From NCBI GenBank assembly GCA_014239155.1, contig JAAZZQ010000085.1, forward strand, positions 1 through 64,000: DNA of 64,000 nucleotides, read 5' to 3'. This document shows positions 1-64,000 of the stretch, one piece after another. A model generated the notes under the pieces. That model saw only the letters and a program-made list of their open reading frames with translations, was not told the DNA's origin and did no database searches. This DNA is from Lachnospiraceae bacterium. GTDB taxonomy: Bacteria; Bacillota; Clostridia; Lachnospirales; Lachnospiraceae. The first letter of the stretch is position 1. Each line of letters opens with the position of its first letter. The translations under genes were made by a program, and so were the position numbers.

Positions 1-1
1 G

Positions 2-112
2 GAGAGCGACCGCAACAAACATGCAGCCTGCATCCAATGGCAGTTCACTGCCGATAATGCCAGGACAAAGCTGGTATCTCTATATCCTAAGTTTGATGTG
101 GCCACAAAATAA
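2..112 (+). CDS. 3' end of a truncated gene, possibly a transposase tail
   Basis: An open frame enters from the window edge and stops at TAA 110-112, giving 36 visible residues that end in ..LYPKFDVATK. The WQFT..DAR.KL..LYP pattern resembles the C-terminal tail of some IS630-type transposases, but this is recall and the fragment is short. It lies 52 bp upstream of a glycosyltransferase with its own ribosome binding site. It could equally be the end of another gene, and the part needed to decide lies outside the window. Confidence 0.35.
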   Translation, partial: ESDRNKHAACIQWQFTADNARTKLVSLYPKFDVATK

Positions 113-164
113 GCTAAATATAATTTGGTCACTACACTAGATTCCAAGAGGAGATCACATAATA

Positions 165-1232
165 ATGAAGGAAAAAATGACAGAATTACCAATTTCGGTT
201 TGTATCATAGCAAAGAATGAGGAAAAGTATATAGAACAGTGTATGAGAAGTGTCTTACAATTTGGTTTTGAAATTGTGTTGTGCGACACAGGCTCTGAGG
301 ATAATACAAAAGAGATTGCAAAAAAATATACAGATAAGATATATGATTTTGCGTGGTGTGCTGATTTTAGTAGCGCACGAAATTTTTGTGCAGAAAGGGC
401 AACGAATAACTGGATATTAGTGCTTGATTGTGACGAGAGGATTCAAACAATAGACACGACAGCGCTTGGAAAACTTATTTATCAGTTTCCACATTCCGTT
501 GGAAAACTTACAATAAAGAATTTACTCAATAAGAATGACAAGGATGTGGATTACGACACAGATGAAATCGTGCGCCTATATAATAAGAAAGAATACTTAT
601 TTGTTCAGCCAATACATGAACAGATTCAAAGGAAAGGGACAGTAAATGATGCATTGTTGAATTGTTTTGATGTTCCTATAGAGATCATACATTATGGCTA
701 CGCAATTTCGCAGGAGGAAATGTCTGTAAAACAGTGTAGAAATCTGGAAATTTTATATCGCTTGACAGAGCTTGAGCCAAGTAATGCGTATGCATATTTT
801 CAGATTGGTCAGTCACATGCAATTCTTGGAAATTGTGAGAAAGCAATTGCAGCGTATGAAAAAGCATTATCAATGAATAATGACACAACAAAGACTTATG
901 TCCAAATGTTGCTTGTATCGCTTATCAGAACTTACCGCAGTGCTGGATATTTCCAAAAAGCGATGGCGATTGCAGATAAATATGCATTACAGTGTGACAC
1001 AGCTAAATTTATAGAGGCACATGCAGAACTGTTATGGAGTAGTGGTCAGCATCTTAAAGCAATGGTACTATATATGAAAGCTACTTTAATGCCGGATGCA
1101 GATTTATTAGGTGAAGGAATGTTACGCTGCTATGCGCATTTGATTGAGGGATATCATGAAATGGGAGATATAAAGATGGAAAATATATTTAGACAAAAAT
1201 TTGATGAATGCAAAAATAGTCAGAAAAATTAA
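165..1232 (+). CDS. Family 2 glycosyltransferase with C-terminal TPR-like repeats
   Basis: A 355-residue cytoplasmic enzyme predicted to move a sugar from a nucleotide sugar to a protein or glycan acceptor. The N-terminal GT2 fold is visible as SVCIIAKNEE (about residues 10-19), then CDTGSEDNT and the metal-binding LDCDER near residue 90. From about residue 200, helical pairs such as AYFQIGQSHAILGNCEKAIAAYEKAL look like tetratricopeptide repeats. The start is supported by AGGAG upstream of ATG 165. It is a close paralogue of the gene at 5855-6925, and together the two bracket the flagellin genes. Glycosylation of flagellin is therefore the likely role, by context. The sugar and acceptor cannot be read from sequence. 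Confidence 0.85.
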   Translation: MKEKMTELPISVCIIAKNEEKYIEQCMRSVLQFGFEIVLCDTGSEDNTKEIAKKYTDKIYDFAWCADFSSARNFCAERATNNWILVLDCDERIQTIDTTALGKLIYQFPHSVGKLTIKNLLNKNDKDVDYDTDEIVRLYNKKEYLFVQPIHEQIQRKGTVNDALLNCFDVPIEIIHYGYAISQEEMSVKQCRNLEILYRLTELEPSNAYAYFQIGQSHAILGNCEKAIAAYEKALSMNNDTTKTYVQMLLVSLIRTYRSAGYFQKAMAIADKYALQCDTAKFIEAHAELLWSSGQHLKAMVLYMKATLMPDADLLGEGMLRCYAHLIEGYHEMGDIKMENIFRQKFDECKNSQKN

Positions 1233-1302
1233 TTATTTTAATATAAGAAATCAGTACTGTATTAAAATTGTACAAATTGTGTATTTTTTTGCCAATATAT
1301 GT

Positions 1303-1329
1303 TAATTTCACATAATGACTTACCGATAA
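1303..1329 (+). promoter_or_regulatory. Sigma-28 (flagellar) promoter of the first flagellin
   Basis: TAAT at 1303-1306, a 15-bp spacer and ACCGATAA at 1322-1329 fit the sigma-28/SigD consensus TAAA-N15-GCCGATAA. It lies about 120 bp upstream of the flagellin start at 1453, which implies late-class flagellar control. Confidence 0.75.
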
Positions 1330-1452
1330 TTAATACATAATATATGAATTTGGATTATTACGACAAGTCATAAAGAGATTTTTAAAATCGCTTAATACTT
1401 AATACTACGAGGAAGATACCAAAAGACTATAAAAGTAAATGGAGGAAGACAC

Positions 1453-3447
1453 ATGGTAATTTCCCATAATATGAAGGCGATGAATGCCAACAGGCAAATG
1501 AAGATTTTATCTTCACACAAGGCAAAAGATACAGAGAAATTATCGTCAGGTTATAAGATTAACCGAGCGGCGGATAATGCGGCAGGATTATCAATATCGG
1601 AAAAGATGCGCAAACAGATACGCGGTCTGGACCGGGCAGCAAGAAATATTGAGGATGGCATTGGATATGTACAAGTGGCGGATGGAGCCTTGCATGAGGT
1701 ACATGACATGTTACAGCGTATCAATGAGCTTGCAGTCCAAGCAGCAAACGGAACAAATTCACCGACGGACAGAGAACATATTAATCAGGAAGTTCAGCAA
1801 ATTAAAGGGGAAATAGAACGTATATTTGTTACAACCTCATTTAATGAGCGTAAAATTTGGGAAGATACAGAATACATTTCTTTAAAATTGGTTGGTGAGG
1901 TTGCGGTTCAGGCTGCTTCACCAAAAACGCCATACACAAGTAAGACGGTGACAAATGCAAATTATGATAAGATATCGTCGAATCACTATACCGTAAAGGT
2001 AAATGATTCAGGAGTGCGTCTTTCGTGGACAGGCTATAATGGGAAGAATTATGAGACAGATGTTGTCGGTTGGGATGTGTTTAATCAGCAAAATGGTTGG
2101 GAATTTCAGATTGGCGATTACTTTAAGCCAACGGACACAGACCTTTTTGATTCGGCAGGGAATCCTGTGTTTGATTTTCCAGTATCTTTTGCAGTTGCGT
2201 CAGATGCGCAGAAATCAGATATTATAGCAGCACTTGACAACACAATTGTATCTTCTTGGCCGTACACTTCCATGAATGTTTCCTTTGAGGACACGAATAC
2301 TGGACGAGAAATGAGTACAAGTGGTGCCAGCATCAGTTATGCTGCGGCCTATGCATCAAGAGCCAATGCCGGCGCCAACAAACAGTTTGATTTTGAAAAT
2401 GGAAACGATCCTTATATAGAACCATCAAACAGAAATTGTAATATGATTAATGGTCCCAATACCAGCAGTGTTGCAACTGCTAAAAATGATACACAACCTT
2501 GGGTTTTTGAGTTTGATATGGATGGAATTGGAAGAGTGACAGGTACTTCTCAAAGCATAAATTATTGGGGGAATGACAGGGATCAGGATGACTATGATTA
2601 TTGGTGGTATTGGGTTAAGGATAGTCAGGGACATGCATATAAAACATCAAAAACACACTATGCAGATGGAAATCTTCAGGGACTAATGGCGGCACTGACG
2701 GGAAAAAAGGGTTCGCCAGATGTAGAAGGGCTTTTGACACCTGCAAATGGAGGGGATTGCGACAGCGGTGGCACTATAGAGATAAATTTTAACTTACAGG
2801 CTGACAATGACTATACTTATGGAAATGGGCAACAGAGCAAATATGTTGGATCTTATCATTTGAGATTGAATGTATCCCCAAGTGATACAGAGCAGTCAAT
2901 ATTAGATAAGATAAAAAGTGCATTGAATGGAAACACAGTTATTGATTTGCAGACGAGCAGTTCGCCAGGTAGTTATTATCATAATAATCATACGGATTAT
3001 CATAGGTCTTTGATTATAGTAAAGGATCTTAGACCTGAGGAGAAGTATGATAACATTAATCTGTCAATTCATAGTGGTGCAAATGTGATAGATAAGATTC
3101 CAATAGAATATGAATGTCTTCGCCTTGCGACACTTGGTATGAGAAATACCAATGTGCTGACAGAAGATACTGCAGTGAGAACAATTGATGAGGTGTCTGG
3201 CGCTCTTCAAATTGTTAGCAGGCAACGTTCTATATTTGGGGCGTATCAAAATCGACTTGAACATGCATACGCGATTGATAAAAACACATCGGAAAATACG
3301 CAGTCATCGGAGTCAAAAATACGAGATACCAATATAGCCGATCAGATGGTTCACTATACAAATATATCAATTTTGGAACAATCTGGCAGCGCGATACTTG
3401 CACAGGCAAATCAGTCAAATAATTTAGTACGAAGTCTACTTAGTTAA
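1453..3447 (+). CDS. Flagellin, large, with long central variable domain
   Basis: A 664-residue flagellar filament subunit. The conserved N-terminal D0/D1 region is clear: SHNMKAMNANRQ, then EKLSSGYKINRAADNAAGLSISEKMRKQIRGL. The C-terminal D1/D0 is also clear: RSIFGAYQNRLEH and the terminal SAILAQANQSNNLVRSLLS. Between about residues 150 and 560 lies a non-conserved, Asn/Tyr/Asp/Ser-rich insert that would be surface-exposed in the filament. It is well above the size of minimal flagellins (about 270 residues). The ribosome binding site GGAGGAAG precedes ATG 1453. It is transcribed from a sigma-28-type promoter and sits beside TPR glycosyltransferases, so the insert is plausibly glycosylated. 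Paralogue of the next flagellin. Confidence 0.95.
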   Translation: MVISHNMKAMNANRQMKILSSHKAKDTEKLSSGYKINRAADNAAGLSISEKMRKQIRGLDRAARNIEDGIGYVQVADGALHEVHDMLQRINELAVQAANGTNSPTDREHINQEVQQIKGEIERIFVTTSFNERKIWEDTEYISLKLVGEVAVQAASPKTPYTSKTVTNANYDKISSNHYTVKVNDSGVRLSWTGYNGKNYETDVVGWDVFNQQNGWEFQIGDYFKPTDTDLFDSAGNPVFDFPVSFAVASDAQKSDIIAALDNTIVSSWPYTSMNVSFEDTNTGREMSTSGASISYAAAYASRANAGANKQFDFENGNDPYIEPSNRNCNMINGPNTSSVATAKNDTQPWVFEFDMDGIGRVTGTSQSINYWGNDRDQDDYDYWWYWVKDSQGHAYKTSKTHYADGNLQGLMAALTGKKGSPDVEGLLTPANGGDCDSGGTIEINFNLQADNDYTYGNGQQSKYVGSYHLRLNVSPSDTEQSILDKIKSALNGNTVIDLQTSSSPGSYYHNNHTDYHRSLIIVKDLRPEEKYDNINLSIHSGANVIDKIPIEYECLRLATLGMRNTNVLTEDTAVRTIDEVSGALQIVSRQRSIFGAYQNRLEHAYAIDKNTSENTQSSESKIRDTNIADQMVHYTNISILEQSGSAILAQANQSNNLVRSLLS

Positions 3448-3474
3448 ATAATCTAAAAAAATCAAACAATAGAC

Positions 3475-3501
3475 TAAATTATCAGAAAATTAATCCGATA
3501 T
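3475..3501 (+). promoter_or_regulatory. Sigma-28 promoter of the second flagellin
   Basis: TAAA at 3475-3478, exactly 15 bp, then TCCGATAT at 3494-3501 fits the sigma-28 consensus. It is located in the intergenic space between the two flagellin genes, so each has its own flagellar promoter. Confidence 0.7.
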
Positions 3502-3638
3502 ATATACTGTAAAGGGAGTTACAGAAAAAATTAACGATAACTTTGATGTATTCAAGGGAATGAATGGAATGAAATAATGATAAGGGAAAGCTACTTGGAG
3601 AAAAGGAGGTCCTAGGTTGCTGAAGGAGGAGAAAGAAT

Positions 3639-5303
3639 ATGGTAGTACAACACAATCTTAAAGCTATGAATGCAAACAGGATGTTGAATATCAACTCAAA
3701 GGCATCGGCACATTCGACAGAAAAACTTTCAAGCGGCTATCGCGTAAATCGGGCAGCAGACGATGCAGCAGGTCTTGCAATATCAGAGAAAATGAGAAAA
3801 CAGATCCGTGGTCTGGATCAGGCTTCAAGCAATGCTGAGGATGGCATCTCATGTGTACAGACAGCTGAGGGTGCACTTGCAGAAGTGCAAGATATGCTTC
3901 AAAGAATGAATGAGCTTTGCGTACAGGCAGCCAATGGTACGAATTCCATGACAGACCGCCAGTATATACAGGATGAGTTGAATCAGCTTGTGACAGAGAT
4001 TGATAGAATTTCTGAGACAACAAAGTTTAATGAGACTTATCTCTTAAAGGGTGATAAAAATTTACCAGAAGATTTGGTTTATACATTTAATTATATTGTA
4101 GATGATGAGGTTGATCCAACGGGGACATCACTTGTAGAAAACAATAAGACCCCCGCACAGAAAGTTAAGGTAAATTATGATAGTACAGAAAATGTCTATG
4201 TAGTACCTGCGACAATCAGTACTTCCAATTCCAGCAGTCCAGTTACTGCGGATGTGATTACAAAGGGCAGTGATTATACAAAATATCTTGATGCTACTAC
4301 AAAGGTTGGAGCAAGTTCATCTGTCACAGCTGCAGGTTTTAAAACAACACATGTGGCATTTAAAAATACAGATTTGGGGACAAATCATGGTCTGACAACC
4401 GATGCCAAAGGAAGAATCACACATGCGACGAAAGAAGCATATATTTATGACACAGAGACAAAGAATATCATTCATCTGGCAGCGACAGAAGACTTGTCAA
4501 ACTATATTGAAGTGAGAGACGGCAACTATGTAGTGAAAGATCAATATAGATTGTTGGCAGAAGCAGATGGGCAAACCACAGCAGGTGCTGCTGCGAATGT
4601 TCTAGGAGATGCAGTGAAGGATACAGACAGACAATTAGATAGGCATGATTTTATTGGTTCAAGAACAGAGCGTAAGCTTTATGATTCTGACGGCAATATA
4701 GTAGCGGGCATGGCACTTTATAAATTCTTTAATGAAAATGGAGATTATACAGGAGGCCTATTTAGCGATGCGAAAGCAACGCAGGAAGTGAAAAGAGGTA
4801 ACCCGCCAGCAGCAACAGATATTTACGATCCAACGAAGATTGATTTTTATACTAGCAGATTGACAGAGAAGATTACAGCGCCGCTTACTTTTGCGCTTCA
4901 TGTAGGTGCAGACTCTGACCTTGAGAATAAGATTTATACAACAATTGACACAATGTCTGCAGCTGGTCTTGGGGTAAATAAGTTAAAAAATACTTCTATT
5001 GGTATTGTTGATGATTCTGGCAATAATGCAACCGCAGCGATTGACGTTGTGGCAAAGGGACTTCAGATTGTATCAACACAGCGCTCTATTCTTGGTGCAG
5101 TTCAGAATCGTTTGGAGCATACGATTGCGAATTTGGATAATGTTGTTGAGAATACTACAGCAGCAGAGTCAGCTATTCGTGATACAGATATGGCAGATGA
5201 GATGGTTAGTTATTCTAATAATCAAGTACTTCTTCAGGCAGGGCAATCAATTCTTGCACAAGCGAATCAAGCGAATCAGGGAGTGCTTTCTCTCTTACAA
5301 TAA
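3639..5303 (+). CDS. Flagellin
   Basis: A 554-residue filament subunit. The N-terminal D0/D1 (QHNLKAMNANRML, EKLSSGYRVNRAADDAAGLAISEKMRKQIRGL) and C-terminal D1/D0 (STQRSILGAVQNRLEHTIANLDNVVENT, SILAQANQANQGVLSLLQ) are both canonical. The central residues of about 150-440 form a variable Thr/Ala/Asp-rich insert unrelated at sight to that of the upstream flagellin. AAGGAGGAG precedes ATG 3639. The first flagellin has diverged at otherwise conserved core positions (YAIDKNTSENTQ in place of IANLDNVVENT), so this one is more likely the major filament protein. That ranking is inference. A strong terminator follows. Confidence 0.96.
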   Translation: MVVQHNLKAMNANRMLNINSKASAHSTEKLSSGYRVNRAADDAAGLAISEKMRKQIRGLDQASSNAEDGISCVQTAEGALAEVQDMLQRMNELCVQAANGTNSMTDRQYIQDELNQLVTEIDRISETTKFNETYLLKGDKNLPEDLVYTFNYIVDDEVDPTGTSLVENNKTPAQKVKVNYDSTENVYVVPATISTSNSSSPVTADVITKGSDYTKYLDATTKVGASSSVTAAGFKTTHVAFKNTDLGTNHGLTTDAKGRITHATKEAYIYDTETKNIIHLAATEDLSNYIEVRDGNYVVKDQYRLLAEADGQTTAGAAANVLGDAVKDTDRQLDRHDFIGSRTERKLYDSDGNIVAGMALYKFFNENGDYTGGLFSDAKATQEVKRGNPPAATDIYDPTKIDFYTSRLTEKITAPLTFALHVGADSDLENKIYTTIDTMSAAGLGVNKLKNTSIGIVDDSGNNATAAIDVVAKGLQIVSTQRSILGAVQNRLEHTIANLDNVVENTTAAESAIRDTDMADEMVSYSNNQVLLQAGQSILAQANQANQGVLSLLQ

Positions 5304-5322
5304 TTATAATAGATTGAATACA

Positions 5323-5354
5323 AAAGACCATTGGAGAAATCCGATGGTCTTTTT
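5323..5354 (+). terminator. Rho-independent terminator after flagellin
   Basis: AAAGACCATTGG and CCGATGGTCTTT form a 12-bp stem with a 6-base loop, followed by a T run. It lies 20 bp after the flagellin stop. Confidence 0.85.
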
Positions 5355-5361
5355 GAGTAAA

Positions 5362-5391
5362 TTTACATAATTTTTTAAAAAATTATGTAAA
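5362..5391. repeat. Perfect 30-bp palindrome upstream of the mini-flagellin promoter
   Basis: The 30 bases read identically on both strands (half-site TTTACATAATTTTTT). The palindrome ends 4 bp before the -35 box at 5396, a position suited to a dimeric regulator. It is too AT-rich and loopless to be a good terminator. Confidence 0.6.
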
Positions 5392-5395
5392 TTGG

Positions 5396-5424
5396 TTGAC
5401 ATAGTCTGACAATTCGGTTAAAAT
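5396..5424 (+). promoter_or_regulatory. Sigma-A promoter of the mini-flagellin operon
   Basis: TTGACA at 5396-5401, a 17-bp spacer and TAAAAT at 5419-5424. Unlike the two large flagellins, this unit appears to use the housekeeping sigma factor. Confidence 0.75.
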
Positions 5425-5504
5425 AGAATCATCAAGGGAGTGGTGCCAAGTGGCATCATAATAGTTAATATAAAGGATTAATTGTTTATACAAGGAGGTT
5501 TCTT

Positions 5505-5837
5505 ATGGATATCATGACAAGTTTAGCGTATGATGCAAGATTGACAGCAGATGTGTATGCGGTAAAGGTTAATCAGAAAGAGAGCAGGTTAGCTACAGGA
5601 CATAAGGTAGCAGCACAAGCAGAAGATGCGGCTTCTCTTCAGATTACAGCAAAGACAGAAGCCGTTTCGGAGGCTGCACAGGAGAATATTAATTCTGTGT
5701 TTAGTTCTGTTGAAGACGTGGCAAGAGCGGAAACAATGATTCAGGAGGCAAGTCGCCGGATTTTGGAAAACGCAGATGACTCAGTACTTGCACAGGCAAA
5801 TCAAGCAACAAATGTTGTGTCAAAGCTATTGAATTAA
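5505..5837 (+). CDS. Miniature flagellin-like protein
   Basis: A 110-residue protein that looks like a flagellin reduced to its terminal D0/D1 parts. Residues 26-47 (ESRLATGHKVAAQAEDAASL) match the flagellin N-terminal EKLSSGYRVNRAADDAAGL. The end (DDSVLAQANQATNVVSKLLN) matches SILAQANQANQGVLSLLQ. There is no D1 core repeat and no variable domain. AAGGAGG precedes ATG 5505. The gene is followed after 17 bp by a glycosyltransferase and probably shares its transcript. It may be a cap, junction or regulatory subunit, or a deletion derivative kept by selection; the frame is intact and has its own promoter. No exact family recognised. Confidence 0.8.
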   Translation: MDIMTSLAYDARLTADVYAVKVNQKESRLATGHKVAAQAEDAASLQITAKTEAVSEAAQENINSVFSSVEDVARAETMIQEASRRILENADDSVLAQANQATNVVSKLLN

Positions 5838-5854
5838 AGCAAGGAAATTGAAGA

Positions 5855-6925
5855 ATGTCAAAGCTTCCAATTTCAGTGTGTATAATCGCAAAGAATGAAG
5901 AAAAATATATCGAAGAGTGCCTAAGACGACTCAAGCCATTTGGATTTGAAGTGGTGGTAGCAGATACTGGTTCAGTGGATACAACCAAAGAGACTGCTAG
6001 CAGATATGCAGATAAAGTACTTGATTTTCAGTGGATTAATGACTTTAGTGCAGCGAGAAATTTCTGTGCACAAAATGCTTCTAACAACTGGATTTTATCT
6101 CTGGATTGTGATGAGCAGGTTAATGACATTGATATAGGCACTCTCCGAATAATGATGCAAAAGTATCCACGCAGTACTGGAGTACTTCGGTTAAAAAATC
6201 TGATTCTAAAAGGCAATGGGGAAAAAGGATATAGCACAGATGATGTGACAAGATTCTATAATAGAAATTATTTTCATTATGATTTTCCAATTCATGAACA
6301 GATTTGCCCTAATGATGGGGATTTGCACAAGCCAATACCATGTTTTTTACTTCCAATGGAAGTGACACATTATGGCTATGCACTTACAAAAGAAGAAATG
6401 CAGCAAAAACAGCAACGTAATTTAGAGCTTTTGCATTATGCACTCAAGCAAAAGCCAGATGATCTCTATACTCTTTTTCAGATAGGTCAGTCTGAGTTTG
6501 TCTTAGGGGATTATGAAAAGGCAGTTTCATATTATGAGAGGGCAATTGAACAGAATCCTTCTACAGAGGTATTTTATGTGCAAATTTTAATTACCTCATT
6601 GGCTCAGGCGTATATGCTGGTCCATAGAGAGAATGACGCGTTGGAATTAATGGATCGCTATGCAAAACACTGTAAGAGTGCGAAATACACGTATTTGCAT
6701 GCAAGCCTGCTTTTGGAAAACGATCAGTTTTTGAAGGCATTGTTTTTGTATATTAAGATTACAACTATGACAGATGCAGATACATTAGGGGAAAATTTAA
6801 TGCATTGTTATGAGCGTATTATTGCAATCTATGCAGGTATGGGCGATGCAAAGATGGCGGAAGTTTTCCGAGATAAATATGAAGCGTGTAAACTAGAATA
6901 TAATCGTATACTGACAAAGAATTAA
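5855..6925 (+). CDS. Family 2 glycosyltransferase with TPR-like repeats
   Basis: 356 residues and closely similar throughout to the protein at 165-1232: LPISVCIIAKNEEKYIEECL, VVADTGSVDTTKE, the metal-binding LDCDEQ, then repeats such as LFQIGQSEFVLGDYEKAVSYYERAIEQNP. It should be a cytoplasmic glycosyltransferase whose TPR part docks a protein acceptor. It is 17 bp behind the mini-flagellin and likely co-transcribed. A duplication flanking the flagellins would explain the pair. The donor sugar is unknown, and the flagellin acceptor is inferred from location only. Confidence 0.85.
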   Translation: MSKLPISVCIIAKNEEKYIEECLRRLKPFGFEVVVADTGSVDTTKETASRYADKVLDFQWINDFSAARNFCAQNASNNWILSLDCDEQVNDIDIGTLRIMMQKYPRSTGVLRLKNLILKGNGEKGYSTDDVTRFYNRNYFHYDFPIHEQICPNDGDLHKPIPCFLLPMEVTHYGYALTKEEMQQKQQRNLELLHYALKQKPDDLYTLFQIGQSEFVLGDYEKAVSYYERAIEQNPSTEVFYVQILITSLAQAYMLVHRENDALELMDRYAKHCKSAKYTYLHASLLLENDQFLKALFLYIKITTMTDADTLGENLMHCYERIIAIYAGMGDAKMAEVFRDKYEACKLEYNRILTKN

Positions 6926-6962
6926 AAATCGAGTAGGGAAATTTTTCCCCACTCGATTTTAA
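6924..6962. terminator. Bidirectional terminator between convergent genes
   Basis: An A-rich arm around AAAATCGAGTAGGGAAA pairs with TTTTCCCCACTCGATTTT, giving a long stem with T runs on both strands. The stop codon of the minus-strand gene lies within the right arm. The GAGTAGGG core recurs in the intergenic repeat family described elsewhere. Confidence 0.8.
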
Positions 6963-7432
6963 ACTTTTCTCTCAGGAATCAACATAAAAACTTGTTTTTG
7001 TGATTCGGGAATCGCGTTAAGAATAGCATCTAACTCTAAAGACTCTTTGTAGCTGTTTAGGCGATGGATAATATCGGGATTGTTAATATCTTCCTTGTTA
7101 ATGATTTTGCGAATATTATAGTAAGTCAAAATCTGTAAATCTTCCATGCGACAGTATAATGGATGTGAATTGACTTCTTGGCAAAGTTCTGAGATACCAT
7201 CAAGTTGCTCGTGGATAGGTTCAACAGCAATAGAGAGTTGATCGAGGGTGGCAATTAGACGTTCTTTATAAAAGGTAATATTGTGGACTTCTTCTACATT
7301 AGGGCGATGCATCACAGATAAACTGGCAAGTTTTTCATCGCATTGTCCAATTCCCTCAAGTAGACAAAACATTTTTTCATATGCATAACATAAAGTCTGC
7401 AACAAATTTTCATATTTTTGTTGATACCCCAT
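6959..7432 (-). CDS. Hypothetical helical protein, possible flagellar export chaperone
   Basis: A 157-residue, largely alpha-helical, soluble protein without a signal peptide or membrane segment. It contains Leu/Glu-rich heptad-like stretches (ERLIATLDQLSIAVEPIHEQLDGISELCQEV). AAGGGGGAA lies about ten bases before ATG. Size, helicity and location beside flagellin genes recall FliT/FlgN-type export chaperones, but no diagnostic motif was recognised and the assignment is inference. It converges on the glycosyltransferase gene and shares its terminator. Confidence 0.6.
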   Translation of the reverse strand: MGYQQKYENLLQTLCYAYEKMFCLLEGIGQCDEKLASLSVMHRPNVEEVHNITFYKERLIATLDQLSIAVEPIHEQLDGISELCQEVNSHPLYCRMEDLQILTYYNIRKIINKEDINNPDIIHRLNSYKESLELDAILNAIPESQKQVFMLIPERKV

Positions 7433-7569
7433 ATAATGGTTCCCCCTTTGATTTTTATCACAGTTTAGTGAAACATATTATATTTAAAGTTTAATATATT
7501 TACATAATTATACTACATAAAATATATCGTCAGAATATTCTGAAAACTTAACCTATTTTGTGAAAAAAT

Positions 7570-7725
7570 GTTACAGTTTAGCCTAAGACTTTGCATTGTA
7601 CTGCAAATTAGGGCTTATACAAGCCACATAAGAAAGCGTAGTGGTTGAGATGCATCAAGCCGACCGTGAAGCGGTTTTTGCATGGCTTGATGCTTGTAAC
7701 AGAAAGCCGCAGATTGAACTGTTAC
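7570..7725 (+). mobile_element. MITE-like palindromic element, copy 1
   Basis: Starts GTTACAGTTTAG and ends TTGAACTGTTAC, giving terminal inverted repeats of about 11 bp. An inner hairpin is formed by GCATCAAGCC and GGCTTGATGC. It has no coding capacity. It is about 156 bp and lies in tandem with copy 2, upstream of the third glycosyltransferase. The A-rich flanks make a target duplication hard to define here. Confidence 0.7.
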
Positions 7726-7793
7726 AAAATTTTCAATAAAGAAATAGTTGAGAAATTATGTAAAGTCAGTTACAATGTTTTATGTAGTGAATA

Positions 7794-7945
7794 GTTACAG
7801 TTGAGTCTGGGACTTTGCATTTACTACAAATTATAGCATTATAAGCCACGTAAAATTGCGTAGTGGCAGAGATGCATCAAGCCACGGAACATGGTTTTAT
7901 ATGGTTTGATGCCTGTAATAGAAAAGTCGAAGGCTCAACTGTTAC
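7794..7945 (+). mobile_element. MITE-like palindromic element, copy 2
   Basis: Same ends and internal hairpin as copy 1, 152 bp. TGAATA stands just before the left end and again 2 bp after the right end, consistent with a short target duplication. It is 76 bp upstream of the glycosyltransferase start and so may lie in its leader. Confidence 0.72.
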
Positions 7946-8021
7946 AATGAATAACTGTTTAAGGGACTGTTTGGAGGCTGTTTCTAAATAGTGACTAGGA
8001 AAGACACAATGGAGGTTTATC

Positions 8022-9116
8022 ATGAAATTCAGCTTATGCATGATTGTAAAAAATGAGTCCGCGGTACTGAGAAATTGTCTTGATTCCCTGAAGGATATTA
8101 TGGATGAAATCATTATCGTGGATACTGGATCCACAGATGATACCAAGAAAATTGCGGCGGAGTATACGCCATACCTATACGACTATGTGTGGAATGATGA
8201 TTTTGCAGCCGCCAGAAATTTTGCATTCTCCAAAGCAACAGGAGACTATATTTACTCGGCGGATGCGGATGAGGTGCTAGACCGTGAGAATCAGGACAAG
8301 CTAAAGGCGTTGAAGCGTGTTATACTGCCAGAAGTGGAGATTGTGCAGATGATTTATGTGACAGAGCAGATTAATCATCCGACAGAAAATTTTGCGCGGG
8401 ATTTGCGGCCTAAGCTTTTTAAACGGCTGCGTGAGTTTACATGGATTGAGCCGATTCATGAGACAATCAATGTAAATCCTGTTATTTTTGACAGTGATAT
8501 CAAGGTGCAGCATCATCCGCAAGGTAATCACAGCAGCAGGGATTTCAGTGTGTTTGAGCGTATTATAACTGAAAAAGGAGTCCTTTCTGACCGTCTGATG
8601 GGTATGTACCTACGGGAACTATACAAAGCGGGAACTGAGGAAGAATTAAAGAGGGCAGAAGATTTTTTTGAGCGTGCGCTGGCAGGAAGGCGGGCAGAAG
8701 GAAAAGATGTGTTGTGCCGTCAGATAATTGCAGTCCTTCTAAAAATATATAGAATTACAGATAACCCTGTAAGTATATTAAAAGTGTCTCTGAGTGAGGA
8801 GGCTACAATTCCATCGGCAGAGATTTGTATGGAGTTGGGATATTTCTTTATGAAGAAGGAGGACTATGAGGAGGCGGCAGAGTGGTTTCACAAAGCTGGA
8901 TATGACTGTGAGAGTGAGATTGATGTGGCGAGCAGTGGTACTTCGGCGTTTATGGCACTGGCGCTATGTTATCGTAAGATTGCAAAGTCGCCAAAAGTCA
9001 AAGCACTTCCGCAGAGGGAGTATGAACAGGAGTATGAGAAGTTGACTAGGAAGGCAGCAGAATATGAACAGCTTGCAAGGGATTGGAAACCAATTGAGCC
9101 ACCTTTATTAAAGTAG
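8022..9116 (+). CDS. Family 2 glycosyltransferase, TPR-containing
   Basis: 364 residues. The N-terminus FSLCMIVKNESAVLRNCLDSL, then IIVDTGSTDDTK, FAAARNFAFSKATGDYI and the DxD-type SADADEVLD (about residue 85) define a GT2 enzyme of the SunS-like/TPR subgroup. The C-terminal part has repeat-like helices (ICMELGYFFMKKEDYEEAAEWFHKAGY). It is more distant from the other two glycosyltransferases here than they are from each other. GGAGG precedes ATG 8022. It is followed after 19 bp by glf, so a galactofuranose donor is possible though unproven. Its likely role is modification of flagellin or a surface glycan. Confidence 0.85.
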   Translation: MKFSLCMIVKNESAVLRNCLDSLKDIMDEIIIVDTGSTDDTKKIAAEYTPYLYDYVWNDDFAAARNFAFSKATGDYIYSADADEVLDRENQDKLKALKRVILPEVEIVQMIYVTEQINHPTENFARDLRPKLFKRLREFTWIEPIHETINVNPVIFDSDIKVQHHPQGNHSSRDFSVFERIITEKGVLSDRLMGMYLRELYKAGTEEELKRAEDFFERALAGRRAEGKDVLCRQIIAVLLKIYRITDNPVSILKVSLSEEATIPSAEICMELGYFFMKKEDYEEAAEWFHKAGYDCESEIDVASSGTSAFMALALCYRKIAKSPKVKALPQREYEQEYEKLTRKAAEYEQLARDWKPIEPPLLK

Positions 9117-9135
9117 AAGAGAGGAGAAGGAGGAG

Positions 9136-10269
9136 ATGCAATATGATTATTTGGTGGTAGGTGCAGGGCTTTTTGGCGCTGTGTTTGCCAGTGAGATGAC
9201 AAAATCTAAAAAGACGTGTCTTGTAATTGACAAAAGGCCACATATAGCCGGAAATATCTATACGGAGGAGGTTTGCGGAATTAACGTCCACAAGTATGGC
9301 GCACATATTTTTCACACATCGGACAAAAAAATCTGGGACTATGTGAATGGGTTTGCAGAATTTAACAATTATATGAATGCGCCGTTAGCAGTTTATCATG
9401 ACGAGTTGTACAACCTTCCTTTTAATATGAACACGTTTGCTAAGATGTGGAATGTTAGAACGCCCAAGGAGGCAGCAGAACAGATTCAAGCACAAATTGC
9501 AGACTTAAATATTACCAATCCTTCCAATCTGGAGGAGCAAGCATTGTCACTGGTTGGAAGAGATATCTATGAGAAGCTAGTGAAGGGCTATACAGAGAAA
9601 CAGTGGGGGCGTGATTGCAGTGCGCTGCCAGCATTTATTATAAAACGTCTTCCAGTTCGATTTACCTTTGACAACAATTATTTTAATGATCCCTATCAAG
9701 GTATTCCCAAGGGTGGGTATACGGCGATGGTGTCAAAGCTTTTGGATGGTGTTGAGGTGCGGGCAAACACAGCATTTGAGGATTTTGTACGCAAGAATGA
9801 AAATGACACGTATGTCACTTTTGATGGTCAGCACATTTTTCAAAAAGTGCTTTATACTGGTATGATAGACGCATTTTTTGATTATTGTGAGGGAACGCTA
9901 GAGTACCGTTCACTTGATTTTCAGACAGAGCTTCTTGAGGGTGAGGAGAACTATCAGGGAAATGCAGTGGTGAATTACACAGCAAGAGAAATACCCTACA
10001 CACGCATTATCGAGCATAAGCACTTTGAGTTTGGGACACAGCCAGACACAGTGATTACAAGAGAGTATCCCAAGGAGTGGAAGCGGGGCGACGAGCCGTA
10101 TTATCCAGTGAATGATGAGAGAAACGCAGTGTTATATCAGAAGTATGTGGCGCTTGCGTCAAGGGAAAAAAAGGTGCTTTTTGGCGGAAGACTGGGACAG
10201 TATCAGTATTATGATATGGATAAGGTTATTGCAGCGGCATTAAAGATGGCAGCAGAAGAAATGAAGTAG
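9136..10269 (+). CDS. glf: UDP-galactopyranose mutase
   Basis: A 377-residue FAD enzyme that interconverts UDP-galactopyranose and UDP-galactofuranose in the cytoplasm. The dinucleotide-binding motif VVGAGLFGAVFA opens the protein. The family signatures NIYTEE..GINVHKYGAHIFHT, LPFNMNTF, KGYTEKQWGRD and the C-terminal LFGGRLGQYQYYDMDKV are all present. Length is typical of the family. The ribosome binding site GGAGAAGGAGGAG precedes ATG. It is co-directional with the preceding glycosyltransferase and is probably in one operon supplying a Galf donor for a surface glycan or flagellin glycan. Confidence 0.95.
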   Translation: MQYDYLVVGAGLFGAVFASEMTKSKKTCLVIDKRPHIAGNIYTEEVCGINVHKYGAHIFHTSDKKIWDYVNGFAEFNNYMNAPLAVYHDELYNLPFNMNTFAKMWNVRTPKEAAEQIQAQIADLNITNPSNLEEQALSLVGRDIYEKLVKGYTEKQWGRDCSALPAFIIKRLPVRFTFDNNYFNDPYQGIPKGGYTAMVSKLLDGVEVRANTAFEDFVRKNENDTYVTFDGQHIFQKVLYTGMIDAFFDYCEGTLEYRSLDFQTELLEGEENYQGNAVVNYTAREIPYTRIIEHKHFEFGTQPDTVITREYPKEWKRGDEPYYPVNDERNAVLYQKYVALASREKKVLFGGRLGQYQYYDMDKVIAAALKMAAEEMK

Positions 10270-10311
10270 GAATTGAGTAGGGAAAGATTTCCTCTGCACG
10301 GGTCTGTGCAT

Positions 10312-10345
10312 AAAAAAGATGAGTGTTAATGCACTCATCTTTTTT
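10312..10345. terminator. Bidirectional terminator between glf and the FliD-like gene
   Basis: AAAAAAGATGAGTG, a TTAATG loop and CACTCATCTTTTTT form a perfect 14-bp stem with A/T runs on both sides. It serves the two convergent genes. Confidence 0.92.
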
Positions 10346-10348
10346 ATA

Positions 10349-11707
10349 TTACATATAGTTATTGTAAAGCATTCCTGTATATATACTGGTTACATACGGA
10401 TTTGGGTAGCTTGCATTGGGATTGGAATATGCGCAGATACGTCGGTCAATATATTCCATTGGGTCAAGCGAAATTGCATTGAGCTTTCGCAGAATCTGTG
10501 AACCAAAGCCTTTGATAGCAGTAGCGTCTGTGATATCATCGCTCTTTTGATAGTCAAGGGTGGCATCTTCATTGATGCGAATGCCGTATTTTTCAAGATT
10601 GTAGCTGTGCAAATCTAGAAACTTTTGCAAATCCTTTGAGAGTAGCTTTGTGAGTGGTGCATCCACAGAGTCGTTGATTACACCGTTCATAAAATGGTTG
10701 TAACCTTCCACAAAGGTCTCAATATTGTTGGCGAGGGACTCCGTATCTGGATAGAGTCCAATCGTGGCAGTGGCAGTCTTGCCAGCGTTTGTTGCTGCGG
10801 CATGTGCTGTGATTTGGTCGGACATAGTCATACCAGTGCCAGTGTACTCGGGATGCAGTGTTACATGATAAGCGCCGTGAACACTAAAAGTATTGGAGTA
10901 GGAAGATTCCTCATTGCCATTGATACTGTATATAGCGTTTGTTGCTTCCTTAATATTTTTGTTTAGTCCCAGATAGCTTACAATACCACTTTGATAGCTG
11001 GTGTTCTCATCTGTGATTGTAAAGTGGCGTTCCCCTTGAACTGGAAGCCCATAAGCATCGGAAGTGACTTCGAGTGCTGAGAGTCCACGTGCTTCGACAA
11101 CACGCGCTGAAACACCAATATCGGAGTTGTTGATTAGGCGGGCAAGTTTACGTTGTAGATCGCTGTTTGTCTCTCCCTCATGCACATTGAACTGAAGTTC
11201 GTAATGGAGTTTATTTGTTAGAAGGTCAAAAGAGTAGCTGTCAGGTTTTAGTCGGACAGGTTGGTCGGCCTTCATATATTTGCTGGTGTTGACCTGCGGT
11301 GAGGCGAAGTTCTCAACCTCCAATGTAAAGTCTGTGGGTACAAAATCCTCTGCGTCTTCAGGTTCATACTCTACCGTTGCGAGTGACTCATTGTCACTGT
11401 AGGCAGATTTCATTGAGAACAAATCGTCATCGTCACCGCTAAGTGAGTCGATTGTCTGCTTTAAGTCATTAGCACTTTCCTTTAGGTGAATTGCATACGC
11501 GATGGAGCGCGGTGAAGGATCCGTCAAATAGAGCGGAGCAAAGCGATTTTTCCACTGGATGGTGCGGTATACATTTTGCAGTTCACTTGCGTCATGTGTG
11601 GCGTGGCGTAGACTGCGTTTGCTTTTGCGATTGGAACGATTGTCGTTCTGGCTGCGGTATGTGGTCAAATATTGATCATAGATCTGCATTGTTGAAGAAA
11701 TTGACAT
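10349..11707 (-). CDS. Divergent FliD-like flagellar cap or hook-associated protein
   Basis: 452 residues from ATG 11707, which follows AAGGAGGATATCTGT; a longer upstream frame lacks such a site. No signal peptide is visible, as expected for an export-apparatus substrate. The middle and C-terminal sequence (LHYELQFNVHEGETNSDLQRKLARLIN, then NFVEGYN-like FVEGYNHFMNGV, a lysine/leucine-rich KLLSKDLQKFLDLH, and the terminal LYNNYM) resemble FliD/HAP2 proteins. N-terminal similarity is weak. Position beside flagellins supports a filament-associated role. It could be an accessory FliD paralogue rather than the main cap. Confidence 0.6.
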   Translation of the reverse strand: MSISSTMQIYDQYLTTYRSQNDNRSNRKSKRSLRHATHDASELQNVYRTIQWKNRFAPLYLTDPSPRSIAYAIHLKESANDLKQTIDSLSGDDDDLFSMKSAYSDNESLATVEYEPEDAEDFVPTDFTLEVENFASPQVNTSKYMKADQPVRLKPDSYSFDLLTNKLHYELQFNVHEGETNSDLQRKLARLINNSDIGVSARVVEARGLSALEVTSDAYGLPVQGERHFTITDENTSYQSGIVSYLGLNKNIKEATNAIYSINGNEESSYSNTFSVHGAYHVTLHPEYTGTGMTMSDQITAHAAATNAGKTATATIGLYPDTESLANNIETFVEGYNHFMNGVINDSVDAPLTKLLSKDLQKFLDLHSYNLEKYGIRINEDATLDYQKSDDITDATAIKGFGSQILRKLNAISLDPMEYIDRRICAYSNPNASYPNPYVTSIYTGMLYNNYM

Positions 11708-11818
11708 ACAGATATCCTCCTTCCTTGGATTATAGATTCTGAGTCTTATGTGAACTGCTTTTTGAACACAAAATTGAATATTAAATTCACAAAACTCCCC
11801 TTTTTTAGAGACATACAA

Positions 11819-12208
11819 GCCCTAAATTGTATGAAAATTCAGAAAAATATTATGTATATCTCTTTGTTATTTTTAACTTATCATGAATTGTATAAAAAAG
11901 CAAGGGGTTTACTTGGGAAAAGATGAAAAAATTTCATAATATGAAATTAAATTGCAGAAAAAAGAACAAATTGTATCTAAAACAAATACAATTTCGCATT
12001 GTGTTATTTTGTACGATAACAAAATGCTATTCTGCAATCTTTATTATTTTATCATATGTAAACACTGAATTTGGGGGAACTGTTTCATAATATAAATATA
12101 ACAGTTTGGACAAGCTGACCTATTCCCAGCAAAAATTTACTAGAAATCGCTTTTAAAAATAAGATTCACATAAAAATTCATACAAAATTGCCTGCGTAAA
12201 AATAAATG
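11819..12208. other. Intergenic region with a three-way-junction fold
   Basis: AT-rich DNA between the divergent FliD-like gene and rpmG. At 11951-12038, ATTGCAGAA pairs with TTCTGCAAT and encloses two hairpins. The first is AAATTGTAT (11968-11976) with ATACAATTT (11986-11994). The second is ATTTTGT with ACAAAAT. A T-rich stretch follows. It may be an untranslated RNA structure, a terminator, or a decayed repeat. No open frame with a ribosome binding site was seen. Confidence 0.4.
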
Positions 12209-12237
12209 TTGACGCTGTGTCTTCTGTGTGGTATAGT
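12209..12237 (+). promoter_or_regulatory. Promoter of rpmG-secE-nusG
   Basis: TTGACG at 12209-12214, a 17-bp spacer and TATAGT at 12232-12237. The leader to rpmG is about 125 bases. Confidence 0.75.
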
Positions 12238-12369
12238 GGAAAAGCAAGATGTCGATTCGGTCTTTTTTTTATGCAATAAAGTTGGTTGCTTTTATTGTTT
12301 GTTGGTCGGACAGGCGTCTGGCGGGATTAGAGCAGATAATTACATTGGAACGCTAGCGGAGGTGGAATT

Positions 12370-12519
12370 ATGCGTACAAAGATAACATTGGCATGTACAG
12401 AGTGCAAACAGCGCAACTACAATACGACGAAGGAGAAGAAGACTCATCCAGACAGAATGGAGACTAAGAAGTATTGTAGATTTTGCAGGACTCATACTCT
12501 GCACAAGGAAACCAAATAA
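12370..12519 (+). CDS. rpmG: 50S ribosomal protein L33
   Basis: 49 codons starting [17 protein letters not shown] and ending ..THTLHKETK. Two CxxC pairs (CTEC, CRFC) mark the zinc-binding form of L33. GGAGGTGG lies just before ATG. It is the first gene of the rpmG-secE-nusG unit, a common arrangement in Firmicutes. It is short enough to be missed by length-filtered gene finding. Confidence 0.97.
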
Positions 12520-12546
12520 GCAATCGGATTCGTTAGGAGGGACACA

Positions 12547-12759
12547 ATGGCAGATTCAGCGAAGACAGAAGCAAAGAAGGACAGCTTCTGGAAGAGTGTG
12601 AAAACAGAATTTAAGAAGATCGCCTGGCCTGACCAGAAAGAAACTGTGAAACAGTCTGTGGCAGTTCTTTGTGTTTCGGTTGTTGTAGGACTTATCATTA
12701 CCTTTTTGGATACCCTTATCCAGTTCGGCATTAACTTCTTAACAAGTATCGGTGTATAA
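12547..12759 (+). CDS. secE: Preprotein translocase subunit SecE
   Basis: 70 residues, the short Gram-positive type. A charged N-terminus contains the conserved KTEFKKIAWPDQKETVKQS motif and is followed by one membrane-spanning helix (SVAVLCVSVVVGLIITFLDTL). It clamps SecY in the Sec translocon in the cytoplasmic membrane. TTAGGAGG precedes ATG. The gene lies between rpmG and nusG in the conserved order. Confidence 0.97.
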   Translation: MADSAKTEAKKDSFWKSVKTEFKKIAWPDQKETVKQSVAVLCVSVVVGLIITFLDTLIQFGINFLTSIGV

Positions 12760-12774
12760 AAGAGGATGATCATT

Positions 12775-13611
12775 ATGGAAGAGAAGAAAGAACATGTGGC
12801 TTCGGGAAAACCGGCAGCTAGGGCAGTAGCCAAGAAGATCATTACCCCCAACATGCAAGAGTGGCTTCCGGTATCGCCAAAGATGCCGGAGCGTGAGGAA
12901 GAACTTGATTTTGAGGAATCGGTTGACAAGGAACTTGATTTTGAGGAATCCGCTGAGGAGGAGCCTATTTCTGAAGAGCCAGTTGAGGAAGAACTTGATT
13001 CTGAGGAATCCGCTGAGGAGGAGCCTATCTCTGAGGAGTCTGTTGAGGAGGAGCCTCACAGTAGAGTGGCGTTGAGTGACAACAAGAGTGGTCTTGGCAT
13101 GGGCTGGTATGTGGTGCACACCTATTCTGGATATGAGAATAAAGTGAAGGCAAATATCGAAAAGGCAATTGAGAACAGACACCTTGAGAATGAGATTCTT
13201 GAGGTAAGGGTTCCATTGCAGGAAGTAATGGAACTCAAAAACGGCGTGGAGAAAGCATCGCAGAAAAAAATGTTTCCAGGGTATGTGCTGCTGCATATGG
13301 ATGCGGACAACAATGATGCATGGTATGTGGTTAGAAATACTAGGGGAGTGACTGGATTTGTGGGACCGGGAAGCAAGCCTGTGCCGCTCACAGAGGCGGA
13401 GCTGGAAGCGCTGAACTTTGGTGTTGATACCACGGTGGAGTTTTCTGAGGGAGATGTAATCAGTGTCACCGCAGGTGTATGGAAAGATACCGTTGGCACT
13501 GTCCAGAAGATTGATGCTGCAAGGCGGACAGTTACAATCAGTGTCGAAATGTTCGGTCGTGAGACGCCAGTTGAGATTAGTTTCTCAGACGTGAAAAAGA
13601 TGTGGGATTAA
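12775..13611 (+). CDS. nusG: Transcription termination/antitermination factor NusG with acidic N-terminal extension
   Basis: 278 residues from ATG 12775, nine bases after AGAGG; the ATG at 12766 overlaps that site. The NusG core begins at MGWYVVHTYSGYENKV (about residue 109). It has an NGN domain (KMFPGYVLLHMDADNNDAWYVVRNTRGVTGFVG) and a C-terminal KOW domain (FSEGDVISVTAGVWKDTVGTV). It binds RNA polymerase and links it to Rho or ribosomes. The oddity is about 108 extra N-terminal residues. They include roughly 55 made of Glu-rich near-repeats (LDFEES, EEEPISEE) encoded by tandemly similar DNA at 12900-13065. Usual NusG length is about 170-180. Confidence 0.95.
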   Translation: MEEKKEHVASGKPAARAVAKKIITPNMQEWLPVSPKMPEREEELDFEESVDKELDFEESAEEEPISEEPVEEELDSEESAEEEPISEESVEEEPHSRVALSDNKSGLGMGWYVVHTYSGYENKVKANIEKAIENRHLENEILEVRVPLQEVMELKNGVEKASQKKMFPGYVLLHMDADNNDAWYVVRNTRGVTGFVGPGSKPVPLTEAELEALNFGVDTTVEFSEGDVISVTAGVWKDTVGTVQKIDAARRTVTISVEMFGRETPVEISFSDVKKMWD

Positions 13612-13617
13612 TTTTTG

Positions 13618-13647
13618 TTGACAATCACACCAGGAAAGTGATAGTAT
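13618..13647 (+). promoter_or_regulatory. Promoter of rplK-rplA
   Basis: TTGACA at 13618-13623, an 18-bp spacer and TAGTAT at 13642-13647, immediately after the nusG stop. Confidence 0.7.
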
Positions 13648-13662
13648 AAGTGTTGGACGTTT

Positions 13663-13691
13663 GTCCGTGTGGGAGGGGTATCCGCCCGGAC
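13663..13691 (+). promoter_or_regulatory. Hairpin in the rplK-rplA leader, possible L1 control site
   Basis: GTCCG at 13663 pairs with CGGAC at 13687-13691, enclosing a G-rich strand. L1 autoregulates L11-L1 operons by binding leader RNA in other bacteria, and a structure in this leader would fit. The L1-binding motif itself was not proven here. Confidence 0.35.
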
Positions 13692-13770
13692 GACCACAAA
13701 ACAGCGTTTCGTTTCTATAAAAGTATTTTGGGAACGGGAGAGGCTGAGAATAAATTAGGAGGTGCCTGAA

Positions 13771-14196
13771 ATGGCAAAGAAAGTAGAAGGATATATTAAA
13801 TTACAGATTCCTGCCGCAAAAGCAACACCAGCTCCACCGGTTGGTCCTGCTCTTGGACAGCATGGCGTAAACATTGGAGAGTTCACAAAACAGTTTAACG
13901 CCAGAACAGCAGATCAGGAAGGAATGATTATTCCTGTTGTCATCACAGTATATGCAGACAGAAGCTTTAGCTTCATCACAAAGACTCCGCCTGCAGCAGT
14001 TTTATTAAAGAAAGCATGTAATATTAAGACTGCTTCAGCGACACCAAACAAGACAAAAGTTGCCACAATTTCTAAGGCAAAGATTCAAGAAATTGCGGAG
14101 TTAAAAATGCCTGACTTAAATGCGGCAAGCCTTGAGGCAGCAATGAGCATGATTGCAGGTACAGCAAGGTCTATGGGCATTAAAGTAGAAGATTAA
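13771..14196 (+). CDS. rplK: 50S ribosomal protein L11
   Basis: 141 residues beginning [34 protein letters not shown], the classical L11 N-terminus, and ending with the rRNA-binding domain ([17 protein letters not shown]). AGGAGG at 13757-13762 sets the start at ATG 13771 rather than the in-frame GTG nine bases upstream. L11 forms the stalk base with L10 and 23S rRNA. It is followed after 16 bp by rplA. Confidence 0.98.
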
Positions 14197-14212
14197 GCGG
14201 AGGTAAAGTGAG

Positions 14213-14902
14213 ATGAAGCATGGTAAGAAATATAATGAATCCGCGAAGTTGGTTGATCGCACAATGTACTATGAGATTGAGGACGCGGTTGCGCTGGCAA
14301 AGAAAACTGCTGGAGCTAAATTTGATGAGACAGTAGAGGTTCATATTAGAACAGGCTGTGACGGACGTCATGCAGACCAACAGATTCGTGGTGCTGTCGT
14401 ACTTCCAAATGGAACAGGTAAGACAGTGAGAGTTCTGGTTTTCGCAAAGGGCGACAAGGTGGCGGAAGCAGAGGCTGCCGGAGCGGATTATGTTGGCGGC
14501 GATGAGCTGATTCCAAAGATTCAGAATGATGGATGGCTTGATTTTGATGTTGTGGTTGCCACACCAGATATGATGGGCATTGTAGGTCGTCTTGGTAAGA
14601 TTTTAGGACCAAAAGGTTTGATGCCAAATCCAAAGGCAGGCACTGTCACAATGGATGTTACAAAGGCGATTAATGATATTAAGGCTGGTAAGATTGAGTA
14701 TAGACTTGACAAAACCAATATTATTCACTGCCCAATCGGAAAGGTTTCCTTTACGGAAGAGCAGTTGACACAGAATCTGAATACGCTCTTAGATGCGATT
14801 GTGAAAGCAAAACCGTCCACTCTGAAGGGGCAGTATCTGAGGAGCATCACACTGGCATCTACAATGGGACCAGGTGTAAAGGTAAGTGTTGCTAAGTTCT
14901 AA
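14213..14902 (+). CDS. rplA: 50S ribosomal protein L1
   Basis: 229 residues of normal length. Signatures include [34 protein letters not shown] (split by the family motif [17 protein letters not shown]) and the C-terminal [16 protein letters not shown]. It binds the 23S L1 stalk and usually represses its own operon. GCGGAGG lies upstream of ATG 14213. Confidence 0.98.
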
Positions 14903-14923
14903 TCAAAGATATAGATGATTTGA

Positions 14924-14954
14924 GACCTCGTTTTGGATAAAAGCGGGGTCTTTT
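14924..14954 (+). terminator. Terminator after rplA
   Basis: GACCTCG and CGGGGTC form a 7-bp stem followed by TTTT, about 20 bp after the rplA stop. Confidence 0.8.
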
Positions 14955-14957
14955 GTG

Positions 14958-15120
14958 CACAGACCCGCGCAGAGGAAATATACCACTAACGGGTCGCGCG
15001 GCGAGTAGGGGAAAAGTTTTTCCTTACTCGATTATACACGGACACGCATAGCAAATTGTCAGCAAAGCTGACGAGTGTCCGGCGCGCAAGTAGATGGAAG
15101 CAAGCTTCCCTGCTTGATTA
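14958..15120 (+). repeat. Intergenic hairpin repeat (family B), long copy
   Basis: Begins CAGACCCGCGCAGAGGAAATA and carries CGCGGCGAGTAGGGGAAAAG, then TTTTTCCTTACTCGATT. A second half contains AATTGTCAGCAAAGCTGACG and AAGCAAGCTTCCCTGCTTGAT. It is homologous to copies at 18005, 25914 and 31771, each directly behind a terminator. No coding capacity. Confidence 0.7.
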
Positions 15121-15132
15121 TGAGGTGAGTAG

Positions 15133-16440
15133 TTGGCTGGTAAGAAGACTGGAAAAAGAAGACGCAGGAGGAGTAACCTCTGTGTGTTTATCATATCGTT
15201 GATGCTTGTTCTGACAGTGGGGGGAATTGGAATGATTGCATATTCCACTGCGGTACGCGGGGAAGAAGAACCACGGACTGTTGTGGATTTTGGCAGACTA
15301 GAACAGGCACCAAACGTCTCAGAATTATTAGAAGATACAGCGATAGAGAGTACGGGGGTTGAGTCGGAGTCATCACAGCAGATGTCGTCGGAGGAAGTGG
15401 ATACGTTGCTTGCAGAGAATGAGCGACTCTACAATGAAGCAATTTCCAAGGGGGAAAAGGCTTTTCTGGTGGAATGTGCGGACCGGGAACGTGTTACATT
15501 TGCGTTTGCGGGTGATATTCTGTTGGATGATGAGTATGCTATGATGTTTCGCTATCGGAGCCGGGGAAGTGATATCAATGATACGTTTTCGGCGCCGCTG
15601 CTTGAACGGATGCGCAGCGCAGATGTGTTTATGCTCAATAATGAATTTCCTTTTTCTACGCGGGGGACGCCGACAGAAGGAAAGACATTTACATTTCGGG
15701 CAAATCCTGCCAATATAGAAATGTATGCACAACTTGGAGTGGATCTTGTATCTCTTGCAAACAATCATGCCTATGATTTTGGCGAGGAGGCACTTTTGGA
15801 TACATTTGCTACACTTGAGGAGGCTGGAATACCCTATGTTGGTGCGGGGAGAAATATTGACGAGGCAAAAAAACCGGTCTACTTGATTGCGAATGGAATA
15901 AAGATTGCAGTCGTAAGTGCAACACAGATTGAGCGCAATGCAGTGCCAGATACTAAGGAGGCCACTATGACCAATGCTGGCGTACTGCGATGTATGGACC
16001 CAACGGCGCTTTTGGAAGTGATTGCACAGGCAAAGGCAAACAGCGATTTTGTTATTCTTTATATTCATTGGGGTACGGAAAGTCAGGAGACAACAGACTG
16101 GCTTCAGGATAAACAGGCACCGATTTATGCTGAGGCGGGTGTGGACTTGATTATTGGCGATCATCCGCATTGTCTGCAAAAGATTGACCGCATTTCTGGT
16201 GTTCCAGTAGTCTTTAGTCTGGGAAATTATTGGTTTAACTCCAAGACACAAAATACCTGTCTTGTCGAGGTTGCAATTACAAAGGAGGGCATGGAGTATC
16301 TCCAATTTGTCCCATGTTTGCAGGAGAACTGCCGCACAAGACAGCTTGAGGGTGCCGAGAAGGCTGAGGTGCTCAATTATATGCGTGGCTTGTCACCGAA
16401 TATTCAGATTGATTCTGAAGGGTATGTAGGTTTCAATTAA
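15133..16440 (+). CDS. CapA-type metallophosphatase-fold protein, membrane anchored
   Basis: 435 residues from TTG 15133, with GAGGTGAG just upstream. A very basic start (KKTGKRRRRR) precedes one hydrophobic helix (LCVFIISLMLVLTVGGIGMIAYS), so the protein is anchored with its bulk outside. The PGA_cap domain is clear: FAGDILLD, LNNEFPFS, SLANNHAYDFGEEALLDT, YIHWGTE, GVDLIIGDHPHCLQ and VFSLGNYWF. Members of this family relate to poly-gamma-glutamate or other cell-surface polymer handling, but many have no known substrate. The placement between rplA and rplJ is unusual. Flanking terminator, repeat and promoter suggest a separate unit. Confidence 0.88.
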   Translation: MAGKKTGKRRRRRSNLCVFIISLMLVLTVGGIGMIAYSTAVRGEEEPRTVVDFGRLEQAPNVSELLEDTAIESTGVESESSQQMSSEEVDTLLAENERLYNEAISKGEKAFLVECADRERVTFAFAGDILLDDEYAMMFRYRSRGSDINDTFSAPLLERMRSADVFMLNNEFPFSTRGTPTEGKTFTFRANPANIEMYAQLGVDLVSLANNHAYDFGEEALLDTFATLEEAGIPYVGAGRNIDEAKKPVYLIANGIKIAVVSATQIERNAVPDTKEATMTNAGVLRCMDPTALLEVIAQAKANSDFVILYIHWGTESQETTDWLQDKQAPIYAEAGVDLIIGDHPHCLQKIDRISGVPVVFSLGNYWFNSKTQNTCLVEVAITKEGMEYLQFVPCLQENCRTRQLEGAEKAEVLNYMRGLSPNIQIDSEGYVGFN

Positions 16441-16454
16441 TTATAGAAAAAAGC

Positions 16455-16484
16455 TTGACAGACAAATATAGCTTGTGTTATGGT
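16455..16484 (+). promoter_or_regulatory. Promoter of rplJ
   Basis: TTGACA at 16455-16460, an 18-bp spacer and TATGGT at 16479-16484, just upstream of the L10 leader. Confidence 0.7.
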
Positions 16485-16489
16485 AGTAA

Positions 16490-16640
16490 AGGTTATAAAA
16501 CCATGCCGAAGACAGTAGGTGCGAAACCACATTGTTAGGGTTTTGCGTAAGGATATCGCCTACCGAGGAGAAGAGTTTTTGTGATATGACTTTTTACCTC
16601 TCAGAGTGTGTCGCGGCATATTTTGGGAGGTTTTATATTG
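16490..16640 (+). ncRNA. Ribosomal protein L10 leader
   Basis: The RNA contains the family hallmarks: AACCATGCCGAAGACAGTAGG, a hairpin GCGAAACC/GGTTTTGC, then CGCCTACCGAGGAGAAGAG and a closing TGTCGCGGCAT that pairs with ATGCCGAAGACA. In Firmicutes this leader binds L10(L12)4 and represses rplJ-rplL. It is followed by about 130 bases of further leader before rplJ. Confidence 0.85.
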
Positions 16641-16641
16641 C

Positions 16642-16715
16642 ACAGATCCATACAGAGGCGCTAAGGCAGCGCATGGGTCGCGTGGTGAGTAAGGAAAAAT
16701 CTTATTCAAGTAGAA
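16642..16715 (+). repeat. Partial family B repeat within the rplJ leader
   Basis: GGTCGCGTGGTGAGTAAGGAAAAATCTTATTCAAGTAG matches the GTCGCGCGGCGAGTAGGG...CTACTCG core in shape, with mutations. GGCGCTAAGGCAGCGC lies before it. It sits between the L10 leader and the rplJ ribosome binding site. Confidence 0.45.
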
Positions 16716-16775
16716 AACTCCTGTCGGCAGGAAGAGGCGGTTTCCCGTCTCTAAAATCTAAAAGGAGGTAAGAAA

Positions 16776-17324
16776 ATGGCAAAGATTGAATTAAAACAGC
16801 CGATTGTTGAAGAGATTGCGGCTACAGTCAAGGATGCAGCTACCGTTGTGGTTGTTAAGTACAGCGGCATCACTGTTGCACAGGACACACAGTTGCGCAA
16901 GCAGCTTCGTGAGGCTGGTGTTACCTACAAGGTGTACAAAAACACTCTGATGACGCGTGCGTTTAAAGGTACCGCGTTTGAGGGGTTGACAGACAGCCTT
17001 GTTGGGACAAATGCTATCGCAACGAGTAAGGATGATGCGACAGCACCAGCGAGAATCTTGAAAAAGTTTTCTAAAGACTGTCCGGCAATTGAATTGAAGG
17101 CTGGTGTTGTGGAAGGTATTCTTTACGATGCAGAGGGAATGGCGGAAATCGCAAATATCCCTTCCAGAGACGAACTGATTTCCAAGTTCCTTGGAAGTAT
17201 TCAGTCTCCTATTACAAACTTCGCACGCGTGCTGAATCAGATTGCAGAAAAAGGGGGACCGGACGCTTGTGAACCGGCTCCAAAGACTGAGGATGCAGCA
17301 GTGGAGGAACCCGCAGCAGAGTAG
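16776..17324 (+). CDS. rplJ: 50S ribosomal protein L10
   Basis: 182 residues: MAKIELKQPIVEEIAATVKDAATVVVVKYSGITVAQDTQLRKQLREAGVTYKVYKNTL (family pattern KYSGITV..LRKQLREAG) and LVGTNAIATSKDDATAPARIL. It has an acidic C-terminal tail. AAAGGAGG precedes ATG. It is the stalk base that binds L7/L12 dimers and is under control of the L10 leader. rplL normally follows at once; here a repeat element intervenes. Confidence 0.97.
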   Translation: MAKIELKQPIVEEIAATVKDAATVVVVKYSGITVAQDTQLRKQLREAGVTYKVYKNTLMTRAFKGTAFEGLTDSLVGTNAIATSKDDATAPARILKKFSKDCPAIELKAGVVEGILYDAEGMAEIANIPSRDELISKFLGSIQSPITNFARVLNQIAEKGGPDACEPAPKTEDAAVEEPAAE

Positions 17325-17329
17325 TATTT

Positions 17330-17499
17330 GTTACAGTTCAGTCTAGGACTGTGCATTTACTGTAAATTATGGCTTTATAAGCCACGTAAAATTGCATAGT
17401 GGTAGAAATGCATCAAGTCACGGAACGTGGTTTTGACACCGAGGAGTGGTTTTGCATGGCTTGGTGCTTGTAACAGGAAGGCAAAGGTTGAACTGTTAC
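17330..17499 (+). mobile_element. MITE-like palindromic element, copy 3, between rplJ and rplL
   Basis: 170 bp, beginning GTTACAGTTCAGTC and ending GTTGAACTGTTAC. TAGTATTT stands immediately on both sides, an exact 8-bp target duplication. Compared with the other copies it has about 20 extra internal bases. It splits the normally tight rplJ-rplL pair, 5 bp after the rplJ stop. Confidence 0.82.
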
Positions 17500-17577
17500 T
17501 AGTATTTTATAGTAAATGACAAAAGTAGTTGCATTTACTATAGATAAAAAATAAGAATTTAATGGAGGAGAACAATA

Positions 17578-17952
17578 ATGGCAAAGTTAACAACAGCAGA
17601 ATTTATTGAAGCGATCAAAGAGCTTACAGTATTAGAATTAAATGATTTGGTAAAGGCATGTGAGGAAGAGTTCGGTGTATCCGCAGCAGCAGGTGTTGTC
17701 GTTGCAGCAGCAGGTGATGGCGCACAGCAGCAGGAGGAGAAGGATGATTTCGATGTAGAGCTTACAGAGATTGGTCCAAACAAGGTGAAGGTAATCAAGG
17801 TTGTTCGTGAGGCGACAGGCCTTGGCTTGAAGGAAGCAAAGGATCTTGTTGATAACGCTCCAAAGGTACTTAAGGAAGCAGCGACAAAGGCTGAGGCTGA
17901 GGAGCTTAAGACAAAGCTTGAAGCAGAGGGCGCAAAGGTTACATTAAAGTAA
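17578..17952 (+). CDS. rplL: 50S ribosomal protein L7/L12
   Basis: 124 residues. Dimerisation N-terminus ([22 protein letters not shown]), flexible Ala/Gly hinge ([14 protein letters not shown]) and the factor-binding C-terminal domain ([27 protein letters not shown]). GGAGG lies before ATG 17578. L7/L12 recruits GTPase factors to the ribosome. It is probably read through from rplJ despite the inserted repeat, since no promoter was recognised in the 78 bp between the repeat and the start. Confidence 0.98.
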
Positions 17953-17974
17953 GTTTGGCATTCTGGTTACGACA

Positions 17975-18003
17975 GGTCGGGATAAAATCCCGACCTTTTG
18001 GTT
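17975..18003 (+). terminator. Terminator after rplL
   Basis: GGTCGGGA and TCCCGACC form a perfect 8-bp stem with loop TAAAA, followed by TTTTGGTTTT. Confidence 0.92.
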
Positions 18004-18004
18004 T

Positions 18005-18093
18005 TATGCGCAGACCTGCGCAGAGGAAATATGCCACTAAAGTGGCGCGCAGATCGCGCGGCGAGTAGGGGAAGTAACCTTCCCTACTCGATT
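18005..18093 (+). repeat. Family B hairpin repeat, short copy
   Basis: GCGCAGACCTGCGCAGAGGAAATATGCCACTAAAGTGGCGCGC (core AGGAAATATGCCACTAA) and then GAGTAGGGGAAG/CTTCCCTACTCGATT form hairpins directly behind the rplL terminator. Confidence 0.7.
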
Positions 18094-18127
18094 TGTTTTT
18101 CTTTCATTTTATTTTTGAATTTTTTCA

Positions 18128-18156
18128 TTGACTTCAAAAATAACTTGTGGTAGTAT
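18128..18156 (+). promoter_or_regulatory. Promoter of rpoB-rpoC
   Basis: TTGACT at 18128-18133, a 17-bp spacer and TAGTAT at 18151-18156. About 100 bases of leader precede rpoB. Confidence 0.75.
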
Positions 18157-18255
18157 GTAGGATGCACTATTATGAAAAATTGTGCCTATGAGATGCTTCA
18201 ACTGTTACAATTATTATATAATAGATGTATATCATGAAGAACGGGGTGAAATGTC

Positions 18256-21200
18256 ATGGAAAAGAACAGAATACGTCCAGTGGTCTCTGGTAAGACAATG
18301 CGTATGAGTTATCAGCGGCAGGAAGAGGTTCTCGATATGCCGAATCTGATCGAAGTCCAGAAGGATTCCTACAAGTGGTTTCTTGAAGAGGGATTCCGGG
18401 AAGCTTTGGCGGATATCTCTCCAATTACAGACTACAGTGGACGGTTAAGTCTGGAATTTGTAGATTATGTTTTGGCGGAAGACGAGATTAAGCATACGAT
18501 TGAGGAGTGCAAGGAGAGAGACCTAACATATGAGGCTCCTGTGAAGATTAAGGTTCGTCTTCACAATAAAGAAAAAGAAGAAATCACAGAACATGAGATT
18601 TTTATGGGCAACTTCCCGCTGATGACAGAGACCGGCACATTTGTAATTAATGGTGCAGAGCGAGTTATTGTCAGCCAGTTGGTGCGTTCCCCTGGCATTT
18701 ACTACGGCATTGCGCATGACAAGATTGGCAAGAGACTTTTTTCTTGTACTGTAATTCCCAATCGTGGCGCATGGCTTGAGTATGAGACTGATTCCAATGA
18801 CGTTTTCTACGTTCGTGTCGATAGAACAAGAAAAGTACCAATCACTGTGCTTGTTCGTGCATTGGGGGTTGGTACGAATGAGGAGATTCTCGACTTGTTT
18901 GGCGAGGAACCTAAGATACTTGCAAGCTTCACAAAGGATACTGCCGATAATTATCAGGAAGGCTTAAAGGAACTGTACAGCAAGATTCGTCCCGGTGAGC
19001 CGTTCAGTTTGGATAGTGCAGAGAACCTTGTGACTGCAATGTTTTTTGATCCTAGAAGATATGACTTGGCAAAGGTTGGCCGATATAAATTTAACAAGAA
19101 GCTTGCATTGAAAAATAGAATTAGAAATCAGATTTTAGCGGAAGATGTGGTTGATCCCTTTAGCGGTGAGATTCTTGGTCAGAAGGGCGAGAAAGTGACA
19201 GTAGAGATGGCTGAGGAAATTCAGAATGCAGCGGTTCCTTTTGTGTGGATACAGACAGAGGAGCGGCTTGTAAAAGTACTCTCCAACATGATGGTGGACA
19301 TCACAAATTTTGTGGATTGTGAGCCGAGAAGTCTTGGTATTACAGAACAAGTTTATTTTCCGGTGCTTCGTCAGATTCTTGAGGAGTATGCTGAGAACCC
19401 GGAGGAATTGGCAGATGCGATTACCAGAAATGTGTATGAGTTGATTCCAAAGCATATTACAAAGGAAGATATATTGGCTTCCATTAACTACAACATGCAT
19501 CTTGAGTATGGTCTAGGCAACAGCGATGATATTGACCATCTGGGAAATAGGCGTATCCGAGCGGTTGGAGAGCTTCTTCAAAATCAGTATCGCATTGGTC
19601 TTTCTAGAATGGAGCGTGTTGTGCGTGAGCGTATGACAACACATGATTCTGATGATGTGTCACCGCAGGCGTTGATTAACATTAAACCTGTACAGGCTGC
19701 CATCAAAGAATTTTTTGGTTCTTCCCAGTTGTCGCAGTTTATGGACCAGAATAATCCACTCGGTGAGCTGACACACAAGAGGCGTCTTTCGGCGTTGGGA
19801 CCGGGCGGGCTTTCCAGAGATCGCGCTGGATTTGAGGTGCGTGATGTACACTATTCTCACTATGGTAGAATGTGTCCAATTGAAACGCCAGAAGGTCCGA
19901 ACATTGGTTTGATTAACTCGCTGGCATCTTATGCTAGAATCAATGAGTATGGGTTTATTGAGGCGCCATACCGAAAAATTGACAAGACAGACCCAAAGAA
20001 TCCGCGCGTTACAAATGAAGTGGTCTATATGACAGCAGACGAGGAAGATAATTATCATGTAGCGCAGGCGAATGAGCAGCTTGATAAGAATGGATATTTT
20101 GTGCGAAATTCTGTGTCCGGCCGATACCTTGATGAGACGCAGGAGTATCCTAAGGCAATGTTTGACTATATGGACGTGTCACCCAAAATGGTGTTTTCCG
20201 TTGCAACTGCGTTGATTCCGTTCCTTCAAAATGATGATGCCAACCGTGCGCTCATGGGGTCAAACATGCAGCGTCAGGCAGTGCCGCTTCTCTTTACAGA
20301 GGCGCCTGTAGTTGGTACTGGAATTGAGGTAAAGGCGGCTGTTGACTCTGGTGTCTGCGTGGTGGCAAAGAAGGCGGGAACAATCACCTATGTATCCTCC
20401 AAATTGATTCGAGTGACGTATGATGACGGTGAAAAAGCAGAGTTTAAACTACACAAGTTTGAGCGCAGCAATCAGTCAAACTGCTATAATCAGAAGCCGA
20501 TTGTATTTAAGGGAGATCATGTGGAAGCAGGTCAAGTGATTGCGGATGGCGCGTCAACTAGTGGCGGGGAGCTTGGTCTGGGCAAGAATCCATTAATTGG
20601 ATTTATGACCTGGGAAGGATATAACTATGAGGATGCGGTTCTTTTAAGTGAGCGGCTTGTTATGGAAGATGTGTACACTTCCATTCATATAGAAGAGTAT
20701 GAGACAGACGCGCGTGACACGAAACTTGGACCAGAGGAAATTACAAGAGATGTGCCAGGTGTCGGTGACGATGCGCTCAAAGATCTTGATGATAGAGGAA
20801 TTATTAGAATTGGCGCGGAGGTTCGCGCTGGCGATATTCTTGTCGGTAAAGTTACACCGAAAGGAGAGACAGAACTGACAGCGGAGGAACGTCTTCTGCG
20901 TGCAATTTTTGGTGAGAAGGCGCGTGAAGTGCGAGATACTTCATTGAAAGTGCCGCACGGTGAGTATGGCGTCGTTGTGGATGCAAAAGTTTTCTCAAGA
21001 GCAAATGGAGACACAGAGCTTGCGCCGGGAGTGAATCAGACAGTGCGGATTTACATTGCGCAGAAGAGAAAGATTTCTGTTGGGGATAAGATGGCTGGTC
21101 GTCATGGAAACAAGGGTGTTGTTTCCCGTGTGCTTCCAGTGGAGGATATGCCATATTTGCCAAATGGACGTCCTCTGGATATTGTGTTGAATCCGCTTGG

Positions 21201-22116
21201 TGTGCCATCGCGTATGAATATTGGGCAGGTGCTTGAGATTCATTTATCACTGGCGGCAAAAGCGCTTGGATTTAATGTGTCAACCCCAGTGTTTGACGGT
21301 GCAAATGAGTTGGATATTATGGATACGCTTGATCTTGCAAATGACTATGTAAATCTTGAGTGGGAAGAGTTTGAGGCAAAGCACAAGGAGGAACTGCTTC
21401 CAGAGGTGTTGGAATATTTGTCGGAGAACAGAGAACACAGAAAACTTTGGAAGGGTGTACCAATCTCAAGAGATGGTAAGGTTCGGTTGCGAGATGGCAG
21501 AACCGGTGAATACTTTGACAGTCCTGTTACAATTGGACACATGCACTATCTGAAACTGCATCATTTGGTGGACGACAAGATTCATGCGCGTTCCACTGGA
21601 CCGTATGGCATGGTTACACAGCAGCCGCTCGGTGGCAAGGCGCAGTTTGGTGGGCAGCGTTTTGGTGAGATGGAAGTTTGGGCGCTAGAGGCATATGGCG
21701 CGTCTCATACATTGCAGGAGATTTTAACAGTAAAGTCCGATGATGTTGTAGGGCGTGTAAAAACTTACGAGGCGATTATCAAGGGTGAGAATATACCAGA
21801 GCCTGGTATACCAGAATCTTTCAAGGTGCTGTTAAAGGAGCTTCAGTCTCTTGGACTTGATGTGAAGGTATATGACGAAAATCAAAATGAAGTGGAACTT
21901 AAGGAATCTGTCGATTACACAGAGACGGATTTTCGCGTTGAAATGGAGGGCGACCATAAATACGATAACACAGAGAATCTGGAAGGCTATCAGCAGAAGG
22001 AGTTTGACGCTGCAAGCGGTGATTTGGTTGACGCGGAGGATGATTTTGAGGAAGATGATGATTATTCTGATGATTACGACGCGGATGAAGATAGCTTTGA
22101 TGAGGATTATGAGTAA
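18256..22116 (+). CDS. rpoB: DNA-directed RNA polymerase subunit beta
   Basis: 1286 residues, full length. Recognisable blocks include the rifampicin region ([33 protein letters not shown]), [37 protein letters not shown] and [27 protein letters not shown] (each in the expected order). The C-terminus adds an acidic tail of about 80 residues rich in Glu/Asp/Tyr ([14 protein letters not shown]-like). GGGGTGAAATGTC precedes ATG 18256. Catalytic subunit of transcription, followed by rpoC after 23 bp. At the position after [11 protein letters not shown] the rifampicin-region residues look wild type. Confidence 0.99.
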
Positions 22117-22139
22117 GAATATCTGGAAGGAGTGCCAAA

Positions 22140-25100
22140 ATGTCTGAGAATAAAATTGAACAGAGCCAGTCTATCTCTTTTGACGCCATCAAAATTGGTC
22201 TGGCTTCTCCTGAGAAAATCAGAGAATGGTCAAAAGGCGAGGTAACAAAACCGGAAACCATAAACTACAGGACTTTAAAACCAGAGCGTGATGGTCTGTA
22301 CTGCGAGAAGATTTTTGGACCCAGCAAAGACTGGGAATGCCATTGCGGGAAATACAAGAAGATTCGTTACAAGGGTGTGATTTGTGATCGCTGCGGTGTT
22401 GAGGTCACAAAGTCCAGTGTGCGCAGAGAGCGTATGGGACATATAGAGCTTGCCGCTCCAGTGTCGCATATCTGGTATTTCAAAGGAATACCAAGCCGCA
22501 TGGGATTGATTCTTGATTTGACGCCGCGCGTGCTTGAAAAAGTGTTGTATTTTGCGTCCTATATTGTTTTGGACCCAAAAGAAACTTCCCTCGAATACAA
22601 GCAAGTGCTGTCGGAGAAGGAATATCAGGACAATGTGGAAAAATGGGGCAAGAATGCATTTCGCGTTGGTATGGGAGCGGAGGCAATCAAGGAGCTTTTG
22701 GAGGCGATTGACCTCGAGAAAGACTGTGAGGAACTTTCTGCAGAACTCAGAAATGAGAATACAAAGGGGCAAAAACGTGCTAAGATTGTCAAAAGGCTGG
22801 AGGTTGTGGAGTCCTTTCGGGCATCGGGCAATCGGCCGGAGTGGATGATTATGGATGCGATTCCTGTGCTTCCGCCAGATTTACGTCCAATGGTTCAGCT
22901 TGATGGTGGCAGATTTGCAACCTCAGATTTAAACGATTTATATCGCAGAATTATCAACAGAAACAATCGTTTAAAAAGGCTGTTGGAACTTGGCGCGCCA
23001 GATATTATTGTCCGCAATGAGAAACGTATGCTCCAGGAAGCAGTTGACGCGCTGATTGACAATGGAAGACGCGGACGGCCTGTCACGGGACCGGGCAATA
23101 GAGCCTTAAAATCCCTGTCAGATATGTTAAAGGGAAAAGGAGGTCGTTTCCGTCAGAATTTGCTTGGAAAACGTGTGGACTATTCTGGACGTTCTGTTAT
23201 TGTAGTGGGACCGGAGTTAAAGATTTATCAATGTGGTCTGCCAAAGGAAATGGCAATTGAGCTGTTTAAGCCTTTTGTGATGAAAGAACTTGTTTCAAGG
23301 CAGATTTCACAGAATATTAAACATGCTAAAAAGTTGGTAGAAAAGCTTGATCAGTCTGTGTGGGACGTTTTGGAGGAGGTTATCAAGGAGCATCCAGTGA
23401 TGTTAAATCGTGCTCCGACGCTGCACCGACTTGGTATTCAGGCGTTTGAGCCAATCTTGGTAGAAGGAAAAGCAATCAAACTGCATCCATTGGTATGTAC
23501 AGCATTTAATGCTGACTTTGACGGAGATCAGATGGCAGTACATCTTCCGCTGTCAGTGGAGGCACAGGCAGAGTGCAGATTTTTGCTGCTCTCGCCAAAC
23601 AATCTATTAAAACCTTCTGATGGTGGACCGGTTGCCGTCCCATCACAGGATATGGTGCTTGGTATTTACTATCTGACGCAGGAGAGACCGGGAGCACTTG
23701 GCGAAGGGAAATATTTTAAGAACGTGAATGAGGCGATCCTTGCCTATGAAAACAAGGCATGTACACTGCATTCTAGAATTAAGGTGCGTGTGACCAAAAC
23801 CATGCCAGATGGAGAAGTGCTTTCTGGAATAGTTGAGTCTACGTTGGGACGATTTATTTTTAATGAAATTCTCCCGCAGGATTTGGAGTTTGTGGACAGA
23901 AGCAAAATGGAAAATCAACTGCTTCCCGAAGTGGATTTCCATGTGGGCAAGAAGGGATTAAAACAGATATTGGAAAAGGTTATCAATATTCATGGCGCTA
24001 CAAAGACAGCTGAGGTACTTGATAGCATTAAAGCGATGGGATACAAATATTCCACACGCGCTGCCATGACCGTTTCCATTTCTGATATGACAGTGCCTGC
24101 AGAGAAAGCACAGATGCTTGAGGAGGCGCAGAAGACAGTAGACCGCATTACAATGAATTTTAGACGTGGTTTGATGACCGACGAAGAGCGCTATAAGGCG
24201 GTTGTCGAGACATGGAAAGAAACAGACGATGCGTTGACGGAAAAGCTTATTGGCGGTCTTGACAAATACAATAATATTTTTATGATGGCGGATTCTGGTG
24301 CGCGTGGTTCTAACCAGCAAATTAAACAGCTTGCGGGTATGCGTGGGTTGATGGCTGATACGACAGGGCGGACTATTGAGTTGCCAATTAAGTCAAATTT
24401 CCGTGAAGGGCTTGACGTGTTGGAGTATTTTATGTCAGCGCATGGTGCGCGAAAAGGTATGTCTGACACCGCGCTTCGTACAGCCGATTCTGGTTATCTG
24501 ACACGCCGCATGGTTGATGTTTGCCAGGAGTTGATAATCCGTGAGGTTGACTGCTGTGAGGGAAAAGATTATATTCCTGGAATGGAAGTTGCAGCATTTA
24601 TGGATGGCAAGGAGACCATTGAGAGCTTAAAAGACCGCATTACAGGCAGATATTCGTGCGAGGACATTAAAGATAGAGATGGAAACATTCTTGTGGAGAG
24701 AAATCATATGATTACGCCAAGTAGGGCGGCAAAGATTTTGAGCAGGGGTGTGGATAAGAAAGGCGAGCCAATTGAGAAAGTAAAGATTCGTAATATTCTT
24801 TGTTGCAAATCTCATATTGGTATCTGTGCAAAATGTTACGGTGCAAATATGGCAACAGGCGAGGCAGTTCAGATTGGTGAGGCAGTTGGAATTATTGCAG
24901 CACAGTCAATTGGTGAGCCTGGTACGCAGCTTACTATGAGAACATTCCATAGTGGTGGTGTTGCCGGTGATGATATTACACAAGGTCTTCCGCGTGTCGA
25001 GGAGCTTTTTGAGGCGAGAAAACCGAAAGGACTTGCAATTATCGCTGAGTTTGGCGGTACAGCAATCATTAAGGATACCAAGAAGAAGCGTGAGATTATT

Positions 25101-25862
25101 GTCTCTGATGGCGTTAATGAAAAGACATATCTGATTCCTTATGGTTCTCGTATCAAGATTGCAGATGGCGCTGAACTAGAAGCAGGAGATGAGTTGACAG
25201 AGGGTAGTATTAATCCACATGACTTGTTAGAAATCAAGAAAATTGACGCCGTTCAGAATTACCTTTTGCGAGAGGTACAGCGTGTTTATCGCTTGCAAGG
25301 TGTGGATATTGCGGATAAGCATATTGAGGTAATTGTGCGCCAGATGCTTAAGAAGAAACGTATCGAGACGAGCGGTGATACAGAATTTCTTCCTGGAACG
25401 CTGGTGGATGGTATTGAGTTGGAAGACATCAATGAGCGGCTTTTTGCAGAAGGAAAACAGCCAGCAGAATATAAAGATGTGATTTTGGGTATTACAAAGG
25501 CAGCGCTTGCCACAAGTTCATTCCTCTCTGCCGCGTCTTTCCAAGAGACCACAAAAGTTCTTACGGAAGCGGCTATCAAGGGTAAAATTGACCCACTGAT
25601 TGGTCTGAAGGAAAATGTTATTATCGGAAAACTGATTCCTGCTGGAACTGGATTGAGACGTTACAGAAATGTAAAGCTGAATACAGATGTGGATTTGGAT
25701 TCTACATTGGATTTTGTGGATGATTTTGAGTTTGATACCACAGTTTCAGACGCAGATGTAAACATGGATTTGGATGCTGACTTGGAGATGGAGTTTGAGG
25801 ATGAAGCGCCTGTAGAGGAGAGCTTGGTCATTCAGGAAGAGCCAGTTGGCGCAATAGAATAA
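22140..25862 (+). CDS. rpoC: DNA-directed RNA polymerase subunit beta'
   Basis: 1240 residues. Zinc-binding [24 protein letters not shown] near residues 60-80, the catalytic [16 protein letters not shown] carrying the Mg-binding Asp triad (about residues 455-461), the trigger-loop region ([23 protein letters not shown]) and a second zinc site ([13 protein letters not shown]). The C-terminus has an acidic tail ([19 protein letters not shown]). GGAAGGAG precedes ATG 22140. It is co-transcribed with rpoB and ends at a strong terminator. Confidence 0.99.
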
Positions 25863-25872
25863 CATTGTAAAA

Positions 25873-25913
25873 GGCAAAACAGTCTGTTGTAAGACAGGGC
25901 GTTTTGCTTTTTT
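25873..25913 (+). terminator. Terminator after rpoC
   Basis: GCAAAACAGTCTGT and GACAGGGCGTTTTGC pair, followed by a TTTTTT run. Confidence 0.9.
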
Positions 25914-26140
25914 ATGCGTGGATTTGTGCATAATGTGAAAATCATATATGACAGTTTTTGCATAGGAAATATGCCACTAATGTGGTGCACAGGTCGCGCG
26001 GTGAGTAGGGAAGGAGACTTCCCTGCTTCGTTGCACACAAGAGGCCAAATGAAATACATCAGCAAGCTGACGGGTGCGTGGCATGCAAGTAGAGAAAAGG
26101 GACCTTTCCCATTTGATTGTACATGTATACTCAAAGGAAG
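25914..26140 (+). repeat. Family B hairpin repeat, long copy
   Basis: Starts ATGCGTGGATTTGTGCATAATG, then TAGGAAATATGCCACTAATG, CAGGTCGCGCGGTGAGTAGGG and GACTTCCCTGCTTCG, and a second half with CAGCAAGCTGACGGGTGCGTGGC as in the copy at 14958. It begins immediately after the rpoC terminator T run. The ORF-like stretch 25914-26144 inside it is not a gene. Confidence 0.7.
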
Positions 26141-26162
26141 ATAGTCAGCAAAGCGGCACAAT

Positions 26163-26313
26163 GTAACAGTTCAGCCTTCTGCTTTCTGTTATCTGCATCA
26201 AGTCCTGCAAAACCATGTCCCGTGTCTTGATGCGTTTGTGGCACTACGTAATTTTATGTGGCTTATAAATCCATAATTTACAATAAATGCAAGGTCCTAG
26301 ACTGAACTGTAAC
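26163..26313 (-). mobile_element. MITE-like palindromic element, copy 4, inverted
   Basis: 151 bp, same family as copies 1-3 in reverse orientation: starts GTAACAGTTCAGCC and ends CTGAACTGTAAC on the plus strand. CACAAT precedes the left end and recurs 2 bp after the right end, consistent with a short target duplication. Confidence 0.75.
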
Positions 26314-26338
26314 CACACAATAACAAATTTTTAGAGAA

Positions 26339-26368
26339 TTGTTGTGTTTTCCACAATTTTGGTATAAT
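26339..26368 (+). promoter_or_regulatory. Promoter upstream of the tnpB relic and M13 peptidase
   Basis: TTGTTG at 26339-26344, an 18-bp spacer and a perfect TATAAT at 26363-26368. It may originally have served the peptidase gene, now separated from it by the IS relic. Confidence 0.55.
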
Positions 26369-26570
26369 ATAAGTATATCTGTGAAATAGATTCTGCATGA
26401 AAGGTTTTGGAGGTTCATATAGTTAATATAGAATATTTTCTGACTTCAGGGCGGTAGGAATCGATTGAGGAAGAGCTGTATTGAAATAGAGCGACCGCAA
26501 TCCCACTGGTTTTAGGGTGGATTAAGGTAGCCAAAAGTAGTGGTTTGTACTATACTTACGACATGGGGAC

Positions 26571-27089
26571 ATGAAAATTGAAAAACAGATAGGATTGGAT
26601 TTGGACATTAAAGATTTATGTATTACGTCAAATGCAAAAAAATATGAAAATCCAAAGATAGTTGGGAACTATGAGAAAAAACTTGCAAAGCTGAAAAGGC
26701 AGTTGTCACATAAGGAAAAAGGGAGTAGCAGTTATTTCAAACCAGAAAAAATAGCATTGTGTTATGAGAGGATAGTAAATATCAGAAGAGATTATCTACG
26801 CGACATTTTTTATGAGATTATCAGCGAAAACCAAGTGATAGTTGGGGAAAATCTTCAGATAAAGAATATGATAAAAAATTACCATATGACAAAAACAATA
26901 TTGGATGTATCGCGGAATGAGTTTCAAAGGCAATTAGAGTATAAAGCGTTGTGGAACAAGAGAGAATATGTAGAAGTCAAGAAATTATCTATAAGAAAAT
27001 GGATATGTTCTGTTTATGGAGCAGAACATGATAGAGATGTAAATGCTGCAAAGAATATATTTATGGAAGAATTAAGGCAAACAGTATAG
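26571..27089 (+). pseudogene. tnpB: Truncated IS605-family TnpB
   Basis: 172 residues corresponding to the RuvC-like C-terminal half of TnpB, an RNA-guided nuclease of IS200/IS605 elements. The three acidic sites are in order: D of IGLDLDIKD near residue 10, E of VGENLQIKNM near residue 94, and D of HDRDVNAAKNI near residue 155. Full TnpB is about 370-400 residues. The N-terminal RNA/DNA-binding part is absent. The zinc ribbon is damaged: only one Cys (KWICSVYG) remains and the first CxxC segment is deleted. Hence probably dead as a nuclease. No TnpA was found. Confidence 0.85.
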
Positions 27090-27092
27090 AAA

Positions 27093-27192
27093 CAATAAGA
27101 GTATAGGGCAGGGACTGCCCGAATAAATGCCTGTGGAGATAGTAGGTTAAAGAAGCAGGAAGCCTGTTGATTTTAGGCAATGGGTAGTTCAC
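27093..27192 (+). mobile_element. Right end of the IS605-type element with omega-RNA-like tail
   Basis: After the tnpB stop the DNA holds GGGCAGGGACTGCCC, then a segment with AGAAGCAGGAAGCCTG and GATTTTAGGCAATGGGTAGTTCAC. The ..GGGTAGTTCAC ending is typical of the right end of such elements, where tnpB-associated guide RNA scaffolds terminate. The bases from 27193 would then be the guide region. The left end was not located with confidence. Confidence 0.6.
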
Positions 27193-27224
27193 ATAAAGTG
27201 CATCAGAAAGAAAGGTTAGCGAAC

Positions 27225-29387
27225 ATGAAAAAACGAGCATTAGCGCTTTTTATGGCGGTGATTCTTGCCCTGCAACTGACAGGGTGTAATGCAAGGAAAG
27301 AGGAGAGCAACATTACAGCCTCCAACAGAACACAGAGCAGTATTAAGGAGCTGTTTAACAATGCGAAAAAAGATAAAAAAGACACAGAAAAGACGACAGC
27401 TGACGAGAAGGAATTGCAAGATGAAGAGCTTGTAGATAAGATTTTGGAGGGAGAGGAAAATGACGAGGACGAAGAAGAGGAACAAGAGGTTCGCTATCAG
27501 GATGATTATTATGAGTATGTAAATCAGAATTTACTCTCAAAGATTGAACTTTCGGCGACAGACGCACACTGGGATTGGTTTAGTGAGCTAAATGCTGTGG
27601 TGAGCAGTGAGATGGAAGACATTATTGAGGATTTGGCAAATGATGGAAAAACCTATGAGCGAGGGAGTTCGGAACAGAAGATTAAGGACATGTACGAGTG
27701 TGTGACGAATATGGAAAACCGCGAGGAGACCGGACTTGGACCACTAAAACCACATATGGACAGTATTCGGAGCGCTTCTACTATAGCGGAGTATGTGGAT
27801 GCGTTGTCACAATTGAGTGGTGAGTTTGGATTTAGCAGTATTGTTGGCGGATATAATATTATGCAGGACAAGGCGGACTCCAGTGAGTATGCAGTGTATA
27901 TGATGTATGCTGACACCTTGATTGGCAAGGAATATATTGAGGGGGAAAATACACAGGAATACGTGGATATGTATCTGGACTATGTGAATGACATGCTCAT
28001 GGAATTTGGCATGACTGCAAATGAGGCGGCACAGAGTACAGATTCTATTGAGGAGTTGCTGCGGGATATCTGTGCATCATCATTGACAACAGAACAGAAA
28101 TATGATCCTGCACTTACCTACAATGTGTATACGCAGAATGATTTGCAGAACCTTTTCACAAATATTGACGTGCCCAGAATGCTTGAGATTCTTCACATAG
28201 ATGGGCAGGATAAATATATCGTCATGGATGTGGAACAGGCAAAAAAAATCAATTCATTGCTAGTGGAGGAAAACTTGCAGGCATTGAAAGATTATTCCAC
28301 ATTTGTGATGCTCAACGATACAGCAAAATATGCCAATGCAACTTATGCAAAGCTCAGTGATGACATGAAAAATGCATTGTATGGCATTACAGAGAGTTGG
28401 GGCGACGAAAAAACATGGAAAAAGTTGACCCAGGAGATGCTTCCGTGGGATTTTGGTATGATCTATGTCAAAGAGCATTTTTCGGCCAAAGACAAAGAGG
28501 CTGTGGAGAGGATGATTGACCAGATCTTGGAGGAATATGAGACAATTATCAATCGCCAAAAGTGGATGAGTGAGGCGACGAAACAAAAAGCAATTCGCAA
28601 GCTTGAGACAATGCAAGTTAAGATTGGCTATCCAGATCAATGGCCGGCTGCCCGCGATATGATGCAGGTGACCCCGATTTCGGAGGGGGGGAGCCTGCTA
28701 TCCAATATGTTAGTGAGTATGCAGGTTGCAATTGATGACAGTTTAAATAAGCTTGGAACAAAGGTTGATCGGTCAGAATGGGATGTGACCCCACAGACGA
28801 TCAATGCAATGTATGATCCCTTAAATAATGAAATTATCTTTCCAGCGGCAATTTTGCAGGCGCCGTTCTACGATAGAGACAACAGTTATGGGGCTAATCT
28901 AGGGGGGATTGGTTTTGTTATCGCCCATGAAGTCAGTCATGCATTTGATTCTAGCGGTGCATTGTATGATGAGTATGGCAATTACAATGTCTGGTGGACA
29001 GAGGAGGAGATGGCAGAGTACAAGAGAATGTCTCAGTCCATTATTGATTACTACAATAATTATGAGATGATGGGTGTCAAGGTGAATGGAGACTTAACCT
29101 TGATGGAGAACATTGCAGATTTAGGGGCGATGACCTGTATTTCTTCGATTATAGGAGAGGATGCGAAAGCACTCGACGAGGCATTCGGACAGATGACATA
29201 TAACTGGGCGAGTGAGGATACGGCAAGTTTTATGATGTATCTTTTAAACACAGACACGCATTCACCCAACAAAGTGCGAGTCAATGCAGTTTTGAGTTCT
29301 TGCGATGCCTTTTACAAGATTTATAATATCAAGGAGACAGATGGTATGTATGTGGCACCAAAGGATCGAGTTGGCATCTGGAAATAA
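27225..29387 (+). CDS. M13 (neprilysin-like) zinc metallopeptidase, lipoprotein
   Basis: 720 residues from ATG 27225; an in-frame start at 27180 lies inside the IS end and is unlikely. The N-terminus MKKRALALFMAVILALQLTGC is a lipoprotein signal with lipobox LTGC, so the enzyme is tethered outside the membrane. An acidic Glu/Asp-Lys linker follows (about residues 30-90). Catalytic features: NEIIFPAAILQAPFY, HEVSH (HExxH zinc site, about residue 570) and ENIADLGAM, which supplies the third ligand. It should cleave small peptides at the cell surface. The next gene starts 13 bp downstream, suggesting an operon. Confidence 0.92.
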   Translation: MKKRALALFMAVILALQLTGCNARKEESNITASNRTQSSIKELFNNAKKDKKDTEKTTADEKELQDEELVDKILEGEENDEDEEEEQEVRYQDDYYEYVNQNLLSKIELSATDAHWDWFSELNAVVSSEMEDIIEDLANDGKTYERGSSEQKIKDMYECVTNMENREETGLGPLKPHMDSIRSASTIAEYVDALSQLSGEFGFSSIVGGYNIMQDKADSSEYAVYMMYADTLIGKEYIEGENTQEYVDMYLDYVNDMLMEFGMTANEAAQSTDSIEELLRDICASSLTTEQKYDPALTYNVYTQNDLQNLFTNIDVPRMLEILHIDGQDKYIVMDVEQAKKINSLLVEENLQALKDYSTFVMLNDTAKYANATYAKLSDDMKNALYGITESWGDEKTWKKLTQEMLPWDFGMIYVKEHFSAKDKEAVERMIDQILEEYETIINRQKWMSEATKQKAIRKLETMQVKIGYPDQWPAARDMMQVTPISEGGSLLSNMLVSMQVAIDDSLNKLGTKVDRSEWDVTPQTINAMYDPLNNEIIFPAAILQAPFYDRDNSYGANLGGIGFVIAHEVSHAFDSSGALYDEYGNYNVWWTEEEMAEYKRMSQSIIDYYNNYEMMGVKVNGDLTLMENIADLGAMTCISSIIGEDAKALDEAFGQMTYNWASEDTASFMMYLLNTDTHSPNKVRVNAVLSSCDAFYKIYNIKETDGMYVAPKDRVGIWK

Positions 29388-29400
29388 TGGAGAAAAGGGT

Positions 29401-30300
29401 ATGAGAAAAACGAAGGAATTGCGAATTAAGATAACTGGGGTGCTGTTGGTTGCTGTGATTGCGGCAACCTCAGCACAGGGAAATTTTTCATTACAAAAGA
29501 TATATGCGGCAGAGTTTACGGTTACCGAGAGCAAAGCAGTGCTCTACAGCAATGATAAGACAAGAGTATATAAACAACCTGATATTAATTCGGGTGTTGT
29601 GACAGTGATTGCAAAGGATCTTCCGGTTGATGTGACTGGAATCACTTCTAACGGTTGGTTTCGCATTTCACTCAATGGCACATACTATGTGCCGGGAGAT
29701 GGTCTGGTTTCCCAAAACACAGGTGGTGTTGGTGTTGTGGTTGGTTCAGATATTATGGCATTGACCAGAGGGACATTTTCCTTTTTTGATAATTCAGAAC
29801 TGGGGGATTTTGACACGAATGATGTTGAGGATATGGATGCAAACACCTATATTAAGTATCTGGACTCTTTTTTGATGGGGTATGCGCTGCAGGATTTTTG
29901 TATTATGCAGGACAGCGGTAGATATCTAAAGGAAACTTATGAAAATGAAGCAAAATTGGACAAGAATGTTGCGGCAATAACCATGCAGGCATATCTTATC
30001 AATTATAGAAATAGGTATCTTAGCAACAGCCTTTCGGGACCATTTAGAAATGAGAAAGAACTGAAACTTGCACTCAACCGAGCGATTCGCTACAATATTA
30101 ACAAATTTGGAACTGTCTTTAAGAGTACAGGTATTGGAAGTGACGAGAGCAAGGCAAAGAAAACACTGGAAAGTGTAGTAGATGAAATAAAGGCAGAGCA
30201 GGGTGTTTCATTTACATGCCGCATGGAGTACGGAACTTACAAGGAAAAGGACGGAAAAGAAGGAAAAGGCTGGATTATAGAGTTTACTAAAAAGGATTAG
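29401..30300 (+). CDS. Exported SH3-domain protein of unknown function
   Basis: 299 residues from ATG 29401, shortly after AGAAAAGGG; longer frames overlap the peptidase gene. A signal peptide is visible (IKITGVLLVAVIAATSAQG). Residues about 45-105 form a bacterial SH3-like domain: AVLYSNDKTRVYKQPDINSGVVTVIAKDLPVDVTGITSNGWFRISLNGTYYVPGDGLV. The remaining 190 residues match no family I recognise. SH3 domains of this type often bind cell wall. It is adjacent to the M13 lipoprotein and probably co-transcribed with it. Confidence 0.75.
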   Translation: MRKTKELRIKITGVLLVAVIAATSAQGNFSLQKIYAAEFTVTESKAVLYSNDKTRVYKQPDINSGVVTVIAKDLPVDVTGITSNGWFRISLNGTYYVPGDGLVSQNTGGVGVVVGSDIMALTRGTFSFFDNSELGDFDTNDVEDMDANTYIKYLDSFLMGYALQDFCIMQDSGRYLKETYENEAKLDKNVAAITMQAYLINYRNRYLSNSLSGPFRNEKELKLALNRAIRYNINKFGTVFKSTGIGSDESKAKKTLESVVDEIKAEQGVSFTCRMEYGTYKEKDGKEGKGWIIEFTKKD

Positions 30301-30305
30301 TGGCA

Positions 30306-31079
30306 ATGAACAGAGATGAACATGTTGTGATTGCAGACAGCGATGGATATTTTTATTGCAGGGCAGTAGACTGCAGGCTAAACTATAAGAAGGAGCAACA
30401 GGTATGCGGGCGTGGGTGTCCTTGTTTTATGGAAAGGACACAGAGCGTCCCGGGGCGCTTTGCGTGTTGTTATCAGGAAAAGGGATTGGCGGAAAAACCA
30501 GCCCTTTTTCCGTCTGTTGCAGGAATGGATGCACAGCTTTACAAGGCGTATACATATGCTGCTGAGGCGCACGCAGGACAGTTTAGAAAGAAAACAGATA
30601 TTCCATATATTGCACATATTATTACGACTATGAACTATGCGATAGAACTTACAAAGGATACACGAGTGCTGCAGGCGGCAATTTTGCACGACACAGTTGA
30701 GGATACTTGGGTGACTCTTGATGACTTAAAAAGGGAGTTTGGGGAGCAGGTTGCTTGTCTTGTGGAGACAGAAACGGAAAATAAGCGCCGCAATATACCT
30801 GCCTCACAAACATGGGAAATTCGCAAGCGAGAGACGGTCGAACATTTAAAACAAGCCTCTCTCGACACAAAAGTGATTGTTCTTGCGGACAAGACTGCCA
30901 ATCTGGAGTCCATTGTAAAGGAGCAGCGTCACATGAGCGGCAATATCTGGACGAAGTTTAATCAGCCAGATAAAACAAAACAGGAGTGGTATTTTCGTGC
31001 TGTTCGAGAGCAATTGACAGAATTTGAAGATACAAGTGTTATTAAGGCTTATGACACGTACCTCGAAAATTTGTTTTGA
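30306..31079 (+). CDS. Small HD-domain hydrolase, RelA/SpoT-hydrolase (MESH1)-like, with Cys-rich N-terminus
   Basis: 257 residues from ATG 30306 (GTG 30300 is also possible). From about residue 75 the protein resembles the hydrolase half of SpoT: AYTYAAEAHAGQFRKKTDIPYIAHI, then AAILHDTVEDTWVTLDDLKREFG with the HD metal site, and KVIVLADKTANL. Such stand-alone enzymes remove the 3'-diphosphate of (p)ppGpp. No synthetase or ACT/TGS domain is present. The N-terminal 70 residues hold about eight Cys (CRAVDC, CGRGCPC, CC), an unusual possible metal-binding segment. It follows the SH3 gene by 5 bp. Confidence 0.8.
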   Translation: MNRDEHVVIADSDGYFYCRAVDCRLNYKKEQQVCGRGCPCFMERTQSVPGRFACCYQEKGLAEKPALFPSVAGMDAQLYKAYTYAAEAHAGQFRKKTDIPYIAHIITTMNYAIELTKDTRVLQAAILHDTVEDTWVTLDDLKREFGEQVACLVETETENKRRNIPASQTWEIRKRETVEHLKQASLDTKVIVLADKTANLESIVKEQRHMSGNIWTKFNQPDKTKQEWYFRAVREQLTEFEDTSVIKAYDTYLENLF

Positions 31080-31096
31080 AAAAATGTAAACATATG

Positions 31097-31125
31097 TTGA
31101 CAAAACACGAAAAATGTTATATTAT
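31097..31125 (+). promoter_or_regulatory. Promoter of the membrane protein gene
   Basis: TTGACA at 31097-31102, a 17-bp spacer and TATTAT at 31120-31125, about 120 bp upstream of ATG 31248. Confidence 0.72.
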
Positions 31126-31247
31126 AACATTTGTTTAATGATGTATAGCCCTGATGGGGTGCATTGTGGGTAAGAAGATTTTTTCTTGCCGGATTGCATG
31201 GGACAATTTCCTGTGCAGTGATTTTGTTCATTACAAGGGGGGATAAA

Positions 31248-31718
31248 ATGAACGATTTTGCTATACTCTTAGCATTTTTAGGAGCGTATTTGTTCGTGAT
31301 TCTAGTGATTTTGGTGATATGCTATGTGTTGACATCATTGGCACACATGAAGGCACTTAAAGCTTTGGGATATGATAAAGCTTGGATGGCATGGATTCCC
31401 TTTGCGCAACAGTATGCACTTGCAGATGTAGTGGCAGGCAACCAAGATTCAGTAACACTTTTTGGGACATTTTCAGTTCCGGTAATGCTTTATAAGTTTT
31501 GGTGGGGATTGTTGTTTATTTGTCCGTTTATTCCCGTTGTTGGCACACTTGCATCGATGGCCTTGACAATTATTTTTCTTGGCAATTGTTATGTAAAAAT
31601 CTATGCCAGATTGGATGGGACTTCCGAACAGGAACAACAGGTGATTGGATACCTTTCTGGATTTTTGGTAATTATTGCTGTTATAAAATTCCTTGCAGGA
31701 AAATATAACGCAAAGTAA
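31248..31718 (+). CDS. Small multi-spanning membrane protein
   Basis: 156 residues from ATG 31248, which follows GGGGGG. About four hydrophobic segments: residues 4-28, 75-95, 100-120 and 130-150. The stretch ALKALGYDKAWMAWIPFAQQYALADV between the first two recalls a family of Firmicute membrane proteins of unknown function. No catalytic motif. It has its own promoter and a terminator about 20 bp downstream. Confidence 0.75.
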   Translation: MNDFAILLAFLGAYLFVILVILVICYVLTSLAHMKALKALGYDKAWMAWIPFAQQYALADVVAGNQDSVTLFGTFSVPVMLYKFWWGLLFICPFIPVVGTLASMALTIIFLGNCYVKIYARLDGTSEQEQQVIGYLSGFLVIIAVIKFLAGKYNAK

Positions 31719-31734
31719 AGGTAACAAGAATGAG

Positions 31735-31771
31735 GAGCGGAATGGCTTGTCAGAGCTGTTCTGCTCTTTTT
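31735..31771 (+). terminator. Terminator after the membrane protein gene
   Basis: GAGCGGAA and TTCTGCTC pair, followed by TTTTT. A family B repeat starts directly behind it. Confidence 0.75.
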
Positions 31772-31900
31772 ATGCGCAGACCCGTGTATAATGTGAAAAC
31801 CATACATGACAGTTTTCACGTAGGAAATATGCCACTAACGTGGTGCACAGGGCGCGTAGCAAGTAGGGGAAGATTACTTCCCCTACTCGATTGTACATGC
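31771..31900 (+). repeat. Family B hairpin repeat
   Basis: TATGCGCAGACCCGTGTATAATG, GTAGGAAATATGCCACTAACG, GGGCGCGTAGCAAGTAGGGGAAG and CTTCCCCTACTCGATTGTACATG follow the same order as in the copy behind rpoC. Non-coding. Confidence 0.72.
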
Positions 31901-31946
31901 ATTAAAAAGGAAGTTTGTCATATTAGAAAAATATAAGGGGGATTTT

Positions 31947-33155
31947 ATGGGAAGTGTAGTTTCGGAGGAACGATGTCTATATGCAGCAAAATGTGGTGCC
32001 TGTCACATTGGTGAGATGAGTTATGAGCAAGAGCTGGCAGAGAAAAACAAATGGGTGATCAGTCATATTGGAAAGTACTGTCATCAGATTCATGACATTA
32101 TAGGAATGTATTATCCATATCATTATAGAAATAAAGTTCATGCTGTACTTGGCAAAGTCAAAGATACTGTTGTGGCGGGAACTTATGCGGAAGGTACACA
32201 TACAATTATTCCTGTAAATAGTTGTCTTATTGAGGATGTGCAGGCATCTGCTATTATTCAGACTGTGGCGGAATTAATTCAGTCTTTTAAGTTGTGGGTG
32301 TACAATGAGGATACAGGGCGCGGATTAATGAGACATATTCTCGTTAGAAAGGGTACTGCCACAAAACAAATTATGGTTGTACTGGTGACTGCATCAACGG
32401 AATTTCCGCATAAAAATCATTTTGTGGAGGTTTTAAGGACACGTCATCCAGAGATTACAACCATTGTGCAAAATATCAATACAAAGCAGACAAGCATGGT
32501 ACTTGGTGATAAAAATAAAATTCTATATGGGCAGGGATATATTGAAGATGTGCTGTTGGGGCTTCGTTTTCGAATCTCTTCTAATTCCTTTTATCAAGTA
32601 AATTCTGCCCAAACACAGGTTTTGTATAAAAAAGTAATACAGGCAGCAGCGCTTACAGGAGATGAGACAGTAATTGATGCCTACTGTGGAATCGGTACAA
32701 TTGGCATGTGTATGCACGCAAAGGCGAGACGTGTGATCGGCATTGAGCTGAATGAGCAGGCAGTAAAAGATGCAAGGGAGAATGCAAAACAAAATCATCT
32801 AAAAAAAATACAGTTTGTGGCGGCAGATGCGACAGAATATATGACACAGATGTCACAAAATGGGATGCGCGCAGATGTGATTATAATGGACCCGCCGCGA
32901 AGTGGGAGTACTGAGGCGTTTGTAAAGGCGACAGTTTCCCTTAGACCACGGTGTGTTGTATATGTCTCATGCAACCCAGAGACACTTGGAAGAGATTTGG
33001 AGTGGTTTTGCAGAGAGGGATATATTGCAGAGGAAGCGTGGATTGTTGATATGTTTAGTTTTACACAGCATGTGGAGACGTGTGTACTTTTGTCCCAACA
33101 AAGGGGTGATGATTATATCAAGGTTTCTTTGGAACCCGGATGTAACACCCGCTGA
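31947..33155 (+). CDS. rlmD: 23S rRNA (uracil-5-)-methyltransferase, RlmD/TrmA family
   Basis: 402 residues. SAM-binding block VIDAYCGIGTIGMCMHAKARRVIGIELNEQAV (motif DAYCGIGT, about residue 235), then VIIMDPPRSGS and the catalytic Cys in VVYVSCNPETLGRDL near residue 340, with the closing Glu of HVETCVLL. It methylates C5 of a uridine in 23S rRNA or tRNA; which one is not fixed by sequence. Four N-terminal Cys (CLYAAKCGACHIG) resemble the Fe-S site of RlmD. AAGGGGG precedes ATG 31947. The reading frame ends early because of a frameshift, described next. Confidence 0.88.
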   Translation: MGSVVSEERCLYAAKCGACHIGEMSYEQELAEKNKWVISHIGKYCHQIHDIIGMYYPYHYRNKVHAVLGKVKDTVVAGTYAEGTHTIIPVNSCLIEDVQASAIIQTVAELIQSFKLWVYNEDTGRGLMRHILVRKGTATKQIMVVLVTASTEFPHKNHFVEVLRTRHPEITTIVQNINTKQTSMVLGDKNKILYGQGYIEDVLLGLRFRISSNSFYQVNSAQTQVLYKKVIQAAALTGDETVIDAYCGIGTIGMCMHAKARRVIGIELNEQAVKDARENAKQNHLKKIQFVAADATEYMTQMSQNGMRADVIIMDPPRSGSTEAFVKATVSLRPRCVVYVSCNPETLGRDLEWFCREGYIAEEAWIVDMFSFTQHVETCVLLSQQRGDDYIKVSLEPGCNTR

Positions 33156-33393
33156 AACAAACGCTACCTATGAAGAAATCAAAAAATATATTGCAGAGAA
33201 GTACAAACAAAAGGTTTCTACGCTTTATATTGCTCAAGTAAAGAGAAAGTATTGTCTAGAGATTGGGAAAAACTACAATATTTCTAAAAATGCTAATGCC
33301 AAAGTGTCAAATTGTCCTGTAGATAAGGAAGATATGATAGTAGCTGCACTGAAGCATTTTCAAATGTTTCCTGTGAAGTCTGAGGTTATATAG
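33142..33393 (+). pseudogene. Frameshifted C-terminal extension of the rRNA methyltransferase
   Basis: In the +1 frame after GAACCC at about 33136-33141, the sequence continues as DVTPAETNATYEEIKKYI, KYKQKVSTLYIAQVKRKYCLEIGKNYN and a terminal MIVAALKHFQMF. From memory, many Clostridia RlmD-type proteins carry this extension (pattern YGLKVHTSYIAQVKRKCG) fused to the methyltransferase. Removing one G near 33142 would restore one frame of about 480 residues. Either a real frameshift or a sequencing error. Confidence 0.7.
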
Positions 33394-33407
33394 TATTGTG
33401 TGATATT

Positions 33408-33442
33408 AAAGGGAGCTGTTTCGAGATGAACAGTTCCTTTTT
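33408..33442 (+). terminator. Terminator after the methyltransferase locus
   Basis: AAAGGGAGCTGTT and AACAGTTCCTTTTT pair around an 8-base loop and end in a T run. Confidence 0.82.
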
Positions 33443-33959
33443 GTGAGGTGAATATTTTGATCAATTGTATACTGAAAGGTAAAAGGTGAGTTTGTGTAGT
33501 TTTCATTGTAATAAAGGTATACCATGCAATTTATAGAATAGAAAAATTGTTTACATATAAAAATATGAGAAAATAGTGAGAAAATTGTAGTTTTTATAGT
33601 TAAGGGCATCCATGTATTAAAAAGATACAGATCGTCAGTATCTTCTAAAAAGATGACAAAGACTAGTGGAGTAATATACATTGATCCGCCATCTAAGCCT
33701 TTTCTGATTATTCAGGTTATATTCTTCATTGCAGTTTCATGTAAAGTATATGCAATTAGTAAGGTTACGCAGGCATATATTTGTAAAAGTTTGCATTTGG
33801 GTCATAATTTTTTACTAAGTTAGACAGAAAACCTGTGGAATATATTAATATGTAAAAATATGAGCAGCCAGAATGTGTTAGTCAAAAAGACAAAAAATTA
33901 GGTGTTACAATAAAATATTTGGCATATCAGGCAGGGGAGTATGATTACTTTGTGGACTT
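33443..33959. other. Non-coding AT-rich stretch
   Basis: No convincing gene. Open frames on both strands lack ribosome binding sites and recognisable motifs. The right part, from about 33850, may be decayed 5' sequence of the following nuclease relic. Confidence 0.5.
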
Positions 33960-34503
33960 GTGCGCATCATATTGGAAATGCCAAATTTAAAGATTATCCA
34001 GAGCCAGGTACGGCGTTTCCTGCGAAATAACGGGGCACGTTCCGTGATATTAGACGCATTATGCGAATTAGAAGATGGATCAATGTCAAATATTGAGGTT
34101 CAGAAGGCTGATGATGATAACCATCAGAAAAGGATACGTTTCAACCAGTCCAATATCGACACTATATTCACCGAGAAGGGAATAAGGTATAAAGAACTTC
34201 CTGATACTTATATGATATTTATCTCGAAATTTGATAATTTTGGAAAAACAGCACAGTATACCATATAGACAGGGTAATTCGCGAGACAGGCGATGTTGTT
34301 GGGAACGGGTACATGAGGTTTATGTGAATGTAGCTGTTGATGACGGTTCTGATATGGCGGAGTTGATGCAGTATTTTAAAGACAACAGTGATACGAATAA
34401 TAAGTTTGCAAAATTGAGTAACAGGGTAAATTATTTTAAGTATGAAAGGGCAGGTGTTAACATTATGGCAACTTTATTTGAGGAATATTTGACTGAGGAA
34501 TAG
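33960..34503 (+). pseudogene. Decayed Rpn-family nuclease / putative transposase
   Basis: Two overlapping frames together read like a PD-(D/E)XK Rpn protein. The first (33960-34268) has ARSVILDALCELEDGSMSNIEVQKADDDNHQKR, matching the RlD...ExQ nuclease core, and LPDTYMIFISKFDNFG. The second (34231-34503) continues as VYVNVAVDDGSDMAELMQYF and KLSNRVNYFK. A frameshift near 34260 separates them, and the N-terminus is truncated. Rpn proteins promote RecA-independent recombination in E. coli; this copy is not functional as read. Confidence 0.72.
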
Positions 34504-35262
34504 AGAAAGGGTATAAGAGGTATAACTAAGTCTTATTTAAGATTTAATCAAAGTCCAGAAAGTGCAAAGAATGCGATTTTGGAGGAATATTCTGATATTG
34601 ATGAAAGGCTCATAGATGAAATTATTGATGAGGTGTATGATTTGGTGAGATAATATCAGTTCAGGGGTAGTCTTATGGAGAAGCCTGACCTGTGAAGATG
34701 CCATATTAGAACCACTATATAGACAGCCTTTGTGATGACGAAGATGAGTATGATTATACAGAACTGCCTTTTACATAATTGAAAAAATGTAATATATTAT
34801 AGGGATTGTGGAGTTCTGTAGATATGCCTGTTTGAAGTGAAAAAATACTTGAATCGTGCTAGTTCAGGTATTTTTTTATTGCAAAATTCAGGGCGCTGGC
34901 AGCGTCAGACAGAGTTGTACTTTTTTGTGAAATCGCGATTTTGAGTTTTTCGTGTATTTCGGAGTTTTTGGCAGGTGTCTGTAAGGGCTGGGGTAGCTTT
35001 GAGGCAGGTGCTGGTTTTACCTGTTCATTCGTTGCATGATTCTGTTTGCGCGGAATATGCAGACATGGTTCAGGGGTAGTGTAGGCGATATTTTTCTATT
35101 AAAATCTGGGGCTAAATGTTTTTATAAATGATTGTTTTCCTGCGCAAAAAAGCACAAGGAAAAAAGCTTTGTCTGAAATTTCCCTTTTATCGGGGATTTT
35201 AAGAATTTGTCACATATGGGAAAATGGATAATGATGTTTTTATTTTGAAAGGGGGCGCGTTT
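34504..35262. other. Intergenic stretch with gene fragments and one terminator
   Basis: An open stretch of about 43 codons at 34525-34653 encodes QSPESAKNAILEEYSD and related acidic residues but has no clear start; it is probably a relic. A terminator-like hairpin (AAAAATACTTGAA with GTTCAGGTATTTTTTT) occupies 34841-34877. The remainder up to 35230 shows no convincing gene. Confidence 0.5.
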
Positions 35263-35643
35263 ATGACGAATAACTTTTTTAAAATGCTTGCTAAGTTGAA
35301 TAGTGAGTTCCTGCAGAAATACACACCCTTGCCAGTATCAAGTAAAGAGACGATTAAAAGGCTGATTCTGTATGTAGGGTCAGGTTCTTGGTCTAAGCCA
35401 GAGGTGACAAAATTATATTGCTGCAACTGGAATAAATCGTATGACCAGCTCAGGCTGATTTTTACAGAGGAAGGTTTCAGAGATCGCAATGAAGTGACAA
35501 TCCGCAGGCAAATGTTCATGTACGGTAAAGAAGCAAGAAACCGAAAACAAGAGATAGACCGCCAGTACCACACTATTCCAAACCAAAGACCAAAAGACAA
35601 GCATTATCAAAATGTGCATAACAGGCTATTTCGTCATGGATAA
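35263..35643 (+). CDS. Hypothetical protein, accessory element
   Basis: 126 residues from ATG 35263 (AAAGGGGG seven bases upstream). Basic at the C-terminus (EARNRKQEIDRQYHTIPNQRPKDKHYQ). No motif recognised. The segment SWSKPEVTKLYCCNWNKSYDQLRLIFTEEGF could be a winged-helix-like fold, but that is a guess. The following 270 bp contain a TTATACACA match to the DnaA-box consensus at 35730-35738, so a replication-associated role in a lost plasmid or ICE is possible. Confidence 0.5.
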   Translation: MTNNFFKMLAKLNSEFLQKYTPLPVSSKETIKRLILYVGSGSWSKPEVTKLYCCNWNKSYDQLRLIFTEEGFRDRNEVTIRRQMFMYGKEARNRKQEIDRQYHTIPNQRPKDKHYQNVHNRLFRHG

Positions 35644-35911
35644 CTCTGTTCACAGAACATGGAAAAGCTAAAGTGCAGCTTTCCCACATTCTGCAAACAA
35701 AGTTACCCACAACTCCATGAGATAGCCAGTTATACACATTCCCACAATGCCGACTACAGCGGAATTTCTCTCTTTTATATATTTTTGTATATGTTTATTG
35801 CAGTAAATAGCAAATAAATTGTATTATATTATCCATGTAGAACCAAAAATAAGAGGAACTATTAGAAAACATTTGCTAAGATAATATGAATCAAAACGAA
35901 AGGAAATAAAC

Positions 35912-36775
35912 ATGGAATGGAATGAAAAACTACAAGTAATTATTGATTATGCTGAAAATCATTTACAACGAAAAGAAGAAGTGATTGATAGTGAAGAAAT
36001 TTCCAAAATTGCAGAATGCTCTTTTGGTTTTTTCCAAAAGGTATTTTCATATATGAATGGTATTAGCTTTGCTGAATATATTCGTTCACGAAAATTAACT
36101 TTAGCTGGATATGATTTGAAAAGCACAGATTTAAAAGTGATTGATATAAGCTACAAATATGGTTACGATTCTCCTACATCATTTACAAAGGCATTTCAAC
36201 TTTTTCACGGAGTATCACCAAGAGAAGCACGAAATCTGAATGTTATTTTAAAAGTTGTTCCCAAAATGCAAATATTAGAACGCCATGAATATTCATGGAA
36301 ACTTGAACAAAAAGAAAGTTTTCGGTTAGTAGGAAAAAGCATTGTTGTGTCTTGCGAAAATAATCTTCATTTCAAGAAAATACCGGAATTTTGGAATGAA
36401 TGTCAACGTAATGGTATTTTTGCAAAACTAATTTCGATAGATACTGCTACACAAAAAGGGATATTTGGTTTATTTGGAGCTTATGATGAACAGTTAAACG
36501 AAATTGAATATTCTATTATGGCTATATCTGATAGGGAACTGCCACAAGGTTTTACTGAAATCAATATTCCAACTGCTACATGGGCAATTTTTGATTGCAG
36601 AGGTTCCGTTCCGCAAGCAATACAGAAAGGTTGGCAATATCTTAATGAAGAATGGCTTGTCAAATATCCATTCCAACATGCACAATGCCCGGAAGTAGAA
36701 TGGTATAGTAATGGAAATGTGTATGATAGCAACTATTTAAGTCAAATATGGATACCAATTATAGAGGAGGAATAA
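35912..36775 (+). CDS. AraC-family regulator with GyrI-like effector-binding domain
   Basis: 287 residues. N-terminal double HTH of AraC type (SEEISKIAECSFGFFQKVFSYMNGISFAEYIRSRKL; second helix KVIDISYKYGYDSPTSFTKAFQLFHGVSPREAR). From about residue 125 a GyrI/SOUL-like ligand domain: KESFRLVGKSIVV.. to FTEINIPTATWAIFDCRGSVPQAIQKGW..EWLVKYPF. Related proteins sense small hydrophobic compounds. AAAGGAAAT lies upstream of ATG. It is followed after 2 bp by the next gene, presumably co-regulated. Confidence 0.9.
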   Translation: MEWNEKLQVIIDYAENHLQRKEEVIDSEEISKIAECSFGFFQKVFSYMNGISFAEYIRSRKLTLAGYDLKSTDLKVIDISYKYGYDSPTSFTKAFQLFHGVSPREARNLNVILKVVPKMQILERHEYSWKLEQKESFRLVGKSIVVSCENNLHFKKIPEFWNECQRNGIFAKLISIDTATQKGIFGLFGAYDEQLNEIEYSIMAISDRELPQGFTEINIPTATWAIFDCRGSVPQAIQKGWQYLNEEWLVKYPFQHAQCPEVEWYSNGNVYDSNYLSQIWIPIIEEE

Positions 36776-36777
36776 AA

Positions 36778-37242
36778 ATGGTACATTTAGTTTATTGCGA
36801 TAACGCAGGCAAAAAAGGTGAAAAAGTATTAGATAAAATTTTGGCGGAAACTAAGACAATGATTGTGCGCGGAGCAGCAGGAAGAAAAATTCCCCACAGT
36901 AGAGTGTTTGAGGGTGAATGTCTTTATTTCATAGAAAAAGGAAGTACGGAGATAAGGACAACTGCTATTGTAAAAAAAGTACAAAACTTTGTGAAATTAT
37001 CTGATGAAGAAATCACAAGAACTCTTGAGAATAACCAGAGCAAATTAAATTTATCCGATAAGCAAAAAGTACGCTGGCATAAAAAGTGTCTATGTTTCGT
37101 GGAGTTTGAAAATGTCAAGGAAATTGAGCCACTTTCTTTTGAACATCAAGGAAATATGGACGACTGGCTTATTTTAGAGAAAATTGAAGATGTTCTTGTG
37201 GGAACAAGTATTCCGTACAATTACAAAAATTCTAAATTTTGA
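36778..37242 (+). CDS. Hypothetical protein, possibly PUA/ASCH-like fold
   Basis: 154 residues from ATG 36778, which has GAGGAGG upstream inside the end of the preceding gene. It opens MVHLVYCDNAGKKGEKVLDKILA; the segment MIVRGAAGRKIPHSRVFEGECLYFIEKGS.. followed by VKKVQNFVKLSDEEI resembles small RNA-binding PUA/ASCH-like proteins. That is tentative. It is coupled to the AraC/GyrI-type gene and is a candidate member of its regulon. Terminator follows. Confidence 0.6.
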   Translation: MVHLVYCDNAGKKGEKVLDKILAETKTMIVRGAAGRKIPHSRVFEGECLYFIEKGSTEIRTTAIVKKVQNFVKLSDEEITRTLENNQSKLNLSDKQKVRWHKKCLCFVEFENVKEIEPLSFEHQGNMDDWLILEKIEDVLVGTSIPYNYKNSKF

Positions 37243-37267
37243 ATTAGGGAATTTATTACAGATAATC

Positions 37268-37299
37268 AAGAGATGACAGCCTAAAATGTTGTCATCTCT
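37268..37299 (+). terminator. Terminator
   Basis: AAGAGATGACA and TGTCATCTCT pair around an 11-base loop and are followed by CTTAATTATT. Confidence 0.7.
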
Positions 37300-37362
37300 C
37301 TTAATTATTAAAAGTAGCTATTAACCATACAAATCCCGCGTGGAAGAACGGGGGAAATTTCT

Positions 37363-37800
37363 ATGACTTGCACAGAAGCATATAAAGAACACATCATGTA
37401 TACTTTTAACGGTTTCTGCAAAGTAGTGACACGCTATGCCGCTATCAATGCATGGCGGGAACGGAGCAGACGGCGGCAAAGGTAAATATCCTTTGAATAC
37501 CTCACAGAAGAAAAATTTTACCCATTCAGTACGTCAGATGAATATTTTGCAGACCCCTACAAGGAGTATCGTATCACGATATGCGGTCAGACAATCATTC
37601 TCACAAATGGGAATCTTGCCGCTGCCCTATTATCCTTGCCGGAGAAAAGAGGGAAATCATTTACCTTTACTTTTCCGGATGATACACACAGCAGGAAATC
37701 GGAGAACTATATGGAAGCTGCCGGAGTACAGCATGGCTCATATACACAGTGCCTTAAAGATGTTGCATGAGGAAATGGAGGTGCTTTCACATGGGGAAAC
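37363..37800 (+). pseudogene. Relic of a conjugative-transposon sigma-70-like factor
   Basis: From ATG 37363 the frame reads MTCTEAYKEHIMYTFNGFCK and INAWRERSRRRQR, then meets a stop. It continues as ISFEYLTEEKFYPFSTSDEY and LAAALLSLPEKRREIIYLYF, and finally in another frame as SALKMLHEEMEVLSHGE. This is the layout of sigma-like regulators of Tn916-type elements, with at least two disruptions. Confidence 0.65.
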
Positions 37801-38306
37801 CTAACATTGTATCGTATGAAACCAGTCCTGTCAAGGCTGCAATACTGGTCAAAACAGGCTCATACAGACGAAGAAAAACTGTTGAACGTAGGCAACAGGG
37901 AGTCTGGCGCTATCCGTAAAAAGCAGGAAAATGACCTAAAACGGGCTGAAAAACGCAGGGCAGAATTAGATGGTTTATTCACAAGGCGGTATGAGGACTG
38001 GGGGCAGGACGCATCACAGAATACAATTTCAATATGCTTTCTGCAAAGTATCAGGACGAATAGGCACAGCTTGATGAACAACTCAACGGATTAAAAACCA
38101 AGCTGAACGAAACAAAGCAGACTGCCACTGACGCGGAAAAATGGATTTCTTATATCAGGGAAGATGCTTATTCTACAAAATTGACAGCCCTGCTCCTAAA
38201 CACGCTGATTGAAAAGATTGTCGTCCATGATGCGGTCAAAACGAAAGATGGCACAAAGGAACAGGAAATTGAGATATACTATCGCTTTATCGGTAAAATT
38301 GAGTGA
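37801..38306 (+). pseudogene. C-terminal relic of a large serine recombinase
   Basis: Fragments in different frames: KKQENDLKRAEKRRAELDGLF with TRRYEDW, then LDEQLNGLKTKLNETKQTA, TDAEKWISYIR and finally LLNTLIEKIVVHDAVK with KEQEIEIYYRFIGKIE before a stop. This is the coiled-coil end of recombinases found on Lachnospiraceae and Tn4451-like elements. The catalytic N-terminus is missing and at least two frameshifts are present. Confidence 0.7.
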
Positions 38307-38338
38307 TTCATCAAGTTTTTTATTAACGGTATCTTTAA

Positions 38339-38548
38339 GTGTGTGAAACAGACATTGACTATTCCGACTTACGGGAATACAACACAACGCTTTCCAAAAT
38401 CAGTAACAATCTGAACCAGATAGCAAAGTGCATGAACGCAACGGGAAACATCTATGTCGCCGATGTAAAGGAAGTAAAAGAGCTAATCAAAAAAGTGTGG
38501 AATACACAGAAATCCATGCTCTCAAAACAGCCATACATGAAGCAGTAA
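38339..38548 (+). pseudogene. C-terminal fragment of a MobC-type mobilisation protein
   Basis: About 69 codons including REYNTTLSKISNNLNQIAKCMNATG and VKELIKKVWNTQKSML. The NNLNQIAKxxN motif is typical of MobC relaxosome accessory proteins. The N-terminal ribbon-helix-helix is absent, so this is a remnant of a mobilisable element. Confidence 0.65.
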
Positions 38549-38580
38549 CCATCATCAAAATCTTGCAAAATTCGAGATAA

Positions 38581-38626
38581 AAAGGTGCATCGCCCTGAAG
38601 ATTTTTCTTCTCTGCGATACACCTTT
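38581..38626. terminator. Hairpin, probable terminator
   Basis: AAAGGTGCATCGC and GCGATACACCTTT form a stem around an internal 20-base region. No gene was seen from here to 38951. Confidence 0.5.
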
Positions 38627-38951
38627 ATGTGCAGAAATCTTTATAAAATTTTCTTGCAGTACGCTTATGTACCTTTACAAATTGCTTTATCATTTTGCGC
38701 TCTAATCCGCGCATCAAAACTATTTTTTTACCTACAGCTGTCCATATCTTTTTTATCTCTCGTACTTTTTTTACAGCAGACCTAAAATCTTACTTTAAAA
38801 TGCAACTTTTCTAATCTGATAGCATGTTACTTCCTAAAGCTACTGAAATATTTACTGTCATGCCAGAAAACAAATAGAAATAATCCTGGTGAGTGTTATA
38901 TTTACTGGTATAATCAATAAAACTATTGATTTCTGACATGTAAGCTGTCTC

Positions 38952-39782
38952 CTATAAACGGACATCTACATGAATATTACCAACAGGCGTTGAGGTGTTT
39001 TCATTTACTGCTTCTTCCATTTTTGGAGTAGATACATCCTCTGTATTCTTGAAGGCTTCCGCAGTCTGTGTTTTCGTAGTCTGAACTCCCATTCCATTTT
39101 CTGTATTATCAGAAATACCCTCCTGTTTCTCTTTAGCCTTTCCTGTATTCTCTGTTTTGCTGCTTTCAGATTTTGCACTTTCTTTTTCAGCTTCTCTTGC
39201 TTCTTCAATAGTCGCATTCGCATCACTTAACGTATTCATCTGTGAAGCGGTGGCATTCATCGCTTTCTGTTCCAAATCCGCCAACTCCGCTTCCTTAGCC
39301 TCTGTACTTCCGCTCTGCTTTATTTCTGCCTTTAAAACATTTGCTCTGTCTTGCATCTGTATTGCCACGCTGCCCTGCACTGCCGCCTGCTTCATGGAAG
39401 AATCAGCGGAAATCATGGCTTTCATGCTTGCTTGGGACAATCCGGCACTCTGCCCGCTCTGTGATTTTTTCTGTGCCTGCTGTTTCCCACCAAGTATATC
39501 GTCCATAGATGAGCCTTTGCTCTGCTGCTGTTGTCTGCGCTGATCAATCTGGCGCTGGCGGAGCTGCATATTCAAATCAGAAATCTCCTGCTGGATTTGC
39601 TGTCGCTTCTTCATTCTGTCCTCAGGGCTCATGTCCTCGTTTTCGGAGAGTTTCTGAAGTTCCTGCTGTTTCGCCTGAATCTGATTCTGAATGCTCTTGG
39701 TTGCCGCATCCATTCCCTGCGCCATCCGTGTCTGCATCCCCATGTTCATGTTATTGTTTACACTATCAATTCTCATTGCCAT
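38952..39782 (-). CDS. FlxA-like coiled-coil protein
   Basis: 276 residues, Gln/Lys/Glu-rich and strongly coiled-coil in the N-terminal half: KSIQNQIQAKQQELQKLSENEDMSPEDRMKKRQQIQQEISDLNMQL matches FlxA-like proteins (IQ..IQ..QQ.LQ.LS..EDLS.EE...K.Q.IQQQI..L). The start is set by AGGAGGAT right after the gene on the plus strand. The C-terminal half is low complexity. No signal peptide. It lies next to a DUF6033 gene in the same direction. FlxA is a flagellar-class-3 gene in E. coli, but function is unknown. Confidence 0.75.
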   Translation of the reverse strand: MAMRIDSVNNNMNMGMQTRMAQGMDAATKSIQNQIQAKQQELQKLSENEDMSPEDRMKKRQQIQQEISDLNMQLRQRQIDQRRQQQQSKGSSMDDILGGKQQAQKKSQSGQSAGLSQASMKAMISADSSMKQAAVQGSVAIQMQDRANVLKAEIKQSGSTEAKEAELADLEQKAMNATASQMNTLSDANATIEEAREAEKESAKSESSKTENTGKAKEKQEGISDNTENGMGVQTTKTQTAEAFKNTEDVSTPKMEEAVNENTSTPVGNIHVDVRL

Positions 39783-39877
39783 ATCCTCCTAAAATATAAA
39801 TTTTGTACGAATCACTTCCGTAAATTGAAAACTCAATCTGTAGTCCCTTTCGGCGAAAAAATGTAAAATCTTTTTTC

Positions 39878-40690
39878 CTAAGCCTGCAAATCCAAGTTTG
39901 CCCCGACTACTGCCTGTTGCTTAGACATTGCCTTGCCTTCATTGTCCTCTTTGGCGGCTTCGATTATTGTCTTAATGTCCGTATCATACAAATAAATCGT
40001 GCCATCTTTAGACTTAGAGAGTTTTTCATCTAAAAGCTGTTCCGCTTTATCTTTTACTGAATTATCTGAAATCTGAATTTTATTGTCTGCTTCTTTTTCC
40101 TCGCTGACATCTTTTGCTTCTTCCGCTTTCTTCTCTAATTTCTCAGCAAGCTGCTCCGCATTTTCACGATTCTTTCCTCTTGATTTTTCAATCTGCTTTT
40201 CAGAATTTTCCTGCGCTTCCTTACGAAGTTTTTCGTTTAATTCATCTTTTCTAACTGTGACAGTAAAGTTTGTATAATTACCGTTTTCATCAAGATAATC
40301 ATGTCTACAAACCACAGTAGATCCTCTTGAATCAAAGAAATTATTAAAGAACTTTGCACACGATTCCACATCCTTCAATCGCTGTGTGTATTCCTTGGCT
40401 GCTTTCGGATCATTCTGCATCTTCTCCAAAAGCTTAGGATTGACATCCACGACATTCACCTTACCGTCATTATTTGTATTAATCCCGTATCCGGTCTGCA
40501 ATTTGATATATGGTACCTGCTTCTGCAAATTTTTAAGGTATTCCTCATTGCCGCTTTTCTTTACTGTTTCAGTTTTTTTTTGCGTAGCCGCTGTTTCTTT
40601 TGTTTCCTCTTTCTTTACTGCCTCCTTTCTTGATGAAGCATATGTGTTCTCATAAACACTGTTGTAATTGTTCGTAATCTCTATTGACAT
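39878..40690 (-). CDS. DUF6033-family protein
   Basis: 270 residues from ATG 40690 (AAGGAGGAAA upstream); a longer frame exists but lacks the site. Features: MSIEITNNYNSVYENTYASS, EEYLKNLQKQVPYIKLQTGYG and VNPKLLEKMQNDPKAAKEYTQRLKDVE, followed by a Lys/Glu-rich coiled region and a terminal QQAVVGANLDLQA. I recognise this as the DUF6033 pattern seen in Lachnospiraceae. Function unknown; soluble. Confidence 0.75.
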   Translation of the reverse strand: MSIEITNNYNSVYENTYASSRKEAVKKEETKETAATQKKTETVKKSGNEEYLKNLQKQVPYIKLQTGYGINTNNDGKVNVVDVNPKLLEKMQNDPKAAKEYTQRLKDVESCAKFFNNFFDSRGSTVVCRHDYLDENGNYTNFTVTVRKDELNEKLRKEAQENSEKQIEKSRGKNRENAEQLAEKLEKKAEEAKDVSEEKEADNKIQISDNSVKDKAEQLLDEKLSKSKDGTIYLYDTDIKTIIEAAKEDNEGKAMSKQQAVVGANLDLQA

Positions 40691-41280
40691 AATTTTCCTC
40701 CTTTCTAAATGCTGCAATCAAAGCGGCTTCCTTGTGTTTCTGTCTTTGATTCTTTGATGTTCCCCCAATCAATCTGACGGATTTCTCTATCAGACCACTG
40801 GCGGAATCCGCTTTGACAAACGCTTTCTTCGTTGCTTCATCCGTTTGCTTCTTATGGTTTTTCTCCTTTGCAGCTTCGGCTTTTTCCTTTCTTCCTTTTT
40901 CAATCCTCTCTTTTTGCTTCTCACTCATTTTTCAAGCTCTGCAAAAAAGGAAACATCCCCTGCCCATGTATTTTTCTTTCGTCACATCATTCACCTTTTT
41001 TTCAAGCAGGGCTGGCTCAATCAACACGCTGTACTACGTTGTCCCTCTCGAAAGATACCTCCGGGTTTCTTCACCGCTATCATAATCTATAACCATAAAG
41101 TCCATATTGTTGTACTTGCCTGCAATTCTTTGAGCAGCTCCTTTTGCCTTATCGCTCAGTTCTGCCTGCTTTGCTTTAGATGCCTTTTTCGTTTTTTTCC
41201 GGCTTACCCCGGTTATTGTTCTTTTCCAAGCCTTTCTCTCTGTAATCGTAATACATTCCGTATTCATTTACTTTGTTCAT
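40650..41280 (-). pseudogene. Decayed second DUF6033-like gene
   Basis: On the minus strand ATG 41280 follows GGAGAACG and starts MNKVNEYGMYYDYREKGLEK. A frameshift then moves the frame to AAQRIAGKYNNMDFMVIDYDSGEE. This is followed by a stop and, in sequence, YSVLIEPALLEKKVNDVTKE, a deletion, and SFFAELEK shifted by one base into MSEKQKERIEKGRKEKAEAA, which runs to 40650. Together these follow the order of a DUF6033-type protein with at least two frameshifts, a stop and an internal deletion. The 92-codon frame 40650-40928 is its tail, overlapping the intact paralogue. Confidence 0.7.
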
Positions 41281-41515
41281 AATAATCGTTCTCCTTGACC
41301 TTAAAATTTGAAATCCTTTTCACAGTGGTGCTCCTATAGTTATTGTTTCGGAAGATAGAAACGCAAACTTCAAAAAATGTTGTAAATCGACTTTTTTCTG
41401 TTGTGGGCGTATCTCGCCTTACGGCTCGATGCGGGCGGTCGTCAATTGCATTCCGGCAAGCTGGCTGCATTTTTCTTGTCGCCATAGCAAAAAATGAGTG
41501 CGAAACGCACTCATT

Positions 41516-42913
41516 TCATACAACCGCTAACAGCATTACCTTTAATGATACCTTGTTTTCTTTCTGTTCAATCAGCACATCCCCATAATACTTTGCGGCA
41601 ACCGACTTTATATTTTGCAGACCAAAGCCATGCGCTTTTTTATCTTTCTTTTTTGTTTTTGGAAGCCCGCTTTCCTCATCTATGTCTAACCTGCCATCAA
41701 ACGAGTTTTCCACCGTAATTAGATACGCATTTTTATTCCTGAATGAATACACTCTTACAAATCCCCCTGCTTCTGTTGCTTCTATGGCATTTGACAGGGC
41801 ATTTGACAATACCACGCTGACATCAAACGCATCCACTCCACAACCGACCGGATAATGGAAATCGGCAGAAAATTGTATGCCCTTCCCTAATGCGGATTCC
41901 ATTTTTTCATGGAGAATCATATCTGTTACAGGATTCCCCGTTTTTATGGTAAAATCAAAGGTTTCCACAGTTTCGGAAAGGGAATTGGAATACTCCCGCG
42001 CCTCTTTTGTTTTACCCTGTGCAATCAGGCTGTTTATGATTTCAATATGGTTTTTTATGTCATGTTTCATGCCACGAATGCCATTATAAAGCCTTTCCAC
42101 TCCGGTAATATGTGTCTGCATATCCTTCATCTGGCTTTCCAGCATAAGCCATCTGCTCTCGTCTTCCCGCCTTTTTCTAATGTCCTGATACAATGTTATG
42201 ACACTGACGATTACAGCTAATATTACCACATAGCAGAATATCCATAAGAGTTCAAGCGGTATATGTGGCTGAAAGAAAGAAATTCCCATTTCATGCTCAT
42301 AGGCAACCGCATAAAACCGAAATATCCCATAAACAACCATTCCATTTGCAGATGGTATAATCATAAGAAGCATTTCACGCCATTCCAAATTTTCCTGTTT
42401 ATATAACAGCATCTTGTTTATTTTTCGGACTAATAAGTACAAAACCACGCCGCCCAATACAGAGCCGGACAGCGCACTTAGGACAGCTTCTATAAAATGA
42501 AACCACCACATTGCCGGATCAGACAAATCAAGGAAGCCACCCGCAAGATTTAATACTGCCACAGATAAAAGACTGCTTATTTTACTCGATATGGAAAAAG
42601 AAATCCACCGGATAACAAAAAATGTGGCAAACAAGAAAATCTTCATCTTGATATTTCTTCTGTCAAGCCATACGAAAACTGCAAATGCGGCAGCTAAGGC
42701 AAGGGAATATGCCACAAAACCATCAACAAGAAATGGCACATAATACAAAAATACCACTCCAAAAAAATAAACACTCCCAATCAGTCCCGTTCCACGCTTT
42801 CTTTTTATAAAATCTCTGCACAATATAAGCAGACAGATTGCAGCAATAAGCTGATCCGCAAGGAAATTCACATCCGACACTATCTGATACAGCATATCTA
42901 TATTTTCAGGCAT
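41516..42913 (-). CDS. AgrC-like sensor histidine kinase (GHKL)
   Basis: 465 residues from ATG 42913, eight bases after GGAGG. Six to seven membrane helices fill residues 10-235. A helical linker follows, then the phosphoacceptor motif MKHDIKNHIEIINSL (His near residue 295) and a GHKL ATPase: N-box VVLSNALSNAIEAT and G-box KKAHGFGLQNIKSVAAKY. This is the architecture of AgrC/ComD-type peptide sensors. The response regulator gene lies 17 bp upstream. No AgrB or AgrD partner was found nearby, so the input signal is unknown. Confidence 0.9.
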   Translation of the reverse strand: MPENIDMLYQIVSDVNFLADQLIAAICLLILCRDFIKRKRGTGLIGSVYFFGVVFLYYVPFLVDGFVAYSLALAAAFAVFVWLDRRNIKMKIFLFATFFVIRWISFSISSKISSLLSVAVLNLAGGFLDLSDPAMWWFHFIEAVLSALSGSVLGGVVLYLLVRKINKMLLYKQENLEWREMLLMIIPSANGMVVYGIFRFYAVAYEHEMGISFFQPHIPLELLWIFCYVVILAVIVSVITLYQDIRKRREDESRWLMLESQMKDMQTHITGVERLYNGIRGMKHDIKNHIEIINSLIAQGKTKEAREYSNSLSETVETFDFTIKTGNPVTDMILHEKMESALGKGIQFSADFHYPVGCGVDAFDVSVVLSNALSNAIEATEAGGFVRVYSFRNKNAYLITVENSFDGRLDIDEESGLPKTKKKDKKAHGFGLQNIKSVAAKYYGDVLIEQKENKVSLKVMLLAVV

Positions 42914-42930
42914 ATTTACCACCTCCGCAC

Positions 42931-43659
42931 CTAACCACTTATAAGCCTGCTTGTATATTCCAAATACTTCCTTACAAAATCCGCATATTTCTGTTTTGAC
43001 AGCAGGATTTCCGTTCCGTTTTCCAATGTAATACTGTTTGCCGTGTATTTCAGCACATACCGCAGATTGACGATATATGCCCTATGGCAGCGCACAAAAT
43101 CTTCTGAAAGCCTGTACTCCAATTCAATCAGCTTTCCATAAAATTCAACATCCCCGTCCGCCTTATGTATGATGACCTTGCGGTTGAACACTTCAAGATA
43201 AATGATTTTATACAAATAAATTTTTTTTGTCGTGGAACCTGTTTTTATGGCAATGCTCGGCTCATCTTTTGCCTCTTTTGCATTTATGGATTCACGCTCC
43301 GCCACGGCTTTCCGCAGGATTTCAAAAAATTTTGCCTTGTCAAATGGCTTCACAATGTAATGGAAAGCGCCCACGTCAAAAGCCTCAAATACATATTCCT
43401 CTATGGCTGTCACAAATATAATCGTGGCTTTGCACCCACGCCTGCGCAGCTCTCTGGCTGCTTCCATGCCCGACATCCCTTCCATCTGAATATCCAAAAA
43501 GAGAATGTCAAAACTGCCCCCGTATTCCACCAGAGTCGTTCCATCTTCAAACTGTATAATATCCGCATTTTCATAGAGTAGACGGATATTCCCTTCTATG
43601 CTGCTGCGTATTTCCTGCTCGTCATCGCATATCGCAATCGTAGCATTCGTTGTTTCCAT
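42931..43659 (-). CDS. LytTR-family response regulator (AgrA-like)
   Basis: About 242 residues from ATG 43659, eight bases after AAGGAAG; ATG 43665 is an alternative. Receiver domain with IAICDDEQEIRSSIEGNI, phosphoacceptor Asp in FDILFLDIQMEGMSGMEAARELR and the switch Lys in HYIVKPFDKAKF. The C-terminal LytTR DNA-binding domain contains IYLEVFNRKVIIHKADGDVEFYGKL and FVRCHRAYIVNLRYV. It forms an operon with the AgrC-like kinase downstream. Its targets were not identified. Confidence 0.9.
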   Translation of the reverse strand: METTNATIAICDDEQEIRSSIEGNIRLLYENADIIQFEDGTTLVEYGGSFDILFLDIQMEGMSGMEAARELRRRGCKATIIFVTAIEEYVFEAFDVGAFHYIVKPFDKAKFFEILRKAVAERESINAKEAKDEPSIAIKTGSTTKKIYLYKIIYLEVFNRKVIIHKADGDVEFYGKLIELEYRLSEDFVRCHRAYIVNLRYVLKYTANSITLENGTEILLSKQKYADFVRKYLEYTSRLISG

Positions 43660-43970
43660 AGACATCACTTCCTTAAATTTAACCATTACTTTTATTATAT
43701 CGACAGCAAACATAAGAAAACAGATAAATTGTTGTAAAACGAGTTTTTTCTGTCATGAATAATAAAATCATGTTGAGGTGCGCATAAAACAGGCAGTTAT
43801 ACGATATTTGTACAATGCCTACGCTTACGGAATCCATCTTATTCATTTTCTTTTATAACTTTTAGACAGCATGTCCAAAAGTGAAAAGCCCTGCATATTT
43901 ATCATATACAAAGCAATTCCAATCTTTTTTCTCCCTCTACATAGAGCGTTTTCTTTCCGTAAAACTCATT
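43660..43970. other. Upstream region of the two-component operon
   Basis: No gene was recognised. The first 60 bp hold the ribosome binding site and probably the promoter of the regulator gene on the minus strand. Confidence 0.4.
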
Positions 43971-44350
43971 TTACAGAGGTATACCCGCCTTTCGTGCGAA
44001 GTCTATTTTTCTTCCGATAAATTCCGACTGTTTTTCCTTTGAAAGACAGTTAAATATTTCCTCACCGACAATATTATCATCTAATTGCTTTTCCCTTGGA
44101 ATCAGAAACAAATTTATATTGAGCCATTCCTTCCAAACCCCTTCAAATAAACTGTGACTGTCTGTATAGGTGTCAAGTTCCTCAAAGCCATATGATGGTG
44201 TATAACACTACAATTTAACAAAACCATACCTTACAACATCAACCACTACCATATCTTCATCTTCTACTTCGTATAGTTCCGTAAACGCATCAATCACTTT
44301 GCGGCACTTTTTTCCGTTCTTCATCTTTAATATAAACCCGCTTCTCCATA
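43971..44350 (-). pseudogene. Relic of an unidentified accessory protein
   Basis: On the minus strand one frame reads KCRKVIDAFTELYEVEDEDM and VVVDVVRYGFVKL, then a stop, then CYTPSYGFEELDTYTDSHSLF with EGVWKEWLNINLFLIPRE and a terminal EFIGRKIDFARKAGIPL. An earlier frame gives MEKRVYIKDEERKK before a frameshift. The family was not recognised. Interrupted, so probably inactive. 44351-44739 beyond it shows no recognisable gene. Confidence 0.55.
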
Positions 44351-44739
44351 ATGATTTACCTCATTTCCTCTAATATTTTACTATGATTTAGTCAATAAGG
44401 GCTGTCCATATACACCGGATATTTGCTTTGCTTATTTTCCCATTTTTCACTTTACTCACAATTCACACCTGTTACCGCTGTTGTAAAAATGCCATTGTTC
44501 TGACTTTTTCTTTCTCATCAAATTTTTTGTCTGGTTTCTGAAAGAGTTTTTCGTGTAAAATGTCCTGCCTTATGGTAAAATAAAGACAGGGGAATCCTTT
44601 TGGAAGAACCCTGCGGGCATCCGCCACATTCAGTTTGGCGATTGGCTGTTTCGGGTGCTTTGCTTTTTGTCCTTTCCCAAGTACATGTCATCATGGTCAA
44701 AGGAACGCCAGACGGGTTCGGGAAACAGTCCGTATGTAT

Positions 44740-45713
44740 GGCAATAAGATCAAGATGAACGCAGAGTATCTTATAGAAGGTACGAATCTGTCCGGAGTCC
44801 AGAACCACTGTGTACTGTTCGAATCCTATAAGAAAGAGGACTATGTCACATTATTTTATGATTTCAAAAATGCCAGTGAGCGGATCGAAAGGCTTTTGCA
44901 AAACCTGTACCGTGAAATGGAGAACATCCGGAAAAAAATTTCAAAAGGCAGTGAGGCGTGTATCCAGGAAAAATATAAGGATTATCTGAAAATAAACGGG
45001 ACAGGGGAATTTAGGGATGTCTCAATCGATCCGGCGGGATTACAGACGGCACTTGATGAGAAAGGCCTGTACTGCATTGTATGTAGTGAGGCGATAGCGC
45101 CATATGATGTGCACAGCTTATGTGCTTCAAGAAATGCATCGGAAAAACAGTACATGTTCATCAAAAATTGCCTGGGATATGGAAAAATAAGGATTCAATT
45201 AACCGTCGGAGTCCGCTTGATGTTTTTGGCGGGGGTTATTGCGTCGGTAATCCGTTATGAGGTTCAACAGGCGTCAAAGTCCATAAAAAAACCGCAGCCA
45301 GCATGATCAATGAAATGAATCTTCTTGAGATGTCAAACATTAATGGGGCATACGCATATGTGCATATTGAAAACGGCAGGCAGGGAGAATTTCTCAAAAA
45401 GTTGGGGGCAGGCGTAGAAATTATTGACGAGGTTGTCCATGATGAAAATGAGAGACTTGAAGAGAGAGTTCCTGTGCCGCGTCACCGCAAGCCAGGGCCA
45501 AAGCGCAAACAGGCAGGGCATAAAAGCGGTAATTCTACGCCAGGAAAACCAGGACCGCCAAAAGGATATAAAAGATCTATATTCAATAAGGATGGAACAC
45601 CAAGACAAAAAACGGGTCCAAAACCAGGAACAAAGCGCGGGAAATTTAACGAAGATGGAAGCCCGCGTAAGAAACCCAGACCAAAACCCAAGAACGAGCA
45701 AATCACCAATTAA
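44740..45713 (+). pseudogene. Truncated, two-frame IS transposase
   Basis: The first frame (to TGA 45306) contains IERLLQNLYREMENIRKKI, DEKGLYCIVCSEAIAPYDVH and EKQYMFIKNCLGYGKIRI with a following VIASVIRYEV, a late segment of an IS4-superfamily DDE transposase. The second frame, -1 relative to it, continues ..AASMINEMNLLEMSNINGAY and ends in Pro/Lys/Gly-rich repeats (HRKPGPKR, TGPKPGTKRGKF). The switch lies at A7 (45285-45291), a possible slippery site. The N-terminal half of the transposase was not found. Confidence 0.6.
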
Positions 45714-45718
45714 TTAGG

Positions 45719-45746
45719 AAAACTGGTACGAGTTAGTACCAGTTTT
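45719..45746. terminator. Terminator, bidirectional
   Basis: AAAACTGGTAC, loop GAGTTA and GTACCAGTTTT form a perfect 11-bp stem with A/T runs. Confidence 0.88.
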
Positions 45747-45858
45747 CTGGAAGTTTACGTTTAAAGCAAGTCGAATAAATCCTTGAAATTGTTTACTTGC
45801 CTGTTATACGTTTTTCCACGGACCTGGCAGTACGTGCCGAGTCCTGTCTGAACAGTAA

Positions 45859-47190
45859 CTACGTTTCTTTTAACCGGTTCTTGTACCTATACATATAGAA
45901 AATACAGCTAAACATATAATTGAAAAACAATCCAACAAAAATAACCTCTATCCGAGGCGCTGCCTTATACAGCAATATAATAAACCCGAGCACTGTCAGA
46001 TTGATAACTGCGGTACTGTACAATACAAAGCTGCCATCTCCATATGCCTGAAGGACATATTTATATATCGTCTGCACCGGATTGAACAAGTTCATAATGA
46101 CCATAGGAATCACAATCATACCGGCAAAGGCAATCAGTTCTTCATCTGCAGAAATCAGCCTTGGAACTTGTCTCCTGAAAAAAATCACGATGACTGATAA
46201 CAGCGCAAATATCACCTGGGCGATCAGAACACTCATATTGGTGATGTCTTTCACTTTGTTCTTATCCTTCTGCCCAATTTTCTCACTCACCAGCGTCAGT
46301 GCCGCCGAACCGTACATAAACATCGGAATCATTACCATATCCAGTACTTTTTTTACCAATAAATATGCACCGATCTCCATGATGCCTGTTTTTGCAATCA
46401 TGGCATTGATGACAACGACAAACACACTGCCCTCCAGCAGCTCCTCCCCGGCTAGCGGCAGGCTGATCCTGATTAGATTGCAAATTTCCTTTTTATAAAT
46501 ATGCCTGTATTTGTGTCTGTTCCTCAATATGGAGTCCATATCCCGTCTACCGCCCCAGATATAGAAAATCATATTGGCAAAAACACTGATGATGCTGGCT
46601 GTTGCAGCGCCCGCAACTCCTAAAGGTTTCATCCCGCATTTGCCAAAAATAAGGACATAATCCAGCACTGTATTTAAGATTGCTGCCCCGGTTGACGCCC
46701 ACATAATGCGGCTTGTCTCCTTTCTGATCTTATAATACGAATTGAAGGTAAAAATAACCATCTGGAACAACATATATGGACTGGTAATGTAAATATAAAT
46801 CATAGCCGCCTTCAGAGCTTCGTCGGAAAGACCATAAATAGTCGAAAAAATAAATTTTCCAAGAATAATTACTATAATCGCGTACATTACTCCAACCAGC
46901 ACATCTATCAGAAGCGATGCCGTAAGAGACGTTCGGAAACCCTCTGTATCATTTTCTCCGCTCTTTCTGGAACCGATGATATTAAATGCCACCGCTGTAT
47001 AGCTGAAAACCCCTGCGATAAAAAACATCAGCGATGCAGCGATGCCAATCGCACCATATGCCTCCGTCGAAATCCTCCCGATAAACATCTCATCCACAAA
47101 GCCAATCAGAAAACCTGAAATATTTTGAATGATCAACGGGACTGCTATCTTATTTAATTCCTGTATGCCAGTTTTATTCAATCGTAACAT
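45859..47190 (-). CDS. MATE-family exporter, RiPP locus A
   Basis: 443 residues with about twelve membrane helices. It begins NKTGIQELNKIAVPLIIQNI and SGFLIGFVDEMFIGRISTEA, a typical MATE N-terminus. It should export an organic molecule in exchange for H+ or Na+. The start overlaps the upstream PqqD-like gene by 17 bp, so the three genes radical SAM, PqqD-like and MATE are translationally linked. Export of the modified peptide is the likely job, which is unusual because RiPP loci more often use ABC exporters. The TTA stop-side region ends near the transposase relic. Confidence 0.88.
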   Translation of the reverse strand: MLRLNKTGIQELNKIAVPLIIQNISGFLIGFVDEMFIGRISTEAYGAIGIAASLMFFIAGVFSYTAVAFNIIGSRKSGENDTEGFRTSLTASLLIDVLVGVMYAIIVIILGKFIFSTIYGLSDEALKAAMIYIYITSPYMLFQMVIFTFNSYYKIRKETSRIMWASTGAAILNTVLDYVLIFGKCGMKPLGVAGAATASIISVFANMIFYIWGGRRDMDSILRNRHKYRHIYKKEICNLIRISLPLAGEELLEGSVFVVVINAMIAKTGIMEIGAYLLVKKVLDMVMIPMFMYGSAALTLVSEKIGQKDKNKVKDITNMSVLIAQVIFALLSVIVIFFRRQVPRLISADEELIAFAGMIVIPMVIMNLFNPVQTIYKYVLQAYGDGSFVLYSTAVINLTVLGFIILLYKAAPRIEVIFVGLFFNYMFSCIFYMYRYKNRLKET

Positions 47191-47491
47191 TATTTGGAAC
47201 CCCTAGTTCTATTAAATTAGTCATGATCAGGCTCTTCATCGGAAAACTATCAAAAAAGTCTATTATATATTGTTCAACCCCTTCTTTTTCCATATTAAAC
47301 CAATCCATTAAAATATGAACCATATTTTCAAATTTAGTATTATATGATACCAAAAATAAAATACAGGCTCCCGTAATATTTACTTCATAAAATTCTAAAT
47401 CCTTCGGATCAAAACAGATATACACATTACCTTCCTGCCTAAATATTATCTTCTTACTACCATCAATACAAAACACCCTCATCTCATTCAT
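47174..47491 (-). CDS. PqqD-like peptide-recognition protein (RRE)
   Basis: 105 residues, starting 2 bp after the radical SAM stop. The layout (a beta-rich first part with FRQEGNVYICFDPKDLEFYEVNITGACILFLVS.., then helices and a C-terminal FDSFPMKSLIMTNLIELG) resembles PqqD-family RiPP recognition elements, which bind the precursor leader and present it to the radical SAM enzyme. The assignment rests on fold pattern and gene context, since PqqD sequences diverge strongly. Confidence 0.72.
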   Translation of the reverse strand: MNEMRVFCIDGSKKIIFRQEGNVYICFDPKDLEFYEVNITGACILFLVSYNTKFENMVHILMDWFNMEKEGVEQYIIDFFDSFPMKSLIMTNLIELGVPNNVTIE

Positions 47492-47493
47492 GC

Positions 47494-48585
47494 TTATTCC
47501 TCACAACCAAAACAACTTAAATCAGATCCATAAATACTACCATCTAAATTATAAGCAGCAGACCTGCATCCACCACCACACCATATATTTTCACAATCAT
47601 GACATTTTCCTGTTAAATTCTTTTTTTCGAGATTTCGAAGCTTTTTAAATACTTTAGAGTTATTCCAGATATCATTTATAGAACTGTTCAAAAAGCTCCC
47701 CGCACAAAACTCATCAATACCTATCATTAAATCACAGCCATATACATCACCATTACACATAATTGAAATCGATTTTATCCCTGCTTGGCAACTTACATCA
47801 CAATCATTACAGTTTTCATAATCTTGATTCCAATATTTCAACAAATCCAAACAATCATAAAACTTAAGTGGATAATAAAATAACCAAAAAATACTTCCTT
47901 CATTTGGAGGTACAATCTTAAAATTTATTTTTATCTCGCCCCTACTTTTCATTTGGGTAAGCTTTAAAAAAATAGGATACCAATTTTCTTTCGTAATCAA
48001 TAACTCTCCATTTGATGCACGTCCCGTAGGACACATAACCATAACAGACATATACTCTATTCCCAAGGACTCATTGAGCTTTATTGTATTAATCAAATCA
48101 TCTATATTGGTTTTATTTAATGTAAATAACGTAGAGACCGGAAGATTATATTTCTGTAGATTTCTAATTCCTTGAATAGCTTTTAAAAATGTCCCTTTAC
48201 CTCTAATAATATCATGAACCTTAGAACAACTACCATCAATAGTAATACATATACGATCAAATCGATACTCTCTAAGTTTACGTGAAACAGCTTCGCTAAT
48301 TAGAGTTCCATTAGAATTAATTACAATTGCAAATTTATATTTTTGAGCCTCATTCAGAATATCAAAAAAATCATTTCGAACAAACGGCTCACCCCCAGAT
48401 AACGAAATCCTATGAACATTCATATCATCTAATTGCTTAAATAATTCTTTGTATTTGTCTAAGGTTAATTCCTCCTCTGCTTTGCATTCATCTCCGGCAG
48501 AAGCATAACAATATTCACATTTAAGATTACATCTATTTGTCAGCGAAATATCCGCTAAAACAGGCGCAGAAAAATTTTTTCTCAT
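47494..48585 (-). CDS. Radical SAM/SPASM peptide maturase, RiPP locus A
   Basis: 363 residues. Radical SAM 4Fe-4S motif CNLKCEYC (CxxxCxxC, residues 18-25), the SAM-binding SLSGGEPFVRNDF, and a C-terminal SPASM-type Cys cluster (CNDCDVSC, CNGDVYGCD, CHDCENIWCGGGC and terminal CFGC) for auxiliary clusters. Such enzymes install C-C, C-S or C-O links or epimerise residues in a precursor peptide. GAGGT lies upstream of ATG 48585. It has its own promoter and is the first gene of the operon with the PqqD-like and MATE genes. The frame is intact. Confidence 0.9.
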   Translation of the reverse strand: MRKNFSAPVLADISLTNRCNLKCEYCYASAGDECKAEEELTLDKYKELFKQLDDMNVHRISLSGGEPFVRNDFFDILNEAQKYKFAIVINSNGTLISEAVSRKLREYRFDRICITIDGSCSKVHDIIRGKGTFLKAIQGIRNLQKYNLPVSTLFTLNKTNIDDLINTIKLNESLGIEYMSVMVMCPTGRASNGELLITKENWYPIFLKLTQMKSRGEIKINFKIVPPNEGSIFWLFYYPLKFYDCLDLLKYWNQDYENCNDCDVSCQAGIKSISIMCNGDVYGCDLMIGIDEFCAGSFLNSSINDIWNNSKVFKKLRNLEKKNLTGKCHDCENIWCGGGCRSAAYNLDGSIYGSDLSCFGCEE

Positions 48586-48703
48586 TTAAATTTACCTCGT
48601 TTAATACTTTATCATATACCTTGCCTTTGAGTACCATATTACAAAGCATATTCCACTCATTATGAAATCTAAGTATTCAATAATTATTTACTTAACTTTT
48701 GAT

Positions 48704-48733
48704 ATTATAATGGATCGCACCTTAAAATATCAA
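48704..48733 (-). promoter_or_regulatory. Promoter of the RiPP locus A operon
   Basis: On the minus strand: TTGATA (48728-48733), 18-bp spacer, TATAAT (48704-48709). It gives a leader of about 110 bases before the radical SAM start. Confidence 0.75.
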
Positions 48734-48849
48734 TACTTTAGCTCACACAATACCTTCATATGGCTATTTCTTTTCGTTCCAAAACCTTCTGCATATATTT
48801 TGGGAGATTCTGGATAAAGCAAGTATTAAATTTCCCCGCTGAACTTCGA

Positions 48850-49439
48850 TGATGTGAAAATACTCCATGATAATATCCATCAATGCGTCATTAGTGCATC
48901 ATCAATGATAATACAAATGGAACGGGTGAACGTGATATCTTCCATTTTATCAAGCAGGCTGAAACACAGCTCACAGATTGTTTTATCATCTTTGTTTCCC
49001 GCTGAGCTACTAACAGCATCATGTAACCAGAAAAGACAACAGCAGCATGAGTATTCAAGGCATCATAGGAAATACCATGGTATTCTTTCACAAGGTTCAA
49101 ATAAGATCTTCATGTTTTGAAAAAACTCAACGTCCCAACGTATTCCAAAACACAAACACTTTCTTCTTCGGAAAGTTCTAAATTTATGCTTATGATCACC
49201 AGCCAGTCTTTCTGGTCACTTTTATTGCAAAAATAGACAAAATTTGTTGGGAGACTTTCGCCATCTTTTTTAATTGTCACAGGTAAAGAAACTAACCTGA
49301 CTGACCTCTGCGTTTTGTTCTGGCTATAGACTTCTTTCACATTGAGTTTTTCATCATTGTATAAGTATTTCATTTTACTTTTCTTAATCATAACAATCAT
49401 GTCAAGGTGTTCTTGTGGACTGAAGTATTTGATTTTCAA
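48850..49439 (-). pseudogene. IS4-family transposase relic
   Basis: The frame 49110-49439 contains KMKYLYNDEKLNVKEVY and SDQKDWLVIISINLELSEEE, matching the late part of IS4-type DDE transposases (DWLALLSTD..LSEEE). A damaged continuation on the same strand has CERIPWYFL, EYSCCC and MEDITFTRSICIIIDDAL, the expected C-terminal order. Both ends are truncated. It lies between the locus A peptide gene and its radical SAM gene. Confidence 0.6.
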
Positions 49440-49949
49440 AGTGCATCATACCGAATAGTGTGGAAAGTTTGAGTAGTTTACATGGAATTTCTAATCTTAT
49501 AAAAACATTCACTGTATTGATTTATGCTACAAGGTATTAATTCATCATAAAATAATATCACTAATCTAATAATTATGGCTCTGTATATATTATCTACACA
49601 TACAAAAATATGCATATTAGATAGATTATTTAGCAATCTAAAAATTACATTTCTGCTAATTTTCTTAATCTAATAATGATGTACGCAGAATTTGCCATGA
49701 AACTGTAGACAATATATTTTATACATTACATTTTTAATTACTAAACTATAAAAGAGCACATTCAAAATGTTTACTAAATCTCACTTTTGAATATCATAAA
49801 ATATACATATAGTACACACTGATATCTCGAAAAAAACCACTTTGCTCCATTTATCAATTGATTCATATTAATTTCTATTGTACAATTTTCGGATTTACTC
49901 ATTTATAGCACTAAACTAAAAACTTCCTTTTTCCAGGGGAACTATATAA
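49440..49949. other. AT-rich region downstream of the locus A peptide gene
   Basis: No open frame with a ribosome binding site was seen. TAATCTAATAAT occurs twice (around 49562 and 49666), a direct repeat that may be a protein-binding site. Confidence 0.4.
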
Positions 49950-50030
49950 TCAGTTTTTTCCCCAAGATATAAACCGTACAATTGTAGGTTTCTTAATTTC
50001 GGTAATAATAGGTTTTTTTAATGTTTTCAT
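49950..50030 (-). CDS. Candidate RiPP precursor peptide, 26 residues
   Basis: A 27-codon frame on the minus strand begins MKTLKKPIITEIKKP and ends VRFISWGKN. GGAGGG sits six bases before ATG 50030, a strong ribosome binding site. It carries a Lys-rich start and an aromatic C-terminus (RFISW) without Cys, so thioether chemistry is excluded and a carbon-carbon or similar link to Trp, Phe or Lys would be expected. It points in the same direction as the radical SAM-PqqD-MATE operon, about 1.4 kb upstream, with a transposase relic between. The link to that operon is inference. Confidence 0.6.
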   Translation of the reverse strand: MKTLKKPIITEIKKPTIVRFISWGKN

Positions 50031-50302
50031 TCTAATCCCTCCACTTCTATATAGGTAGTGTCAAGTTTAATATTCCAAAATCGCCTCAACCCTAGTAAAT
50101 TCAAGGTATTCAGTCTCTAGATACTTTTATCCCTCTCTTTTTACCTCTTAGTGACCATTTATTTCACAAACCATTTGACACGAACTCCATATTTTATGAT
50201 AAATTAATACCTAAATTTAGAAGCAATAAACGTGCACAGCTATATTAACCTCTTACAATTTATTGCTTACGATGATTATTATATATTAGCATATAGTAAA
50301 TA

Positions 50303-50357
50303 CAATGGCTTTTCGCTTATAAAAATCCGTCGAATTTTGTAAAACGAAAAGCCATTG
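50303..50357. promoter_or_regulatory. Inverted repeat overlapping the 46-residue peptide promoter
   Basis: CAATGGCTTTTCG (50303-50315) and CGAAAAGCCATTG (50345-50357) are a perfect 13-bp inverted pair around 29 bases. The right arm runs into the -35 box at 50355, so a bound regulator or an RNA hairpin could control the promoter. Confidence 0.65.
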
Positions 50358-50383
50358 CTGTTTTTGTAAATTTGCTGTATAAT
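50355..50383 (+). promoter_or_regulatory. Promoter of the 46-residue peptide gene
   Basis: TTGCTG at 50355-50360, a 17-bp spacer and TATAAT at 50378-50383, 40 bp before the start codon. Confidence 0.72.
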
Positions 50384-50423
50384 ACATATTTAAATACAAT
50401 TTATATATGGAGGTTATGTATCT

Positions 50424-50564
50424 ATGATTCAAAAATTAAAATCACTTATGAAAAAATCCACCGCTATTACAACATTTCAGGATTCGCCAGTCACTGAGGA
50501 TTCTTATGATGTTGTCTGTTGCCAGGAGATTCCTGATTTGGGTAGTGTTTCTTTCAATGATTAA
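50424..50564 (+). CDS. 46-residue peptide, candidate signal or RiPP precursor
   Basis: 47 codons starting MIQKLKSLMKKSTAITTFQD and ending YDVVCCQEIPDLGSVSFND. TGGAGGT lies about ten bases before ATG 50424. A basic N-terminal third followed by an acidic, Cys-containing C-terminal part looks like a leader and core. A perfect -10 box and an inverted repeat stand upstream. Its TAA overlaps by 4 bp the stop end of the convergent HTH/TPR regulator gene. A role as the peptide signal sensed by that regulator is possible; a substrate for a nearby radical SAM enzyme is another. Too short for default gene callers. Confidence 0.65.
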   Translation: MIQKLKSLMKKSTAITTFQDSPVTEDSYDVVCCQEIPDLGSVSFND

Positions 50565-52357
50565 TCTATAATATACTTACATCTTGAATTTTTGAGATAT
50601 ATACCATATATCTCTTTTTCTTTCTCAAAATAATAAAAATCACTCATATAGTATATTACTTCTGACCATTTATCTAAATCTTTATCTGACATTCCATCCT
50701 TCTCCAATATTTGAGATAGATTATTCACAAAATACGGTAACACAGATGCCTTTCCACAGCATAATTCATTTTTAAGCCCTTCAACAGCCCCTTTCCAATC
50801 CTTACATCGATGCACATAATTATTAAGAAAAAGTGCATAAGAGCGGTATCTATACCTAACGTCCACTTTACTGCTGCGCATTCTCTGTAAAACGTTTTTA
50901 TATATCATCATTGCCTCCCCCTCCCGCCTGGTTTCATCAAGCAAAATGCAGATATTATTGATAACCAGCACCTCATTTCTCATCGGGATATGATAAAGGA
51001 TCATCTGGTCATATTCCATAACTCCTTCTAATAACACTTTCATTATCTTCAAGGCATCCTGCGCAGTGATTTCCTTGAGATGATAGGCAATCATAGTTTC
51101 ATGAAGCGCTATCACCCTTTGATTTTCCCCAATCTCTATATCAATGCATTTCTTTAATTCTTTCAAAAGCCCTTTCGCATCTGTATATTTGCGGTGCATC
51201 TGCAGTTTGTCTATCCGGCTCCGAAGTTCCATTATCTCAAACGAGTCCGTCACTACATACCCGTTATACCGCCCCTTTTCCATACCAATTTTCTTTATCA
51301 TCTTCTCAAAGGTCTTTTTGTTTGGCGATGTCTTTCCAGTTTCTACCCGGGAAATGGAGCCTGTATCCTGATAAATCCCTTCTGCAAATTCCTCCTGTGT
51401 CATACCTTTCGCTTTCCGCTCATCCCGGACTAATTCATAATCCAGATGGTATTCTCTCTGACAGCAATTATGAAATATCGCATCAGTAGGATACCACTTC
51501 TCCGCAAAAGATTCCCACAAAAAAGTGAGAGCCCTATAATACTGTATTCACTTGCTATGCTCTGGTGCAATCCCCAAATTTTCCCCTATCCGAACCATGA
51601 GCGCTAATAGCGGCAGTGTAAAATAAATCATTGTATTTCTGCGCAGTCCCTCCATGCCCTTTTCACAAAGCGTCATTGCCTGCACGTAGTTTCCTTCACT
51701 GTAATAAACCCGTGCAAGCAGCCATGCACATTTCGCGTAAATTTTGGCATGCTCCTCATCATCTGTAAAATATCTGTCTATATATTCCATGCAGATTCTC
51801 AGGTGTCCTTTTTCCGTTGATTTATTCTTATCCGGATTTTTTTCAATACTTATTTTTTCCAATGCCAGCAGATTCTCCATCTCCACAGTCGAGATAAGGT
51901 ATGTATTGATCGTATCATACGTGAAACCAGGCATTGTCACATTTACTGCGAACCACAAGTTTTCCGCCGCCCTGTCATAGTCCTTGTCAATGTGGTATAA
52001 GAGACTGGCTCTCATACGGTACCGATACATTTGATCTACATTCGTTCGCACAGGGTATTGTTCCAATATATACGCTGCAGGCGCTCTTTTTCCTTTATAG
52101 ATTGTCTTCTCCAGCAGGTCACGCACGCGCACCATCCGATACATATCCGCCTGCAGTATACGCTCAAGCTTATCTGGTGATTTTCCCAGCCGCTGCAACA
52201 GCATATCGATCATAAGCGGGTCTGTTTCAAACTGATCTTTCTCAATCTGGTACAGCATCTGCGCAGAGCATAAGCCGTCTGACAGTTTTTTCCGTGTTAT
52301 GCCTTTTTTCTCTCTCCGCATCTGCACAAGCAGATTTCCTATTGTTATATATCGCAT
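50561..52357 (-). pseudogene. Double-HTH, TPR-containing regulator with one nonsense codon
   Basis: Two frames read continuously: 51548-52357 ends with a TGA at 51548-51550, and the same frame goes on through IQYYRALTF into WESFAEKWYP and to 50561. Sense reading would give 598 residues. An N-terminal XRE HTH (IGNLLVQMRREKKGITRKKLSDGLCS), a TPR-like helical middle, and a second HTH in the other half (DYELVRDERKAKGMTQEEFAEGIY) followed by more helices. This resembles peptide-responsive regulators of the RRNPP kind in layout. TGA in place of, for example, TGG inactivates or shortens the protein unless read through. Confidence 0.75.
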
Positions 52358-52431
52358 GGATTATCCTCTCGTATACACTTATTATACTGGCGGTCGAAAA
52401 GACTGACCGCTCTGAACTGTTCTTTAACGCC

Positions 52432-52460
52432 AGTCTAACATTGAATAGTACACATGTCAA
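52432..52460 (-). promoter_or_regulatory. Promoter of the regulator gene with nearby inverted repeats
   Basis: On the minus strand TTGACA (52455-52460), 17 bp, TAGACT (52432-52437). Between it and the gene lie GCGGTC/GACCGC (52390-52410) and ACTGGCG/CGCCAGT (52386-52434), possible operator sites. Confidence 0.68.
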
Positions 52461-52560
52461 TCGGCATACGTACTGTTCACTCCGTTCCAGTAACAGGTAA
52501 GGATCTATTGAAAATCAGAAGCAAAGGACTGTGCTGATAACAGTAATTTTGACTTTTTTG

Positions 52561-52622
52561 AATCGAGTAGGAGGCGGTGACTAGCCGCCGTCCTCTCACA
52601 GCATTGTGCACACCGTTCGGCT
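52561..52622 (-). mobile_element. Possible group II intron 3' remnant
   Basis: Read on the minus strand: GAACGGTGTGCACAATGCTG, then GTGAGAGGACGGCGGCTAGT and CACCGCCTCCTACTCGATT. The GTGTGAGAGGACGG..CCTCCTACTCGAT pattern is familiar from the region after intron-encoded reverse transcriptases in Firmicutes. No reverse transcriptase or intact domain V was found. It abuts the truncated ABC transporter, so it may mark a deletion junction. Confidence 0.4.
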
Positions 52623-52626
52623 ATAA

Positions 52627-53219
52627 GGTACTTACGGGAAAAATGACGGTTGGATTTCTCACTATAATATCGACATACTTTTCAATGATTATTTCGTCTG
52701 CAACATATTTTTTAAATTTGGCAGGAAATTATCAAGAAACTAAAATATCAGTAGAAAGGATAAACAAAATCAAAAATGCAGAAAGTGAAATATTTGGAGA
52801 AATTCATCTGAATAGTATAAATAAAATTCAAGTTAAAGATTTTTCAATTAAATATGGAGAAAAGATTATTATTAATAATTTTAATGTAGAATTAGAAAAA
52901 GGAAAGATATATGCAATTCTTGGTGCAAATGGAGCAGGAAAAACAACCTTAGTGAATTCAATGGTTGGTTTATATAGTGATTTATATGATGGAGAGATAC
53001 TATTTGATGGAATCTCAATTAAAAAAAGTTAGCTTTAGTAAGAGGACTTTGCAAAGAATCTATTTTAACAATTATGGACGAGCCGACATCAGCATTGGAT
53101 ACAAAAAGTGTAAATAGTTTATTAGAATGGATAAAAAACAGAAAGAAAAAAGAAATTACATTAATAATAACACACGATGAAAGGGTTATAAAAATTTGTG
53201 ATGAAATCATAAATTTATG
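52627..53219 (+). pseudogene. Truncated ABC transporter, RiPP locus B
   Basis: The first frame contains the end of a membrane domain (TVGFLTIISTYFSMIISSATYFLNLAGN), then a nucleotide-binding domain with Walker A GANGAGKTTLVNSMVGLY. At about 53030 the frame breaks and resumes as KLALVRGLCKESILTIMDEP with TSALDT (Walker B) and LIITHDE (H-loop). The Q-loop and most of the signature region are deleted, and the N-terminal transmembrane part is missing. It was probably the exporter for the Cys-rich peptide encoded downstream. Confidence 0.75.
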
Positions 53220-53229
53220 AGGTATTATT

Positions 53230-54752
53230 ATGAATAATAACTATATAAAAGTTTTTTTTGACAGGATAACTTCACAATATGGAAGATTTAGCAGGCTGTA
53301 TAAAGTATTTCAAACTAATAAAAGCAAATATATGTATGATGTAGGAACGGGTAAGGCTTGCCAATGTTCGGAATGTGAATATGATTTTCTCAATGAATTA
53401 TTACAGAGTGAAAATTTAGATATGGCAATTAATAAAAATGCGAGTAAATATGGTGATATGTTTATTGATGAAATCAGTAATTTAATAGAAGGAATAAAAA
53501 CTCATCATCTTCTTTGCGCAGAAAAGTTAAAGAAATTTGAGCGAAAAGAGAAAATAGTATTGGAAAAAGCTGAAACAGACTTACAGCAAATTACATTAGA
53601 ATTAACAGAATGTTGCAACTTAGCTTGTCGATATTGTATATATGGAGAAGAAAACAGTGATTTTAGAGAATTTGGAAATAGAGTAATGAGCTGGAATGTT
53701 GCTAAGGCAGCGGTAGATTATGCATTGGCACATTCAAAAAGAAAAATTGCCATAACATTTTATGGGGGAGAACCACTTCTTAATTTTGAGTTACTCAAAC
53801 AAATTGTGGAGTATACATTGAAAAATAAAGATAATAAAGAATGTACATTTTCAATGACAACAAATTTGACATTATTGTCAAAAGAAATAGCGCTTTATTT
53901 ATTGACAATTCCGCAGTTTTCTGTTGTAGGTAGTATTGACGGAAATAAAGAAGTACACAATCAAAATCGTGTTTATAAAAATGGTAAAGGCTCGTATAAT
54001 GCTGCCATTTTAGGGCTTAAAAATATAGTTGAAGCATTTGGTGAAAGAGCCAAAGAGAAATTATATTAAGTATGGTTATAGATACACCGATTAATGATGA
54101 ACGGCTAGAAAATATTCAAAACTTTTTTGAGCAATTAACGTGGTTCCCCAAAGAAATTGTAAAAAGAATTTCATATGTTAGACCGCCTTCAAAAAGGGAG
54201 ATTGCTAGAGTAAAACAATTAAAAGAGGTGTATTCAGAACCGATTGGTGAATGGAGTTTAAAAAAGCAACTGGAGGATGGAGAAAGAGTATTATTTACAA
54301 ATGATTTTTTAGAAAGAGGGTTGTTGTCTATACATAATAGGATATTAGCAAAAACACCTATACAAAAATATCAATTAAATGGTTGTTGCTATCCCGGAAG
54401 CAGGAGATTATATGTAAGTGTAGATGGTAATTTTTCTATTTGTGAATGAATAGGGAAAGCGCCTATTTTGGGAAATGTATTTGAGGGAATAAAAAAGGAA
54501 GAGTTGCTTAATGAGTATCATAGAAAATATATAGAAAAAAGTATTGTACAGTGTGCAGAGTGTTAAGCAATAAATTTGTGTGAGATATGTTTTATGGAAT
54601 GTTATGATCAAATGGGATTTGATTTGGAAAAAAAGAACATAGCGTGTGGCAGAATGAAGCGTTCAATTGAAAGAAATTTAAAAGCCTATTTTTCAATTTT
54701 AGAGGATAGACCAGAAATTATAGAAAAGTTAAACACAATAAGTGTTAGCTAG
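53230..54752 (+). pseudogene. Broken radical SAM/SPASM maturase, RiPP locus B
   Basis: Reading 53230-54069 gives an N-terminal domain with CQCSECEYDFLN and the radical SAM motif CNLACRYC near residue 133, then ITFYGGEPLLNFELL and SVVGSIDGNKEVHNQNR. A one-base loss near 54058 shifts the frame to SMVIDTPINDERLENIQNFF. Later in-frame stops are TGA 54447 (after FSICE) and TAA 54564 (after QCAEC) within the SPASM Cys cluster (CAEC..LCEICFMECYDQ). Without these it would be about 507 residues. It resembles maturases of Cys-rich (sacti/ranthi-type) peptides. Confidence 0.8.
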
Positions 54753-54766
54753 AAATGGAGGAAAAA

Positions 54767-54958
54767 ATGAAATTAGTAAATGTAGATGGAAGAACACCAG
54801 CAGCAATATTAAATGGAATGATGCCACGGGCATGTATTTGCAATACGGGAGCAAATACTATTTTGCAACGTTTTGGCGATGGTGATAATTGCGCATGCCA
54901 ATGTAAAGATACAGCAGACAATAATAGCGCCAATCATCAATTAGCTATTAAGTATTAA
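54767..54958 (+). CDS. Cys-rich RiPP precursor, locus B
   Basis: 63 residues from ATG 54767 (GGAGGA seven bases upstream). A leader of about 25 residues (MKLVNVDGRTPAAILNGM) precedes a core with CIC, about 18 residues of GANTILQRFGDGDN type, and CACQC, followed by a polar tail. Five Cys in CxC...CxCxC spacing suit thioether bridging by the adjacent radical SAM enzyme. The frame is intact, though its maturase and exporter are broken. Separated by 14 bp from the maturase relic. Confidence 0.75.
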   Translation: MKLVNVDGRTPAAILNGMMPRACICNTGANTILQRFGDGDNCACQCKDTADNNSANHQLAIKY

Positions 54959-55035
54959 CAAAATATATAAATAAGAATAAACACGCTATGTAAAAGAAAG
55001 TATCCTTATGTTATAAGAAAAATACAATTTGGGAT

Positions 55036-55080
55036 AAAAACGCCTTGTGGTCTTTGTAAGATCATATAGGCGTTTTTTAT
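55036..55080 (+). terminator. Terminator of RiPP locus B
   Basis: AAAAACGCCT with AGGCGTTTTT and an inner TGTGGTCT/AGATCATA pairing form a long hairpin followed by T. Confidence 0.85.
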
Positions 55081-55172
55081 TTAACCCAAACATCAGCCTA
55101 CCACAATTTGGCAGATATAACAAAAAGGGAGAAGGCGTATGCTTTTGTCATGTCATAACGGGGGAGGAGATG

Positions 55173-55613
55173 AACTCGTATAAAGAAACCTTCTTGCTAT
55201 GATGAAGCGGCAAGAAGGCATCGTTTTGACCGCCTGTGCCAGATGTCGCTCAAGGGCGAAGCAATCAATTATTATCGGCACATGGATTATCGCAGGGAGT
55301 ATGAAGCCATGTTTTCTGAACTGGCTGAAAAGGAGCTGAACTAGTTGTTTGTTATGGATGAGTACGGAGTGGAAAACAGTCATTTTACAGTACATGGATA
55401 TGACATTGAAGTGAAGGACACCCTGATTGCGGAAGCGTTGCAGGCACTTTCGGTACGAAAGCGGATGTAATATTGCTTTCGTATTTTCTGGAAATGAGTG
55501 ATGCGGATATGGAGATGAACCTTGCGCGCAGCACAATCCACGAACACAGGACACGCTTGCTTGAGATTTTGAGAAAGATTATGGAGGAAAAAGCAGATGC
55601 GAAAGAGATATAA
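55173..55613 (+). pseudogene. Second relic of a conjugative-transposon sigma factor
   Basis: Frame: PSCYDEAARRHRFDRLCQMS, INYYRHMDYRREYEAMFSEL, then a TAG, then MDEYGVENSHFTVHGYDIEV and DTLIAEALQALSVRKR. A frameshift leads to DVILLSYFLEMSDADMEMNL and STIHEHRTRLLEILRKIMEE before TAA 55611. This is the sigma-like protein of Tn916/Tn1549-type elements with one stop and one shift. Confidence 0.7.
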
Positions 55614-55840
55614 GAGCAATGGGATAAGAATTTACTGCCTTTCCATATCATAAAGGCAGCATCAGAAGGCGATGTAATGGCAATCAACGAAGTTCTGAAG
55701 CATTATGAGGGGCACATAATCACTTTGTCCACCCGAATGATGTATGACGAGACCAGCTTCATTTCTGTGTTGATGAAACGCTGCGCCGAAGGCTTGAAAC
55801 AAAACTGATTACAAAAATACTGGCGTTTGAAGCGGTGTAA
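55614..55840 (+). pseudogene. Relic of a Tn916-type HTH protein
   Basis: Directly after the sigma relic: LLPFHIIKAASEGDVMAINE, VLKHYEGHIITLSTRMMYDE, and in a shifted frame VDETLRRRLETKLITKILAF ending EAV. This is the short HTH protein that normally follows the sigma-like gene in such elements. One frameshift and no start codon in context. Confidence 0.7.
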
Positions 55841-56520
55841 AGGGTGGTTAGCTGTCCTTTTCCATAGCTGACAGGTTCAGCGGTATACCTTGAAAATTGA
55901 ATACTGTATTGCATATAGGATATGAGGATATACAGATCCACTAAGCAGATGCGCCATGACATACCTGTTCTGTCTTATGACAGAGTGAACTTGAGGAAAT
56001 GTTGAAACAGTATATTGAAGCAAAGGTAAGGAGCGAGTGAGATCGGGCAAAATGTGTAGCAGTTACATGGGGCGATAAAGCATATCTGTGATAATGATAC
56101 TTCTGGGTTGCGGAGCAGTCTGCAATCCGATCAATAAAATGACGTTGCAAGACCGATGTGGGCAGTGTAATGAGCTGCCACCTGTATTGCAGTTTTTATC
56201 TGCTAATAAATGGGGAGAAGTAGATTCTGCTTATTTATTAGTAGATAAGGTTGTGCAACGAAATAGGAGGATATTTTAAAAATATATGGAAAAGATGCTT
56301 GTTTATGGAGGGGAACAAGATATTAAGATATAGTATTTAATTATCTATGCTAAAGCAGTTATTAAATTTGAAGCTAATAAATGAGTTGGAGTATGGGCAA
56401 ATTCAAAAAAAGTTAGTGCGAGATTATGGAATAGTATTCAATATTACGGCTTGACTTATGAACTGTATTGCACGATAATAGAATCGAACACTGTGATAGG
56501 AATGCAAAAAGGAGGAAGAT
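55841..56520. other. Conjugative-element debris without an intact gene
   Basis: Contains short open stretches such as 56119-56279 (LPPVLQFLSANKWGEVDSAY) that lack recognisable starts or families. The segment near 55850-56040 resembles the intergenic part of Tn916-like elements between the HTH gene and excisionase, by recall only. Confidence 0.4.
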
Positions 56521-57530
56521 ATGGAAGTAGAAATTATAAAGGCAAACAATCCATTTGACGAATCTCCGAAGTCCGAAAAGTAGACCGCTTGAGAGTTGCG
56601 GCGTATTGTCGTGTTAGTATGGAAGATAAGGATCAGATTAAAAGCTATAACTCAATGATTAAATATTATACAAAACTGATACAGAACAATGCACAGTGGG
56701 TATTCGCTGGTGTATATGTAGACAAAGCGATAATGGGGACAAAAGTTGATAAAAGAGAGGATTTTCAATGACTGATTCAGGACTGCATGGACGGTAAGAT
56801 TGATATGGTTATTGCTAAGGGCTTACCTCGTTTTGCAAGAAATACGCTGGATACTTTAAAATATGTCAGAATGTTAATGGAAAGAAAATTGCTGTCTATT
56901 TTAAGGTTGAAAAAATAAATGCTCTAAAATATGGCGAATTTTTAATGACAAAAGAGTCCAGACAATCTTCAAGCAAAAAGAAAGAGGTTACTGGAAAATT
57001 ATCTTGAGGGAATTGTGGCACAGGACATCTATGAAGAAACAGATGTAGGATACGAAAGGAAACTATCAGATATAAAAGCTAATTTAGAAATGCTGGAACA
57101 GAAAATGGAAGATGAAGTTTCCTTGAAACGTCGGGTAGGGGATTTTAAAAGGGCATTATCGAAAAATGGTGTGTTGGAGGAGTTTGATAGAGGAATATTT
57201 GAGAGTATAATTGAAAAAGTTATAGTCGGTGGCTATGATGAAGATGGAAACAAAGATCCCTATAAGATTACTTTCATATATAAAACAGGATTTAAAAATG
57301 AAATTGGAAAAGTAAAAGAGCGTTTCGACAAGTCTAAGAGTGTGGGTGATAAAGCAAAAGAATTGTGTTCCCATATTGTAGACGCGGTAAAAGATGTGTG
57401 TTCCTATGTTAGTGAAAACACACGTAGAGACTATAGTGAGACTACAAAGATAAGATATTATGAGGGAATATTATCAAGAGTGATTGCGGAGAGAAAGCAG
57501 AATTATCTTGAAGAGAACTATAGTATATAG
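56521..57530 (+). pseudogene. Large serine recombinase relic
   Basis: Starts at ATG 56521 (MEVEIIKANNPFDESPKSEK, then TAG). The resolvase domain follows: LRVAAYCRVSMEDKDQIKSY with the catalytic Ser, then a TGA at 56769, and [20 protein letters not shown] with [13 protein letters not shown]. The middle domain is deleted. The C-terminal coiled region survives at 57015-57530 (LEMLEQKMEDEVSLKRRV, GIFESIIEKVIVGGYDEDGN). It would have been the integrase of a mobile element. Confidence 0.75.
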
Positions 57531-57619
57531 TGTTATAATAGTCTGAGCGGATTAGCGTGCGATGGCGTTTCTATAAATACATGCAGAATTGATTTGATAA
57601 TGTTCGATTAGGAGGTAAA

Positions 57620-58069
57620 ATGTTATCAACAGTAATTGGTAAAAGATTAACAGACATTTATACAGTTGGGTTTATATATTTAGAGGAAGGTCAAAGTGAA
57701 TATACACCTGATTTAAGATGGATTTACTTTGAATTTGAAGATATATTATTAGAATTTGAATCTATTGAACAATACAGTCGGTTAAGTATGGAAAAGGTTA
57801 CAGAAGTTCGATATCAATTTGAATGCGATGAAGATATGATCAAAGTTAAATCCTCTATTATTGAATTTATTTTGGTTAGTTCAATGCTTGCTAATAATAT
57901 AGTGAAGGATATAGAACTTATAGATGGTACGGAAAAAAATTGTGCAGCGGCAAAAATTGTTTTGGAAAATGGACAGATTATATTTATAGATCCTAGTTTT
58001 TTACATGGAATAGGAGTAGGGGGGAAAGAACAGGAGGAATACTGGTATTTTAATAGAAAAATGTTTTGA
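57620..58069 (+). CDS. Hypothetical protein next to the type III RM system
   Basis: 149 residues from ATG 57620 (AGGAGG upstream). Acidic, mixed alpha/beta appearance, no signal or membrane segment: VGFIYLEEGQSEYTPDLRWI and LENGQIIFIDPSFLHGIGVG. Family not recognised. It lies 46 bp before mod in the same direction and may be an accessory or immunity-type gene, but nothing in the sequence proves a link. Confidence 0.55.
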   Translation: MLSTVIGKRLTDIYTVGFIYLEEGQSEYTPDLRWIYFEFEDILLEFESIEQYSRLSMEKVTEVRYQFECDEDMIKVKSSIIEFILVSSMLANNIVKDIELIDGTEKNCAAAKIVLENGQIIFIDPSFLHGIGVGGKEQEEYWYFNRKMF

Positions 58070-58115
58070 TTTTTGATATAATATCATCAAAATTTGTATC
58101 AGAAGGAGAAAGGCT

Positions 58116-60086
58116 ATGTTAGATGAAATCAAGACAAATGAAAATACAAAATTAAATGATAATATATTACAAGTGCTACAACAACATTTCCCTTCTTGTT
58201 TTACCAAAGAAGGGAAATTTGATTTGGTGAAATTTCAAGAGTTGTTAAAAGATGAGGTAGATTTTTCGCAAGAGGGTTATTCTTTAAATTTCTTGGGAAA
58301 AAATTATGCAAAGTATCTGACTTCGTTAGATGCGGATACTGTTTTAGTGCCAGATATTGAACATAATGCACTGGAAGAAAATAAGAATAGTAAGAATGTT
58401 TATATTACAGGTGATAATTTTGATTCTATGAAGCATCTGTTAAATTCATATAGGGGCGAAATTAAATTTATATATCTTGATCCTCCTTATAATACAGGAT
58501 CGGACGGTTTCACATATCAAGATAAATTTAATTTTACAGTTAATTCATTGGTCGAGAAGATTAATCTAAGTAAGGAAGAAGCAGAAAGAATATTGGATTT
58601 AACAACAAGGGGTTCCGCATCACATTCTGCATGGCTTATGTTTATGTTGCCAAGATTATTAATGGCAAGGGATCTACTGACAAAAGATGGTGTTGTGATA
58701 ATTTCCATTGATGAAAGCGAACACGCTAATTTAAAGTTGTTATGTGATGATGTATTTGACGAAAGAAATTTTGCAGGAGAAATAATTTGGAAAAATAGTT
58801 CTAAAAATGACCAAGATTACATTTCCATGCAACATGAATATATACTGTTTTATGTTAAAAATAAGGATATAAATAAGGGGAACTGGAAAGAGAAAAAGGA
58901 AGGATTAGAGGATATTTACAAAGCATTTGAAAAATTTAGACAAGAGTGTGGTGAAGATTATGAGGCAATTCATAAGAAGGCGCTTGATTGGTATAAACAG
59001 TTTTCTGAGTCAAATCCAATCTATGATAGTAAGCATTATTCTTGGTATGATGATATACATGGCGTCTATTTTCCAGATAATATTGCCGGTCCGAACTATG
59101 GGCAATATGTGTATGATGTGCCGCATCCAGTTACAGGGAAAAATGTAAAAGTCCCAGCATCTGGCTGGAGATTTCCGGAACATACAATGCAGGAAAAGAT
59201 GAAAGAAGGCGCGATTCATTTTGGAAAGGATGAAACAGTTATCCCGAATAAAAAAACATATCTTAAGGATGTAGAATTTCAGTCTTTGGCAAGTATTAAA
59301 TACAAAGATGGGCGAGTTGCATCTAAATTAATAGAAACGCTTTTGGGTGGTAAATATTTTTCAAATCCGAAAGATGTAGATCTTATGTGTTCTATTTTTA
59401 AGGCACTTGGAATTAAAGATGGAGATGTTGTTTTAGATTGCTTTTCTGGGTCTGCATCGACAGCACATTCGATAATGAAACTAAATGCACAAAGTAATTT
59501 AAACATTAGATATATTCATTTACAGATGCCAGAAAAGGTGAAACAATCGGATGCTGCATATAAAGCTGGGTATAGAACGATAGATCAAATTGGAAAAGCC
59601 AGAATAAAAGCATCAGCAGAGGCAATAAAAGCAGAAACAAATGCAAATATTGATTATGGATACAAGCACTATATTATAAGACAGATTGAAGCAGAAACTA
59701 TAGATAACATGGAAAAATTTAACCCGGAAATTATGATAACTACAAATGATATTTTGTCTGAATATGGTGAGGCAACAGTTTTAGCAACATGGTTATGTAA
59801 AGATGGATATGGTTTGTATCCGGAGATAGAAGATATAGATTTGGATGGATATCATGCAACGCTTTGCGGCAGGCACTTATATTTGATTAATAAGGGATTT
59901 GGGAAAAACAATGTAGAAGCGTTAGTAAAGTCCTACATAGAGGATATTACATTTAATCCAGAACACATTGTGATTTTTGGATATAGTTTTGAAAGTTGGA
60001 CGATTTCAGAAGTTTTACAGAGGAATCTGAACATATTAAAAGCAGGGCAAAAAGATTTAAATATCAATTATGATGTGAGATATTAG
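58116..60086 (+). CDS. mod: Type III DNA methyltransferase subunit Mod
   Basis: 656 residues. Beta-class adenine-N6 methyltransferase: catalytic motif DPPYNTGSDGF at residues 122-132 precedes the SAM-binding VVLDCFSGSASTAH near residue 440. The central target-recognition region between them is long. Mod recognises an asymmetric 5-6 bp site and methylates one strand, and forms the restriction complex with Res. AAGGAG precedes ATG 58116. The frame is intact with no phase-variable repeat tract seen. res starts 11 bp after it. Confidence 0.93.
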   Translation: MLDEIKTNENTKLNDNILQVLQQHFPSCFTKEGKFDLVKFQELLKDEVDFSQEGYSLNFLGKNYAKYLTSLDADTVLVPDIEHNALEENKNSKNVYITGDNFDSMKHLLNSYRGEIKFIYLDPPYNTGSDGFTYQDKFNFTVNSLVEKINLSKEEAERILDLTTRGSASHSAWLMFMLPRLLMARDLLTKDGVVIISIDESEHANLKLLCDDVFDERNFAGEIIWKNSSKNDQDYISMQHEYILFYVKNKDINKGNWKEKKEGLEDIYKAFEKFRQECGEDYEAIHKKALDWYKQFSESNPIYDSKHYSWYDDIHGVYFPDNIAGPNYGQYVYDVPHPVTGKNVKVPASGWRFPEHTMQEKMKEGAIHFGKDETVIPNKKTYLKDVEFQSLASIKYKDGRVASKLIETLLGGKYFSNPKDVDLMCSIFKALGIKDGDVVLDCFSGSASTAHSIMKLNAQSNLNIRYIHLQMPEKVKQSDAAYKAGYRTIDQIGKARIKASAEAIKAETNANIDYGYKHYIIRQIEAETIDNMEKFNPEIMITTNDILSEYGEATVLATWLCKDGYGLYPEIEDIDLDGYHATLCGRHLYLINKGFGKNNVEALVKSYIEDITFNPEHIVIFGYSFESWTISEVLQRNLNILKAGQKDLNINYDVRY

Positions 60087-60097
60087 GAGGTGATTGA

Positions 60098-63061
60098 ATG
60101 GATATTCTGTTGCAAAAGGATTTGGAGCATCAAGAATATGCGGTTCATGCAGTATGTGATGTGTTTGATAATGTTGCATTTAGTGTTCCTCCCTTTTATT
60201 ATATGAATCCGTTGATTAATATAAAGGATACCGCGATAAAGGATAATATTGAATCATTACAAAAGAATGTGCAAAACATAGACTGTGTGTTTGTGCCAGC
60301 GCAGCATTATTTACATATTGATATTAAAATGGAAACAGGTACAGGTAAAACATTTGCTTATACCAAAACAATTTATGAATTGCACAAGCGTTTTGGGTTT
60401 AATAAATTTGTAGTGGTTGTTCCATCTTTGCCAATTAAAGAAGGCGCGAGAAGTTTTATTGATGATAATTATGTGAAAAAATTTTTTGCTGATACATGTG
60501 GATATAATTGTGAAATAGAATTATGCACTGTTGAGGCAGGGCAAAAAAGCAAAAAAGGAAAAAAATATTTTCCATCCGTAGTGAGAGACTATGTAACAGG
60601 ATCGGATAAGACAAAAAATAGAATATATGTTTTGCTAGTGAATATGGCGCTCCTTACAGGAAATGCGTTAACGGGGGTATTAACAAGAGCGGATTATGAT
60701 AGTGCAGTAGAAAGTTACTTTAATCCATTAGATGCAATAGGGGCAACAAGACCAATTGTAATTATTGATGAACCACATAGATTTTCAAGGAGTCAAGGTG
60801 CATATAAGGCGATTGAAAGCAGATTAAAACCACAATGTATCATTAGATATGGCGCGACATTTCCAGAAATTTCCATAAAGGTTGGAAAAAATAAAATTAA
60901 GAAAAAGGATTACTGTAACTTGATATACAATCTTGATGCTTATTCTTCTTTTGAAAAGGGATTGATAAAGGGAATTGCAAAAGAACACTTTCAACCAACA
61001 TCAAGAAAGGAAGCAAAGGTTAGAGTAATGAGTATTACAAATGGAAAGGCACATTTGCAATACAAGGACAAACAAAGAACTAAAACATTCGATTTGGAAA
61101 AAAATGATTTATTATCCATTATTAGCCCTGATTTTGGAAATTTATCTATTGTTGGAATTTCTTCATCAGATAAAAAGTTTGTTCTGTCAAACGGTGTAGA
61201 GAAGAGAGTCGGTGATGAATTTGAGGTTGATATATACGCGAATTCTTATCAGGAAGAAATGGTAAGGCTTGCTTTAAAAAGACACTTTGAGACAGAGCGA
61301 GAAAATTTTAACGGTGATAGTCCTATAAAGATTAAGACACTTGCATTATTTTTTATTGACGATATTTACTCATACAGAAAAAAAGATAAGGAATCGGATC
61401 CCCCTGTGTTAAAGGAGATTTTTAACAGGGTGTTAAAAGAAGAAATAGAAAAGATAATTCCAAAACTAACATCCTTTGAGAGCGAATACAAAGACTATTT
61501 GCAAGCCACACTTTTCGATATAGAGGCATCACAGGCTGGATATTTTTCACAGGATAATAATGATACAGACGAAAATATAAAAAAAGAAGTAGAGGTAATT
61601 TTAAAAGAGAAAAAGTCCTTGCTTGCAATTAGGAATGAGGATGGCTCTTATAATACAAGAAGATTTTTATTTTCAAAATGGACCTTAAAAGAGGGGTGGG
61701 ATAATCCAAATGTTTTTACAATTGCAAAGTTAAGGTCATCTGGAAGTGAAATAAGCAAGCTACAAGAAGTTGGCCGCGGTTTAAGATTGCCTGTTAATAC
61801 GATTGGCTCTCGTGTGTCTAACAGAGATTTTGAATTAAATTATATTGTCGATTTTACTGAAGCTGATTTTGCAGAAAAGCTCATAAAAGAGATTAATGGG
61901 GAACATGGGGATCAGATGGATAAAATAACTGATATACAATTAGACAAAATTGCAGCGGCCAGAAATCAAAACAAAAATATTATTTTTGCTGCTATGTTGA
62001 TGGCAGGGTTTGTTGATTCTGATAAGAATGTAATCTCTGGAAAAATCTCAGAGATATTGGAGGCATATCCAGAATTAAATACATCGAAACCGACAGCAAA
62101 AATTAAAGATCGCAACAAGGGAAGAGAAGAAAAAGTTGTTATTAATAAAGAGGTGTATGATAAATTAAAAGAATTGTGGATGATTCTAAATCAAAAATAT
62201 ACCTTACAGTATGATGATTCTATTGATGCGAAAATTGACAGTGTATTACCAGATATCATTTTAAATTCTTTGACGGATGTTGTTCTTACAAGTGCGAGAG
62301 CATCTGTAAAAATAGAAGATGAGAAAATGGTCACTGAGGAGGGCGGCAATGTTCAATATATCATTAAAAGACCAATGAAGTATAATGAATTTTTAAAGCA
62401 TATTAATAAAACAACCAATCTTCCAATTATGATATTACATAAAGCTTTTTGTAAGGCAAACCAGAAGAAAAAGATTGAGCCAGATAAGATTAATGAAAAG
62501 ACTGCTATAAACATAATTAATAAATTTTCTGACTGGAAATATAATAATCTTAAGGGACATTTTTCTTACAAAAAAGTAAATATTCCAGTTGGAAAAACTT
62601 CCCTTACGAATTCAGACGGAACGCCAGTTGATACAATTACAAAATTGTTTATAGGTTCAAAAGATGCAGCAGGAGCAATTAATGCAAACTATTTGTATCA
62701 ATCTTTGGCATATGATTCTGATTTGGAATTGGAAAATATAAGGGCAGATATTGATAATGTAATTGTGTATGGAAAAATTCCAAGAAAAAGTATTGCAATT
62801 CCCACAATAGATGGGCAAACCTACAGCCCAGACTTTATGTATTTAATAAGACATAAAGACGGAAGACAGGAACTAAATCTTGTTGTAGAGACAAAAGATT
62901 ATGAACATGACGCATCACTTCGATTAGAAGAAAAATATAGAATAGAATGTGCAAAAGCTTTTTTTCAATCATTAAAAGAAGATGGCTTTAATGTAGAGTA
63001 CAGGGAACAACTTAGAAATGACAAGATCATAAATATAATTAAAAATATTATTGCTATATAG
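60098..63061 (+). CDS. res: Type III restriction enzyme subunit Res
   Basis: 987 residues. Superfamily 2 helicase: Walker A METGTGKT at residues 78-85, motif II IIDEPHR near residue 223, later KWTLKEGWDNPNVF and LQEVGRGLRLPVN (motif VI, near residue 560). The C-terminal PD-(D/E)xK nuclease is visible as YSPDFMYLI..ELNLVVETKDYE (about residues 905-930). It translocates or diffuses along DNA and cuts when two head-to-head unmethylated sites meet. AGGAGG precedes ATG 60098. Complete. Confidence 0.93.
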   Translation: MDILLQKDLEHQEYAVHAVCDVFDNVAFSVPPFYYMNPLINIKDTAIKDNIESLQKNVQNIDCVFVPAQHYLHIDIKMETGTGKTFAYTKTIYELHKRFGFNKFVVVVPSLPIKEGARSFIDDNYVKKFFADTCGYNCEIELCTVEAGQKSKKGKKYFPSVVRDYVTGSDKTKNRIYVLLVNMALLTGNALTGVLTRADYDSAVESYFNPLDAIGATRPIVIIDEPHRFSRSQGAYKAIESRLKPQCIIRYGATFPEISIKVGKNKIKKKDYCNLIYNLDAYSSFEKGLIKGIAKEHFQPTSRKEAKVRVMSITNGKAHLQYKDKQRTKTFDLEKNDLLSIISPDFGNLSIVGISSSDKKFVLSNGVEKRVGDEFEVDIYANSYQEEMVRLALKRHFETERENFNGDSPIKIKTLALFFIDDIYSYRKKDKESDPPVLKEIFNRVLKEEIEKIIPKLTSFESEYKDYLQATLFDIEASQAGYFSQDNNDTDENIKKEVEVILKEKKSLLAIRNEDGSYNTRRFLFSKWTLKEGWDNPNVFTIAKLRSSGSEISKLQEVGRGLRLPVNTIGSRVSNRDFELNYIVDFTEADFAEKLIKEINGEHGDQMDKITDIQLDKIAAARNQNKNIIFAAMLMAGFVDSDKNVISGKISEILEAYPELNTSKPTAKIKDRNKGREEKVVINKEVYDKLKELWMILNQKYTLQYDDSIDAKIDSVLPDIILNSLTDVVLTSARASVKIEDEKMVTEEGGNVQYIIKRPMKYNEFLKHINKTTNLPIMILHKAFCKANQKKKIEPDKINEKTAINIINKFSDWKYNNLKGHFSYKKVNIPVGKTSLTNSDGTPVDTITKLFIGSKDAAGAINANYLYQSLAYDSDLELENIRADIDNVIVYGKIPRKSIAIPTIDGQTYSPDFMYLIRHKDGRQELNLVVETKDYEHDASLRLEEKYRIECAKAFFQSLKEDGFNVEYREQLRNDKIINIIKNIIAI

Positions 63062-63141
63062 TATATGCTGTTGTTTTAAATAAAAGTATAAGGTTATACT
63101 GAAAGGAAAGATTAAAAAATAAAGATAACAATAAATACGCC

Positions 63142-63291
63142 CTAGTATTACAGCGAACAAATTGAAGATGTTGTTTGAAGTCAAAAATATTTAACTGGAA
63201 TATCATTAATTATTCAATATTTCTTGATTGAAAGAGATTCATTCTATCAAGTTTTGGCAGAATAATTTAAGTTTGTTCTTTGTAATACTAG
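63142..63291. repeat. 150-bp segment with 20-bp terminal inverted repeats
   Basis: CTAGTATTACAGCGAACAAA at 63142-63161 and TTTGTTCTTTGTAATACTAG at 63272-63291 are inverted copies matching at 18 of 20 positions. Non-coding between. A small MITE or decayed IS end pair is possible; no target duplication was seen. Confidence 0.5.
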
Positions 63292-63327
63292 CAAAATCAT
63301 TTAATAAAATTATAATCTGCTTGACTT

Positions 63328-63379
63328 AAAAATCTTACCAATGTAATATTGAGCTAAATATTACATTGGTAAGATTTTT
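63328..63379. terminator. Perfect 23-bp stem hairpin
   Basis: AAAAATCTTACCAATGTAATATT, loop GAGCTA, then its exact complement ending in TTTTT. A strong bidirectional terminator about 270 bp after res and 65 bp before the next gene. Confidence 0.8.
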
Positions 63380-63444
63380 AAATAATGTTAATGCAAATAA
63401 TATATGTGAAAAGTAACGTAAAAAACAAAAGAGAGGAAGATGTT

Positions 63445-64000
63445 ATGTTGTGGGATAGAATAAACAGGTTTTGGAAAGTAAGCGGGGGCAGAGGAACCTC
63501 TTTATTAGGAATGATTTGTATGATTGTATTTATAATTGCTGGCTGTAGCGATAAATCACAAAAGATATCAGATATTGATGTAACCACAATAAAGAATGAA
63601 ATATCTTTTGTGTCGGATATTACTGGAACGGCAGTGGATAGTGAAGTACCTTTTTTGGATAAAGGCGATTGTATAGAGGCAGAGAACATAGCTTTGGTAT
63701 ATCATGATATTTATGAGGAGGCGGTAAAAACAAATACGTTAGATAGTTTAGAAACAAAACAACGTATTGTTAACAGACTTGGAGAGAACGGATATGTGGC
63801 TGTTGACAGTGAAAATCAGGTTGATATGGCAGGAGCAGAACAGGCAGTAAAATTTTGTAAAGCGGTGGATGAGAAGGAAACGCATGGACTTACAATAATC
63901 GTGATTATGGAGTTGGGTTTTCAAAAATTTGATTTGGAAACACAAGATGGCAAAGTAAATATTGTAAGAGGTTATTATGAGTATGATAAAAATGGTTGTC
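63445..64000 (+). CDS. Lipoprotein, 3' end outside the window
   Basis: 185 codons visible from ATG 63445 (GAGAGGAAG upstream). The start MLWDRINRFWKVSGGRG precedes a hydrophobic stretch and lipobox IIAGC near residue 33, so it is exported and lipid-anchored. The mature part (EAENIALVYHDIYEEAVKTN, LETKQRIVNRLGENGYVAVD) resembles a family of uncharacterised Clostridia lipoproteins with a DUF6070-like feel, but I cannot name it firmly. Runs off the window end. Confidence 0.7.
   Translation, partial: MLWDRINRFWKVSGGRGTSLLGMICMIVFIIAGCSDKSQKISDIDVTTIKNEISFVSDITGTAVDSEVPFLDKGDCIEAENIALVYHDIYEEAVKTNTLDSLETKQRIVNRLGENGYVAVDSENQVDMAGAEQAVKFCKAVDEKETHGLTIIVIMELGFQKFDLETQDGKVNIVRGYYEYDKNGC

Follow-up and report, generated by a model that had tools for sequence, protein, structure and literature searches.

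A probable diverged tryglysin-type RiPP cluster with an upstream candidate peptide-sensing module in Lachnospiraceae

The window, that is, the whole stretch of 64,000 nucleotides of Lachnospiraceae DNA that was analysed, carries a 26-residue peptide gene separated by 1364 bp from genes for a radical SAM, a PqqD-like and a MATE protein, along with a regulatory module upstream (Table 1). The radical SAM, PqqD-like and MATE genes and the peptide gene are real and intact: all four frames are open, with ribosome binding sites and intact cysteine motifs (CxxxCxxC at Cys19/23/26 of the radical SAM protein). The coordinates agree with a preliminary description of this locus, which had reported three tightly coupled genes with a 2 bp gap between the first two and a 17-bp overlap between the last two, preceded by a 27-codon frame with a strong ribosome binding site. 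The interval given there ended at 50030, short of positions 50278-52357 with the palindrome, the regulator and the second of the small peptide genes. A search of Rfam with positions 45800-52700 found nothing.

Table 1. Features of the wgk-like genes and of the module upstream of them (positions within the window).
Feature	Position	Strand	Details
wgkD-like MATE exporter	47190..45859	-	443 aa; NF052396
wgkC-like PqqD-family chaperone/RRE	47491..47174	-	105 aa; NF050069
wgkB-like radical SAM/SPASM peptide maturase	48585..47494	-	363 aa; NF050035, Pfam Radical_SAM + SPASM
possible sigma-70 promoter of wgkBCD	48733..48704	-	TTGATA-18-TATAAT, 11/12 consensus bases, inside the gap
decayed transposase, between wgkA and wgkB	48764..49439	-	ORF pieces
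wgkA-like precursor	50030..49950	-	26 aa + stop, MKTLKKPIITEIKKPTIVRFISWGKN; GGAGG before ATG
candidate promoter towards wgkA	50278..50305	-	TTGTAT-16-TATAAT, picked by eye; absent from the promoter scan's output
palindrome, candidate operator	50303..50357		27-nt arms, 81% complementary, 1 nt spacer
candidate promoter, small peptide gene	50355..50383	+	TTGCTG-17-TATAAT, picked by eye
small peptide gene	50424..50564	+	46 aa, MIQKLKSLMKKSTAITTFQDSPVTEDSYDVVCCQEIPDLGSVSFND; strong RBS
tandem PlcR/Rgg-like regulator (HTH-TPR-HTH-TPR)	50561..52357	-	ORFs 52357-51548 and 51520-50561

The best NCBIfam family of the radical SAM protein is WgkB (591.5 bits, cut-off 650), followed by heme b synthase with 167.9 bits. 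The PqqD-like protein, for which a Pfam search returned no match, is closest to WgkC (98.8 bits, cut-off 110; next family 18.6), and the MATE protein to WgkD (364.4 bits, cut-off 510), ahead of the generic MATE family TIGR00797 (169.7 bits). None of the three proteins reaches the curated cut-off of its family, and they are therefore better regarded as a diverged variant that would work like the tryglysin system than as strict members of it. The likeness to the streptococcal clusters is one to NCBIfam models and published descriptions rather than one seen in a direct alignment of clusters. The assignments fit the earlier proposal of a peptide maturation and export unit, with WgkB-, WgkC- and WgkD-like components. 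A novel RiPP class was set aside after these matches, and the earlier statement that no described class has this combination has to be withdrawn, because precursor, radical SAM enzyme, RRE/PqqD-like protein and transporter together are the content of tryglysin wgkABCD. Export by a MATE protein, previously called unusual, is to be expected here, as NCBIfam holds a 'tryglysin-associated MATE efflux transporter WgkD'.

The 26-residue frame fits the role of precursor that had been proposed for it. Its C-terminal end is SWGKN, tryglysin A ends in SWGKH, and the tryglysin cores are VNSWGKH and VNCWGKH (PMC8092268, in part). Frames of 15-60 codons with a strong ribosome site and an end consisting of WGK plus 0-3 residues, a motif picked post hoc because of tryglysin, arose in 0 of 400 shuffles of positions 48586-50600; one of the two qualifying frames of the real stretch has this end. 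Pairing of homologous operons with some other precursor had been named as grounds against the frame, and here the record goes the other way, as both described precursors end in [SC]WGKH. The predicted core is FISWGKN, following Arg19. Its computed [M+H]+ after loss of 4 H is 847.410; the same sum applied to tryglysin A yields 823.385, the reported value being 823.3868 (PMC8092268, in part). A Trp/Lys cross-link instead of a thioether, as anticipated earlier, would fit tryglysin.

The 1.4 kb gap between precursor and enzyme genes had been described as holding a transposase relic. The gap measures 1364 bp, and 65% of the piece 49439..49110 is 37.7% identical to genes annotated as transposase on two plasmids (E 7e-6); Pfam found nothing in this piece, and the remaining pieces gave no clear match. 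The promoter-like site in the gap is matched in quality by 7 of 300 shuffles of its 200-bp stretch, whereas a wider promoter scan gave nine sites, fewer than the shuffle mean of 14.1. A promoter of its own for wgkBCD, as claimed before, is thus plausible.

The regulator gene upstream of wgkA is split in the window by one in-frame stop, and the near-identical copy of a sister MAG is open over 598 aa. The two halves of the protein are mutually homologous (E 1.2e-22). With a profile of 63 rows, the C half aligned with PlcR 10-286 (E 3e-10). The N half matched the first 110 residues of chains 5w4m, 5w4n and 4yv6 (E 3.6e-6 to 6.9e-6), labelled solely 'Transcriptional regulator' and which we take to be Rgg, and also a MutR-family protein (3e-4), PrgX (3.1e-4) and ComR (1.8e-3). 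The profile matches and the homologous halves correspond to the HTH plus TPR-like peptide-binding domain of RRNPP receptors. Those are expected to have one unit in 250-500 aa, the range accepted by a published detector (PMC10075063, in part), and the sister copy has two units in 598 aa. The Rgg model TIGR01716 had no match in the regulator pieces of the window (E up to 0.1) or in the sister copy (E up to 0.01), and a single-sequence structure model of the receptor was unusable (pLDDT 38.9).

The small peptide gene overlaps the regulator gene tail to tail by 4 bp. Its product is devoid of a hydrophobic core, so that the strict peptide test fails at the window locus; it is 48% identical to the peptide of locus L120, which has eight additional residues in its hydrophobic stretch, and its best match to phages had an E of 0.2. 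The palindrome, equalled by 0 of 200 shuffles, is conserved together with the peptide gene in L120, where the divergent operon has genes for ABC transporters and a YcaO protein. At either end the window palindrome runs into the -35 position of one of the two divergent candidate promoters. The -35 of the small-peptide promoter is too weak for the promoter scan, as may be the case for an activator-dependent promoter, and transcription from the wgkA promoter would produce a leader of some 240 nt.

The coupling of tandem receptors to hydrophobic-stretch peptide genes and to palindromes is found genus-wide. A convergent small ORF with a hydrophobic stretch accompanies 45 of the 68 receptor copies in the strict test. 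When three near-copies and two interrupted copies are left aside, such a partner is present in 43 of 63 (missing in 20) vs 3 of 141 control gene ends (1/50 and 2/91). The convergent gene encodes a peptide of 40-60 residues at the 3' end of the receptor gene, which it overlaps by 4 bp at 21 of the 45 loci. A strong palindrome with arms of about 20-30 nt, defined as better in the real stretch than in all 40 shuffles, precedes the peptide gene at 30 of 49 loci, against one of 49 control stretches, and is missing at the other 19. In the tree, the clade of the window receptor comprises nine rows with a support of 100/100; a radical SAM or YcaO gene occurs at six of its eight loci with useful downstream sequence, the wgk locus being one of the six. 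Other clades adjoin quite different genes. In another clade, nine loci, including two mutual near-copies, have a radical SAM gene divergent from the peptide gene, and so do L123, L126 and L127. In the search for precursors of this radical SAM family (422-481 aa), no small ORF was common to all nine loci; a 33-residue frame is common to L066 and L067.

The sole other wgk copy found is that of the sister locus, with 99.7% identity over 28.8 kb, the rest of the sister contig being 99.6% identical. It was rejected as evidence of conservation, two other loci common to both genomes being 99.78 and 99.92% identical, and as a near-copy it offers no evolutionary test of the precursor. Within the 28.8 kb, positions 41909-51547 contain zero differences (42.8 expected), as against 85 over the remaining 19,162 bp. 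A search for rpoB as a divergence yardstick found no match in genome G016. A genome scan for wgkB, which detects close relatives only, returned the sister locus and an unrelated radical SAM gene (28%). The gene occurs in 2 of 38 genomes of the genus, including the window's own, in 2 of 98 relatives, and in 1 of 397 and 1 of 398 genomes of a family and a phylum sample (at most four candidates per genome scored), each time the window's genome. The class to which the L011 genome belongs gave no wgkB in 395 genomes and two weaker radical SAM matches (121 and 112 bits); a Streptococcus 16S probe hit 0 of 386 genomes of that class, and streptococci are therefore probably outside this set. A plasmid home was discarded, plasmids having matches neither to wgkB (E up to 1e-40) nor to wgkD (E up to 1e-30), as was a phage home: phage records gave two distant radical SAM relatives of wgkB (33.2% and 23.1% identity), and viral contigs no relatives. 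Neither WGK clusters in Lachnospiraceae nor tandem receptors were reported among the literature matches listed, drawn mostly from outside subscription journals and thus weak evidence of absence. Tryglysin B-like clusters are known from primate gut metagenomes, the part of PMC11448209 covered naming no producing bacterium.

The locus most probably represents a tryglysin cluster that has diverged, in a Lachnospiraceae host. The fuller reading, to which we assign a probability of roughly 0.8, is that of a diverged tryglysin-type (WGK) RaS-RiPP cluster whose production is, or formerly was, switched by the upstream peptide-sensing module. The WgkC-like protein would present the precursor to the WgkB-like enzyme, which would join Trp23 and Lys25 of SWGKN into a tetrahydro[5,6]benzindole (-4 Da) by analogy with tryglysin. 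The leader would be removed, and the simplest cut, behind Arg19, would yield FISWGKN. Export of the short, presumably antibacterial product would fall to the MATE protein. The putative switch, consisting of the tandem receptor, the convergent small peptide gene and the palindrome directly upstream of wgkA, would sense its own peptide and drive wgkA, with the palindrome reaching the candidate promoters on both sides. In the window strain this switch looks damaged, given the stop codon of the receptor and the peptide without an export core.

The same damage could mean that the whole cluster is a relic in which an insertion has separated the precursor from its enzymes, the switch is dead and nothing is made; the insertion remnant and the decayed RiPP genes next door are in line with this possible but doubtful reading, although all four wgk frames are open, with ribosome sites and intact cysteine motifs, and the sister receptor is uninterrupted. 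It is rather unlikely that the module is unrelated to the RiPP cluster, being stray or belonging to the decayed ruminococcin-C-like neighbour, with wgkA and wgkBCD using promoters of their own. A broken RumMC-type maturase (decayed, at 53230-54449, adjoining the module) and an ABC fragment do begin at 52577 on the other side of the receptor, wgkBCD has its promoter-like site, and the palindrome's promoters, with the long wgkA leader, were picked by eye; however, the family palindrome typically precedes the peptide gene, in the window this is the very interval between peptide gene and wgkA, and divergent radical SAM genes recur in the family. A three-residue cyclophane synthase forming a single Trp-Gly-Lys cross-link, triceptide-like, instead of the double ring closure of tryglysin is improbable: W-x-K is a plausible substrate for such enzymes and the WgkB cut-off is missed, but DynA, the dynobactin maturase and a cross-linker of this kind, scores 84.6 bits among the best 25 of 100 matched families, far behind WgkB.

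Under the preferred reading of a switched tryglysin-type cluster, tryglysin chemistry, listed from streptococci only in the part of a review covered (PMC13361665), would extend to gut Clostridia, where the core is a new one, ISWGKN, testable by the established co-expression in E. coli. Beyond the locus, we lean towards the view that peptide quorum sensing in the genus has a branch so far undescribed, made up of tandem PlcR/Rgg receptors, convergent secreted-peptide genes and long palindromic operators, in several copies per genome and repeatedly wired to RiPP operons (tryglysin-type, ranthipeptide-type, YcaO and others); it would correspond to the streptococcal Rgg/SHP-RaS-RiPP network, but with another receptor build. 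With the switch comes a concrete family of candidate peptide signals in this Lachnospiraceae genus that can be tested, as well as a way to RiPP clusters missed by a search rule that needs PF04055 and TIGR01716, the Rgg domain, together (PMC13289728, in part). Two fused receptor units also raise the question of whether one peptide is bound or two, and whether the long palindrome is read by a single chain or by a dimer of fused dimers.

The closest known systems are the tryglysin A and B clusters (wgkABCD) of S. ferus and S. mutans, from the WGK subfamily of RaS-RiPPs. The order regulator-wgkA-B-C-D of S. mutans (PMC8092268, in part) is the same here, from regulator and precursor to radical SAM enzyme, RRE and transporter, and the precursors have in common Trp-Gly-Lys plus one last residue. 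The window differs in its host, Lachnospiraceae and not Streptococcus, in a precursor of 26 residues vs 21 in S. mutans, in the end ISWGKN vs N[SC]WGKH, and in the insertion remnant between wgkA and wgkB; moreover, a tandem receptor with a convergent peptide takes the place of Rgg with a divergent SHP. In S. mutans, shp and wgkA have a common motif near their -35 (PMC8092268, in part), and in the window the palindrome reaches both candidate -35s. The ruminococcin C clusters are represented by the decayed maturase next to the module, which belongs to another radical SAM family with sactionine chemistry and lies outside the wgk unit. With RRNPP receptors such as PlcR-PapR, Rgg-SHP and ComR, the regulator family shares the HTH plus TPR-like helical domain, here in each half, as well as an adjacent small peptide gene, mostly with a hydrophobic stretch, and an operon next door; it differs by two receptor units per chain of about 600 aa, by the convergent orientation of the peptide gene and by palindromes with long arms.

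The coordinates and spacings that the preliminary description had given for the peptide, radical SAM, PqqD-like and MATE genes were borne out on re-check, and the window was found to belong to a genome of 4.57 Mb (G000). The radical SAM protein was assigned to WgkB as its best NCBIfam family (NF050035; 591.5 bits, E 5.6e-178; runner-up 167.9 bits), the 105-aa protein to WgkC (NF050069; 98.8 bits; runner-up 18.6), and the transporter to WgkD, the 'tryglysin-associated MATE' (NF052396; 364.4 bits, generic MATE 169.7). All three scores fall under the curated cut-offs of these families (650, 110 and 510, respectively), and the locus is therefore a diverged relative. Judged from its sequence, the RiPP cluster of the window is a diverged variant of the known tryglysin (WGK) kind. 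The precursor ends in RFISWGKN; none of 400 shuffles of 48586-50600 produced a short frame that has a strong ribosome site and a terminal WGK followed by 0-3 residues.

Features of the wgk locus and of its surroundings in the window
Feature	Coordinates	Strand	Description
wgkA-like precursor	50030..49950	-	26-codon frame; 1364-bp gap before the radical SAM gene
wgkB-like radical SAM/SPASM protein	48585..47494	-	363 aa; 2-bp gap to the 105-aa gene
wgkC-like protein		-	105 aa; 17-bp overlap with the MATE gene
wgkD-like MATE protein		-	443 aa; last of the three coupled genes
Candidate wgkBCD promoter	48733-48704		11/12 consensus bases
Small peptide gene	50424-50564		directed away from wgkA; 4-bp overlap with the receptor gene
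Palindrome	50303-50357		within the peptide gene-wgkA interval; 0/200 shuffles
Receptor ORFs	52357-51548, 51520-50561	-	upstream of wgkA
Transposase fragment	44635-45306	+	IS1634 family
136-aa ORF	45303-45713	+	Lys/Pro-rich, KPGPK-like repeats
ABC transporter fragment and split maturase	52577-54449	+	sactipeptide maturase of the RumMC (ruminococcin C) type, split in two
63-residue ORF	54767-54958	+	ribosome site; CIC and CACQC cysteines
Two large ORFs	58116-63061	+	by eye, similar to a type III restriction-modification pair
Stretch identical in the sister MAG	41909-51547		9.6 kb, zero base differences

At E <= 1e-60, wgkB was detected in 2 of 38 genus genomes, including the window's own, and the window's genome was its sole carrier among 397 genomes sampled from the family and 398 from the phylum. 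Plasmid and viral collections yielded no match at this level, and phage records contained two distant radical SAM relatives. The second copy (locus L010 of the same-genus genome G016) is 99.7% identical to the window across 28.8 kb. Because it is near-identical, as are two further loci common to both genomes (99.78 and 99.92%), this copy is no independent test of the cluster. All 85 base differences within the shared 28.8 kb lie outside the identical stretch.

The gap between wgkA and wgkB holds one piece similar to annotated transposases. The wgkBCD genes may have their own promoter, and the consensus score of the candidate site, 11, was reached by 7 of 300 shuffles. The IS1634-family fragment (40.4 bits vs a cut-off of 100) lies just past wgkD, and family searches with the 136-aa ORF gave no match. 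The two maturase pieces scored 271 and 91 bits against a cut-off of 720, and this region, directly adjoining the wgk module, is recognizable as a decayed second RiPP cluster. The 63-residue ORF next to the broken maturase is possibly the remnant of a RumC-like precursor, a likeness seen by eye.

The two ORFs upstream of wgkA constitute a single gene with one in-frame stop, and the sister copy of this receptor gene is uninterrupted and encodes 598 aa. Two HTH domains were found in the receptor. In a profile of 63 relatives, the C half aligns to PlcR residues 10-286 (E 3e-10), and the N half matches residues 2-110 of 5w4m, 5w4n and 4yv6 (E 3.6e-6 to 6.9e-6), which carry only the database description 'Transcriptional regulator' and which we take to be Rgg, with weaker matches to MutR-family, PrgX and ComR chains. 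The halves are also homologous to each other (E 1.2e-22, 238 columns), so that a single receptor chain comprises two PlcR/Rgg-like units in tandem. Tandem receptors of this type (E <= 1e-60) occur in 18 of 98 genomes, the window's included, and are confined to one genus among the 57 sampled.

Convergent peptide partners were sought for 68 full-length or nearly full-length receptors (80 matches listed, 12 partial ones excluded) in up to 5 kb downstream of each. The strict peptide test asked for an opposite-strand ORF of 35-70 aa with a ribosome site and a hydrophobic stretch, whose 3' end lies -60 to +150 bp from the receptor 3' end; its cut-offs were fixed after a first view of four window-genome loci and a broader view of 30. 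It was passed by 45 of the 68 receptors, by 23 in an earlier subset of 30 of these loci, and by 43 of 63 when near-copies (L067, L071, L113) and interrupted receptors (L072, that of the window, and L090) were excluded (43 of 59 where the downstream sequence reached 250 bp or more). Under the same rules, 1 of 50 gene ends of the window's contig and 2 of 91 gene ends within the same loci passed (3 of 141 together). Relaxed rules alone gave a peptide ORF at 11 receptors, convincing by eye at five (L066, L067, L074, L099, L128) and not convincing at six, and neither set of rules gave one at the other 12 of the 68. Among the 45, the receptor and peptide genes overlap by exactly 4 bp in 21 and by 10 bp in 10. 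Palindromes were assessed at the 50 loci whose peptide passed the strict test or was convincing by eye and at the sister-MAG locus L069, except for two loci where the sequence was too short. At 30 of the 49 remaining loci, the best hairpin in the 250 bp upstream of the peptide gene exceeded all 40 shuffles; of 49 random stretches taken farther downstream, one did so. Visual inspection sorts the palindromes into the types CAAGGGACAGAATTG, ATGACGTTTT, CAATGCCCAGAG and GTACATGACTTTTT, the window type being ATGGCTTTTCGCTT. Gene layout and homology suggest that the receptor/peptide/palindrome family serves quorum sensing.

A radical SAM motif was present in the first three ORFs (at least 80 aa) past the peptide start at 13 of 51 loci, six of the 51 having sequence too short for any ORF. 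Nine of the 13 carry one family of 422-481 aa, and the others are L123, L126, L127 and wgkB itself (L069). Members of the nine-locus family lie divergent from the tandem-receptor peptide genes (L066, L067, L068, L077, L081, L083, L085, L087, L100; L066 and L067 are near-copies). The three members scanned were far under the named peptide-maturase cut-offs, one passing the general SPASM-domain model only, and a precursor was looked for at the nine loci and not found. The clade of the window's receptor comprises 9 rows with support 100/100. Locus L126 (G022:C22) encodes a PapB-family ranthipeptide maturase (378 bits, above the cut-off of 340), beside which a Cys/Asp-rich 56-residue ORF is a candidate precursor; at L127 (G007:C83) the candidate is a 27-residue ORF ending GPLCCNGVQF, followed by the radical SAM gene. 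One radical SAM gene each is found at L123 and L124, YcaO protein and ABC transporter genes at L120, and an ABC transporter each at L122 (together with a protein that matches a peptidase family under cut-off) and L125, while the sequence of L121 is too short. When the radical SAM label was placed on the receptor tree (13 of 63 rows, near-copy L067 out, L124 in, short-sequence rows treated as unlabelled), it required 9 changes vs 11.9 in shuffles, of which 6 of 500 were as low, on a tree where joins among long-branched clades may be false. The association is thus clustered, without a single origin. Other receptor clades adjoin quite different genes; therefore, RiPP control is one use of the module among several. 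One such clade (L106, L107, L108, L111, L113, L116) adjoins, by eye, a repeated operon, in which a D[VA]SGSM-motif protein, 602-605 aa long but truncated in L108, is followed by a 727-aa protein where the sequence suffices, and a 141-aa protein occurs in 4 of the 6 loci.

In the window, the small peptide gene and wgkA are 393 bp apart. The outer ends of the palindrome overlap weak -35 positions, with TATAAT then on either side; these two divergent candidate promoters were picked by eye, their sequence was verified, and they are absent from the promoter-scan list. The closest relative of the receptor by identity (63%), locus L120 of G016, keeps the window's palindrome type, -10 and ribosome site, and its peptide is 48% identical to that of the window, with a hydrophobic stretch 8 residues longer. 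The window locus itself failed the strict peptide test and, because of this failure and the stop codon in the receptor, the switch at this locus may be non-functional or modified.

Among the matches listed in literature searches there was no published report of the tandem receptor/peptide/palindrome family. Tandem receptors would escape a published RRNPP detector, because its default size range, as described in its report, is 250-500 aa (PMC10075063). In a 2026 review, streptococci are the only tryglysin sources listed (PMC13361665). The S. mutans precursor is described as having 21 residues, tryglysins A and B as VNSWGKH and VNCWGKH, and their modification as a tetrahydro[5,6]benzindole formed with a loss of 4 Da (PMC8092268). 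By analogy with these 7-residue products, a cut between Arg19 and Phe20 would release FISWGKN from the window's precursor, for which a computed [M+H]+ of 847.410 is obtained after removal of four hydrogens; both the cleavage site and the ring chemistry are predicted. In the S. mutans locus, as presented in the same source, the regulator pdrA comes first, then the operon in the order A-B-C-D, and a 17-nt motif common to shp and wgkA lies near the -35 of both (PMC8092268). The palindrome of the window, placed at both candidate -35 positions, follows the same logic with different parts.
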